Shown piece by piece: positions 1 through 64,000 of a stretch of 64,000 nucleotides of DNA (the stretch's first letter is position 1; each line of letters begins with the position of its first letter). The position numbers and the translations under genes are program-made. Below the pieces are notes generated by a model. That model was given only the letters and a program-made list of their open reading frames with translations, made no database searches and was not told the DNA's origin. The DNA comes from Protonemura montana (lineage: Eukaryota > Arthropoda > Insecta > Plecoptera > Nemouridae): assembly GCA_947568835.1 (NCBI GenBank), contig OX387608.1:4068001-4132000 (forward strand). The letters run 5' to 3'.

Positions 1-724
1 TGTTTATTTAGTGCAACTAATGAAATGGAATACCAAATGGCAAGGATCCAACTGCCAACGACAGAATTAGTCATCGTTTTTGTCAAATGAAAATGAATTT
101 GTGCACTTTCAGGGTTTCCCAGCTTGTGTTTTTATAATTTGGGAATGACGCCGATTGTCAAATATAGTCGTATATTGCACAACATGCATTCGAAGGCTAT
201 GTGATACCGACATCTCTCTATTCTGATAGGTATTTATTCTATTCTAGAGGTGATGCTGGCTCAGAGAAGTTATTTACAGCATCTATTTAACCTGAAAATA
301 ATACAAATACAATTTTATAGATACATTTTTACTCTATCATAAAAAATAAAAGTATGCAGATATGAAGTCTTATTTTTAATAGCGTTTACCTGATCATCGA
401 TTATGCTTAGCGCATAAAAGGTAAAAAAGGAATTGTTCTGAACAAAAAAAACATATCTAAAATAATTTGCTTTTAGTGGTGATCAGAGAAGATGACCGCT
501 TTTGAAGCAAACTCGATATTTCTCTGATTATAAGAGTATCTGTTCCATCCTAGAAAAGACTTTCTTTATAGTACTTTTGTGATAAGACAAAAATAAACTT
601 GTGAATCACATTTTAATTGCTCTTTGTGAAGTCATACTAGCGTAGATAACGTCCATCACAGGGGAAATAAAACCGCAGACCCCCCAGTTTACTACGTTCA
701 TTCATGATGACCCCTTTCCTCTAC
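1..724. other. AT-rich upstream region, no gene seen
   Basis: No open reading frame with recognisable content and no repeat of the families found elsewhere in the window. It is the 5' flank of the growth-factor gene that starts at 851 and may contain its enhancers, but nothing specific can be supported. Confidence 0.5.
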
Positions 725-766
725 TGACGTCAATAGCTAGCGGTGGGGAAGAGATCTTATAAATAG
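725..766 (+). promoter_or_regulatory. CRE plus TATA box of the PDGF/VEGF-like gene
   Basis: A perfect palindromic cAMP-response element TGACGTCA lies at 725-732 and a TATA box TATAAATAG at 758-766, 85 bases before the ATG at 851. Transcription would start near 790. The CRE suggests control by a CREB/ATF-type bZIP factor; that is inference from the motif only. Confidence 0.6.
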
Positions 767-850
767 CTTGCCTCCACTGACCACTTATCACTCGTCTTAA
801 GTCGACCGCCAAGCAGCGAACACCAAGAGAATCTTCAGCAGACCTTCACG

Positions 851-1273
851 ATGGCAGCTTTCAAACGCGTGTTTCTCATCGGCTGTGTTTTCCTCATTTC
901 AACATTCTGTCAGATCGAGACGCGTCCCTATCCAGGTGGACTCGAGGAACGTTTCTTCGCTCATTTCGGTCTGACCAATAAGTTTAACTGTAAACCACAA
1001 CCGCATTCGATCCCGGTGCGTGATCTGGTCGACGTGCAGACAGACGAGTTCTTCTCGCCGAGGATGACCGTCTTGCACCGTTGCGACCGAACTACGGGGT
1101 GCTGCAAGAACGAGGGAGAGACCTGTAAGATGAAGACAGAAGTTGAGGTTGAGTTGGTGTTTTATGTTGATAAGCTTAATGAGAAGTTTGAAAAAGGGAA
1201 GAAAAGGATTCCGTTCCGAACGGTCACGGCGATGAATCATACGGAGTGCTTTTGTGGTGGGCGGCTACGCTAG
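851..1273 (+). CDS. PDGF/VEGF-like (Pvf-type) secreted growth factor
   Basis: A 140-residue secreted cystine-knot growth factor, the invertebrate type that signals through a PVR-like receptor tyrosine kinase. Residues 1-24 form a hydrophobic signal peptide. The knot cysteines are C47, C78, C84, C85, C92, C133 and C135; the signature is LHRCDRTTGCC followed by HTECFC. By comparison with VEGF-A, the three intrachain knot disulphides (47-92, 78-133, 85-135) are possible. One of the two cysteines that link VEGF chains (C51 in VEGF) has no counterpart, while its usual partner (C84 here) remains. The reading frame is uninterrupted, unusual in this intron-rich window. An AATAAA at 1605-1610 could be the polyadenylation signal. 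The family is clear; which Pvf paralogue it is cannot be said. Confidence 0.85.
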   Translation: MAAFKRVFLIGCVFLISTFCQIETRPYPGGLEERFFAHFGLTNKFNCKPQPHSIPVRDLVDVQTDEFFSPRMTVLHRCDRTTGCCKNEGETCKMKTEVEVELVFYVDKLNEKFEKGKKRIPFRTVTAMNHTECFCGGRLR

Positions 1274-1908
1274 GGCGCTTGAGCTTCGGGGTGTGGTGGG
1301 CTATGTGACAGTCCTGAAGATCTACTGTCTACTCCGCCATTTTAATGGAAGTGACTTTGTGACTGAACGTGTCGGTGATATTTTAGTGACTTTTTAGTGA
1401 GAATTCGGTGCTTTTTTACTAATCTTCTTAATTATTGTATACATTTCAAAATTATTTTAAGCTTTGTGAATGCACAAGAGTTATCACATGTGAAAACTCG
1501 TGTAGTTTGAATTTTTACCGTCAAGAATTTGCTTGTTTTACACTTTTTCCGCGAACAGTGACGGAAAGTTGTGTACAGATGTGTTAAAATTATTAGGATT
1601 AGAAAATAAAGTACCGATAATTACGGGTATTTGCGATAATAAAATGTTTTTGCTTTCGGAGAAGCAACTCAAGATGTTTGCTATATTTTTAAATCAACTG
1701 CGTGGATACGCATCGAAGACGAGCGATCTGCTCTTGAGAGATTTGAATGCGCGGAGCCGCGGAGGCCATCAATTAACATACCTACAAACTTGTGGACAAT
1801 TTGCTCAATTATACATTAATAATAATCATGCTTCCTATTTGATATTCTTAGACTGTAGCGCGATCGGTTAATTAGCATATTTTTGCATACTACTTGTAGA
1901 TCAGGTGT
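1274..1908. other. 3' flank of the growth-factor gene
   Basis: Contains the probable 3' UTR, with AATAAA at 1605-1610. A 112-codon open frame from 1533 has no recognisable motif and I do not regard it as a gene. The stretch ends at the AGCT target-site copy of the transposon at 1909-1912. Confidence 0.5.
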
Positions 1909-1912
1909 AGCT

Positions 1913-2388
1913 GGGTCATTCCATATCAAGTGCCCACACTCAAAACCTTCACTATCTCAGAACTTGACGAAATTTTCAGGAGGGTTAGAACACCGGAAAT
2001 AAAAAATCTCTTTTAAAGTTTTTTTCCATACGCCTAGCGGTTTGCCCGTGGCAGGGGATGGAAAAATAAAATATTTTACTTTTTGCCCCGCACGGCCATT
2101 CACTATATTCACTCTAGCGTTTGAACAAATAAACTTAAAACGATGGGATTAGTTCTAAAATGATAATCGTGCTTTCATTAACAAGAAAAAATGCATAAAT
2201 TGCTTACTTATCAAGTTTAGGGGTAGAAAAAATCCACCCTTAAATTTCAACCCTTAATAACTCGAGAAGTAATTTTTTTTTTTTTTTTTGTTTTGTTGTG
2301 AAGCATCTCCTGTCTATTATCTTTCCATGAAAAAAAAATTAATCATTAACAGCCGTATGATCAGAAGTTATGAGATTTTTATTGTATA
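1913..2388 (+). repeat. Left terminal inverted repeat of the transposon
   Basis: 476 bp matching the reverse complement of 5217-5692 with very few differences (for example GGTTAG against GGCTAG near 1985). Contains a T-rich run near 2272-2290. Confidence 0.9.
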
Positions 2389-2522
2389 AATGTGTGTGCA
2401 TTTAGTTGTGTTTCTGCAAGTCTGTTAGCATGGTCCATGCAATTCACCCGTAAATTGATAGATTATATAATTTTTCAGTTTAAAAATTGTGTGTAAGTAC
2501 TACAAAGATTCTTTTTACTCAC

Positions 2523-4616
2523 TCATTTCTTCGTTTCACTCTGACCTATCACTCTGGCTTCTTCGAACAACGGCGAGGAGGAGAACACCCGCGTGGCTAC
2601 TGAGTGCTCAGACACGGGTACGAAGCAATGCAGTTTTTGCGTGCCGGGAATTGGCCGGGATGACGCAAATCGTGTGACTAGCAGCTGTTCTGTGTCTTGG
2701 TGCTCCTCAATAGTTCCGAATGTGAAGTTGATGGTCGGGATGGCTTCGACCGCCCAATCGAAGAGTTGCCGGGGTGTTATTATTTGCGACTCGTAGGGGC
2801 GCTGAAGACTCGCCCGCGCTGCCAGCCGCTTGACCGTCCCTCCGACGCCGTCGCAGGCGCTCTTCCCATGTGACGTCGCCGTGAAATGCCACTCCACGTC
2901 GGCCCCAAAGTCTCTTTGATAGTGGCACAAGTTGGCAAAATTTTTCCTAGTTTTATATTGCGAGGCTGCCCCATCAGAAAAAAAGAACATCTTCTTTATG
3001 GTCTGAAATTTATTGTGCAAAAAGCTCACGAGTTTTTTTATGAATAGATGCACTGCGACAGTGTTGTGGATCAAACTCTCGGAAATTACAACAAAGCTGA
3101 TGTGGCGCTCTTCCCCGCCCTCTTTGTAATATGCCACGAAGGGGTGGATGGTGGCGGACGCATTGTTCCAGTGGAACCCCTGGGCCTCGTCTTGTAGCAC
3201 GAACGCATAGTTTTCGGCAAAATCACAGATCACCAAAAACTCGCCGGGCAGGAGACCGCACTTGATGTCCGATTGGTGCGAAGATTGTTTTTTAGCAATA
3301 AAAGAGTGGCGGCACAGAGCAACTAATTTTGCACAAAAACTGTCCACGAATTCCTCGGATGAATCGATGTGCGTTTGCAGGGTGCATCGGTCGGTGCTCT
3401 CCCACTGCTTGTAGATAACATTGTCCACCATTTCGTCGTCCAGCAGTTGCGTGAGGCGCTCCTTTAACGGCTCGATGCCCGGGCACTCCTCACACTCGCC
3501 TAGATGGCATTCGGGGAGGGGACTGTCGCAGACCAACTGCTCAAGGCAGTCGTGGTAAGATGTTATCGGATAAGATTGGTCCACTGTCAACTTCGTCAAG
3601 TCGGCACCGATGATCATTAGCTTGACGTTTTGGTGGATAGTGCACACGCACACCGAATGAGTCCCACTGGCACCAGGCAACACACAGTTCTTCGGCCGCA
3701 GCTCTGCAAATTTTGAAAATCCTATTTTTTTATTAGGAAATTTGTCCTTGAATTGGGTATGGAGGTCCTTAAGGTTTGAGAGTACGAGCCTTTTCTGGAT
3801 GTGCACTCGAGTGCCGCTCGCCTCCTTGACGGAAACATAGTCTTTCTTGCCCGGCATGGCTCGGCTCACATCGTCTGAATTGTAAAAAGATTTTACTCGG
3901 TCAACTGTGGCTCGGTCAATTGTTTTTCCTGGCTTTGGATTCGGGGTTGACAAAATTCCCTTTTCCAGGACGAGCTTCTTTGCCTTGCGGACCATGCGCT
4001 CTGACGCTTGAAACTCTGCCACTGTTCGCCGGACAGAGCAGCTCTTCGGGAGGACAGTTAGAACATGCACTTTCTCGCTGTTGGATGTGGACGAGTGAAA
4101 CTTCTCTTTCAGCTGATTAATCATTTCGCGACCATCAGCTGAATCTTGGCCACTGTCGCTTTCAGCGTCGGAGGTAGTGGTTCTTTTAAGCGCACCTTCG
4201 AGTTTCTTCAATTTCTTCCTGGGATAACTGGATTGCGCCAACTTTTTCTTAACAATGGGCGATTGCCCTAGCTCCGCCAAGCCCACGTTGATGTTAGACA
4301 AAGCAGCGTCTTGTCGGAAAAAATATGCTTGACTCTCGGCGTTTGCACCACTGCAGCCGGGCTGCGAGTTGTCGCCATCGCTGGAGGTCGTCGTCGTCAC
4401 TGGAGAGTCGCTGCTGATTGGTTTTACGTAGTTATTTAAATCTTTCCTACATTTGGCACAGATTTTGCTTCCTACTGGAATCGAGGAAATCTTTTCAATC
4501 ATCCACGGCTGGACGTTGAGGAGAGACTTCAGCTGTGTGTGGGAAACGTGTTTAAAAGGATTGCAGCACTTCGCTCGAGTAAACGAGTCCATGATTAAAT
4601 TACATAAAATATACAA
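2523..4616 (-). CDS. Transposase of the 3.8-kb DNA transposon
   Basis: Single-frame 697-residue protein; a second start at 4592 (MDSFTRAKCC) would give 689 residues. The first ~60 residues hold a possible zinc-binding arrangement (CC, then CAKC). A Ser/Thr-rich, lysine-rich linker follows, and a cysteine-rich segment (HLGECEECPG) lies near the middle. The catalytic core carries three acidic motifs: VICDFAENYAF, FFSDGAASQYK and CDGVGGTVKR. This is the pattern of an RNase-H-fold DDE/D transposase, and the same core is familiar from unassigned repetitive proteins of cnidarians and insects. The gene lies wholly between the inverted repeats and has no in-frame stop. Superfamily assignment (Sola or another) is uncertain. 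Confidence 0.85.
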   Translation of the reverse strand: MYILCNLIMDSFTRAKCCNPFKHVSHTQLKSLLNVQPWMIEKISSIPVGSKICAKCRKDLNNYVKPISSDSPVTTTTSSDGDNSQPGCSGANAESQAYFFRQDAALSNINVGLAELGQSPIVKKKLAQSSYPRKKLKKLEGALKRTTTSDAESDSGQDSADGREMINQLKEKFHSSTSNSEKVHVLTVLPKSCSVRRTVAEFQASERMVRKAKKLVLEKGILSTPNPKPGKTIDRATVDRVKSFYNSDDVSRAMPGKKDYVSVKEASGTRVHIQKRLVLSNLKDLHTQFKDKFPNKKIGFSKFAELRPKNCVLPGASGTHSVCVCTIHQNVKLMIIGADLTKLTVDQSYPITSYHDCLEQLVCDSPLPECHLGECEECPGIEPLKERLTQLLDDEMVDNVIYKQWESTDRCTLQTHIDSSEEFVDSFCAKLVALCRHSFIAKKQSSHQSDIKCGLLPGEFLVICDFAENYAFVLQDEAQGFHWNNASATIHPFVAYYKEGGEERHISFVVISESLIHNTVAVHLFIKKLVSFLHNKFQTIKKMFFFSDGAASQYKTRKNFANLCHYQRDFGADVEWHFTATSHGKSACDGVGGTVKRLAARASLQRPYESQIITPRQLFDWAVEAIPTINFTFGTIEEHQDTEQLLVTRFASSRPIPGTQKLHCFVPVSEHSVATRVFSSSPLFEEARVIGQSETKK

Positions 4617-5216
4617 AACTAAACGCTGTGATTATAACTATTAAATAAACTAGCTATTACTATACTATTGCTATTAATTAAAAATATGTTCACAAGACAC
4701 TTCCAACGGTATTATTAACACCCCTCAATTCACGACGCACAAAAATAATGCAAAGAAAACTTCGAATCACTCGTCTACTTGCACTGAGCTAAGTGTTTTG
4801 CGACTGACCAAGAAACCAATGCAGAAACAACTGAATTCGCTGTCTCACGGCTAAACTTCCGGCCATAAGGGTTGAAAAGAGAAACAGGTAGCAAGGGCTG
4901 CACGTGTTCGTGGTGGGATTCTTTAAATAGAAGTAGGTAAAATATGAATTTCGTCAGATCCGTGGTCATAATGCACGGCAGAAACACAGACCTAGTATCG
5001 TGACCAGAGCCACATATTATCATGTTTATAGCACAAAGCCCAAAAATATCACATCCTTATAATAAAATTTTAATTGCTCGACTCCATCCCAAATTCAAAT
5101 CTTTTCAAGCTTTATTTATGCTATGACAAACTTAGCATAATCGAATGCTTCTGAATTCAATTTGGTTCATGCTCAACAAACTATTTAGCAAAAGCACTTC
5201 TAAATTCATACACATC

Positions 5217-5692
5217 TATACAATAAAAATCTCATAACTTCTGATCATACGGCTGTTAATGATTAATTTTTTTTTCATGGAAAGATAATAGACAGGAGAT
5301 GCTTCACAACAAAACAAAAAAAAAAAAAAAAATTACTTCTCGAGTTATTAAGGGTTGAAATTTAAGGGTGGATTTTTTCTACCCCTAAACTTGATAAGTA
5401 AGCAATTTATGCATTTTTTCTTGTTAATGAAAGCACGATTATCATTTTAGAACTAATCCCATCGTTTTAAGTTTATTTGTTCAAACGCTAGAGTGAATAT
5501 AGTGAATGGCCGTGCGGGGCAAAAAGTAAAATATTTTATTTTTCCATCCCCTGCCACGGGCAAACCGCTAGGCGTATGGAAAAAAACTTTAAAAGAGATT
5601 TTTTATTTCCGGTGTTCTAGCCCTCCTGAAAATTTCGTCAAGTTCTGAGATAGTGAAGGTTTTGAGTGTGGGCACTTGATATGGAATGACCC
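5217..5692 (-). repeat. Right terminal inverted repeat of the transposon
   Basis: 476 bp, reverse complement of 1913-2388. Together with the left copy it could form a long hairpin. Confidence 0.9.
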
Positions 5693-5696
5693 AGCT

Positions 5697-6149
5697 GCCA
5701 ATTTTGTGTACCTACTACTGACATTACATACATTTATGCATGAAATTGGATGTATTTATTATAGAAAAATAGTAATTTATGTATATATTTTGAAATACAA
5801 TTTTCAATAACAAATCGACAAATTTGTGCAATTCTTGACCTGGTAACAGCGCCGGTCTTTTCAGCTGGAAGTCTCATTGCTTCTCATTATGTAATACTTA
5901 CTTTGTGACACAATTATTGTAATTGTCTTGGAAATGTAAATAAATCACATTATATCATGAAACCTGTCGTTTGCATGGATTTAATTTCAAGTCTGTTGAG
6001 GTTCTATTTCATTAGCAGACAAAGAGATAAGTTCAACAGTAAAATGGACCCGCCCTCTGCTGCTAGTTTGAGTGTACTTCCTTATAAGAGCAACATGCTA
6101 CACAAACAAAGTAGATTATTAATAAATTACATTCCGAACCTTTTTGGCG
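5697..6149. other. Non-coding stretch, nothing recognised
   Basis: AT-rich sequence between the transposon and the first 5S-headed SINE. An open frame from 5957 runs into the SINE and is not a gene. Confidence 0.4.
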
Positions 6150-6545
6150 GACGGATTAGCGTGTTGGAAACACCAGTCCTCGTGAGATCACCGAAGTTAA
6201 GCAACACTGCGTTGGATCAGGTATTGGATGAGTTACCATCATACCCATGACCAGTTCTGTTCGGGAGAGACGTCGAAGGGATGAAAGTTTGTACAAAAAC
6301 TTCACTGGCCTTGCTTATCAACCTCTCGACAGCATGGATTTGTGGAGGAATCCTGTTGTTCGCGTTGTACCGTCCTTCGGAAGGGACGTGAAGCCGGTGG
6401 TCCCCGTGGTCTTCGACAGGAGTAGGCTACATGCGGGCACCAAGTTTACTGGGTTGGTTTTTCATTGCCTTCATCAATTTTCTTGCATAATTAGACCAGA
6501 TGCCCCGGTTTTAAAACAGTGCGTCGTAAAAAACCACGAATCAAT
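6150..6545 (+). repeat. 5S-rRNA-headed SINE (SINE3-like), copy 1
   Basis: The head (about 6157-6262) resembles the internal promoter region of 5S rRNA: gagatcaccgaagttaagca, then ggtattggatgagttaccat. The body (about 6270-6445) contains the stretch cggaagggacgtgaagccgg. The tail ends with aaaacagtgcgtcgt. The same head-body-tail order recurs near 9.6-10.1 kb, so this is a retroposon family transcribed from a 5S-type promoter, not a 5S gene. Confidence 0.75.
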
Positions 6546-9500
6546 CGATTAGAATCTTTTATCTAGCTCTGGGCGTGCCACAACCAGGCACAGTTTGAAG
6601 AAGAAATTAAACGTAGCACAGAAACGACGTGTTTCTGTCAATATTTGGCTTGTACCTAGAATTATTTTTTCTCAAGGACGGTTAATGGCAATTACCTGGC
6701 GTGCAAGGAATCCTTTACAAAACGCTCACTACCTGTCGCGGGGCCAAGCAGGAAAGCATTGCATAACAATTTGCCTATTCGATGAAATTGATCAATTTGG
6801 AATTAAATTTAAATTTCTGCAAAAAACCTAATAGGTAGTTGATATTTATCGAAAATTATCATCTTGTTTACTCGATTACGTATCGAGCCCGAACCGTGCC
6901 CCTCCCTTTTTCTGCGTAATATCTGGCAGGTAATTGTTCTGGTTCGTGGCGTCTAACGAATTTCTCCTTTGGTCGAGAAGAATTTAGCGTGAAACTCGAG
7001 ATGCCTCCTGAGAAAATTGACCAGTTTATGTTTGAGTTAGTTCCTAGAGAAGAGTTTCGTGCAAACAAGTTACTTGATGCTTGAAATTACATCAGCTGAC
7101 CTAACTAATCGAATGGCAAGGATTTTATGCAAAAACTGGCGGTCGATACTCTATTATTTTTACAAAGATCCTATGATTATATTTATAACTATCCTAAACT
7201 GTTTGTTCCTTTCCCACACACAAGCCAAGGCTCATGTAGATATTTCTTCTAATTTATCTTTGTTTATTTTAATTTTTTGTAAAATATATCACGAATGAAT
7301 AAAAAAAATGTTTAAAAAACGTAGTGGTCAATGCGCGCTGGTGTACTTTGGTAACCAGGCCATCCACTATTTTCTGCTGGACGCGTTCCCCAACTTCTTC
7401 AACTTAGGGGAACGCTAAGTAACTCCGTGCTGAAAGGAATTTAACCAATTTAACCAATTTAACAAATCTAACAAAGATCCGTCAATGAGCTACTACAGCA
7501 CTTCGAGAGATAAGATGCAAATAAGTCAGCGTTTTACGATTTTTTTTTATCGCAAGAATTCGATACCAATGTGTGCAAATTTTGAAAATGTATACCCCCA
7601 TTTGTCATCACTTCTTTCTTTCTGGTTTTTAATACTCGTTACTTCCTTCCCTCTCTTATTTACATCCTCACTTTAACTATAGGGAAACATGTATATGGAT
7701 TGTTTAGATCGGATAAGAATTCATTTATTGGTAATCTGTTTTGCAGGGAAGAGGAGTGGTCTTCAGCTTAGATCTCCTCGTAGTCACGGTGTGGTTGGTT
7801 TGACATCTGACAACCGTATTGTTGTCCTTGTCCATGGTTTAAAATGTGTCTTAAAAACCACTTGCAGTTATTGAGACGCAAGGGAATGTCATGCATTACT
7901 TGCAAAATTGGTTGGTACCCGGGCCAGATGTCCAGGGCTGCTGGTTTAGCGTGAGGATCTAAAATTGTGATCATTTCACTTATGATGCTGGCTTCGTTTA
8001 ATTTGACCAACTAGTCGCCAACTAGTTGCATGGAGATACCAATCTGGATGCTAGCATCGTAAATCAAGTGAGTTAAGTTGTAGAGGAAATATCCTTGAAG
8101 AAATATATGATATCTTCTTCGTCTAATGGACCAGTCTGCAGTCAGTAGCGTGCATAATTATAACTTGTATGTTTCAATTGAATGTATAATTACAATGACA
8201 ATTACCACTGGGTGTATAACTAAACCTAGAAATCTTGTCCACTGCTTGTTTCTATCACTAACATTCTGTTTACTGAAACCTTTCTAAAGAATTAATCCTG
8301 ACTGGTATTTTGTCTTTGATTGATTTTTTTATTTATTACCATAAAACATTTTAAACACAATTTTGACAGGATATAGCGTCCATAATTGATTACATAGTAA
8401 CAGGTCAATAAGAATGAAATATGTACAATAATATCACAAATAATTATTTTTAGTCAAATAGTAATTCACAGTAGATGAAAACAATTTATGCAAGCCTCGA
8501 CTTGACTTGACTTAACATTATCAGAGAGCTTGTTAAAAGTGGTCGGGCACGCTCTACCGATTTGTTTGATGAACTTAGTCGTTCTATATTTATTAACAAA
8601 TATAACAAGTGTGTGCCTTGTAATTGTAATCGTATAAAAAAAAAATTAGTCATATTTTTGTAAACAAATAATGCACAGTCATAAACATACTGGGAGAATA
8701 GAGGTAAGTTACATAGCAGTTTCTACAAGAACAGTTCACCACTGGTTTTATCTCGTTCATAAGATGATTGGAGATTATAGGCAAAGGTTTATGGTCTCAA
8801 GATCCCAGGCACCACTCTGATTGCAATAGTAATTGCGAATTTAAGTGTACAGCACAGAGGTTTTATTACTAGCAGGTAGGGAATATACCTCATCAATTAC
8901 AAGACATGATCGGAGGAAATAAGCAGGTACATCTGATAATAAATGTAATTGTAATCCAGAATTCTCTTACGCGTGACATTCACTTGATTGTTCACAACAA
9001 GCGAAGGAAAATGCGTCGTTAGGCAGTCTTTGGTTTGACAGTCGAAGGAATTATGTAGCCATGCCGAATGTCTGTCGTTTAATTACTGTTTACGTTTCGG
9101 CTGAAACTGGTTTAATTACTTAAGTTGAGCCGGTGTACCTGTGTGTACAGAGAGCTCGAGAAATTGCAGAGAGCCTTGAAAAAAATTGAAGACAGGTGGT
9201 GTAATTTTAAGCCATATCGATCGTACGGTTGAAAATATCGGAATTTTCTGAGTGGGGTTTGGAAATATATGCTGTCACGATTTGACAGTGCATTATATTA
9301 TTAGCTCTGATTCTTTTCCAGTGAAGTGGCATAAAATTAATAGGCAATTTATCTAAATTCTAAAAATCGTAGAAATAAAAGTTTCTCCTCAGATTTCATT
9401 CCATTCCACTGGAAGAAAGTTACCGAATATTTAGGAATACTGGAATAACAACGGTCATACTTACTCCGTGAATGTCGCTCATCAAACTCTAATTTTTCCT

Positions 9501-9555
9501 CTAGCAGCATATTGACCTTGACCAATACCTTGATGCAGAAAGCAACCATCGAAAG
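6546..9555. other. 3-kb gene-poor stretch
   Basis: No gene can be supported. Short open frames are scattered and lack motifs. An 80-codon minus-strand frame at 7768-8010 contains LDIWPGY, faintly like a Piwi PAZ segment, but nothing around it supports an Argonaute gene. Confidence 0.4.
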
Positions 9556-9556
9556 G

Positions 9557-10075
9557 TTTGCCGTGTTGGAAACACTGGTTCTCATGAGATCACCAAAGTT
9601 AAACAACACTTCGCTGAGTCACCGTATTGGATGGGTGACCATCATACACATGACCAGTTCTGCGGGAGAGAGGTTAGAGGGATGAAAGTTAAGTAACACT
9701 GCCCTGGGTCAGGTATTGGATGGGTGACCATCATACACGTGACCAATTCTGATTGGGAGAGAGGTTGGAGGGATGAAAGTCTGTACAGCAACTTCACTCG
9801 CCTTGCTTATCAACCTCTCGACAGCATAGATATGTGGATGAATCCTGTTGTTCGAGTTGTACCGTCCTTCGGAAGGGACGTTAAGCCGGTGGTCCCCTTG
9901 GTGCTCTTTGACAGGAATAGGCTACGTGCCGGCACCAGGTTTCCCCTCCTGGCTTCTAGACTGAGTTAGGTTCATCATCATCATCATCATCATCCACTCA
10001 TTCACCGACGCCATTAGACCAGTGCCACATGGCCCGTTGTCAAAACAGCGCGTCGTTAAACACAATAATCATCAT
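9557..10075 (+). repeat. 5S-rRNA-headed SINE, longest copy, with two head modules
   Basis: Two consecutive 5S-like heads (about 9560-9670 and 9685-9765, each ending in ggtattggatgggtgaccat or a close form) precede one body (about 9770-9970), a CAT microsatellite (9972-9993) and the conserved tail (about 9995-10065, cattagaccagtgccacatg ... gtcaaaacagcgcgtcgtt). It is the best reference copy in the window for this family. Confidence 0.75.
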
Positions 10076-10079
10076 CAGG

Positions 10080-11147
10080 AAGCAACCACTCGGTTACGTT
10101 ATTTACATCTTAGAAGCCCGAGCTATGTAAGATAACTAAGTAAGAACATTACCTACGCCTGAAGCAGCGGATGTGACCACTCTACATAAAACCAAATACT
10201 TAGCTTGGAGTTAGGTGAGTCACCTATTTGACTTGAGGTGGCAATTGTAAAGGTGGTGGCAGTCTCTTGGCTGCTTCGCTTGCTGATTACTCATCTTCAA
10301 ATGGTGCATAACCTTGCAGGTGCAGACGATGGTCGTTGTCTAGGTACAAGGGATTCACCGACAAAGTACCGAAGCTCCATAGCAACGACTTCTTCGCGGT
10401 GAATATTTATGACAAGTGAATATTTTCTCCGAAATGCATTGTGCAGTAATGACTCACTAACGTCTTTATTTGCCACATTATATGACAGGAGTGATGGCCT
10501 GGTGGGGGGAGAGGGGGAGCAGGACGCTCTTGCCATGTCAACACTGAGTAACATGTCAACTCAATGGTATTGGGTTTGAACTACCTTTTTATTTTAAACA
10601 CAGAAACGATTTTAGTCTAAAAATTTCGATTCCGGGAGTAGTTTCACTTTTCTAATTTTGTCACTTAATCTGGAACACACATCCATTTGGCAAGAGAAAT
10701 GTTCACCAAAATTATGCTTTAATTGCCGGTACTTATAGTTACTGAGTAGACATTTTAATTGTCATTGCTGCCATTACTATATTATGATTCATACCCCACG
10801 AACACAAATAATTTAAAACGAAATACCTCCAGTTGAAGCTACCGACATTAGGACGGTCGGACAGGATAATGTGATTCACAGTTCAACTCCACTACCGCCA
10901 AGCAAAGCATAATTAATGTCAACGTTACAGGATTAAACTAGGTGGATTCTTGGCTAGCGTTCAACAATTTTGGACTCACGCTCCTGCCGATGACTCAAAG
11001 AGTAATATGTTTCTTTTCCTCTGCTCTACAGTTCTCAATTATTTGTAATGCAACTGTAAATCAATGTCCAGTCTTTTTTTACGCTTACCGAATCAAAACA
11101 AATGATTATCTCGCACCGCAAATTGACAGCGCGCTTTTGATATTAGC
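10080..11147. other. Non-coding stretch, nothing recognised
   Basis: No convincing exon. Open frames at 10297-10554 (-) and from 10942 (+) show no family motif in this part. Confidence 0.4.
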
Positions 11148-11154
11148 TGACGTC

Positions 11155-11299
11155 ATGCGCGAGATGAACGCTAAACTCGTCCACCGCGCGCCAAACCTTG
11201 ATAGCTTGTTTGTCCATCTGTCAAACTCTCGGCAACAGGTCGTCGGTTTCTGCACCAGCGTTGAAATTCCAGGATGTCTGGAAGTCTTCGGTACGGAAA
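11155..11299 (+). CDS. Possible exon upstream of the separase fragment
   Basis: An open frame from an ATG at 11155 (inside a TGACGTCA palindrome, 11148-11155) runs 48 codons to a very good donor site, A|GTAAGT at 11299/11300, in phase 1. This phase matches the acceptor of the next candidate exon at 12562. The encoded residues do not resemble the part of separase that precedes the protease motifs, so it may belong to another transcript or be chance. Confidence 0.25.
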
Positions 11300-11649
11300 G
11301 TAAGTCTTAAGTGTGCTGGTTAGATTTATTTTACCAATTTGGTAAACGTATCCCATATAATATATAATTATCAGTAATAATATTGGTCGCCGGTCGGTTT
11401 TGATGGTAGTTTTGGATTTCTCTCGGGATTTTGGAACTGTTAAATGTGACACATCTTGATTTTACTTAGATTTGTAGTTGTGGTGTGAGTTTTGAATACG
11501 TCAGAATTGCACTATTGCAGGTTAGTGGTTGCCGGCATCTGTACATATTTCAAAAGTTCATTGTTGAGACGGTTTTCTAAATGGGGTCATATTTGGGCCA
11601 AAAGAAAATTCTTGCCCCCGGGCCCAGGGATACCTAGTTACACCACTGA

Positions 11650-12402
11650 GCTCAAGGCATGACTTGCCAAACAACGTTTGAAGTCCATGCTGTTGTCCAG
11701 CTCAAGACATGGCTTGCCAAACAAAGCTTGCAGTCCATGCTGTTGTCCAGCTCAAGACATGGCTTGCCAAACAAAGCTTGCAGTCCATGCTGTTGTCCAG
11801 CTCAAGACATGGCTTGCCAAACAAAGCTTGCAGTCCATGCTGTTGTCCAGCTCAAGACATGGCTTGCCAAACAAAGCTTGCAGTCCATGCTGTTGTCCAG
11901 CTCAAGACATGGCTTGCCAAACAAAGCTTGCAGTCCATGCTGTTGTCCAGCTCAAGACATGACTTGCCAAACAAAGCTTGCAGTCCATGCTGTTGTCCAG
12001 CTCAAGACATGGCTTGCCAAACAAAGCTTGCAGTCCATGCTGTTGTCCAGCTCAAGGCATGGCTTGCAAAACAACGCTTGAAGTCCATGCTGTTGTCCAG
12101 CTCAAGGCATGGCTTGCCAAGCAAAGCTTGCAGTCCATGCTGTTGTCCAGCTCAAGGCATGGCTTGCCAAGCAAAGCTTGCAGTCCATGCTGTTGTCCAG
12201 CTCAAGACATGGCTTGCCAAACAAAGCTTGCAGTCCATGTTGTTGTCCAGCTCAAGACATGGCTTGCCAAACAAAGCTTGCAGTCCATGTTGTTGTCCAG
12301 CTCAAGACATGACTTGCCAAACAAAGCTTGCAGTCCATGTTGTTGTCCAGCTCAAGACATGGCTTGCCAAACAAAGCTTGCAGCTCATTCTGTTGTCCAC
12401 CT
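11650..12402. repeat. 50-bp minisatellite array 1 (about 15 units)
   Basis: Head-to-tail units of exactly 50 bp; each contains ctcaagacatggcttgccaa, acaaagcttgcagtccatgc and tgttgtccag. The same unit in the same orientation forms a second array near 45.7-46.9 kb. Since 50 is not a multiple of 3 and the unit has no stop in any + frame, three overlapping long open frames appear; they are artefacts of the repeat. Confidence 0.95.
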
Positions 12403-12561
12403 CCTTGGCTCTTGCTGTTGATGTTGTGGCGGCTTGAAATATTTGAAATGTAAATATCTATTAATTTCCACAAAAGATAAGCCCAACAATGAAGCAGCCA
12501 GTGACCATGCATGATGATATCAATGAACTTGATAGCAAGCCAACCGAGAGTATTTTTGCAG

Positions 12562-13512
12562 GTCACGCTGCTTCGATATCTGGTGGCCTGATGAGACTTC
12601 CACGCAAGCCTCGTATGTCATCGTTTCTACACACTTTGGGTGACCCCAGCGCGGGCCAGGGAGAGCTGACTCGCATGCGAGACTGCCTCGGTCGCTTCAT
12701 AGCGAGCAGAGTTCCACTCTGTCGAATTGCCGACGCCACCCAGGAGTTTGTGGAGGGGCTCGACGACGACGTGTTCATGTGAGCTTTTCATCCTCTATTC
12801 TTGCTCTAACGTGTTTGTTAAATGTTTAGCTGAAGCGGTAACTTGTAGTGAATCTGAGCCATGCTTTGAACGATGACAAGATCAATAGCTATATTAGTTC
12901 CAGCAGATCAGAGAAAATAGTTAAAAGAATCGTAGGTCAGAGGATCGCCAGCTCTTCTCAGACAAACTTGTTGGTTAGTTGTAAAAACTATTAGAAACTT
13001 ATTAGACAACAGTTGTGCTGTTGGAACTGATTTGATGAAAATTGAAAGAAAGAATACAGGTTTGTGGCCAGGCAATGTTTTTCAGCACGATGGTACAGAA
13101 GTTGATCAAATCAAGTGTGAATAACATGTGTGGTCTGTCATGTGGTTATTGGTGAAGTTTATTGGCAAGTTGGTTTTCCTTAACTTCCACCCGTAGGACT
13201 GACTAAGTAAGAAACCCAACCTGGATTTCACGCTCGAGTCTAGATCGACTTCAAAAACCAAGCAAATCAGCGACTTACAAAGCACCAAAGAATATGTGTC
13301 CTCGACTTTGTCAGGTTCGCTGGCCACGGCTCAGGCTCGCAAGTTCGGCGGCTCGAAGAGATCCAAGAACTTTGCGTTCACGTGTACGTGAACCGCGGCC
13401 GGAAGTGGTTGCTCGTCTTCGAGCGCTGCCCGTGGCGCGACGGAACTCTGCAGACCTCCTCGTGAGGCTTGGCTTCGTGGCCAGGGGGCTGCCCATTGCC
13501 ATGCACGAGGAA
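12562..13512 (+). pseudogene. Separase (peptidase C50) protease-domain fragment, broken
   Basis: Two exons. Exon A (12562-12778, acceptor ttttgcag, donor AT|GTGAGC) and exon B (from 13315, acceptor tttgtcag) join in phase to read EFVEGLDDDVFMFAGHGSGS. This matches the separase segment ending in the catalytic His motif (GHGSG), preceded by a GDPSAG ... LTRMRD stretch like the conserved NPxxDLxxT region. Separase cleaves cohesin kleisin at anaphase, and its catalytic Cys lies in GCSS about 26 residues after GHG. Here GCSSSSAARG is present at the right distance (around 13412) but in a different frame, with a stop between. The in-frame continuation ends at TGA 13463-13465. The WDVTD region that should follow is absent. 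I read this as a disrupted copy; an assembly error is the alternative. Confidence 0.6.
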
Positions 13513-13519
13513 ACTTAGG

Positions 13520-14528
13520 CAATAGCAGGGTCAACTGATGTGTAGATTTCTGGTGTTACTGTTATGTATGTCTGATATTAATCTGCTTGTAATTATGTAT
13601 ATTGTCACTGTATAATAGTGTAAATGAAAAGCATGTCGGAGAGAAACTTGACTCAGCTCTCTTTTATATTTACTGGGTTTATTTTTGTTGGTCTCAGCGC
13701 AAATGTAAAGATTTCTTTGTGAAAATGACTGACAATTACGTTGCCAAAAATGTTGATGCCGCTCAGAGATGGAGTCACCGTCGTTCGAGTGATCAGAAAT
13801 AGAATTTCGTTCAACTTTAGCTCTGTGACTCGAGACTGCAAACCCGAAGCTCTGATGCTCTTAAAATGAACGAGCCAATTTTGATCAGTTTCGTGCTGTA
13901 ATTTTGTGTTTTTTTGTAATAAAGTTTCGATTACAACCATGTCAGACAGGCTCTATAGTCTTGCAGTGTAAGTTCCTTGCATTTAGGTCGTCTTTGTTAA
14001 GAAATGTGGGACCCTGCTTCATCAGACTGCAATCGGTAAAACTAATTTGTGTCTGTAGTTTCCTGTCACTGATACTGATGTTTGAGAGGAATTTCAGTGC
14101 GGTACATCTTTATACCGTGCCAGTGTTTCCCAAAGTGTGGTTCACGTGTACCACCAGGAGTAGGTACGGTTGGAGCTAAGTAGGGGTAAGCGCTGCACTT
14201 TTCTGGAGAGCTTTGCATAACTACAAGATGTGTATGTATACATTTTTTTATCAGTTATAGGTAAGGCAAATGAGTCATAACATGTAGATTTGAAAATGCA
14301 GGATACGGACCATGAGTAAACGATCAAAACTGGTTTGGAAATAAAAAAAAAACACATTCCCCTGATTTTCTTTAGTTAAACATTTATTATCTCCACCGGT
14401 CTTTTTGTTTTTATAAACTATCTCTAATATATATGCACACACACATAACTGAAAACACGAAAGCCTCCAATTAATCGTTCCTCAGGACCATGTCAATGCG
14501 TCGGTGTTTCGGTCGGTAAAGAAGTCGT
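13520..14528. other. Spacer between the separase fragment and SIFamide
   Basis: No gene seen. It contains the 3' flank of the minus-strand SIFamide gene. No further separase exon (no GNLWDVTD-like frame) could be found here. Confidence 0.4.
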
Positions 14529-15145
14529 CTACTTGCTCTCGTCTCGCTGGGGAAACCAAGCAGCGCATGCCTCGGTCGCGATCTCACACATAGACGACAG
14601 CGCTTTTCCCGCGCTGTCATAATCTGGAACCAAGCGTTGTCATGACAACAGGGTCGAGGACAAATACGGTGGAACATATCGTAAAATAACATTTTAGAGA
14701 ATTGGAAGAAAAAACAAAAAAAAGCGAGAATTTCTTGTTTTTAGAGTTTTGCAAGTTGTGTCGTTCATTGGAAAGAACTCTCCATCCTTTTAGGCTGGGC
14801 CAGCGCGATCTGTCATCGTCACCGCCTTTAAATCCTCAACATTTTTCCAAATCCAAAAGCCCAGACATCAAAACAGTGCGTCGTTAAATAATATTTCTTG
14901 CTAGCTGTCAAACACGGCACCACCACGAGCGTGAATATCCGTGGAGGAGCCTTGCTTGCTCTGCGGGCTGCATTCTTTAAATCGTCGATAAAGAAGGCAG
15001 ATACGTTACCGATCGAGTTGCCAGCGCGCTTGCCGAAGATGCTGCCGTTGAACGGCGGCTTCCTATAGGTGGCGGTAGCGACTTGCGAGCAGGCCGCCAG
15101 GAGCGCGACGAGCAGCAGACATTGCAGGAGAACGCTTTTCTGCAT
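14529..15145 (-). CDS. SIFa: SIFamide neuropeptide precursor
   Basis: A 76-residue prepropeptide from two coding exons: 15010-15145 and 14529-14623, joined as ATC G|AT with consensus splice sites. Residues 1-25 are a signal peptide (MQKSVLLQCLLLVALLAACS...). The mature peptide TYRKPPFNGSIF follows directly and is flanked by GKR, which supplies the amide-donor Gly and the dibasic cleavage site. The second exon encodes the family's conserved C-terminal peptide, SSMCEIATEACAAWFPQ, with its paired Cys. SIFamide is a brain neuropeptide acting on a GPCR in feeding, courtship and sleep circuits. The first residue (Thr) varies between arthropod groups. The ~390-bp intron holds a SINE tail (14868-14890). 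The open frame running past the donor to 14828 is read-through and not coding. Confidence 0.95.
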
Positions 15146-16267
15146 GTTGTAAGGAGTAGTCGCTAGGGTGCGGTGGTAGGTTGCTGCTTGATTGCCTGGA
15201 TGAGGGGAAAATACATCTTGTTTAGTCACAGGAGTGTCCTTCCCTCGGGATGAAATGATAAAAGTGTTAGAGGAAAAACTGCAAAGCAATGTAGTTGGTG
15301 TTCAATGCCCGAAGAGGTCTGTTTTATCATTAAATTATGGGGGTAGTGATAGGTGTTTGTTATTTTATGTTCGGCGCTAATAGCCAAGCAGTTGATTCGC
15401 CGTTAAACCAAAGAAATCAATCAATTGTTATTATATCGAAGGTAAAAAGTCAAATCCGCAAAACAAAGTAGCAAAGGTAATGTTAAACAGTCCTAGGACA
15501 AAAACTGTAGTTGGTGGAAAATGGAGTCACCGTCCTTTTTAAAGTTAAAGTATTAACTTAGTATTGTTAGTAGCCCTTTACTTAGCATTCAAAACCCAGT
15601 TCAAATAGTTTTTCTAAAAAGTATTTAATTTTGTTATTTCTCGCAGGTTACTCGCATATGAGACTGGTTTACGCTTAACTAATCTTTAATAATGGTTATC
15701 TCAACGATTGATAAACATGGGTCGATAATTTGAGAAGTAATTATTTTATTTTAGAGATTTTTTAAAAAGGACGACCGCAAGCGCCATCGGGTGGCAACTA
15801 CCGTCACCCCGTATTGCCAGTCTCGTTTGCTCAGCAGAAAGCTTAACCGGGACTCTGGCTAAACCTATAGAAACCCAATAACTGCAGCTATAATACGCCC
15901 AAATGGTCTACTATTCCTTCTTGATAAGTCTTTACCTTGCAGCAGAGAATACTCCTAACGTCTCAAGTGTACCCCTCGTATGGAACTGATTTACATCCCC
16001 TTTCATCTCCTAGTTATATACCCAAACCTCGGCCTCCAATCATCGGCCAAGTCTGCGTTCAAGTGCACACTATTAGCGAGCGAGATTGGAAATCAGTTTC
16101 CACGAGTCTTGCATTGGACATGACATCCGTTACAACGGTGACCTTTCAAAGCTGCTTCTGACGCAATGTAGAATTCATGTGCTTTTCTAGAATTTTAGAG
16201 ATTACTTAAAAGTTCTGACAGACTTGAAAAAAGTGATAGAAGTTGACTTTTTTGGCATAGTCTGTTT

Positions 16268-16710
16268 TGAAGAAACATATCCCATAAGAATAACACAGAG
16301 ACATTTTTCAACCTCTAGCACCTAGTACATTGGACTGCTTGGAAAAACATGGCCCATGAGAATAACACAGAGACATTTTTCAACCCCTAGCACCTAGTAA
16401 ATTGGACTGCTTGGAAAAACATGGCCCATAAGAATAACACAGAGACATTTTTCAACCCCTAGCACCTAGTACATTGGACTGCTTGGAAAAACATAGCCCA
16501 TAAGAATAACACAGAGACATTTTTCAACCGCTAGCACCTAGTACATTGAACTGCTTGGAAAAACATGGTCCATGAGAATAACACAGAGACATTTTTCAAC
16601 CACTAGCACCTAGTACATTGAACTGCTTGGAAAAACATGGTCCATGAGAATAACACAGAGACATTTTTCAACCCCTAGCACCTAGCACATTGGACTGCTT
16701 GGAAAAAAAT
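16268..16710. repeat. 72-bp tandem repeat, six units
   Basis: Units recur every 72 bp (agacattttt at 16299, 16371, 16443, 16515, 16587, 16659), each with gaataacacagagacatttt, cctagcacctagtacattgg and actgcttggaaaaacatg. The array lies inside the proposed 5'-UTR intron of the SIFamide gene. Confidence 0.95.
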
Positions 16711-17064
16711 TTGGAAAAAATCGCTTGAAGAAAATAAAGTGCTTCACAATCAAAACCTTTTCCTAGACTTCAAGCTCAGAAAAAACGCAACTTCTTTCAA
16801 AAATTCCAAATTTAAACAGCCAAGTTGAGCTTAAATTCCATAAATCAAGAGTTTTAACAGTTATTGCCGTGGTAACATCTCTGAAAATCTGAAAAAACAG
16901 GCTGAGATTGGCTGTTTGTTGAGGTTAAATGTAAGCTCTACTGTATAGATATAACCCGAAAAATTCCCAAAATCAAAAAGTGAAGAGTTCTGAAGAAAAG
17001 AAATGTGATTGACCCGATGGGCGGTCCTTCTGTTCTGACAACTCACTGTCGCGTATGTACTCAC

Positions 17065-17136
17065 CCTCTGAGATGTTCAAACGATGAGACGCGCTGTTCG
17101 AGTGACCAACACCAGAGTCTGCCTCTCCTTATATAC
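17065..17136 (-). promoter_or_regulatory. Proposed SIFamide promoter and non-coding first exon
   Basis: On the minus strand a TATA box (TATATAAGG, 17128-17136) is followed by a short segment ending in AGAGG|GTGAGTA, a strong donor after 17065. An acceptor ctcatccag at 15196-15204 precedes the coding exon by 50 bases. The 1.87-kb 5' intron so defined is typical of neuropeptide genes. The link is inferred from signals and orientation only. Confidence 0.5.
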
Positions 17137-17369
17137 CTGTAGTCGTCGCTCTCAATACCTGGACGTCGCATGGTTGGGGTGGGGGGAGGACATCCCTGGG
17201 GACCAACCGGGATGAAACACGTAACGAAATTAAGAGGCGCTCGGCGTTGCTCGAGATTCGATTAGTTGCCGTATAGAGGGCGCATTTCTTGGGAGCAAAT
17301 TTCACTGACCGTTGATTTTTTTTTTTCTAAAAGCACTGCGATTTTGTGAAAATTATTTTATCAGGACCG

Positions 17370-17665
17370 GTGTTTTCAGCACGCCAAACCTTTCGGTGGT
17401 CACCCATCCAATACCTAACCCAGCGCAGTGTTGCTTAACTTTCATCCCTCCAACCTCTCTCCCGAACAGAACTGGTCATGTGTATGATGGTCACCCATCC
17501 AATACCTGACCCAGAGCAGTGTTGCTTTACTTTCATCCCTCCAACCTCTCTCCCGAACAGAAATGGTCATGTGTATGATGGTCACCCATCCAATACCTGA
17601 CCCAGCGCAGTGTTGCTTAACTTCGGTGATCTCATGAGGACCTGTGTTTCCAACACGCCTAACTA
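17370..17665 (-). repeat. 5S-headed SINE, three tandem head modules
   Basis: Minus-strand copy containing three successive 5S-like head modules, each with ggtcacccatccaatacct on the + strand (near 17398, 17489, 17579), and ending in the gtgttggaaacac edge. No body or tail follows, so this is a multiplied head alone. Confidence 0.75.
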
Positions 17666-17669
17666 TCAT

Positions 17670-20329
17670 TATCCACCTAGTTTTTGTTAAACAAATAATT
17701 GAAGTATTTCGCAACTCGTTTTCAAGTTGCTCGACATTGTTTAGGTTACAAAACATATTTGCCTCCCACGTTTGACGTAGCTTTAAGATTCTCCATCAAT
17801 GCGACTTGTCATGAACAGAAAATGTCGGGATGGGAATAGTGAGGACCACATGGAGCGCTAGACATAGGCATGGGATCATGGGTCGTATGTGTGTAGGATT
17901 GACAGGAAATTACCCTTGGGATATCAGCTGGAATGAAACTCTAATGAAATACGACCAAGAAGTTTGCCGGGATAATTATGTTCAGTTTTATTGCGCTATT
18001 TGCTACGGTATTACAAAAATAATCCAGTTGATTGCTTATCACATTTATAGAAAAGTAATTTGATTTGTTTTTTGTTGTACTTTTAGGTGTGATATTCTTC
18101 CATTTCACTTGACTTTGCTGAACGAGTATGTTTTTATTTTGTCGCGCCTTAAAAAGGGCAAAATAACAGCCAAGCTCTCAAATTGCGAGGAAAACCCGAA
18201 CATGGCCGAACTTTATGCGAATATATACACGACCGTTTTATTAAAAACAAAGACCCTTGATGTCTCCTAGTTTTATTGTGTATTGGAGATCCAACGCCTA
18301 AGTAAGCTTTGCTATGTTTATATTATCACAATGCGAAATGGCTGAAACAAGGCAGGAGCTGTAACTACAGGGTTCAGAGCTGTTCTACAGGAACGACAGA
18401 AACTACAGGGATCCCTTTGCAAAGGAATTTGATATTTTGAGTCTTTTTCTTTGAAGCAAAGCGAAAGGCAATTTATTATCTTAATTTTCTTTTTCCAAGC
18501 ATCCTTGGCAAAATCTTGTGACTCAGTGACGACTGCACTAATGGTCAGTTACCAACGCGAATACTCTTTTTCCTCGACTCCCACCCACCCCTAAAAGCCT
18601 AATTAAGGCGACATGACATTTTAAATGTCTTATCATTTATGCTTTTTATTCATCCGTTTGTTTACACAAGCAATCCTTATCGCAAGTCAGATCTATTACG
18701 ATACTTTCGAAGGGAAATTACTGCGACCCTCAACACCCAACGTCCTACTGCACTCACAAATAATTGCCTTCATTCGGTGTTTTCAATTTGAGGACATAGT
18801 TCCTCTGTATTAGGATGAAATCTCATTTAAATTGCAAACGCTTGCAATGCGCGGGGTATTTTATTATTATCAACACTTTAACCGTCTCAAAAATTGATGC
18901 CCAAACGTGGCCTCGAACCCCGATCTCCACCTATCGCGGGTGTTGCTCTGAACCATTGAGCTATTTGGATGCTGTATTCACAGTGTATTCACTGTATTCA
19001 CAGTATTCACAGCCGCATGGTTCTACTCCTTGGAGAACTGTCATTCTCATCAAATACACTAAAATCGTCTCAAAAAGCCAGTGTCCAAATAGCTCAATGG
19101 TTCAGAGCAACACCCGCGATAGTTGGAGATCGGGGTTCGAGTCCGCGTTTGAGCATCAATATTTGAGACGGTTATAGTGTTGATAATAATAAAATACATA
19201 TTTCCACTATTTCTAGGTGGTCTGGGAGAAAAGGCGACAGTACCGAAAGGAAGAATATGCGTAGGGGTTACGATGTCTTCACCGTTAGCCCACCCATTAG
19301 CCACCCGTTGAGAACGGCGCGACTGCACCAATATACCGTTGTCAAAAGATCACTATCAGAACCCTATCTCCCACACTGTTCGGTGTACTATGCTAAAGTT
19401 ACAGATAACTCTGCAATTTAATACTAATCACGTCGGAAAAATTGTTTTGTACAAAATTCTGAGCAAATTACACCGGTCTATTGTGCTTTGACAGTGATAA
19501 CGAAAATCTCTGGCAAGAGCAATTCAGTTCCACCGCCACCCTTCTAAATTTGTTCTTCTAGCTTCTAGATTCACTGGTCGATGCTTACACGAGGCGTTGT
19601 TTCACCACCACCGTTTTATCAGCAAGCCATTACGATCCATTAGTGGAAGGTAATTGAATTTGCCAAGTAAATGCCGCGCAAATTGTGCGATGGCGAATCT
19701 AGAGTTTGGGGTATTTGCTCCTTTTTTATACTTGCTCGGTAGCAGATTGTGTGTTTAGGGTGTGGGTGGTGTTGCTTAAAAGGTTTGTTGCTGTAAAGGA
19801 ATTTTTGAGTGCCATAATTTATTATAATCAAGTTTTACAAATATGTTTTGAAATTCGTTCGAGATTTTTTTGGAATTCTGTAATGTTACTAGAGTTGTTG
19901 TTGAAGTGTTGAAACAAATACCGGTTGTTTATAGTCAGGGGGAAGTTTATTTTTAAATAGTTTGCAACAATTCTAAATTGTATTAGCATATGTACAGTTA
20001 TTTGAAATAGCTTTGATTTAAATTTAGCAATGTGACGCGGAATGCCTACCTTCTTGTAGACAACGCAAGCGCAAACCAGACGATCTATTTTGTCAGCTGT
20101 GTTCTTTAAGTGCTCGGGCTGTGATGATCGTTAGGTGGGTTTGGCTAGGTTGATTACATAAATCAACAGAAACATGCGTAATTGGATGGATGACGAGACT
20201 TGCGAATATTTAGAAGGTACAGGGAATATTAATTTATTTTAATCAAGCGTTGGTTTTTATCGTATTAGCTAAAACCTGTCTAAAAATATTGATATGTTTT
20301 TTTTTTTAGGTTAACTCGGCCTTCTCACC
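17670..20329. other. Intergenic stretch with an inverted SINE pair
   Basis: No gene supported. The recognisable content is the pair of tRNA-derived SINE copies at 18815-19200, and the presumed DET1 5' region near the right end (a T-rich acceptor before 20309). Confidence 0.4.
18815..19200. repeat. tRNA-derived SINE family B, inverted pair
   Basis: Two copies in opposite orientation (about 18815-18975 minus, 19085-19200 plus) around a short tattcacag tandem repeat (18973-19015). The head, read on its own strand, is tRNA-like: tccaaatagctcaatggttc (box A region) and gatcggggttcgag (box B). The body ends in caatgcgcggggtatttta on the opposite strand. Other copies lie near 31.9, 37.6, 40.6, 42.7 and 59.8 kb. 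Confidence 0.8.
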
Positions 20330-20375
20330 ATGCAGACTGAAGTTAGTAGATCCTCCACTCGATTTTCTCTAAACA

Positions 20376-23300
20376 ATGGAGAAGCCAGTGGACAGCAGCA
20401 CACTTTTCAAGCCGAGGAGCATTCCTCCGCAGAATATAGTCAACCGTTTGTGGCGGCGTGAGATATACGGAACGCTCAAACCCGGCACACAGTTCAATGT
20501 CGCCAGAGAATTCCACCAAAATGTCTTCCCCAACTTTACAATCGTCAACGTTGAGAAGCCGCCATGCTTTCTGCGTAAATTCAGTCCGGATGGGCGTTAT
20601 TTCATTGCCTTTTCGTCAGACCAGACCTCTCTGGAAATATATGAGTATCGAGGGTCTTCTGCAGCCGCTGATCTAGTCGAGGGTCTCAAGGGAGAATATG
20701 TCGGAAACAAGAACGATGAGCGAAGTGACGAGATTCGCAGCAAGGTGTTCGAACGCTTCTTCAAGCCAAAGTTTACCGTGAACGTTGCCCAGGGTGGTGA
20801 ACAGTTAAACCGCGAGTGCAGTCTTTTTACGGACGATGGGCGCTATGTGATTGTTGGTTCGGCAGCGTACATTCCCGACGATCTGCGGCCACACTTTTAC
20901 GAGATATACACGAACAATGAAGCCGTGACCCCGAATCCACGATCACCTCTTGAAGACTACTCTCTACATCTAGTAGACTTGCAGGTATTCTGAAGGACAA
21001 TATTAGATTGTGATATGGAAATCAAATTCTTTGTTGAAGCTCTGACTTATGTACTTCATCTACTTGAGCTATATTGAGCTTATGAGCTTTATCTATATTG
21101 AGATCAGTCAGTAGGTATTGTTGTAATTGACAGTTCGGCCGGAATAGAATGCTTAGGTTTTTTTCATTGTCTGATTGTTTGCTCAGCTATGGTTAAATAT
21201 CGCTCTATTTAAGGCCTATTTTGTTATTGATATGCGATCACAGGACTATGAGGTATCTGAATTATATTGGTTTCATATAAACTGAACGTATAATTAGCTA
21301 CTTGGTAACAATTATGAAGTTGTTATGAAACAAAACTTACCTTCTAATTTCTTAAACTTGGTTCAGCCTTTGTGCCCAATTGGCCAGCTGTTTAATGTAT
21401 TATTCTAGCTGCTATGCTCAATTGTCTGTTGCACCCGAACAAAAAGGAAAGCAGTGACCCATTTAGCCGTGAAATGGGGCCACTTTAACTCATCGATGTA
21501 TTTGCTTGTCAAGGCGGGGCGGCTCTGTGACACGAGACCGTTCAAGGTGGACAAGATCTTTCTGTCGCACAACCAGGGACTCTATCTCTACAAGGATACG
21601 CTGGCGGTGTTGTCAGTACAGCACCAGACAATACACATCTTCCAACTGCTGGAAGGACTCATCATCTCGGTGAGTACTACATAGCAACGCAAGGAAATTA
21701 CAAGCATCATCAGCACGACACAGCCATAATCAATTATCATTTCATTTGGAATATTAACTGATTTTCAACAACAACATTTACCCTAACTTCTTGAGGTATT
21801 CTGGAAGCAAAGTGAGACTGCGACTAGGAGAAAAACTAAAAAGTAATGCTTAAAATGAATAAAAATATCTTGCTTCTCTCTCTAGTTTATCAAGATTCCA
21901 TGCCCTTCCCAAGAATCTGAGACATCCTAATCAATAAGTATCACCCTCATTGTATATGCAATCTTTCAGCATTCCAAGAGCTTGACATGTTTAATTCAGT
22001 ATTTTCTAATTGTCCTGTCGTTGGGCCAACGATTATCACCCAACATGCTTGATTGGTAGTAACAAAACATAAGTAGCCAATATATCAATATCATGTAATT
22101 AACCACCATGAAACTTTAGTCCATTTTACCATTAGTACTACTTATTATTATTTATATACTTCATCTCACTTTAACTATCTCTTAATAACATTAAATTAAA
22201 GCCCATACAGTTACTATGAACTTCTCAGTAAACAAATAATTACAATTTAAGCCTTCTAAAAAAAAAACAGGGCAATAGGTACTTGTTACTACCAAACGTT
22301 GCTTGAAAATATCTGCTAACTCAGTTAACCTTGCTTTCTCCGCAGGTGGGCAAGATCGGGCGGTTCTGTCACGAAGACGACGAGTTCCTACTGTCGACTG
22401 GGTTCCAGGGAACGGGTGGCCGTGCGTTCCGCGAGCCCACCATCAACTCACTCAAGCACCGCCTTCTCACGTTCCTCTTCAAACGAGCGAAGCGGCTGAC
22501 GGAGACCACCGGCGATCCGTATGAACTGCGCAAGTTCTACCAGTATTTTGACCAGGTAATGTTGGGCTTTTAGGAACGGGTCGCCTTGCCCACCTGGGAA
22601 ATGCCTGCCAACTCTTATGTGAATTTAGAAGGAATTTAAAGATAGGTGGGAGCAAAGGTACTGGTGTATCGTTGATTTTTAATGTACCGAAGAGCTGGGA
22701 TAACGAGTATGTTGATTAGGAAAGCAAAGAGAGAGTACGGAACTTACCAAGTGGTGAGTGGCAGGCCACGATAGTGGAAGTTCCTTGTTTAACGTTTTAG
22801 CCGTACCGAAAATACGACTTACCAAAAATGATGTTGAAAATCTCATTGCTGTTCAATTTTTAGGTTTTTTTTTTAACTAAGAGAAATTCTTGGACTTCAT
22901 ATTGGGACGTTTATCTCATTGCTTAACTTTGTTCAGTAAGAAATGCATCGGGCAAATGTGTATCGAGGTGATTGTTAACTGCAGTAACACTTTAATTTCA
23001 TGCATTAAGTTGCGCTTACCTGTCACCCCACGTTGTTAAGTTTTCCTAAATATTTATAGCGCGCTTTTTGCATTCAACTCTGTAACTACTTGCATTTTCA
23101 AACAACAAATCATTGGAAGCTACCTTGAATGATAAGCCCTTGTCATTGCAAAAGTGCCAGATTGGTCAGCTATAATATGGCCGGGTCATTCGGTAAAAGA
23201 AAATACCATCCAGTAAATGAACAGCGTGGCTTGACAAAAAGCGGTATGTTTGTCTCTTATTTTCAGCTCGGATTAGAAACACAGAAAGAAAGTCGATGCA

Positions 23301-26300
23301 TTCGTTTAGGCAGCATTTAGCTTCTTCACAGGTTTTCGCCAGTTTTTTCCACGTCTGAAGAGTTTTTCGCCAACAGTTGACTAAACGGATATTTGGGGCC
23401 GGTCGTCAGGTAGAACACTCCTCGCGACTGAGTGCTGCAAAGGAAGATCGTGTTTACGTCTTTTTTCGACAACAAAACTGTCATCAGCACTTTCACACAC
23501 GCACTTTCGAATTTTTCTCCTAACTGACGCTTCCCATGTTCGAACCTTACAAAGCGTGGCAGTGACAATTATTGAAATCAGTAGCAATACCGGAACGTGT
23601 ACTAAAAAGTTGATGCAAGTCTTTGCAACTGATGCTTCATGTCCCTGAACAGGTAAGAAGGAAATGTAACTCACCGAGGTAAAAATAGCGTGTTTCGAAC
23701 GCCTTATACCTCTCTTTATCGACCAAAAGTGGCAATTTCTACCAAGTGGTGAGTTGGGTTTCCTTGTTCCCTAATCCATTTACCAGTTTAACCGTTTTAA
23801 CGAACTAGTTTCTTCTAAGGCAAGTTTATCCACCATATTAGGTAGTGTTCCTGGCACAGTCGAGTCATATGCCCAAAACTTTCTGCAAAGCAGACAAGGG
23901 CCCAGGGCACAACGTTTCACCGTTAAAATGTGATATTAGGGAGGCGGCTACTACATTTACAACTTACTAAATACTGTGCTTTCCCTTGGAGTCACCCATG
24001 TAGACAATGTGCTTCTTGTCCGTCTCGTTGCATTCCTCCTGCATGTACTTGAGCCACGACTCGCACGGCATTGAAGGGAAGGCGCGGCTAGCAGTCACCG
24101 ACTCGGCAAAGAATTCCACCGCCCGTCGGTGGCTGCACGACTCTGTGGGCAGGGACGTGAGCAATTGTTCCACTGCGAATTAAACAGCCACCAAAACTTG
24201 CATTCGGGCTTAGAAATAGAGCTCTTTATAGTTATATGCTATGTAAAATATTGCTTGCAATCAATACTGCAAAGCTTGGAGCTGCTCATTCGTAATGATA
24301 AGTGAAACGTACTTAACATGAAGTTGTTTAGGTCAGGTCTTTTATACACAAATTGGCACAGAATCAGTACAAAAACCGTTTGCCGGGAAGGGCTTGTAAT
24401 CATTGAAGCAGGTCTATGGGGAATAGAATAGCCAGGATAGCCAGGATAGCGCCACTACCAGAATAGCCAGGATCAAACCTGGGACCTTGCGAATGCAAGA
24501 AAGACATGGCGCTCTCACTACCAGGATAGCCGGGCACCAGGATCGAACCTGGGACCTCCCAAATGCAAGGCAGACATGGCGCTCTCACTACCAGGATAAC
24601 CAGCCACCAAGATTGAACCTGGGACCTCGCGAATGCAAGGCAGACATGACGCTCTCACTACCAGGATAGCCGGCCACCAGGATCGAACCTGGGACCTCCT
24701 GAATGCAAGGCAGACATGGCGCTCTCACTACCAGGATAGCCAGCCACCAGGATCGAACCTTTCGAATGCAAGGCATACATGGCGCTCTCACTACCCGGAT
24801 AGCCGGCCACCAGGATTGAACCTGGGATCTCCCGAATGCAAGGCAGACATGGCGCTCTCACTACCAGGATAGCCGGCCACCAGGATCGAACCTGGAACCT
24901 CCAGGGCATCATGAGACGTACCCTCGGCAAACGCGATACCCGTGGTATCTTCGCACCCTGGCTGAGGGCTGAAGCCACCGTTGGGATAAAAGTCTGCGTG
25001 GCCAGCCGGCTGTAAAATGCCGAAGTCGGCACTACACGTGTGAATCACGTCGACAAACGCAGCGTCCGTTGGGTCCAATCGAAACTCGGGGGCCTTGTCC
25101 ATGAACAACGGGCTTGCCGGGTCCAGACCTGGGAAAGTTGACATTTGAAATGCTGTTAGGTTATTTCATTGCAGTCTTACTCTGAAGATGGCAGAGCGGT
25201 CTAAGTAGAGACATAGGGCCACCGAGTCCTTCTAGGACTTCAAACCCTTAGTGAAAGAGATTTCACCGTAAGGCTACAACTATCTAAAACTTTGGAAAAG
25301 TTAAACCTGGGTGATTTTCTCATACTTTTCGAGCAGCAGACACTCTGAAAGAATAAATAAAGTTTTTGAAGCAAAAAGGTTTTGGGTGGAGTAGGATTTA
25401 AGAGGAAATTATTAACCGGAACATGAAAGTTTAAAGATTTTGGATGGAGTATGTATCGACTTAAACGTTGCAGAAAATGCATACAGGAGGATGCTCAAGA
25501 AATAGGTCAACATGTTGCTTCCAGAATTCTGAGCTGACACATCAGTTTTTTATAGGGCTCAAGCAAGACAAAAAAATGTCAATTTGACAGTGATTTTTGT
25601 TTCCAATAGCCAAACTAAGCCAAATTTTGATAAATGATCCAAATACTCCTGTTAAAATACAAAAAAAAACACCAATTCCTGGTCCATGCAACCAAAGTAA
25701 TTTCGGCTGCAAGCGCCGACACTTGCCTGTGATACGTGCTACAGTGATTCCCGATGCACGAAGCTCCGCCCCCGCGAATCCCGCTACATGCGCTCCGAGA
25801 CTGTGCCCCACGACGTGGAAAGCGTCCGGCAACTTGTAGCCGACGTCGACCAGGAATGCCACGAGCTTCGCAAGCTGTCGCCCGACGTCCGCTGCGCTCC
25901 TCACAGCGTTGAAGTAGCTGCTGGCCGCGAGCAAGTACCAGTCCACCATGATGACGTTCACGTCGGAAACCAACAAGTACGCTGGCGGTCACAGATACGG
26001 TTTCCACGCGTTAGCTTTCCGGTGAATTAAAGCCGAAGTCGATGTTGGTTGGCTTGTTGATAGGGAAAGTGGATCGCATATGTAAATTAGTAGTTTCGTT
26101 ACGAAAGAAAATAACAAAACTAATTTAAAAGGTCAATGGCTTAAAAAATAAGGCTTATTGGAAGCAACTGTGCCAACACAACGTGTGATCTTGTGTTTCA
26201 TACACGTTCTCGCTTCGTTGACAAAAATCCAAAACCAAACAAAAATCAACAAAGAACCGTTATTTAAACGGCCAATAAAGGGGTGATACGTGATATCACG

Positions 26301-29300
26301 TCTCTAGGAATGTGTCACCATAAACGAGGCTGACATCGGCTTATAGGAGAAATTGCAACCCCTGGTTCGTGGAATTTTTTATTGCACACTGGTCATCGGT
26401 TTCAAAAGAGAGTGCATAAAAAAAACGTGGCGACACGACAAGTGCGAAAAACTCAAATGAAATGGGCATTATAATTTAACGAAAATAACGAAAATAAATT
26501 AAAAGGTCAATGGCTTAAAAAATAAGGCTAATTGGAAGCAACTGTGGCATTACAACGTTTGACCTTGTGTTTGATGCACATTCTTGCTTCGATGTTTTCG
26601 TTTGGTGTGGATGTGAGATTTGCCGATGAAATGTTTTTAAATGCGACCGGTCGCAAGTTGCTCCCGCTCTTCTCGTTCCATTGGCAGGTTCCCTGGCAGA
26701 GTTGATATTGGAATGGTGAACTAGTCTGGATCTGCTATCTCATTGTGGGTTAGTAGATGGTTTAGCTCTGTTTTGTTTTGAATTTAGGTCCTGGAAAGGA
26801 CCTGGATCAATGCTTTGTCGATGCCAAATGACAATCAAACGAGTAAAGCCTGATTTGATATAAAATACAACCTTATGAACCATGCATGTACACCTGATAT
26901 GCGCTGGTCTTCTTGTTGTTGGTCTCACCAGTTTTTACATTCACGATGTGTGCGTCGTTGATGCTTGCCAAGAAGCCGTGGACGATGATTTTTGTTGGTA
27001 AGCTCTCATTAAATCTGGTTGACAGTGGAGTTGTTTGGTCGGGTTTGATTACTTCTCCAAAGTCTGGATTTCTCCTGTGAGAAAAGCAGTGGTTTTGAAA
27101 GTTTCTTGTTGCTCTGTGGATTGTACAAGGATTGTACGATTGGCTGGTTCGCAAAAATATAACATACATTTTCCGTATCTCGCAAATATCTAAGACCAAA
27201 CCATGCACGCAAACTACGAGAAAGCTCAATTTAAACAAATAACATGAACATTCATAGTGTGAATCGATATAAATAATAATAATAATTCTTTTATTATCCT
27301 GATTGACCATTATGGTACGAGATATGTTAGGGGTATAAACTAATAAACTAAAATGCATATTAACTAATTTACAGATTACTTCTAATCAGAAACTCGTTAA
27401 AAACAGAATAAAAACAATTTAATTCTATAGGAAATAAGTCCTTTGTTTGATACATCAGTCTTTAGGTTATATACATTACTAAATAGTCTAAGATGATATT
27501 TGTGCTCTATGTCATCCACATCTTTGGCAGTGTTTACAGCATACATAGTAGAATAAATGTAGAGCAATACCAAAGCAATACTATGATTAATATTTGTTCA
27601 ATCGTACCTCGTATAAAGCTGGAAAACAGTGCCATGTTTTGCTGCCTCAATGTCTCCGCTTTTGAACCCAGGTGTAAAGCTCACGTTCTTTGGCGGTCCT
27701 GGTCCGTCGGTAAAGAAACCCCATTCCTTGACTTCGATTCCGTCTCCAGTAGCTCGTAAATACGCTGGCCCGCTCAGAAGCCAGGCCACGATTGTGCATA
27801 GCCACAGCTGCATTTCATTAATGTGAAACGGCACGGCGTTTTGGCTCGTGGATAAGAAAAATGTTGATACAAACAAATGAGTCAGCGTGAAACAATGGGT
27901 TGCAACCGAACGCAGTGTACGACTTTGTTGATAATCGTTAGTATTGTCGTAGCAATGCAAGTGATTTTATCTAAAAAGATTGTGACATTGCTGTAACCTT
28001 GACTTGTAGTTACACACAAAAGGCAAGCTTGAAATGGACCCTTTACATACCAAAAATAACTTAATTGTACTTGAACTTTCTCCTGACTTGACTTCTTTTC
28101 CAATGGCTACACAGCTGATGTCTGGTGCTATAGCCACCGGGCCATGTCTGTAGTATTGAGCATGCATATCTGGAAATAAATTGCAACTGACGTTGATTGT
28201 TGCCTGTCCCGCAGTTCTTGTTGCTGCGCATGTGGAAGATGCAGCTGCTCGATGAAAGCCACCTGCTGATCAAGTACGCTTGCGAGGATGTAGTCACGCT
28301 CAAAGCTTCTGAGCCAAACTCGCAGTCGTCCTTCTTCGTCGTCTACAACTTCCAGGTATGCACCGGTTTGGATTCTGCACTCGGCTGGGTTCCCTGATAT
28401 CATGTGTTGTGATCATAACAATTTGGGGCTTAAAATTCGCTTTTTTTGTGACTTGGGCTAAGTAAAAAAAAAAAAACTTAATTGGCCCCGAGTCAAATTA
28501 AGAGTTACAACTAAATAAACAAAATGAACATATTTAATGGTACAAAAGAGACTAGAATTTCACGATTCATTTCGTGTTGATTGAAATGGACGCTACAACG
28601 CCTGATATGCAAATCTGCTGTGCATTGCTTCAGAGTGCTGAGGTGCTCGCCGTCTACGAGAACACGTCGGAACAGCTGCTGCGCCTGTTCGAGAACTTCT
28701 GCGACCTATTCCGCAACGCCAAGCTGTACTCGCAGTCGCAGTTCACTTGCTCCCCCTCCAACAACATCTATGCAAGGTGCGTCATAATATTGATAATAAT
28801 GCATTTTATTTTAGATGGAAAAAAAAACATTTCACATTTATGTAAACATTTTCACACATTATAATTTATTTTAATAACTAATCGGAGTTGATGTGGCACA
28901 TCGTCATAGATAACCGCAAAACTACTCACAGTTTTTCTGGAAATACAAAGCATCTTGGCCTTTTTACATTCCCTTTCTGAAAGTTGCACCAGTCTCAATT
29001 TGAGTTCAGTTAAATGTAGACACACCTTTCCGTTTTGACTCAGATTCAAGTGGAGCGTACCACTAAACTCTATGCACGTTAATTTACACTGCACGCTAAA
29101 TAAAGAGATACACCCTTATCATCCACAGCCTTGTTGGTACATTCTAAATGGGGGGTAAAAATTCCCAATTTAATTACAGAAGGCAAGAATATTTACATTT
29201 GGTTAAAACTTATGAGGCAACACCTTATAAGGTAACATAAGGAGACTTTCATTTTAGGCTTTAAGCCAACCAATATCAGCAAAATTGTACAGGATAACAC

Positions 29301-30287
29301 TTCAAAATAAAAGTGATCTTCACATCAAGCGTACAGCTTTGCACTTCTGTTCGGTTGTTCCCCACCAATGGTCCAAGGTGCTGAGTGTGCCGTTGTTTCC
29401 TCAGGTTGATCCAGCAGCGTTTCAAGCAGACCATCGTCTCCGCTCGGTTTGGTGGCTGCACCGAGGCGACTAAGCGGCTACTGGCTCAGCTGCCGATCAG
29501 TGCGCAGTCATACAGCAGCTCTCCGTACCTTGACCTCTCGCTGTTCAGCTACGACGACAAGTGGGTAAGTACTCGCACTTTTTTCAAAAGCTGGGGCTTC
29601 GGGATGGGAAGCGATCGTAATTTTTATGGTCATAGCTTTTTTTTTTGGTAGAAATGAAAGCAGCTCTAGCCCAAAACAAATCATCTTAGCAGAGAAACCA
29701 GAGAAAAAATTGATTGCTTATACATTTCATAAATCAACTAATTGACGTTTAAGACGACAAGATATTTTGTGTTTGTTTTAGAAGCTGTCATACCTAGGTT
29801 TAAAATAAGCTTATTTGAAGTCGGCCTCCCATACAACCTAGTCACTATTAACTACACTGGTTTTCACAACATGAATGGGAAACATTTAATGAATACACCT
29901 TTCGAAGCTAGCATTGTAGCAAAGAGATTTCTTGCTTTTAGGGACTTCTTCCTGTTGCCAACAATTGGTTGCCAGTTGTTAATTTTGATCAGCTGGCTGG
30001 ATCCTATGCTCTATCCAGGCTAACCTCATTTACCTTATCTCCTCGACCGGCAGGTCTCTGTGATGGAGCGACCGAAAGCTTGCGGAGAGCATCCGATTCG
30101 CTTCTACGCTCGGGACTCGGGCCTGCTCAAGTTTCGCATCCACGCCGGCGCGCTGGGCCGAAGTCCGCCGCCATCTGCCCGTCGACTTGTTGCCTTCACG
30201 TTCCACCCGACCGACCCGTTCGCAATCTCGGTGCAACGAACCAACGCAGAATACGTCGTCAACTTCCACGTGCGCCACGCCACCTAA
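20376..30287 (+). CDS. DET1: DET1 (de-etiolated-1 homologue)
   Basis: Complete gene of seven coding exons: 20376-20984, 21514-21669, 22346-22555, 28215-28355, 28634-28776, 29405-29564 and 30054-30287. They join in phase to 550 residues, the length of human DET1 as I recall it. Almost every block aligns with the family: [76 protein letters not shown] and a C-terminal [14 protein letters not shown]1 is a nuclear WD-like scaffold that pairs with DDB1 and COP1 in a CUL4 ubiquitin ligase acting on transcription factors such as c-Jun. The stop lies five bases before a donor, so a further intron (30293-30603) splits the 3' UTR; that distance should not trigger nonsense-mediated decay. The 5.7-kb third intron contains the whole lipase gene on the other strand. 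An out-of-frame ATG at 20330 overlaps the true start. Confidence 0.96.
23326..27813 (-). CDS. Secreted pancreatic-lipase-family lipase, nested in DET1 intron 3
   Basis: Six exons on the minus strand: 27608-27813, 26929-27074, 25727-25981, 24922-25128, 23968-24172 and 23326-23434. All phases agree, giving 375 residues. A signal peptide ([19 protein letters not shown]) is followed by PTKIIVHGF (oxyanion region), [15 protein letters not shown] (nucleophile Ser178), [11 protein letters not shown] (Asp205), HADFYPNGG, then [14 protein letters not shown] (His286). The lid loop between C261 and C284 is 22 residues, as in vertebrate pancreatic lipase and longer than in phospholipase A1 enzymes, so triacylglycerol hydrolysis is likely. 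There is no C-terminal PLAT domain, as usual in arthropod members. The third intron begins AG|GCAAGT, a GC-AG intron. The fourth intron contains the tRNA-like array. Confidence 0.92.
24460..24905 (-). repeat. Tandem array of 70-bp tRNA-Ala-like units
   Basis: Seven units with 70-bp spacing (gatcgaacct or close variants at 24471, 24541, 24611, 24681, 24751, 24814, 24884; one unit lost 7 bp). Read on the minus strand each unit shows a box-A-like tggtagtgagagcg, a CTTGCAT segment like the anticodon region of tRNA-Ala(TGC), and a box-B ggttcgatcctgg. The unit length is that of a tRNA, but acceptor-stem pairing is poor, so functional tRNAs are unlikely. The array lies in the lipase intron just downstream of the 24922 donor. 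Confidence 0.85.
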
Positions 30288-30344
30288 CACAGGTAAGGTG
30301 ATATTCAGTTCTTACGGACCAAAGGCAACCATAGATAATGCTTA

Positions 30345-30530
30345 CACAGATATTCCATCGTTATAGGGCAAAGACTGCCACGGAATAAGCTTGCACAGAT
30401 ATTCCATCCTTGTGGGGCAAAGACTACCACAGATAAAGCTTGCACAGATATTCCTTCCTTGTGGGGCAAAGACTACCACAGATAATTTATAAAGCTTTTG
30501 CAGATATTCCATCCTTATGGTGGGGCAAAG
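30345..30530. repeat. 49-bp tandem repeat in the DET1 3'-UTR intron
   Basis: Four units containing cacagatattccatcctt and ggggcaaagactaccac, spaced 49, 49 and about 56 bp. It fills much of the intron 30293-30603. Confidence 0.85.
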
Positions 30531-30779
30531 GCTCGGCAGTTGAGTGGTAACACCTGTTTGTATTGCTGGAAACCTCATCTAATGTCAGTTCTGTTTGTTT
30601 CAGGTTGATTGTCGGCTTCTAGCAAGATTTAAACAACCAGACCGTTATTTCCAAGTTCGAAGGCCGTGTGAATTTAGGAGAAGATTGCCGCCTGAAGACT
30701 TGTGAACATTGCACCCTGTTAAACTTTTTTTTGTGTTACAATGTGAATAATTTGCATGCGTTGTATAGCCCTAATCGGA

Positions 30780-30785
30780 ATTAAA
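30780..30785 (+). promoter_or_regulatory. Probable DET1 polyadenylation signal
   Basis: ATTAAA variant hexamer about 175 bases into the last 3'-UTR exon (from 30604). Confidence 0.5.
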
Positions 30786-31544
30786 TAGTTATATCATTGT
30801 AGCAATGTGTTTGGTACTGTGGTAATTCCTAAAATGGTCCGGTTCCTGTCCCGAATTGAGACGTTTTAGGTTTTTTTCCGGACTTTTGTCTGAGAAATGC
30901 GTGGGCATTTCAAAAGCATTTCAAAAATGGTAAGGAAATTGTGAAAAGTTGATCAATGACACAAAAAATGGCTTGTCCATTGGTTCTGCAGACAGTCAGT
31001 CAAAAATTGCAAAAAAAAATATTTTCAAAGCCATGGCAACCAAGAGCAATGCACAAAATCATGCATGTGCTTCTGGGTCAGCTTCTTTATTTATTAGCGA
31101 CTGACTTATACTTTCAAGAATCTAGATCCATACAAACAAGCTCGAGAAATATTCTTTGGCTATTTATTATTAGAAACACTGACAGCCTCTCAAAAATTGG
31201 TGCTCAAAATATGTCTTTATTTATCTGTCTTTTAAAAGTAACAATAATTGACCCGATGGCAACGTATCCATTAATCGCATCTTGTCGACAGAATGATATT
31301 CGTCTGTCGGCATCCGCCAGAGAATCAGTTTCGATGCAGAAAAGTATTGTAAAGAACACGCAGACTTTGTAGGTTTAACATTAAGCTAATAAATACATAA
31401 ATAAATCTGTTCGTAATAAAGATAGGAACCTGACGGGGGTGAAGCTTCTGCCAGAAGGCTGGCAGGAATCTCTAATTCGGAGCAAGACTTGGGACGATGT
31501 TGATAGCTACTAATGCTGCTTATGTGACTCCTTGATTGATTAGT

Positions 31545-31630
31545 AAGGTTTAATGACGCACTGTTTTGACAACGGGCCATATGGCACTGGTTTGATGGCG
31601 TCGGTGAATGAGTGGATGATGATGAGGATG
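31545..31630 (-). repeat. 5S-SINE tail fragment
   Basis: Minus-strand copy of the conserved tail: ttaatgacgcactgttttga ... ggcgtcggtgaatgagtgg followed by a GAT microsatellite. A diverged tail also lies at 38585-38645 (-). Confidence 0.7.
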
Positions 31631-31687
31631 ACTCACCGAGAACCATTAGATGTTACTGGAACGTTGACAGTCTTTGTCAGGCTCTCT

Positions 31688-34600
31688 TTATGAGTCCACG
31701 CTACCGGGAATCATCGAGGCGTTCTCCACGAAGTGGTCTTCGCTGCCGTTAGCGGCTACCGTGATGCCGGTGACCAGGAAGCTCCGTCGGATTGTTTCCT
31801 GCAACGAACACCAGACAGAAGCTATATATGCACGTTTTTATTATTAGGAACGCTAATAACCTCTAAAAAATTGATGCCCAAACAGGGAATCACATTCCGA
31901 TCTCTACCTGTCGCGGGTGTAGCTTTAACCAATTGGGCTACTTGGACACATTATTTTTGAGAGGAATTTAGTCCATTTGATGAGAATGACAGTTCTCCAA
32001 GGAGTAGAACTAAGAGGCTGTGAATACTCACAGACACTCTGATTCTAGTGACGCTATATCACGTCACAACCATTTAATCTCTAGGAACTCCAATTTGCAG
32101 TTGGATGCGTTTTAAATGTGCGAAATCTGATTCAAATTGTAAACGCTTGCAATGCGTGGAGTAAAGGAACAATAATATAAATCAAATACTAATCAAATAC
32201 ACTAAAATCCTCTACAAAGTTAGACCCTCACGACTTGTCACGACCTCGAAACCCACCTGTTGAGTGCGTCTCACGTCCGCGCAAGCTTCGTTGACCCACG
32301 CCACGATCTGCACCGGCTCGGGCTGCTTGACCTTGAGCCCCGGTTGCCATAGCGACTGCACGCTGGCGGCGTGGGACTGCCAGCGTAGCATCACCTGCGC
32401 CTGATGGAGAAGTCGAGGTTAACAACGTTTGTGCCGAGTAGTTTGTTATATAGGAATATTTCCATGTTTTGTTTTGCAAATTGTTGGCCAGGTTTCAGTT
32501 GTATTATGGGCTACGGTGTGTGTGTGTGGGCTAGCCTGAATCTCGTGACATTTGGGTGACTTTTGAAATCAACGAAAAGCTATATTTCTTGCTCGCTTAC
32601 AAATTTTTATTGATATTTACGAGATTTTTCATAATGCAGCGATATTTCAATATCCAGGTTTCAGTTGAGTGATGGGAGCAGGGGTCAGAATTACGGAAAC
32701 TTTAAAATGGGGGTGACTATACTTGTGAAGGAGTGCAAGCAATAAGATTGACATGAAGCTGAAGAAATAGAATAAGCAGAATAAAAATAAAACCATACCT
32801 TTCTATTTTCAAAGAAATCTGAATATTTTTGGTACTAAATCGTAAAAAATTTTAAATTGTGAAGAATTCAATGTCTGAGATCGATCAGTTAGGTCCAGAT
32901 AAAAAGATAACTTGCAGTTAAGATGAAAATGGAATCATCTGATTGGCTGTTACCATGGAGATGAGTTGTTAAATGGCAGACATCTTTATATTTAGACATT
33001 GTAATTTGACCCATCATAGAATTTTAAGTCCAGAGCAGCACAGAGAAATTTCTTGTCGTATTTAGAAAATGTACGCAACTTTTTAGTTTTGACATCAATA
33101 AAACATTGGGATTTTTTGCCAGGCTAAACATTTTTGTCTGTAGATATCACATTGATGTTACGTCATTAGAATTTAGTGCCTTATACAATGCAGGTTTTGT
33201 GGAAATATCACTCTAGCTCGTGATTTACTTTTATTTTTCAATTAAATGTTTATCATCTTTACCTGTGGATGAACTTGACTTAAGAAAGTAAAGAAGATAG
33301 TACGTAAGTAAACGACAGCCAAAGGAGAATTCCATAAGCAATACCTTGTAGCCAATCATTTGATTTACAACAAGTCTATTAAATGCAGCGACAGCACTGA
33401 TAATGAAATGCGTGAATTGTACATAAAGTGAAACAAAGTAATTTCAGAACTAAATTAGCCGTTACTGCTACCAGTGTTCAAATATAACCGTTATGTCACA
33501 AAAGATTGCACACCTCATTTGGTCAAACATCACAATGCTCTTAAACAAGTTAATAAAAAAAATAATAAAAAAATCTACCATTCCGTACCACTGTGTGTTG
33601 ATGATTGTAAATGAATGGAATTGTTCTTTCTGAGCGTTGCAAAACTCCAGACAAGGTTAGTCAACATCTGAGGGATTTTCACTGGAGGATTGTGGACGTC
33701 AAACCGTGAGAGAAGATGCGCACTGGGGTCAGCGCGAAGGGTACGGTAAAGCAGTTGACGTCTTCGGCAAGTTAGTCGCGCTTTGATTGGCTAGGAAATC
33801 AGTGGCGTTGTTTGAAGAAGGAAAAAAATATTAGAGCCTGGCAAATGCTATTTGTGGTGAATGAAATTAAAAAACAGGCCATAAAAAATAAATAAAAAAA
33901 AAGTTAAATAATTTTTTTTTTTGGGCGTTTTATTTTGAATTACAAATCATGCTAGTTTTTGAGTTATTGGTCTTGATTATTTTAGTTAGATGCATTTAGG
34001 ATACCTGAACTAGGAGATTGTTTTGCTTTGTTATGGTTCTTTTGTCATTGAAAAATTGTCAGGACTGCTCTCACCCTTGATAAAATAACAGGTACAAGTT
34101 ACGAAACGCTGGGTAATTTAGTTGTTCTTAACTCGGCATTCAAAATCTAGTTAAAATAGTTTTTGTCAAAGCTAGTGCTAAGGTTAGCTAAAGTAGAAAT
34201 GGGTCTGAAAACTATAATGCGAAGAGTTTTAGGTAATTGTAGAAAGGTGACTAATAAACAAGCCACTGCCTTTGTCTTGTGCCCTAATGCTTGCAGATCG
34301 GCTGGTGTTCACAATCATCAGTCTAGCCGGCTTCTGCATCATTCTCTTCGCGTTCAGCGGGCCGCGCAAAAAGTTCCTGGTGTCAAGCGGCAAATGCCAG
34401 ATACCGGACGTTGACCCCTGGGACATTTCCATACTCGAATTTGTGACCAAAAAGGTTGGTGCTATCATTTGAAAATTCCAGGACACGTTATAGTTATATG
34501 CTTTGTCACGTTTGCAATTCTGCAGTCGTGCTTTTAGTTTTAAGCAATATTTTATGGTAATACCTGTAATGGTGAAAGCTAGCTAAGCTCAACAATAGAG

Positions 34601-37600
34601 AACCAATATTCTATCTTTAATTTTTAGATTGAATTTTATTTAAATTGCGAACGCTTGCAATGCGCGGGGCATATTTTTGAGACAGTTATAATGAGAAAAT
34701 TCTATCTTAAATCTTTAGAATAGGATGGTGTATCTAATGGTTTTTAGACTCAAGTTTACTTAATCTAACTTTGTTTTAATCGAGATATAAACTAGGTTTT
34801 TAAATGGCTGAGTAAAAACAACTGGTTTGCCCTATACCTATGTTTAAATATAGTTATAAATAAAAAACAGTTGTAAAAAGCTTTTTTTAAGATGGCATAT
34901 CTCTTTAAAATAGGCAGTAGTATTAATTTTACCTAGGGACTGTAACAAACTACATTTCAAAACTGCTATGCAGTCTTTAAAACTTGGTATTCAGCAGAAC
35001 TTCATAGAAAGAACGTACAACGCTCACCCTAAACAAGAACTTTGCAACTCCCACCCAAGCACAACAGCTGAAAAATGTGCAATGACTCATAACAATATGA
35101 CAATATGATTCGATTTAATCTGATTCCTTGTCCCCTCAGGCCAAGCCGATTATCTGCTCCAACCGGCCACCCCTCACGTTCACCGCCCTCCACTCCGGTC
35201 GCCAGCGCCTCTACGTAGCAGTCGATGCCGCCCCCCACTACGCCCCTGCCTTGCGTGATATCTCTTGCTGCTTCTCAATCATCGCCCGGCAAACAGACTC
35301 GGAAAACGTCTACAACGCTTGCACCCCGTTCGAAGACCACGTCACTCTACCACGCAACGTTCAACACGTCTTCGTGGAGTGTGTGAATCGGGCCAACCTC
35401 ACCCGGCTTTATGCAAACGTGCACGCCATCGTACAGGTCTCGCGGGACATGACGCACACCGGCCGCCGGCTCAGCGTAGTCATGCTCGGCATCGATACGA
35501 TGTCACGGCTCAACTTCCAGCGGACAATGCCGGCGACGGCCGCTTTCCTCAAGTCCTCCGGTTGGCTCGAGATGCGTGGGTACAACAAGATGGCCGACAA
35601 CACGTTGCCGAACCTGATGGCGGTGATGACGGGTCTCAGCGAGACGCAGAGCAGGGACATCGACTGTTTGCTGCCGAACGCCATGGCGACCGGCTACGGG
35701 CACTGTCCGATGTTGTGGCGGGAGTTCAAACGGAAGGGCTACGTGACGGCGTACAACGAGGACGAAACGAGTTTGAGCACGTTCAACTACATGTCGGTCG
35801 GGTACGAGCGGAAACCGACCGACTTTTACATGCATCCCTTGATGGTAGAAGCTCATAACAAGTTGACGGCGGTCAAAAGCGGAGGATTCTCGGTGTGCGT
35901 CGGAGAAACAAGCGTTGCCGATCTCTTACTGAAGAACATCTTGGATTTGATGACGACTTTCAAAGGTAACCTCTTCGCTCTGACCTGGCTCAACAATTTC
36001 AGCCACGACGACCACCAGCTCCCCGCTACAATGGACCAAACGATGCTGAAATTCTTTCGCGAACTCAACGAGACCGACGGCTTTCAAAACACGATCTTTG
36101 TCTTCTTGAGCGACCACGGCTTCCGATACGGCCCACTCCGAGAGACCCACGTCGGCTGGCTGGAAGAATGTCTTCCGTTCCTCTATGTCCATCTGCCTCC
36201 GCGGTTCCTCGCCGCTTATCCAGCGGCCGCGGCCGCCTTGGCTCGCAACGGGAATCGGTTGACGTCGCCGTACGACCTTCACTTGACGTTGCGGGACGTC
36301 TTGGAGGACAACGTTGGGAAGCCGGGGATCGGGACCGAGGGGTGTCCAACGTGTCAGTCGTTGTTTCGGCCGGTGAACGTGGATCGATCTTGCGCCGCGG
36401 CTGGGATTCCCGAACACTGGTGCACGTGCTTGGACCGGACTCTCGTGGATAAGTCCAGCGATGTTGTCATGGCGGCGGCGGGGGCGGCGGTCAATCATGT
36501 CAACAGATTGGTCTTGTCAGGTGCGAAAACACTGGGCTAGGTTGAGTTAGGTTACGCAAGAGTTCTATTGATAAAAGCTTCATGTCTTGCCACTGTTCTT
36601 GGATCTTGGTGCAAATAATTACAGCTTACAATATTGATACATGATTATGTATCATTGCGATGATACCGATGATAACTTAACATATTGAAATCAACAATAT
36701 CGTGCAGGGTTTTTTATAGTTTTTCTGGCAATTCCACAAGGAAGCTGAAACCAGCAAGCAAATGATGGATACAGAGCTAGACTGGAAAAATGTGCGACCA
36801 AACCGGAATAAGAACTCGGAACTTCCAAATTGCCGGATGAGTGCTCTACCAACTGAGCTATCAGGGCACACAGATTCCAGCTTTGCAGGGTGGGAGAAGG
36901 TTTCCCCTCAAGGTGGAAGAGGGCGAGGCAACTCTAGGATACCAATCCAACCACATTTACTGACCGGGCTGTCACATTTCCTGAAATCCTGCATTATTTA
37001 TGGATGATAGACAGTAATTCCAGGGTTTGTGAAATATGTGTGCCCAGATAGATCAGTTAATAGAGCACCCGACCGGCAATCGGTAGGTCCCGGGTTCATA
37101 TTCCAAGTTCGGTTGCTCATTTTTCAAGTCCAGCACCGTTTCCAAACAACATCTTGTTGCTAAGAAACTGTGACGTTGCAGGGCATACTGACTACGGAGA
37201 GAAATGCGCCGCGTTCTCCGTCAGCGAGATACGAAGCGCACGAGTCGTGGTTGACGATGCAGCTACTGGTTACCACGACTACGGCGTGTTATTCTCTGTC
37301 GAGCCCGGCGCGGTGGTCTTGCATGCCACGGTCCGACACCGACTCGATGAAACGCAATCGAGGTTTAAAGTGCTCGGGTTTGTCAGCCGGGTGAGCGTAA
37401 TGCACGGCGAGAGCTGTCCGTCTGTCACCGATAAATCCGTCGAGTATTACTGCCAGTGCGTGTTTTCGTGAGACTGTTTACGTTTTTGTGAAATCTGATT
37501 TAAATTCCGAGTGCTTGACAGTGCGCAAAGTATTTTATTATCTGGTACACTAATAACCGCTCAAAAATTGATGTGCAAACGGGGACTCGAACACGGATCT

Positions 37601-40600
37601 CCACCTGATGCGGGTGTTGCTCTAACCAATTGAGCTATTTGGACATTCCCCATTTGAGAGGTTATTAGTGATCATAATATTTAAATCTGCATTTTACTTT
37701 AGAATTCGCCAATATTCGAAAAGTACCAATAGTTTGTTTTCTAATTTTTGATAATGTGTTTCGAAACGTTTGTATTTATTCTGGGTATTTGTATGTATCT
37801 TTACATGGGTAGGTGTCTGTTTCTTGTTATTTGTAACAATACTTGAGAGTTGTCTACCCCCGACAAAGCCTCTGGTGGCCGATTTAAATAATGACATCTT
37901 GATGGGGGTTGACTCTGGGTAACATATGCCCATCTGGACCCTGGTTGACCCTAGGTAACCAACCAAACTTAGGTGCCAACCAAACTTTTCCTCCAACCAG
38001 GAAACCACTGATGGATCAAGTGAGTTACAAATCAAGTATTTAAGTAAAAAAATCTATATTTATAGACCATAGATCTCTAGATGAAAGAATCCGTGGGTTT
38101 TTTTTCATAAAAATCACTGATATTTATGGAAAAGAAAGATTGTTACTCTTATCCCTTAAAATTTTCATTAATCATAGATGTCAGTTGTTCTATGCTTAAT
38201 ACCAAAGAAGCCTGATTCATCAGACGCTTCCCAAATTTAGGCCCAGTATTAAAATATTTTTCAACTCCGAGTCAAGCTCCTAACTCACAGAAACAGTTGA
38301 CTTTCAGTGCCTCTAATTGGTTGTTGCCATGGCAATTGATTTAACTCCCACTTTATCTACGAGTTACGAAAATTTTAATGTACCAACTACCAACTGTACA
38401 GTCAGTACCAGCAACAAACTTACGTTGATTACGTCCAATGCTTCATCGATCAAAAAAGTCGCACCATGTGAAACCACAAGATAGGTTGCACAAGAAAAGA
38501 AAGTGGACAAAACAAGAATATTAAAAAAAATCAATAAAATTACCCAATCCTTTATCTTAGCTCGAAGAATTCTGCCACGTGTGGGACTGAAAGACTCACT
38601 GTTTTGACAATGAGCCAGGTGGCATTGATATAATGGAATCGGTTTGTAATGAAATAAAAACACAGTGTCCAAGCCCAGTGTGTTTCATCCAGTGAAACTA
38701 AACCTTGTGGAAACCTCGACAAGAACAAAGTTAAAGTAAGTTGCAAAGCGTACTGTCGCGGTTCCTACCTTGACTTCATCGACGACTGCCACTGTCAGGG
38801 GCTGAAGCTTCGACGTGCATCCTCCCGGCACGATCCTCAAGTCAGCGCCGAGCTTACGAGCCGCCTCTCGTACCGCCGGCGCTGAGTGGGCGGGGTAAGC
38901 GTCGGCCAATAGGAGGCTTCTTGGGCCCGCGGCCGGCGCCCAGACCTCGGCAAGCCAGCGCAGCATGGAGTCAACGTCAAGTGCGGCCGAGGGGTGGAAC
39001 GTCGCGCCAGTGCAGGCCACGGTCGCGTTGGCCTGGAGTAAAATGTCGAGAGATGTAAAAAATAATATTACATAAAATATATTTAACTTAAGTTGGGAAA
39101 AGCCTCTTAGGTACCTATTCATATGTTTTGGTGATTGCAGAAACGTTATAACCTCAAGTGTCCCAAGCAACACCATCAAAATCTAAGAGTTCCTGGAAAG
39201 TTGCGTCTTCCCTTGTCAATAACCCAACGTTTTGCGGCTCCAACCAAATAATATTCATATTAAATACAAGAGTTTACTGCCCCTAACATAAGTAACACTG
39301 AAAAGATTTACAAAAAAGTGTCGAGAAAGTTTTGGGCTGCATATTGACCGAGTGGGTCCATTCTTAGCTGACCTTGAGTATGACGGTGGGGTCCAGCAAG
39401 GTTCCGTCGGCAAGACAAGCCAAGACGACGGTGACGTGGCAGTCTGCTACGCACGGTCTTCGAAGCAGCGGCTTGCACGGCTCCGGCTGACAGAGCGACA
39501 GAACACATGCTTCAGCTTGGTTCTAATAGCCAGTGTTAGTTGAAAGTTGGGTGCTAAAGAAGGATGCTTAAGTCCAGCTCTGGGTACACCGGGGGCTACG
39601 ATTAGAGCGTGGAAAGATGCTGGTGCCTTTCCCAATCACTATCAGGGTTGGTGCAGTTTAACTGAAAATACTGACAAAGTTTTCAGGAATACGCCATCAA
39701 ATTACTTTCATATCTGAATTAGTTTTTACTTTCATGTGTGGATTTATTATTGACTTGTCATCAATTTCTGTTGCTGCTTTTGAGGAAAACTTGGTTTATT
39801 TTCAAGAGGTTCAAACGAGGATAAACAAAACGTGGTGCCGCGAAAGTAAAAGCGTGAACAAGTTCTTGTTTAGTACAACTAGCTCTGGCTAGACTTGCAA
39901 CTTACACTTTGAAAAATGTGTAATCCAGCGGAATCATAATAGATCTTTGGTTAGCAAGCCGTTTTGAGTTTGTAACTTTGGATTATAAATTTCACTATTT
40001 AATGTTGTGAAGAAGGGAAGAGAGAAAAAGCACAGGTTACTAGAGGGGAAAACTGACAAAACCACGCAAAGCCAATTTTCTTCTCTGGTAAGTTGAGCTC
40101 CCTATCTCTTTGCCCTTCACCACAAAAAAATATCCAGCCTCACGGCAACCAATTTGCATTAAAAAAATTGAATCTAAGCCAGAAATTCAAAGTTGTTAAA
40201 GGAAGTTCCACTCGAGGTGGGACATTGTACCTCGATGCAACATTGTACCTGGTCAACATCAGGGCCGAAGCTCAGGTGCAGTTCATCAACGTTGCCGACG
40301 GAACTGAATGGGAGGTCGCCGTCGTGAACCAAGCCCTGGAACGGAGAACGAGGATTAGGGACACGTCTGGAGCAATCACATTGTGTTTGGAAACACATGG
40401 CGGCATCGACTTACAGGAGACTTGCAGTAAAACATGGTGCTTGTAATAAGGAACGGATGACCTATTTAATGTCTTAACAATTTTGATCATTTTTAGTAGG
40501 TAAAAAGGTTACATAAGAAAATGTTTGAAATGGAATATAAAAAGACGGGATTAGGAATGTGCGAAATCGGATTTAAATTGTAAACACTTGCAATGCGCGG

Positions 40601-43600
40601 GGTATTTTCTTATTAGAAACACTATAAACGTCTCCAAAATTGATGCCCAAACAAGGAATCAAACCTCGATCTCCACCTGTTGTGGGTTGCTGTAGTTGCT
40701 TTAACCAATTGAGCTACTTGGACACATAATTTTTTAAAGGATTTTAGTGCATTTAATGAGAATCAATAATGAGATTCAATAATTAATAATCATAAGCTAG
40801 GATATCAATGCTAATTGCTAAATCAATGATTTCTCAATGATGAGAATTAATCAATTTTTGAGAGGTTATTAGTGATCATAATAATAAAATAGGTGAGTAG
40901 AAAGGTCATGGGAAAGTTGGATAGAACAAGTGAGAAGAGATATTATTGAGCATAAATGAGCGAACTGGGACAAAACAAACAAAGAAAAAAGATAATTAAA
41001 GAAATAAAAAGGGAATGAGATAGCAAATCAAGAAGAGATTGAGAAGAATGAAGAGTAGACGAGTGTATATAATGTTGCTGGTAGAAGCCGAAAAGAAATA
41101 ATACTTCATTTTGTTGATCAGCTCAAAATTGTATCAACGCAAAATGGAAAGATCAATTTAAGATAAAAAAAAAACAAAAAATCAATTGAGCCTTATGAAA
41201 TAGATGACCTCCTCCTCTTTTCAACAACCACAACTCAAACCCTAAACTTTGCACCAAATCTTGAGCGGACGAGATGTAGATTCACCTGCACTGTTTGTCG
41301 GAAGCGTGCGACTCTGGCGGTGAGATGCGAGGGAAGCGACGTCTCGAGAGTTGGTGCAGACCGCAGCAACGCTGGGTGGCGCCTACAGAACCGCAGCGCC
41401 CACCCAGCGGAAGCCTGAGACACAACCGAGACACACATTACGTGACATGAAAGGCAAGGCACGGTTTTAGAAAGGTTATATGACATCCAACAGAAATGGC
41501 TGCCAGAAGATGGGAAATCTGTCGGAGAAGCTCATTAGCATTGTGATTACAGTGAAGAGAGGGAGAGGAGAAAAATTCACTTTTGTTTTGTCAGTGGTGT
41601 AAACATTTTAATGTGTTTACTCAATCCCCGAAGCTATCTTCCGAATCAAGTCAAAAAATTGACCAAACCGTTCACATTCTGTCCATGTGGCCGTTGAATT
41701 AGCATTTTATCCTAGAGTTGCTAAGAACTTGTCCATACAAGTCGCCTCAGCTTCTTCCCCCTTAAGGGTATCCCGTAACCCATTCCGCGAAGCTCGAATC
41801 TGTGTGCCCTGATAGCTCAGTTGGTAGAGAACTCGACCGGTAATTAGGAGGTCCCAGAATCGTATCCCAGTTGGGTTCCAAATTTTTCCAGTCAAGCTTA
41901 TGATTATTGATTAATGAGCATACCTCTCAAACACTGTTCTTAACAATGAGTTGCCAACGTTTGCTTCCAGAATTATTTACAATTTGTGAGTGACATTATT
42001 TCCATAGAAACCATCATTTTTTAATTTGTTATCGCCCCTGGTTTTAGCTAAAATTTAACCATGAAACCACGAAATCCTGGTATTTTCAAGCGCTGCTTCA
42101 CTTTTGTGCTCAACGATTCAGGAAAGTGACACAGATGGCAGTTTTTTAAGTTTAAAGTATCGTGTAATTTGACATCCGATGTGAATTGGTTTCAGAGAAA
42201 ATTTCACATTGCCACTTGTCTTAACCTCCTTTATCGATGCTACAACCCAAAGAGCGAGGGCAATATGCACGGACACAGAACTACTAGAGTGAAGTAAAGC
42301 AACTCATAAATAACAACATAAACATCATAAACACACATACATAACATAAACATAATCATCACAACATAAACATCAACATGGCGAATCAAAAACTTCCCGA
42401 AGGATTCGAAAGTTTTTGTAAGCACTCAGTGATTTTTATTTTAACCTAGCTTATTTTTATTCGAAGATAACGACCAGCTGTGAGAAGTGCTATGTTGTAT
42501 TTATTGAAACTTTCGGTTGCAATGCAGCGTTGGTATACTTAGTACAGTAGAGGCATAAAATAAAGATTAGTTAAAAAAGTTAATTGAGATAAGCAGATAA
42601 AATAGATGGTTTCCTATTAGGATGAAATCTTATTTAAATTGCAAACGCTTGCAATGCGCGGGGTATTTTATTATTAACAAATAACAACACTATAACCGTC
42701 TCAAAATTGATGCCCAAACCCGAACAATCAATTTTTGAGACGGTTATAGTGTTGTTAATAATAAAATAGATGGTTTCCTCTTTAGTTGACTAGGTTAGGT
42801 TCATCATCATCCTCATCATCACCCTTTAATTGACCGACTCCATTAGACCAGTGGCAAATGGCCTGATGTCAAAACAGTGCGTCATTTAAAACCAAAAACC
42901 AATCAATCAACATGCTATAGACATGTTTTGCCAAAAGATTTGATAGAGACATTCTATCATTCTAGAAATATTCTATGATTCTACGACTCATTCATTATCG
43001 CAACTCTAAAATCCAACATTCCTTCCGTTGCAGCCTTTAAGTTTGATGTCAACGACGAATCAGCGATTATTGAGGCAGAAAAAAATCTGCAGATAACTCT
43101 CGTACGAAGCGTCCTCGCAGCCCACCCCTGGCCGCCAAACGCCAAGTTTGCCATCTTCAGCCACATCCTCGGCCAAGCCGGCTCGATGAGGTATCTCTGC
43201 GATATAACGGAACGGAATAAAACCGCTGCCGTCGACGCGGTCTTCAAGAGGGGCCAGAAGATTGCGTTCTCGGTGCAAGCTATTGGCGACCTCCCCTACG
43301 ATCGTGACAAGTCCAGCATTGAACTCGCTGGATATCAGTTCGACTCTGATGTGAAAAAGAGCTCTCGTCACGAGAGGCAAGGAAAGCAATTTACAGGGGC
43401 GCAGATGCAGCTCAAAGTGAGCCCAGCTGGCCGATCGGGTCCTCGAGAAGAAATAACCCACGATGTTGAGGAAGTTGACCAAATCTGAATGCACACGATG
43501 ACGCATTGTACTATCACTTTCCCGCATTCATTCATAAACACTCGTAATGGTTAATGCAACTAAATACCGCAGCTATCTTTGATGTGTAATCGATAACTTT

Positions 43601-46600
43601 AAATAAACACCAGGATTCTCATTTATTGGTATAAATAGTGAGTTGCTGTTGTATTTGTTTTTATTTAGATTTAATTTGGGGCAGTTATTTTTGGAGCAGT
43701 TGGTGCCGTGCTGTGATTTTTTTCTGGGGAATGTAAAATTTAATATTTTGTTTCTCTCACTACCCTCATCGATAACGTGGTCATGAAAAGTATTGCCAAG
43801 GTCCAGGGTTTCGACACCCGATGCCCCAAACGATCGATTGACATCGATCGCTCGTTACCTTGAAGTCGGGCTTGCGACTGGAGAGAAGACGCATTGCTTG
43901 AACTTGAAGGTCGTGGTGGGACACAGCCTTGTTGGCTTCAAGTCGGGTCAGAGTCCACTGGAGCAGTCTGCAAACAGCAACAATATAATCCAACAATTGA
44001 ATGGCGAAGTGGTTCAGAGCCGTGGTGAACGGTTTTGCTATGGTTTTGCACCAACAGCGTTAATGAAATCGGCCCTTAGACTGAATTGCAGTCCTACAAA
44101 GTCACTTTCAGACATTTTCCGTTATTTTTTTATACGGTCCTAAGACTTTTTAGGTCCTCTTCAGGACTGCAAGCCTGCCTCAAATGAGTAAAACCATAAA
44201 ACACACCATAATCCAACATTTAAAATCCAACAAAGTAATCCAACAATTAAAATCCAACAATGTAATCCAACAATTGAAATCCAACAATGTAATCCCACAA
44301 TTGAAATCCAACAATCTGGAACAATGAACAATAACAATAACAAAACACTACGCTCTAAGGCTCGTTGCTGGATTGTGTCGAAACGAAAGCAAGATGTTGC
44401 CTTTGCAAGGCAAGAAAGCATTAACATTATCTCAACGATCCACTCAGGAGGAGTAAGATGAAACTTTAAGTTAAGGATTCTTGTAACTAGTAAACGTGAA
44501 ACTTCACTACTGCTTACAAAATCCGCACCTAAAGACAGTGAATGTGAAAGACCACTTTCACAACTTTTATTTGTAAATAACTTGTTTGGAATAGAAAAAA
44601 ATGTACTGATATCAAAAAAATATCTAGCATGAACTCTAAAACAACATTTTATAGTTTTCATAATAATAAAAAAACTCTAGAGGACTTTTATTCTAAATTA
44701 CAAAAATTGTAAGTTGAAAAAGTCTCATAAAAGCAGTTAATGGAACTTGGAAAAATTCACCCTTGGACTCTAAATTAACATTAAATGCTAAATTCAAGGG
44801 GAAAATGTAACAAAATGTAAAAAAATTGAAAGCTGAGTCCCTAGCCCGTCGTCATGCCTACCTGTCGTCGGCGTAAAAACGCTGTTTGACCTCGTGACGC
44901 TTACACCACCGGCGGTACCAGCCGAGAGAACACTTGACCTTGAGACTGCGTCGCGCAAACAACTCCGCCCCCTTCGCGCAGACCTGCGGCAAACAACATT
45001 CATTTTCACGCGATTACAAGCCTTGGCTCTGAGGCTAGTACAGGACATACAAAGAGTCCACACTCATATAGCGGTAATTCCACGTCAAATCACTCAATTT
45101 GAATTATATTTGGCAATGACTGACTCAGATTTTGATGAATTTAGCTGCACTTGTTTAGAATGTTGGTTTTAGACACTATTTCTTTTTTTTTAATAGGTTT
45201 AAAAGTTACAGGGAGTGGAAAATAAGGTAATTTTACCCCCCCTCCCCCCACACTCCCTTCGCTATTCTTGAAAGTTAAACGATACCTAACCTAACTTTAA
45301 AATAACCAACCTGTTTGCTCGATGGGCGTTGAATCTGACCCTGGAACCACGTCCACACGGCATCGTCCACTTCTTTGCACGCCACTCCCCTTCGCAACGA
45401 TCTCACGTCCGTCAACAACGATCGGAGATCTGTGTCTGGCGTTGCCAGATCTTGTGCTTGCGCTATTTCTGCACTTAGAACAAATGCACTTGGAACAAAT
45501 GCACTTGGTTGTAGATCTTGGTCGGAATAGAAAGCCATCGCCGAAGTGTCAACCTGGCTTGTTGCCTCTACCATAGGGTCACTGGCCTCCAAGGTATCCG
45601 GCGTTTCAGTAGATGCACCTAAAAAGTGTTGCTGACATCAAAACCTTTCATGAAGTTGGACAACTTAAGCTGTTGGAAAGACAAAGATTCTCTTTTGGTA
45701 GCTTGCCATTTGACACTTGCTGACATTGCCAAATGTTTCAAAGCTTGCAGTCCATGCTATTGTCCAGCTCAAGACATGGGTTGCCAAATGTTTCAAAGCT
45801 TGCAGTCCATGCTGTTGTCTAGCTCAAGACATGGCTTGCCAAACAAAGCTTGCAGTCCATGCTCTTGTCCAGCTCAAGACATGACTTGCCAGACAAAGCT
45901 TGCAGTCCATGCTGTTGTCCGGCTCAAGACATGGCTTGCCAAACAAAGCTTGCAGTCCATGCTGTTGTCCAGCTCAAGACATGGCTCGTCAAACAAAGCT
46001 TGCAGTCCATGCTGTTATCCAGCTCAAGACATGGCTTGCCAAACAAAGCTTGCAGCCCATGCTGTTATCCAGCTCAAGACATGACTTGCCAAACAAAGCT
46101 TGCAGTCCATGCTGTTGTCCGGCTCAAGACATAGCTTGCCAAACAAAGCTTGCAGTCCATGCTGTTGTCCAGCTCAAGACATAGCTTGCCAAACAAAGCT
46201 TGCAGTCCATGCTGTTGTCCAGCTCAAGACATGGCTTGCCAAACAAAGCTTGCAGTCCATGCTGTTGTCCAGCTCAAGACATGGCTTGCCAAACAAAGCT
46301 TGCAGTCCATGCTGTTGTCAAGCTCAAGACATGGCTTGCCAAACAAAGCTTGCAGTCCATGCTGTTGTCCAGCTCAAGACATGGCTTGCCAAACAAAGCT
46401 TGCAGTCATTGCTGTTGTCCAGCTCAAGACATGGCTTGACAAGCAAAGCTTGCAGTCCATGCTGTTTTCCAGCTCAAGACATGGCTTGCCAAACAAAGCT
46501 TGCAGTCCATGCTGTTGTCCAGCTCAAGACATGGCTTGCCAAACAAAGCTTGCAGTCCATGTTGTTGTCCAGCTCAAGACATGGCTTGCCAAACAAAGCT

Positions 46601-49600
46601 TGCAGTCCATGCTGTTGTCCGGCTCAAGACATAGCTTGCCAAACAAAGCTTGCAGTCCATGCTGTTGTCCAGCTCAAGACATGGCTTGCCAAACAAAGCG
46701 TGCAGTCATTGCTGTTGTCCAGCTCAAGACATGGCTTGCTAAACAAAGCTTGCAGTCCATGCTGTTGTCCAGCTCGAGACATGGCCTGCCAAACAAAGCT
46801 TGCAGTCCATGCTGTTGTCCGGCTCAAAACATGGCTTGCTAAACAAAGCTTGCAGTCCATGCTGTTGTCCAGCTCGAGACATGGCCTGCCAAACTTTCGT
46901 TAGCAAAATTTCGCCCCTACCTGCCCTGTGCGCCTGCCGTTGTGCCTGGAGCCAGTCAAACACGCGCCTGCGTGAGACCGCAAACAGCTTGGAGGTGGCT
47001 GCCTGCGAATGCACCTCTGCGAAAGCAGCCACCTCTGACTTGAACGCCTGCGGGTAGCGCACGTTGCGTTCGGACCGGGTGGCAGGGACAAGCACGCCTG
47101 AGCAAGGGGACACAGAGATGAGGCACAGTTTTGTTTAAATTACGGCCAATTCCACTTCTGTGGCTAAAATATCGTTAGATATGGTTCTGCTGAGCAAACG
47201 GGAAGGCAACTCCTGATTGCGCTTTCGGCCGTCCTATTTAACAAACCTCTAAAATTACCTAAAAAATAAACAACTCAAAATATTGATACATGTTTATCAA
47301 TCATTGAGGTTACCATTAGTAACGATTAATTGAGCGCAGGCCAGTCTCAAATGCAAGCAATCTGCGAGAAATAACAAAATAAAATATTTTAACATTTGAA
47401 ATACTGCGACTCCACCTTTCAGCAACCACCATTTTTTGTCAGTTTAGTAGTCTTTAGGCCGGTAAGTTTTGCAAAGACAACTAAACATTAGCACTGGGGC
47501 TCTGACTGAACCTGTAAGCAAATAGCCTAGTAGCTGACAAACCATTAAACCAAACAATCATCATCATAAGAGTAATGAGCACACCCTCGCAGAATCCCGA
47601 GCTCACCTTGAACACTTGTCGTGGTCTCTGCCAGCCTGCCGGCCCAGGCCACCAACCACCGCGGACTGCCCGCCTCTCCCGCCAGCGTAGCCGCCCTGCC
47701 CGCCAAGATGTCTGCGGAGATGGTCACCCTTCGCTCTCGACACCTGCAGGCAAATCGGAAAAATACTTTCAACCATATGGAGGTTTAATGGTAGATTCAA
47801 CGTTTGGTAGCCATGGAGATGCTGAGATCAACTGACAGAACTTCTCAATTCTGCTATCTTATGTTACCACGGGTATATCATGGCCTAGCATAGGAGGTTC
47901 AATGGTAGATCCAACATTTGGTAGCCATGGAGATGCTGAGTTTGCCTGACAGAGCTTCTCAATTCTGCTATCCTACATTACCACAGGTATACTAAAAAAG
48001 TACATACCGTCGCAGCCAGGTGATGAGCTGCTGGTCTGCAGGAACGGTTTCCTTGGCGATGGTCCCCGTGACGACTGGACCGAGCTTGCCGTGTTCCCGC
48101 CGCCAGTTGGAGATTGTCGTGCCGTGGATCTTGAACTTGGCGGCCGCCAGCTTGATTGACCGGTGGCGGGACACGAACGACAGCACCTGGTGAATTAATT
48201 CGTAATGCTTTGTATTGACAAGGTAGACAATGGGACAATGCCAAGCCTGGCGCGGTAGGTGGTCATGTACCTGTGCATTGGTTCAAATTTAAGTTTCTTT
48301 ATTCATCATTTCACCATGTACAATATGGCATTAGACAAGTAGCTTACAATTTAGCTTACAATAATAATTATGGCTATATTCATCGATATCAATGTCAATG
48401 TTGTCTACGTCATTTAAAATTTTTAAAATTCCTGTACTGAATAAAAGGCATGCTGAATTCAGAATATTTTAAAATTTGTTTTAAAAGCATTTTTGTTGTT
48501 CTTGCTGTAAGTCAGTTGACAATCTAATAAAAGGTACATGACCACCTGTGCATTGGTGGTAATGGGTGGTAAATAGGTATGGTAGGTTTGGCCAGATGGT
48601 CAATGGGACAATGCCGAATGGCTTCAGGAGGGTTGGACCCTTAGGATAACAGGTTTTGTCAGCGACTCAGCGCTAATTTTGAAATGTCTACAGAAATTGC
48701 CGACCGATGACTGGTTTACCGACAAAAATGGTGGTCGCTCGGACTTTGGAGCGAAATGGAGTCAATAATGGAGTCACTTTCGTTTTGAGTGTTCAGTAAT
48801 TTAATTTTGATGGGAATAGGGTGCCAAGAGGCTGGATTACATTTTATGATTTCTTGTAGATTTCTCTCATTTTAGACTGGTTTTCATTAAATAAATTTTG
48901 TTTTTGCTAGCCTCAACGATTGATATACATGTATCAAAATTCCCAACTGTTAAGGCACTAATATGGAATAATCCCTGTGCAATAACAGGACTTTTTGTTT
49001 CTCTGAATTAAAGCTAGAAAAGTCTGCCACAGAACCGGAAACCTTTTGATTGGAAGTCGTGCAGTAACTTAATAAGGTTTTCTTGGGACTCATGTCTACT
49101 TCATCAGACGTTGGCACTAGTTTTTATTAAAACTATTTAAAAACTTGACTTTTTAAAAGCTTAGTGATGAAGGAACAGGCATTGTTTGCAAACCGTTGGG
49201 AAAATTAGTTCTTTTAATAAGCATTCAAAAATTTTTGAAATTTTTATTGGGACAATACCCCATTTGAAAGCAAAGAGACTCGCCAGTTTTGTGAAAACTG
49301 CTCACCTTTTCTTTGAACCGTGGGAGATAACGCTCTCCGCGCTTCCTATGCCGTGCCTTGGCTCCCTCCGATTGGTGCTCCGTCTCAGCCAGGGTCGTGC
49401 CAAAACTCGAGTCCTCAGAGTCGTAGAAGAAGTCCATGCTCGTCTGAGACAGCTCTGAAGTGTCGATGAACTTGCTCAGGCAGTCGATGATCTCACCGGT
49501 ATATTCCTCCGCTGCCACTTCACTGCCGGTGGATTCCACAACCTTCGGCATCCGGAAGCCGAAAGATGAGGCTGGCGCGTTGGAGATCGCTGCAGCGTTG

Positions 49601-51121
49601 TGTAAACATTCACGTAAAGCACGGTAAACAATTGGCTACAATCGGGTACTAAGGTTCTTTTACCCTAATATCTGATACCTCAAAAATATCTTAAAATGTT
49701 GAAATACGAACCATGATCTACGAACTACTACCCTCTTCTACACTTTCAGAGATATTGAACTAGATTTAGAACTGCTTTGCCATAAACTCACCACTGAAAG
49801 TCAATGTTTCCAAGATGATGTGAAGGTCAGAAAGTGTGCTAGCATTGGTGATTTGAATGATCAATCAACAATAATTTTATTAATGATTCTCTTAAGTTGT
49901 TATAGGCCAAACGGTTGGCCAATGTGGCTCTTCGTTCAGTTAAGTGGGGATTTTTATATGGACTACCGTTGTTGCACATCGCTCTCAAAACAGTAATAAC
50001 ACTGGATGTTGTAAATTAATCACTCATTCATTTAGAGCTAAACAAATTCTTTGCACTGCAGTTTACTTTTATTATATTAATTGAAATAAGCAATGATGCG
50101 GCTCTCAAATTTGTGTGAAAAACTGGAATCTGGCTAGTATTGACCTCAAGCGTGGCCACCTCTGACCTAGGCAAACATGCCTATACCTTAGAGAAAAGAA
50201 TACCCGTATTCTTTTCTCTAAGCCTATACCACTTACATATTTTATGGACTTTTATTTAGAAATACAATCGTCAAGCAGGTGTCTATTATTTGGCATTAAT
50301 CCATTACCGCCACCATACACGCTTGTGTACACCTGTTCGAAGTATTTGATTATTTTGAAACTAGATGGTAGTATTGAACTGTTTGAGGTTTTGTTTCAGT
50401 GTTTTTTTCTTACATGTTACTTTGCTCAATATGTCATAAACAATAACATTTAAACATAATTTTTGCATGTAGTTTGGGCATAAATGGGTTATTGAACTCA
50501 GACCAACTGGTAACTGTTATCCATTAAGCAGTCAAGTACATCCCACGGTAAATAGCATGTGCTGACCTTTGTTGGACAACACTTGGCCCGAAGTTGAATC
50601 CGAATGGAAACTTGCAATGCTACTTGTCACGTTCACATTTACTGCTGAGATGTTTGGAGCTGCTTGAATCCTCTCCCCATCAGCAAGGTTTGAAACCGGG
50701 GCAGAGTTTGGTTCCAAGTCCCTCCAACGCTGGATGAAACGTCTGTACCATCCATCGCTGGCCTGAAAGAGTTTGAAGTTAGTGAAGAGGGCCTAATACA
50801 AGCCACGAACGTACTGGACCCTCAAAGTTGTACCAGAATGATGTAAGAATAGAAAGCACTTGAGAAAACTATGGTAGGTAGGCATCAACCATTCGCTGCT
50901 CCTCACAGAACTCAACAATATTACTAGGACGTTGATGTGATTCACATTTTAAGAAATACCTTAAAATCAAGGATGCCTGCTTCTTGAAACACCCATTTTG
51001 CTCTCGCCTGCAATGAATTCTTAGATATCTTCTTGCCATTTACAGAGCAAGTCTCACAGTACCAATCCCAAATGTTGCGATCTAGGGCCTTCTTGGCGCT
51101 ACTCTTTTTCTTGGAAGACAT
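31688..51121 (-). CDS. Transposase-derived (pogo/Tigger/CENP-B-like) multi-HTH DDE gene, 15 exons
   Basis: Exons: 50960-51121, 50567-50762, 49306-49589, 48008-48186, 47607-47743, 46921-47097, 45311-45618, 44862-44983, 43859-43967, 41286-41414, 40249-40335, 39373-39486, 38769-39032, 32257-32400, 31688-31798. All 14 junctions keep phase, giving 840 residues. Six predicted helix-turn-helix units: Tc5-type (about 18-70; AILQ-like SLQARA then DFK|ASDGWYRRF), psq-type (206-250; KLAAAKFKIHGTTISNWRRE), Tc5-type (262-312), psq-type (333-372), Tc5-type (460-515; CSLGWYRRWCKRH) and Tc5-type (523-575; DFK|ASAGWALRFCRRH). The DDE domain (602-840) has NVDE (D618) and LLLADAYPAH (D712). The third acidic residue, normally D in LQPLD, is Thr748 (KLQPLT). 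It ends with the family's IVAWVNEAC and RRSFLVTGIT blocks. It is probably a nuclear DNA-binding protein without transposition activity. No terminal repeats were found. Two + strand genes lie in its introns. Confidence 0.85.
31838..32222 (-). repeat. tRNA-derived SINE family B, copy plus fragment
   Basis: The head (ctctacctgtcgcgggtgta ... aattgggctacttggacac) lies at 31900-31950, and the detached body edge (gtaaacgcttgcaatgcgtg) at 32139-32158. It lies between the last two exons of the transposase-derived gene. Confidence 0.6.
32401..34286. other. Intron sequence, mostly featureless
   Basis: Part of the 6.4-kb intron 13 of the transposase-derived gene, upstream of the nested DUF229 gene. AT-rich. 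It contains half of a foldback repeat (about 34055-34185) related to the full copy at 54353-54605. No other exon recognised. Confidence 0.4.
34287..37471 (+). CDS. DUF229 family membrane protein (alkaline-phosphatase-like fold)
   Basis: Three exons (34287-34454, 35140-36520, 37182-37471) join in phase to 612 residues. Residues 6-24 (LVFTIISLAGFCIILFAF) form an N-terminal signal anchor, so the protein should be type II, with its main domain in the lumen or outside. Family landmarks: CTPFEDHV, VVMLGIDTMSRLNFQR (about 170-185), NLMAVMTG, FLSDHGFRYG (about 377-386), EECLPFLYVHLPP and a Cys-rich C terminus ending YYCQC. DUF229 proteins are metazoan relatives of sulfatases and alkaline phosphatases with no known substrate. 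The sequence before the start reads like an acceptor (cttgtgccctaatgcttgcag), so an upstream exon is possible. The gene lies inside an intron of the opposite-strand transposase-derived gene. Confidence 0.88.
36765..37132. repeat. tRNA-derived SINE family C, two copies in opposite orientation
   Basis: Copies at about 36765-36878 (-) and 37040-37132 (+), in the last intron of the DUF229 gene. The head reads ctgatagctcagttggtaga ... gtcccgggttcgtatcccgg in the best copies, with boxes A and B of a tRNA gene, followed by cgcacatttttccagtctag. It differs from family B in head and body. Confidence 0.75.
37490..37682 (-). repeat. tRNA-derived SINE family B copy
   Basis: Body edge at 37490-37545, head at about 37575-37648 (ctccacctgatgcgggtgtt, aaccaattgagctatttgga on +). 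It begins just after the DUF229 stop codon. Confidence 0.7.
37683..38768. other. Intron sequence of the transposase-derived gene
   Basis: No exon supported. A good donor-like GTAAGT (-) near 38423 has no matching acceptor, and exon 13 joins exon 14 at 32400 in phase without it. A diverged 5S-SINE tail lies at 38585-38645. Confidence 0.4.
40555..40890 (-). repeat. tRNA-derived SINE family B copy with trailing fragment
   Basis: Head at about 40655-40730 on the minus strand; a detached tttttgagaggttattagtg piece lies near 40852-40872. Confidence 0.6.
41800..41895 (+). repeat. tRNA-derived SINE family C copy
   Basis: ccctgatagctcagttggta (box A) and a degenerate box B (cagaatcgtatccca), then atttttccagtcaagc. 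It lies in intron 9 of the transposase-derived gene. Confidence 0.7.
42378..43488 (+). CDS. Two-exon gene for an unrecognised 164-residue protein
   Basis: Exon 1 (42378-42417) encodes MANQKLPEGFESF and ends T|GTAAGC. Exon 2 (43034-43488) starts after ttccgttgcag and continues in phase. A polyadenylation signal AATAAA at 43602-43607 lies 115 bases past the stop. The protein has no signal peptide or membrane segment. It contains SMRYLCDITERNK, KIAFSVQAIGDLPYDRDK and IELAGYQFD in a regular mix of charged and hydrophobic residues, and ends in a charged tail (EEITHDVEEVDQI). I do not recognise the family. Codon quality, splice signals and the polyA signal support a real gene. It lies inside intron 9 of the minus-strand transposase-derived gene, so the two are transcribed toward each other. 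Confidence 0.7.
42597..42784. repeat. SINE B hairpin insertion with ~19-bp target duplication
   Basis: The direct repeat ataaaatagatggtttcct at about 42597-42615 and 42764-42782 flanks a SINE piece folded on itself: ttgttaataataaaat and actataaccgtctcaaaa occur in both orientations around aattgatgcccaaaccc. It looks like a retroposition with internal inversion. It lies in the single intron of the 164-residue gene. Confidence 0.65.
42795..42895 (+). repeat. 5S-SINE tail copy
   Basis: gttaggttcatcatcatc, then ccattagaccagtggcaaatg and gtcaaaacagtgcgtcattt, matching the tail of the copy at 9557-10075. Confidence 0.7.
44211..44316. repeat. Short tandem repeat of AATCCAACAA units
   Basis: Repeated aatccaacaatgtaatccaa / caattgaaatccaacaa blocks. 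The open minus-strand frame over it reads as repeated WISIVGLHC and is not a gene. Confidence 0.8.
45727..46895. repeat. 50-bp minisatellite array 2 (about 23 units)
   Basis: Same 50-bp unit and same orientation as the array at 11650-12402, here in intron 6 of the transposase-derived gene. It ends only about 25 bases beyond the donor of exon 6 (46921). Units are highly uniform except at the left edge, where cttgccatttgacacttgct and caaatgtttc mark the transition. Confidence 0.95.
50179..50230. repeat. Perfect short hairpin between 9-bp direct repeats
   Basis: TTAGAGAAAAGAATAC, CC, GTATTCTTTTCTCTAA (50188-50221) is a perfect inverted repeat with 16-base arms and a 2-base loop. GCCTATACC stands on each side (50179-50187, 50222-50230). 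It lies in intron 2 of the transposase-derived gene. Confidence 0.9.
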
Positions 51122-52879
51122 TATTATACATCCACTCTGTCAGAATAAAGAACAGTAAGCTTTTTTTATACTGGTTGAGTTCAACTTAAGCTTAAAAGCT
51201 ACATCCATACGCTGTGGTGCCATCGAATTTGATAATACCATAAAAAAGGATTAGTCTTACGGGACGTCCAAACATGCTCAGGCATCTGTCAGATGTTGAG
51301 GTTATAAATGAGGTTTCTAATTTCAACGCTAGCGCTAGCAACATATTTTAAAAATTGAGGGAAAACATTGTTGTACCCTGAGTACACAAACTCCATGAGA
51401 AAAAACTGTGGAAGGTTTTTTTTATTTATACAAAATCCCAAATAAACAATCTCACCGATTGAATCTTCTATCATCATCCGATAGGAGAAACTTTGAGAGA
51501 AACCATCGACACTACCCCACTTCTGCTTCTCTTTGTGAGTAACCACACTCCATATACTTCTTCCTTCTGTAATGCAGTTTGCAGTCTAGCAGTCAAGAAA
51601 AACTCGCAAGTTAATCAAGCATCACGATAAAAAGAACAATTCTTTCACCTTCTATAACTTAGGCACTGAAATAAATAAATTTACACAAGGATTCAATTTG
51701 TCAAATTTCTTTATTGATCATCACTGAAACTATTTTAACCTTATACCTAAATTAACAAACATAAGCAACCTTAAAATTAATTCTTCAGTATCATATCGAT
51801 CAATGAAAACTTTACATTCATTCAAGTTTGAAGCTGAAAATGTTATTATTTGTTATATAAAAAATATCCTCGATAACCTGTTCAGAACCTCGCCAAACAA
51901 CCTAATGTGTCGAAAACTAGTGCAAATTAAAAGTAAGTTTTCAGAAAAATAATGCTCTCTCCTTTTAAATTCTTAGTCATATATGCATTTAAAATATCTG
52001 AACATTCATAGAAGAGCACAAACTCTAAGACTGAATAAAAACAATATTGGAATGAATTGCGTCCGTCAAAGAGAAGACGGGCGAATCAAGTACTCGAGAG
52101 CACACAGCCCAAGTACACCGCACACTTACCGTTAATCAATATCATCAATAACTATGTATCATATAAGTTTGTAGAATAATATTACGAGATTTTTTTTGTC
52201 CATCCAAGCGATGAATTTTTCTATTTTTCGTCCATTGCCCACAAGTGCGTTGCGAAACGTGCAGTGCCCGTAGATTGACGCTCGATTCTAAGGGGTCGTT
52301 CCCGCCGTATAAACTGCCACTTCACTCGGGAACGACCCGACTAAATTCAAACCCCAACTTTAAAGAACCAATGCAAAGAGAAAGAGATCTTGACAAACAT
52401 CAGGAGGCGGCTACAAAATATCGATTACGTTAATTTAGATGACGTGGCGATCGAATCACCGCATTCCCACGCATCGCCTCTGGAACCAAGCCTTTTCCAA
52501 GAACATCACGTCACTGACAATATATCACCGTGACCCCAAACAGACAAAGACACCGAAAAGAAACAGATGGGATACAAAACATTTCAGATATTCCTTTACT
52601 AAGCAAAGATTAAAATGTTGCCAAAAGAACCACTGGGCATTTCGGTACTGGATTTTTAAACAAACACGAGTATGCTTAATAGCAAATCTACTACGACAAA
52701 CCAACATAGCCGTGTGCTTGATCCGTGCACCTCCTGTATCCAGTGGTCTGTTGCCAACAACTAGTGAAGACATCTGTATGTTTAGCATCATGTCCCACGA
52801 GCTTCATCTACTGCTACATCCGTTAAAAGCTTGGTTCCTAGTCGTTGTCCGAGGCAAGGCACAGGCTGTGGAGAGGCGA
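51122..52879. other. Spacer upstream of the transposase-derived gene and downstream of antizyme
   Basis: Should contain the promoter of the gene starting at 51121 (-) and the 3' UTR of antizyme. No TATA box or other gene was recognised; the open frames at 51289-51546 (-) and 52245-52433 (+) have no motif. Confidence 0.4.
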
Positions 52880-55029
52880 TCACTCGTTGGAGGAGAACAT
52901 GTAGACGTTGGAGACGTCGGCTTGGTCGGGAATCCACGGGCTCGTTGGCGGCAGCACCGCAAAGCCGAGGAACATGAATGTTCGCATCAGACTCGCTAGA
53001 GGGCAGAGCACGGGGTCAGACCACACTTCGGAAAGCCGGCTAGATTAAAAGTTTGGCAGATAACTCCGCTAGCAGAGCTACGACTGGAGAGGCCAGCCTG
53101 TTCTGTTCGTTAGTCGTGTCACTTTATGATTTGAAAAAGGAAGGCTGATACATTTTGCACAGCGTTTCATAGCTGGACCATTCTTTACATTGTAAGTAAT
53201 TTCTTGCTCCCGGGTAATAATAATATTATTATTAAAGAATAGCCATCTCACGCTAGACAAGAGATAGTTGAGAATATATGATATTTGTTGCACATTAATT
53301 AGCTAGAAAGGTAGGGTGGCCATTTTAAATGGCTGATCTACTGCCCAGACAACTTTCCTATTCAGAATGATTACGTGCACAAGCCATCGACATCATTTTA
53401 AGCAAACTTCTTTCTGAATTGCGTAACCAAGCTCAAAGAGTATTCCTGTACCTCTATCGGTGCGGTCCTTGCGCATGCAGACGACCACGTGGGACGCCTT
53501 GAGCACTTCCTCCCCGTACTCGAGCATCGCGATGAAGCACTCGCGTGAACCGCTTGGCTGGAAACCGCCGGGCACCTGTGCAAACAACGCAAGGTTAATT
53601 CTAGGTACATTAGCACCGTTCACACGCCCCATCTTGCTTTGCAAAGGCATTGAACTGGTTTTCAATCCCTACCTATTATTGAATTACATGAAAATCAGAA
53701 TGAGAACCACCTACAACACCCGAATGATTACCAAAAACTTCAAAACTTGGGAAAACTTTTTCACGAGGTCTATAACTTTGGAAACAAAACTAGAGTGGAA
53801 AAATGTGCGACCGAACCGGGATACAAACCAAGGACCTCCCAATTGCCGGTCGAGTGCTCTACCAACTGAGCTATCCCAAACGGCAATTGGGAAGTCCCGG
53901 GTCCGTATCCCCATTCGGTCATACATTTTTCCAGTCTAGCTTTCTTTTTTTCTTTAGCTTGCTGGTTTCAGCTACCTCATAGAATCACAGATACCTAGAA
54001 CTTTGTCTCTAGCTCAAGTACGAATGCAACAAATGCAGACATATCTCCGCGGTGGCGTTCATACCTGCAAGTACAGTCTGCGCTGCCAGAGCACGCCCTC
54101 CCACACGCAAGCCGCGTCGGGCGCGAGACTCGTATGGAAAGTCAGCCGCACCGAGTCCAGGGCCTCCGCCGCCGCCATCAGTTCAGTCTCCTGTAACAGC
54201 GGCAAACACACAATCAGTTTCAACGAGCATTTGCAGACACCGGGATCACAAAGACAACTGCAACATTCCGTCGTTGGATAGTGGAGTTCACACTGAATTG
54301 TGCAGTTCTTAAGGCCTAAAGTATGCCAATTTTGCTAATTACCCATCAATCGTAACAAAAACTTTTTGAACTGGGTTTTGAATGCTAAGTAAAGAACAAC
54401 TAAATTTCCCGAACGTTTCGCAACTTGTACTGGTTACTTTTTCAAGGGAAAATTGTCAGGACTGCTTTCACCCTCGAAGAAGTAACCAGCACAAGTTACG
54501 AAACGTTGGGAAATTTAGTTGTCCTTAACTTGGCATTCATAACCCAGTTCAAATAGTTTTTGTTAAAACTAGTGCTAAGGTTAAATCAAGTAGACACGAG
54601 TCTAAAAACAATTACCTATCAATTTTTTTTAAATTAGTGACAAACAATTGGTAGTATTGTGTTTAGGAAACACGAACAATACTGCCTAGAGGCTGAAAGT
54701 CACATATTTCCTCTCAAGTTGCCACAATTAAGAGGAATTATATCTACAACGCGTCCTTATTAGGGATTTTTTTATAACTTGAGATGACTCTCCATTAGAG
54801 TTAATCGCAGGATTCCATCGTAAACTCACCGATATCTTCTTGTTGGTGTTACTGCCTCCCGAGTGTTGATCCTTTGCCGGCCACCCCACGCCGCCGCCGC
54901 CTCCCGCCGCCCACAAGGGGGCGGGACTGCACGCCGCGACATGGGGGGCATCAGGACCACCACCGAGGCCCCGCCCCCAGCGATATGGAGTAGTGACGGC
55001 TCAGCGAAGCTGCGTTCAGAGCGCTCTCA
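52880..55029 (-). CDS. Oda: Ornithine decarboxylase antizyme, exons 2-5, +1 frameshift gene
   Basis: Exons 54830-55029, 54065-54190, 53452-53575 and 52880-52995. The first contains the end of ORF0 (SISLGAGPRWWS then TGA, 54951-54953), nearly identical to the LGAGPRWCS-stop of vertebrate antizyme 1. Translation continues in the +1 frame from GAT as DAPHVAACSP... through VRLTFHTSLAP, VLWQRRLYLQ, VPGGFQPSGS, AMLEYGEEVLKASHVVVC, RKDRTDRASLMRTFMFLGFA and VYMFSSNE at the end. Antizyme binds ornithine decarboxylase, sends it to the 26S proteasome without ubiquitin, and blocks polyamine uptake. Polyamines raise frameshifting and close the feedback loop. The exon carrying the initiation codon lies upstream (acceptor tttgtttcag before 55029, upstream exon ending in phase 2) and was not located. 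Confidence 0.93.
53790..53942. repeat. tRNA-derived SINE family C, head-to-head inverted copies
   Basis: aaaaatgtgcgaccgaaccg ... ctctaccaactgagctatc (- orientation), directly joined to cggcaattgggaagtcccgg ... cggtcatacatttttccagt (+ orientation). It lies in an antizyme intron. Confidence 0.7.
54353..54605. repeat. Foldback (MITE-like) repeat
   Basis: Two imperfect inverted arms: tgaactgggttttgaatgct ... caacttgtactggttactt, and its complement gaagtaaccagcacaagtta ... ataacccagttcaaatag. The centre is ttgtcaggactgctttcac. Half copies lie at about 34055-34185, 63845-63935 and 15560-15625, so it is a dispersed family without coding capacity. Confidence 0.7.
54946..54960 (-). promoter_or_regulatory. 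Antizyme programmed +1 ribosomal frameshift site
   Basis: Minus strand reads TGG TCC TGA TGC; the ORF0 stop TGA occupies 54953-54951, and the +1 frame resumes with GAT at 54952. The TCC-TGA-T context is the classical antizyme shift site. The following sequence is GC-rich and could form a stimulatory structure, but I have not folded it. Confidence 0.9.
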
Positions 55030-57788
55030 CTGAAACAAAGAAGAAAGATGCGTTCAAAAAACAACCTCTGTGTTTCGGTGCGCGACGGGGCACCTTTCTC
55101 AAGTCAACGTAACTTCTATATTCCCAGAAAATTTTGTCCGGCGCAAGGTGATCTTCAGATTGACAAGTCTATAAACCCCACTGTTCATTCATTCGACCAG
55201 GCTAACACCCTTAAGAGAGAGCCCTTCGTGAATCAGCAAAGTGTGTTATTGCAGATGACCCTTTAGGTTGTATTTCCAAGAATTGCATTGGATTGAAGAG
55301 GCCATAAGGTAAGGGAACCAAACAATGACACAAGCCACTTGGTTTGTAGAAAATACAATTTTAGGAAACACTATTAAAATGTGAGTGTGCTTGCCCATAT
55401 CGTGGGAGGGAGGGAGGGATGGGAGGGGGATATTAATGCCACGTGAGAATATATTTATAAAAATTACAATTCACAATCCAGAGACCAGTTGCCTAACTCA
55501 AAGAACAATAAAATATAAATGTATTTCTGTTTTACCGCGACTTTAACTTGCGAACGTCACAAAACGCCTCCAGAGTGAAACCCTGCATGGTGTGTACTAA
55601 GCCCCATTTGAATCACTAATTTATTCATATGGCATTTACAGTCATAAAGTATTGATGTACCAGGGACTACAGGTGAACTTAATGGGTAAATTATGGTAGA
55701 AATGGAGATGAGGATCGACTAGAGTCTGAAATTGCACCTGTGGGATCTTCCAGGAATTTCGTACATGATAGCCAAGAGTAGGGATAGAAATCTGCCCCAA
55801 CAACATACCCGGCAAGTACAACAGGGAACTAATTTAGAATCTCTGGGAACATGAAGGCAATGAATGCAGCAAGTAGTAAAATATTCAGTGCAGCGATGTT
55901 AAGCACAAATCCAGTATACTTATATGGCTTGCCAACAGAAGTGTGTCAATGAAATTGCGTTTGCTCTAGTTATAAGCCAACGAGGTGCCATAGATGCCCC
56001 CCCCCCCCCTCTTCCCCCTATTCCAGAGATTGTCAATTTCGCTAACTGATGAATGAAGGTATATGCCAAGTTTGGCAACTTTATAATTCAATTGAATAAC
56101 AAGGAATAACTTTTAAATGTTTTGTCCGAAATTTGTCAAATGGTATAAATCATCAAAAATCCAAAACAAAAAAATTAAACCAAATATCCCTGATCTTAAA
56201 AAGGGATGGCCAGACAAAAACCCAGAAGTGAAATCGACGTGATTGCTCAGACCAGCCATTGGAAGCGTGATAGAGAACAGGGATGCCTGAAAGCTCGGTA
56301 GTGGTTGTTTGTAGTCAATTAGGTCACTGACATCTGCCAACTCGCGCGTGGTGACCAGCTGTAAATTAACTTGTATCCTCATCCTTTGTGTGGGCGTGCC
56401 CAGGAAAGAGTGTCGCATTAGAACAGATTTAGATTGCATTTGGCAATGATGATTGCTGGTGTAGGGTGGCCTGTAATGCCGCGTGTCGATCAATTGCATA
56501 CCTACCAGACGGTTCCGGCACTTGTATATTATAGAGCTTGCTTGCACTTAGACTGCAATTAGTTTCTTGAGCGCATTGCTTTTATGTTGGCTTCCTCCCT
56601 TGTTGCAAACTATGGGTGGAGAATGGGAGGGCGAAATCTGCCAGTGTCATAACATGCAAGCCTTATAGGCACAAAAATACAAAGACAATACGGTGAAATT
56701 CCCTTGCAAAACGTTGTTTATTTGTTTGGGGAGAGGGTTCAAACCTAAGCTGCACTTGTCCGGCTCCAAACGCGCGTGTTGAAAACAACGGCCGCTTGCC
56801 GACCTTTCAATCATTTTCAATGCCAATACGAAAAGAAAAACAAAGCGAGACGCGCAAAAGTGTTTAAATTTAGCCGACGTCAATCATCGCGCGCTTTCGC
56901 CAGGCAGAGAATACTCTTTTGTTGTGCGTCAACCCACAAGTTTGGTCCAAGTCGACACCATCCTCGGTTTCGCCGAACTTTTGAATGTTTACGACAAAAA
57001 CTTAGTAGCACTTTTAGCAAAAAAAAATATATTAATGGTGGCCGGCCTGTTTGGGAGAGTTGGAAACAACTTCAAATGCATTTAGCGACCGTGGACAAAG
57101 CGGTCGACTGGCTGACGGCCAATCGAATTTATAACCCGCTCAATGAAGAATCTGAAGTTGAAAATAAGTCGCCTTGCCAAAAAATGTGCAGGGTGGGGGG
57201 ATGAAAAAGTGTCGTGCACCAAAGCGAATCGAGGATACACGTTACATTTGGATCTGCGTCGTACTAGGCAACACTTATCTCTCTTTTCCCAGTTTGATAC
57301 GCAATGTGGCGCGCGGTCGTGTCGTTAGTCAAACCAAAGTTACTAGTAAATAACCTTCGATTGAAATCGTAAGACATTTTTATCAACTAGCAGGAGGTTT
57401 TAATTGCAGTCCATCCGTTTGTCCAGAGTCCACTTTCGATGATTACACACGCGGTTGTCCAGAATGTGGACAACTAACGTTAGACAAGGAATGCCATGCT
57501 ATGTTTCATCGATAGCGACATATCAGCACTATTACCTTTAATTAAAACAAGTTCCACGATGCAGAAAATTAGTCATATATCAATTAGCTTTTTTTAAACG
57601 ATGTTAACATGATTAATCAATAAATAGGGCAACTATCTAGGTATAAAATGGTACTAAAGATTATCAGAGTAACGTTAGATTCGCCAGACTTTTATGGTGG
57701 CCATTTCAAAACGAATTAACACTGCAATTATGATGGGTCAAACGAACGGATCAAACGTAGTGCACAAACCAATAGTGAAATTTCGAAG
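55030..57788. other. Region upstream of antizyme exon 2; first exon expected here
   Basis: The antizyme initiation exon should lie here or further right. I could not choose one: several donor-like sites exist, none with a convincing ATG frame in the required phase. The + frames at 56776-57204 and 57143-57328 have no recognised motif. Confidence 0.4.
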
Positions 57789-58079
57789 CTATATGCAACT
57801 CAAGGTAGTGAAGCCGAATTCCATGTGGCAAGGTTGATCCCTTGACTGAACCCTTGGGACAAAAACCGGTGCCAATACTGGTCGGAGAGAATCTACAAAA
57901 ATAGCTCGAAACAGCGAGTTCGCGCTGGCGGCCAGAACACCGAAAATAACACGCGAAATTGTTTCTACCGATTGGATGGATAATTCGCGAAAGCTGGCAG
58001 CCGCCGGGGATAGATTGAGATAAACTGTGACTATTAATAATATCACACCGGCCAGAACTTTAATTAATTCTAGAACCAT
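57789..58079 (-). CDS. Possible small hydrophobic protein (96 aa)
   Basis: From ATG at 58079 (MVLELIKVLAGVILLIVTVY) the first 22 residues form a strong hydrophobic segment, then a mixed region with a second apolar stretch (ISRVIFGVLAASANSLFRAI). No family recognised. A single-exon frame of this length could be chance, though the composition is better than most frames nearby. Confidence 0.25.
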   Translation of the reverse strand: MVLELIKVLAGVILLIVTVYLNLSPAAASFRELSIQSVETISRVIFGVLAASANSLFRAIFVDSLRPVLAPVFVPRVQSRDQPCHMEFGFTTLSCI

Positions 58080-61000
58080 CGTAGGAAAACAAGCGGCGAT
58101 TGTAGAAAAAAAAAATCGCGTTTTCACTGCCGGTTGGTAGGAAAACAAACGACAGCGAGCCGTTGTGTTCCAATTTTGATTTGATGCGCGCAGATAGTAT
58201 TGTTTGGTTGCCAAATGCAGCTGTGGGTCGCTGCAAAGACGAATGTTCGAGAAGAAAATAAAACAATCCTCGTGTGTGCAACTCTGCGTACATGTGACGC
58301 ACAAACGATTGTATTATTAGTTTGTTTGTGAGTGTACGTCAATGTCTTGCGAGATAAGCGAGCAAATATTTTCAAGTTTTCTGTTTACAATAAGTAGAAT
58401 CCAAAATAGAAATAAATATCAATAAAGACTGTAGGAATTCAAAAGAGACACATTTGAAATTTCAATACAAATCATAAACGCTTCGAAATAGTGACGACAT
58501 TAAATGATAGGCAGGTTAAAGTTCACTCTCACGTGTCTTCATAACCGAGTCTTCGGTTATGTAACTTTGAAAGCCTCCTTGGAATTCACAAGGGAAACAA
58601 ACCAAGATCGTAAAAGGCGACCAAACATATCGAATGATAGAAATGCAGCGTAAGGCTGTCATCGAATCCTTTCCAAACAAAGCTGTGCAAGGTTAGAAGC
58701 GAGTAGAACATCAACATGGTTCGATCCGTGGTTCGATCCCCTGTGAAGATGCTGGAACTGGCCTTGACATATAACGCAAGCCGCATATGAAAAACATTCG
58801 CCGAGCCAAAATAATCTCGAAATCTCGTTCCCGCTTGTAAGAACAATCGATAAATACGTTCTCGAAAGCAAAGGGGATCTAGGAGACCGTTTTTCATGAC
58901 AAAGAAAATTTCAGCAGAAGAAGAAACTAATCAATTACATTTGTGTACAATTGGGAATAGAAAAAAGACGCATTGTTTATAGAAGAGGTAATATTGAGTG
59001 TACCATGTAATGTTCCTAGCTGCCGCCTTAAAGCCCACTTAGTCGACAAAAAGGAGGTACTGGATATTACTATTCTGTCAATTTGTATCTTTAATATATG
59101 GTAAATGAAGATTTCCACTGTTATTCTTGGAAGAGATTTACAGCTTGTAGCTGTCATTTGGACGTAAACATCTATCATGATCCGGTTGGCCATCTTATCA
59201 AGTCAAAGATATTCACAAATGATAGGATGAAGAAACCAAGCGAACTCTAGCTACCAGTCGCCTCACAGAAGCTACGGAGCCCAAACGAAATTGTCGCCTA
59301 TGAGTTTTGTCCAATGTTAATTAGCAAGGGGCCTGTTATTGATCCGTCGACGGGCTGTGCATGTTTTGGTTTCAGGGTCACCGCGACGACTTTCGGGGAG
59401 CACGCCGGCAATCGATAGCACACGGGTAGCCCGCTTGTCTTGGGTCATGATTTGGTCATGATTGTCACTGGGTTGGCGTCGCCGCAAAACAAACACTGGT
59501 AGCAACCGAAATCACGGGTAAATGGCAACAAGGTAGAGAACAATTGGTCGGTTGTAGGTACTAGATTTATTGAATCGGATTTGTTTCGTCCACAATGCAT
59601 TTTTGAAACGTTGAAAATGTACTTTAGGTATGAAACCGTGGGTTAATTGGTTTTTTTTTTCAAGGAATTGCCGAACTTTTCAACGTACGTTTTCAAAACA
59701 AGAGAAAATGTTCTTTCAATTATAAAAAAATTTGTACCCAACCGGAGACTCGAACCACGATCTTCACATGTCGCGGGTGTTGCTCTAATTAATTGAGCTA
59801 ATTGGACACGGTCGGTGTGAGAGGATTTTAGTGACGACCGACCTCAAAGATATAAATTATATTTTTGAAAACTATCCCGCGCTGATTTGGTCAAAACGAA
59901 GCAACTACCTCTGGAAAGCGTTGTCGCTAAGAAATACTAGTCTTTCTGCCATTTCAAGGAAATTAAGATTGATTGGGTGGAAATATATTGAGCACGATAT
60001 CAAATTCTTTAGAAAAACCGGGGTGCCGGTTAAATCGCGTGTAATCTAAAAAATATTGTGGGCGCTTTTGTGACAATTGAGGATATCATTGAAACTTTGC
60101 AGGCTCAAGACACGACCTTTTCACTTGAATATTATTAATGGATCTTGAAAGTTGTTATTTTTGAATTAGTAGAATATATGGAGGTGCTGGCATCGATCAA
60201 AATAACACGATTTGTTAGAGACATGTCCCCGAATGTATACAAAAATTTGACAGCATAATTTATGTGTTCCTACATTAATAAATTATCATTTTCTAGCTAG
60301 AACGTTGCTATCAAGTGTCAAATGACTACCTTTTTTATGAGAATCTTCTTTTATGCGCCCATGCCATGTAATAAAATATTAAATGCTTGCATGTATCCCG
60401 ACACCTGCTCGGAAATGCATGGAATAAGCTGACCCAGAAAGCAGCAAGATTCACAAACATTCAATGAAGGGATTATGTAATATCTCACATAAGCTATTTC
60501 TGGAACACATAATCAAGCAGAAAAGCACTCAAAGAAAACTAATAAAGAATTTTATTAGAGAGTTCAGCTTCCTGATAGCTTTTAGAAAAAATAGTTCAAG
60601 TCTAAAAATAATGGTTTGTTGTTGGTTTCCATGCATGATAGCAGTCTTATCTCTGTGACGACAGCTGTAAAATAATTGCAATCGTTCGTACAAGCAGGTT
60701 TACTTGCTTTCGAATCACTCCCGTTTACATTTTCGGTTAGATATTTATACATTCTGGTTTGCCAAACTGGTACATAGTAGTCACGCATGTTTATATAATT
60801 TAACAGGCAGGTTGCCAAGTATGTATTTTATCGTCCTACCTAGGTACCTGCCACGAAAAAACCGCTTATGAAAAAGTATAAACAGTGGTATAAATGTCTT
60901 GCTAACTGCGTCATATCAATGTCTCTCTCATTGTGACTATCTCTGATAGCTACAGGCCATCCGCTAGTCGTATGATCGTGATGTTGACGATGGAAAATTC

Positions 61001-61665
61001 CATTGACCTTTGATGGTATTTAAATCTGGCATCATAACAAAGAGATACAGCATATCGTATCCGTGTGACGAAACAAATATCGCAGAACGAATAGAATAGG
61101 ACTTAATTATGAAATTACAAATAATGAAAATCTCCTGCTAGGTTTCTGCAGCGAAAAAACTCCATCCCCAACTTCGTTAGCAGATTCAGTGGTCCCATTT
61201 TATTGCAACTTTCACTTCTGACTTGTGATCTCGTTTAATTCGAGCGATATTCTAGACGGTGCAAAGGGGTAATAATGTTTGAGATACAAAAAGGTGCGGC
61301 AAACCTCCTCCTACGCATTTCTATCCAAGAGAGCACATGTACCAGGTCCAAAAATAGATTGAAGGCCCACATTCCATTTCATTACAATTCGTCATAACTA
61401 AATATTTCCGGACTGACGAAAATCGCACACGAAGTTACATCAATTAAAAATATCCTGCGATTAGACTTGCACGATGTTCAGTAACATAAGTGATATTTGA
61501 AAGTACGATTATACAGGTAAAGGTATCCGTCAATATAAGGGTCGACTGAACAAGGGACAATCCAGTCAGAGCTAAAATGGCGTACATTTCATCAAAATTG
61601 TACCACAAATACGATCAATCAATTTACTAGAAAATCTGACTCACCTCTCATAGTTTAACCCAGGC
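58080..61665. other. Gene-poor stretch
   Basis: No gene supported. A tRNA-derived SINE family B copy lies at 59745-59830 (minus; tcttcacatgtcgcgggtgt, attgagctaattggacac on +). A 72-codon frame at 59831-60049 begins inside the SINE edge and has no motif. Confidence 0.4.
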
Positions 61666-61716
61666 ATGGCTTCTAAAAAATCTTCTTTACTTTTTTCAGA
61701 ACTAGTTAATGCCAAA

Positions 61717-62097
61717 ATGGCACTAATACTCATAATTCTAACAGTTTTAATGCACAACAGTTCGCCCCCGTCAGCTGACAATGAATGCCTCGCTCTGAAA
61801 ACTGTGGACCTCCTCACACGGTTTTGTCCGATTGGTTACGGAGTCTCTGACGTCAACGGCTGCGTCATCTGTGCACGCATGCCAAAACGTGCTCATCCGT
61901 CCCGCACTTTTTTTAAAAATTGTGAAGTTTGTCAATTTTTCCTTTTAACTTTAGATGAAGTAGTGCTTGATGAATTATTTTTCTTACGAAACTCTGGAAT
62001 AGTGCGGCCATCTTTTTTCAGGTCGTCATTCTTCAATTTTCGTTTATTCGACGAGCCTAGTTTCTTTTCATGTTGCTTTTCGTCCTTTCGATTGTGA
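61717..62097 (+). CDS. Weak antistasin-like secreted cysteine-rich ORF
   Basis: From ATG at 61717 the frame gives a hydrophobic leader (MALILIILTVLMHNSSPPSA), then NECLAL ... FCPIGYGVSDVNGCVICA, a spacing reminiscent of one antistasin-type domain. After about residue 70 the frame turns Phe/Ser-rich because it is antisense to the Lys-rich gene on the other strand, so the true coding region probably ends or splices before about 61900. No good donor was identified. An acceptor-like ttttttcag ends at 61699. Confidence 0.3.
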   Translation: MALILIILTVLMHNSSPPSADNECLALKTVDLLTRFCPIGYGVSDVNGCVICARMPKRAHPSRTFFKNCEVCQFFLLTLDEVVLDELFFLRNSGIVRPSFFRSSFFNFRLFDEPSFFSCCFSSFRL

Positions 62098-62333
62098 TTT
62101 TGTTTTGACGAAGAAGCCTCTGTGGCTGTATCTGCGGTGCGCTTGGGTCTTGACTTCGGATTGTTTGCCGCTAAAGAGTTCAGGATAGTGTTTCGAAGGA
62201 AGCGCTTGTTCGTTTTTGGCAACGGGCACTTCTGCCAGCCCGACGGACCACTAACGGAAGCTCGCAATGCTCCCTTCTTCGCTTCTAAAAGCAACTCCAC
62301 TTCGGCCAGCCTGTCAATATCTGCTTTACTCAT
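61932..62333 (-). CDS. Homologue of the vertebrate POLR1D isoform-2 protein
   Basis: Single-exon 133-residue protein. Its N-terminal third contains GPSGWQKCPLPKTNKRFL followed by RNTILNSLAANN. This matches the short protein made as isoform 2 of human POLR1D (GPMGWMKCPLASTNKRFL, then NTI.NTL), which is unrelated to the RNA polymerase AC19 subunit made as isoform 1. An EAKKGALRA helix precedes the motif, as in the human protein. The rest is a Lys/Arg/Ser-rich tail, probably disordered and nuclear. The molecular role is not established. The gene stands alone here, so it is not an alternative isoform of an RPAC2 gene in this window. Confidence 0.8.
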   Translation of the reverse strand: MSKADIDRLAEVELLLEAKKGALRASVSGPSGWQKCPLPKTNKRFLRNTILNSLAANNPKSRPKRTADTATEASSSKQNHNRKDEKQHEKKLGSSNKRKLKNDDLKKDGRTIPEFRKKNNSSSTTSSKVKRKN

Positions 62334-64000
62334 TTCTATTGATCAAAGTTCTGGAGCTTCTATTGATAATTCACAATTTCTACAGTATTTTTTGTTTTAA
62401 ATAAACAAGAAGTAATTTTTTGAGGTTAAGAAACAAAATGTAATATTTGTGACAACCACATAAAATATCTTACCTCCCAAAATCAACCAAACAAATCGTA
62501 ATGATAAGTGTAAAAGCACTTCAAGCCACAAAACACGAACGGGGTTCTTATTAATGCAACGAACTTTTCACAATTCGACAAATCCTGAGATTCAAAATAT
62601 CAGCTGACTCCTGTTGTAAACAAGCACGGGCATCGATCGAGCGGTCGGTCAGCAAAAATACTTTCTTGCCGACAACGCCACTTACCCGAACAGCGCCAAT
62701 TTATAAAGAGGGCATTGTCAGGAAATAATCTCCATCCTTCGTTGGTTTTTATTGATTAATATTTATTTTACTTTTTATGCAAAATTGGTGGAACTTGTTT
62801 AGATATGCAACTAAAATGCAATCTAATTAATGAGCATCTAAAGCTTTATAATAGGAGCCAAATTGCTAAAACAAACCGAAAACATATCGATTTGTTCATC
62901 ACAAGAAATGCACAACTCACAATTAACTAAAATAACAATTGTTACAGTATGTAAATATTTCTAGAGTTTTCATCGAGAAATTTACATTCAGCTCGCTTAG
63001 CACTTGTAGACAAGTATATCCTTCTAGTTTCGTACTATGCCATCTATTCGTGACTTAAAAATTAAAGTGTCTCCCCATCAAGGATAATTGAAGAATGAAC
63101 AGAGATCCTGTAATCTGAAAAGGTACATCTATCCTTCTTAATTTGTCACAAGCAAAATAACTGCCAATTCAGAATTACTGCTGTCATCAGAAAACAAACA
63201 TAAAAATCTCTTTAAAACTTCCACTAGCAGGCACTAATGAGGCATCTACGCGTATTGTCGTCTTGTAACAGTGAAATCACAACGCCGATCAGCTAAAATA
63301 GTAGTACTTCAAAAATGTGATGGTCGCTAGCGATCTTTTTAGGTTATGTTTTGAAGAGCAGCATCCGCTAAAAAATGTGATGTATACAAACCGTACAAAA
63401 GTTTTCAAGGTACTCTGTAAACAAGGCATTGTCGTATTTTAAGTGACAGTCAGTTGTTTCTCGGCATTGGAAATTACCAGCCATAGACATAATCGATCGC
63501 TTTAATACATGAACATACTTCAATGGTTCACCGACTACTCAGCTAGCTGGATTATTTTGGCTGCAGATTTTGAATATCGTTACGAGCTATTGCTTAACCA
63601 AACCTCGCCTTCAAGGAGCGTGGCTGGGTAGTTTTATTGACCCAGGCAAAAAATGAAGAGATGCCAGATTGCAATGATGTCTGGAATTTAAATAAACAAG
63701 GATATCTGCAGAGATTTCTTTGCTTTGTCCTCTGAAGGCTTGCCTTGCAAGAAGTTTGCAGTCTAAAACACCAGGAGCCAGATCTAGAAAGCAAAGTTTA
63801 AGACGTTCAGCCAATGGCAGACAGTGAATAAACCTATTAACAATGTGGTTTTTGAATGCTAAGTAAAAAACAACTAATATTCTTGACGTTTCGCAACGTA
63901 AGGCAGTTACTTCATCAAGAGTAATAGCAGTTATGACATGTAGGATAACAAAAGAACCACTTGGTGTTCTAATGCATTTTTTTATATTTTTGTGGTTAGT
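62334..64000. other. Right-edge non-coding stretch
   Basis: Upstream region of the POLR1D-like gene, then AT-rich sequence without a gene. A half copy of the foldback repeat lies at about 63845-63935 (tgaatgctaagtaaaaaaca ... gacgtttcgcaacgtaag). Confidence 0.4.

Follow-up and report, generated by a model that had tools for sequence, protein, structure and literature searches.

The locus and its gene model

The window, i.e., the whole stretch of 64,000 nucleotides of Protonemura montana DNA which was analysed, contains a gene of 15 exons on the minus strand (51121–31688), with 14 of 14 junctions in phase (Table 1). Its domains follow in the order Tc5-1, (psq-1), Tc5-2, (psq-2), Tc5-3, Tc5-4 and DDE_1, the psq-like stretches being set in brackets. 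Ornithine decarboxylase antizyme (PF02100, 1.6e-13) lies upstream on the same strand and DET1 (PF09737, 3.8e-20) downstream in convergent orientation; the DET1 span also encloses, on the opposite strand, a lipase exon (PF00151, 1.4e-18). Neighbour order and gene ends were judged by eye. The DUF229 frame in intron 13 (1.1e-124) is antisense to the gene.

At the beginning of the window a frame with a PDGF/VEGF domain (767–1270, plus strand; PF00341, 5.6e-8) and an open frame of 702 residues (2526–4631, minus strand), to which Pfam assigned no family at E up to 0.01, were found. Two 5S rRNA-like copies, at 6147–6265 (plus) and 17555–17670 (minus), the latter overlapping a 91-bp tandem array (17397–17623), are probably 5S-derived repeats. 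tRNA-like copies at 18898–18970, 19083–19155, 37572–37644 and 40644–40723 (Rfam; two also by ARAGORN) are perhaps tRNA-derived SINEs. The same 50-bp tandem repeat forms two arrays, one at 11649–12403 and one in intron 6. Searching the genome for a 36-base segment of it, with up to 2 mismatches allowed, gave 3109 hits (reversed control, 0); the hits listed are often spaced 36 bp apart, and the exact copies listed for contig C1 fall within 31.78–32.91 Mb of its 33.12 Mb. Elsewhere in the assembly, a COX1 copy on contig C4 (G000:C4:5760925-5777755) scored equal to that of the mitochondrial contig, with a partial copy nearby; these are either nuclear mitochondrial insertions or a misassembly. On the mitochondrial contig itself (C34, 15,885 bp; protein genes named by eye), tRNA-Leu(UAA) is located between COX1 and COX2, as is typical of Pancrustacea.

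Table 1. Exons and two introns of the pogo-type gene, with positions in the window.
Feature	Position	Strand	Content
Exon 1	50960..51121	-	ATG at 51121; first part of Tc5-1
Exon 2	50567..50762	-	Remainder of Tc5-1
Exon 3	49306..49589	-	Linker; weak acceptor, least certain start
Exon 4	48008..48270	-	psq-1 (weakly supported HTH) and start of Tc5-2; begins at 48270 or 48246
Exon 5	47607..47743	-	Remainder of Tc5-2 (alone below Pfam cut-off)
Exon 6	46921..47097	-	psq-2 (weakly supported HTH)
Intron 6	45619..46920	-	Contains 23-copy 50-bp tandem repeat, 45739-46894
Exon 7	45311..45618	-	Linker and start of Tc5-3; begins at 45618 or 45468
Exon 8	44862..44983	-	Remainder of Tc5-3
Exon 9	43859..43967	-	First part of Tc5-4
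Exon 10	41286..41414	-	Remainder of Tc5-4 and linker to DDE core
Exon 11	40249..40335	-	First catalytic-type Asp (NVDE, D646)
Exon 12	39373..39486	-	Portion of DDE_1 core
Exon 13	38769..39032	-	Second Asp (D740) and LQPLT with Thr776 (ACA) at the third Asp position
Intron 13	32401..38768	-	6.4 kb; contains plus-strand DUF229 frame, 35119-36537
Exon 14	32257..32400	-	DDE_1 match ends here
Exon 15	31688..31798	-	C terminus, TAA stop

The first-pass annotation had joined fifteen exons into 840 codons. The exon number and the in-phase junctions were confirmed; the length is exactly 840 codons if exon 4 starts at 48186, but then the first helix of psq-1 is lost. By-eye alignment to the psq spacing showed this helix to be retained with a start at 48246 or 48270, and with the latter, fuller exon 4 the spliced frame comprises 868 codons with a single terminal stop. 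For exon 7 alternative in-phase starts exist as well. The gene frame of the spliced sequence has no internal stop, whereas the two remaining frames have 22 and 31; in 2000 mononucleotide shuffles of the same sequence the stop count was never below 15. In each of the 15 exons the GC content is higher than in its own 150-base flanks, and the GC3 value of the coding sequence is 0.67.

Splice sites were scored with generic, self-written site matrices which had not been trained on the P. montana genome; by this measure the donors had a mean rank in the top 1.6% of 3700 GT sites and the acceptors in the top 4.9% of 3653 AG sites on the same strand of the window. Consensus splice sites, as they had been claimed for all junctions, are thus present at most of them, since most rank high, but the acceptors of exons 3 (top 20%), 4 (top 15%) and 7 (top 10%) are weak, and so is the poorest donor, that of exon 11 (top 8%). 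Since a strong acceptor (top 0.6%) is located just ahead of the ATG, at 51136, and a strong donor upstream of it, at 52130, an additional 5' UTR exon is likely.

The three weakest acceptors mark the places, i.e., introns 2, 3 and 6 (977, 1035 and 1302 bases), where the model could be broken into two adjacent genes that had been misjoined, namely an upstream HTH gene (exons 1–2, 1–3 or 1–6) and a pogo-derived gene of the type Tc5-Tc5-DDE. This explanation appears quite unlikely, since the phase is intact at every junction and no stop occurs before exon 15; moreover, Tc5-3 and Tc5-4 span junctions within exons 7–15, and Tc5-2 joins exon 4 to exon 5.

Copy number and resident pogo-type sequences

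When the 258-Mb assembly was searched with the 868-residue protein, 27 candidates were scored and 15 of them matched at E up to 1; these were the 15 exons of the gene itself, and no close paralogue appeared. Since the search ignores introns and also failed to bring up the resident pogo elements, this result speaks for close copies only. None of the 15 inverted-repeat pairs found between 30000 and 53500 (arms of at least 20, so that short terminal repeats could be missed) brackets the gene on both sides. Many near-identical copies with terminal repeats, which the first-pass annotation had named as evidence against a host gene, were therefore not found within these limits.

With a threshold of E up to 0.001, DDE_1 was matched 45 times in the genome, one of these matches being exon 13 of the gene. 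The genome-wide search for the Tc5 domain gave 26 matches with a threshold of E up to 1. The gene under study is not among these 26, because this search ignores introns which split a domain; other intron-split genes with several HTHs could thus have been missed as well. Frames of at least 500 residues hold 22 of these 26 matches, unlike the multi-exon gene described here.

For comparison, 19 other distinct pogo-type ORFs were assembled, excluding near-identical copies and six loci (L023, L024, L026, L027, L028, L051) whose longest frame is broken or which represent another kind of gene. Pfam found one Tc5 stretch in 10 of them and none in 9, with a threshold of E up to 1 (0.01 for L001) and with several of the ORFs being partial frames. 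When the DDE part of the gene was compared by phmmer with 6347 six-frame pieces from 60 loci, 54 of which had been chosen for DDE_1 or Tc5 matches, nothing matched at E up to 1; the gene is thus not close to any pogo family compared. Two resident ORFs, L001 (G000:C1:25637119) and L019 (G000:C15:6783105), are long, single-frame and pogo-type, have altered catalytic motifs and occur once each among the DDE_1 matches; they are candidates for further domestications in this genome. Another long ORF, L039 (G000:C1:24862482; length 736 residues according to the tool and 566 within the locus), contains one Tc5 stretch, preceded by two mutually similar stretches which look like HTHs by eye and had no Pfam match at E up to 1.

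The abundance of pogo-type matches could suggest that the gene is a decayed or recent pogo transposon insertion, its exons being pieces of several nested copies. We consider this most improbable, in view of the 14 clean introns, the lack of a close second copy, of internal stops and of bracketing inverted repeats with arms of at least 20, and the long frames in which most Tc5 matches of the genome reside. Introns, an open frame and the lack of listed mobile copies are features of a domesticated gene, and 14 introns in a gene derived from an element which is mostly single-frame in this genome suggest that the domestication is old.

Putative DNA-binding units and DDE core

The domain HTH_Tnp_Tc5 (PF03221) was found four times in the protein by Pfam (threshold for counting a stretch, E up to 10), with an E-value of 1.1e-23 for the whole protein. 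Scanned singly, Tc5-1, Tc5-2, Tc5-3 and Tc5-4 scored 36.8, 18.2, 24.5 and 42.8 bits (3.9e-9, 0.0024, 2.6e-5 and 5.1e-11), so that three of the four exceeded the cut-off of 22.2 bits and Tc5-2 remained below it. A Tc5 model built from 11 resident ORFs recovered Tc5-3 (10.8 bits), Tc5-4 (9.9 bits) and Tc5-1 (4.2 bits; best of the shuffles, 2.5) and did not find Tc5-2. Judged from the sequence, Tc5-1, Tc5-3 and Tc5-4 can be regarded as secure HTHs and Tc5-2 as a likely fourth one of this type.

When a profile of the four Tc5 units was compared with solved structures, the best match was the DNA-binding domain of CENP-B (1HLV, 2.1e-4); the next structures, from 0.25 on, were unrelated by name. Addition of one resident unit, that of L001, to the profile improved the match to 1HLV (2.9e-9) and brought up Abp1 (1IUF, 0.0055), which disappeared again once the L001 unit was removed. 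PDB searches with the whole protein gave no useful match, and with Tc5-4 alone no convincing structure (best E, 0.61). All six proposed HTH units are net basic (+4 to +9). When six-frame pieces of the window of at least 20 residues were searched with local HMMs of the Tc5 and psq units, no other unit passed the inclusion threshold; the psq model, built on a poor alignment of two sequences, says little here.

The two psq-like units (psq-1, residues 237–278; psq-2, residues 355–407) were matched by generic HTH models only, at 6e-4 and 2.2e-3, respectively, and below the Pfam cut-offs; HTH_28 reached 1.8e-4 over the whole protein in two stretches, and BrkDBD 4.5e-3 for psq-2, also below its cut-off. 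E-values near 1e-3 mean little here, because Peptidase_C41, an unrelated family, was matched in the DDE part at 1.1e-3. CENP-B_N and HTH_psq had no match in the protein in the Pfam scan; one or the other matches 12 of the 19 other resident ORFs, and psq-1 and psq-2 would thus be strongly diverged or not psq at all. A psq model made from 12 resident ORFs had its top two places in the protein exactly at the psq-1 and psq-2 stretches; the scores there were -1.4 and -1.9 bits, compared with a 95th percentile of -1.6 and a maximum of 3.1 among 300 shuffled proteins. Structure prediction of psq-1 by AlphaFold without an alignment was uninformative (pLDDT 42).

It is possible, if somewhat unlikely, that only the Tc5-type HTHs are real and the psq stretches are basic linkers; the missed curated cut-offs, the non-significant scores of the resident psq model, the uninformative fold of psq-1 and the ready detection of HTH_psq or CENP-B_N in other ORFs of the genome would fit such a variant. 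On the other hand, generic HTH models do match both stretches, the best two places of the psq model coincide with them, and each of them precedes a Tc5 unit. In pogo transposases a psq-type HTH precedes the Tc5 unit. Taken as HTHs, the psq pair is rated plausible on its sequence. The six HTHs of the first-pass annotation are reduced in this way to three solid Tc5 units, a likely fourth and two weak psq-like units without a psq match; the domain search which had been proposed there returned Tc5 fourfold and DDE_1, but not CENP-B_N.

Comparison of the units with each other showed Tc5-1, Tc5-3 and Tc5-4 to be mutually similar (scores 58–61, 0 of 500 shuffles each). Tc5-2 resembles Tc5-1 (17/500) and Tc5-4 (30/500) weakly and Tc5-3 not (116/500), and between psq-1 and psq-2 there was no similarity beyond that of shuffles (155/500). 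Both Tc5-1 and Tc5-4 are interrupted by a phase 0 intron at one and the same point of the alignment (FK|ASxGW); the chance of any intron coincidence among four introns is ~0.033 under a uniform model. These data hint at growth by exon duplication, as had been suggested, but are no proof of it, because some units also resemble the Tc5 units of resident pogo ORFs (Tc5-1 and Tc5-4 against the L001 unit: somewhat lower scores of 51–52, also 0 of 500 shuffles); judging by the alignments, a duplication of Tc5 units inside the gene is likely, not proven. The notion of repeated exons with a single HTH each proved incorrect: every Tc5 unit is split across at least two exons, exon 4 carries psq-1 together with the beginning of Tc5-2, and psq-2 is the sole unit with an exon of its own.

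The DDE_1 domain (PF03184) was identified with 1.7e-11 and 44.5 bits (cut-off, 22). The first two catalytic-type Asp residues are retained, in NVDE (D646) and LLLADAY (D740); the third position is occupied by Thr776 in LQPLT, in agreement with the replacement reported previously (Thr748 in the numbering of 840 codons). The intact DDD triad expected of an active pogo transposon is thus absent. Among five aligned resident sequences, four possess Asp at the third position (LHPLD, YQPMD, MQPLD, LQPLD) and L019 does not; from the codon ACA, three nucleotide changes each would lead to GAC or GAT. With the loss of this metal-binding residue, DNA cutting is not expected, and the protein is, on this evidence, probably catalytically dead. 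A nuclease or transposase which is still active by means of another acidic residue could make use of the two retained Asp residues; the Thr at the third position and the lack of mobile copies listed in the genome make it extremely improbable.

Relation to known proteins and possible function

CENP-B itself has CENP-B_N and one Tc5 unit. Pipsqueak is not known to possess HTHs other than those of the psq type, or a DDE core. The Tc5-type HTH is common to CENP-B and the gene described here, the CENP-B structure being the best one for the four units; the gene differs from CENP-B and Abp1 by its four Tc5 stretches, two weak HTHs and the lack of a CENP-B_N match. In the accessible part of one source, the triad of CENP-B is likewise unrecognisable, most domesticated pogo genes combine CENP-B_N with one Tc5 unit, and one or two HTHs per protein are given for them (PMC7386202). 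The vertebrate genes POGK, JRK, TIGD and POGZ also are domesticated transposases; according to the portions available of two papers, the catalytic triad is partly or wholly lost in several of them (PMC7386202, PMC7325037), TIGD2 being mostly DD34S and TIGD6 mostly DD30N (PMC7325037). In contrast to these proteins, which carry one or two HTHs (PMC7386202), the HTH part is multiplied here and the coding region is distributed over 15 exons. Drosophila Pipsqueak, with four C-terminal HTHs, an N-terminal BTB domain and a regulatory role (PMC10379775, available in part), resembles the present protein in having several HTHs, which here are dominated by the Tc5 type. In the accessible parts of the open-access literature consulted (PMC7325037, PMC7386202, PMC10027918, PMC11178893, PMC10379775), no protein derived from pogo was seen to carry two or more HTHs of the Tc5 type.

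The sequence data are best explained by an old domesticated transposase of the pogo superfamily (CENP-B/Jerky/POGK type) whose catalytic activity is probably lost and whose DNA-binding part was multiplied; it would serve the host as a DNA-binding or chromatin protein, and we consider this reading quite probable. The earlier proposal of an exapted pogo-type transposase with multiplied DNA-binding modules is upheld by the lack of a close copy, the 14 introns, the loss of the third catalytic residue and the four Tc5 units. Instead of the two HTHs which are usual, the expanded DNA-binding half would now contain four of the Tc5 type and two possible psq-like ones. For the CENP-B-like or silencing role considered in the first-pass annotation, the data speak neither in favour nor against, the Tc5 units being similar to the DNA-binding domain of CENP-B. 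Several HTHs could contact DNA jointly, either at one long composite site or at several sites at once, which may result in high specificity or in bridging; the dead DDE core might be used as a scaffold or as an oligomerisation surface, and the protein could act as a regulator of transcription or chromatin. It is also conceivable, though very unlikely, that the HTH array, of six units if all of them are real, reads a composite site, which we estimate at ~50 bp, and silences or organises a tandem repeat whose length fits this site. The 36/50-bp repeat, which is dispersed in the genome and also lies in intron 6 of the gene, would be an example; if true, this would represent a "transposase ruler" for a dispersed tandem repeat.

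Domesticated pogo transposases are common, but have one or two HTHs per protein in the survey section consulted (PMC7386202). A gene in which the HTHs were multiplied while the catalytic site lapsed would be a natural experiment in how long-site DNA recognition may arise from a transposase.
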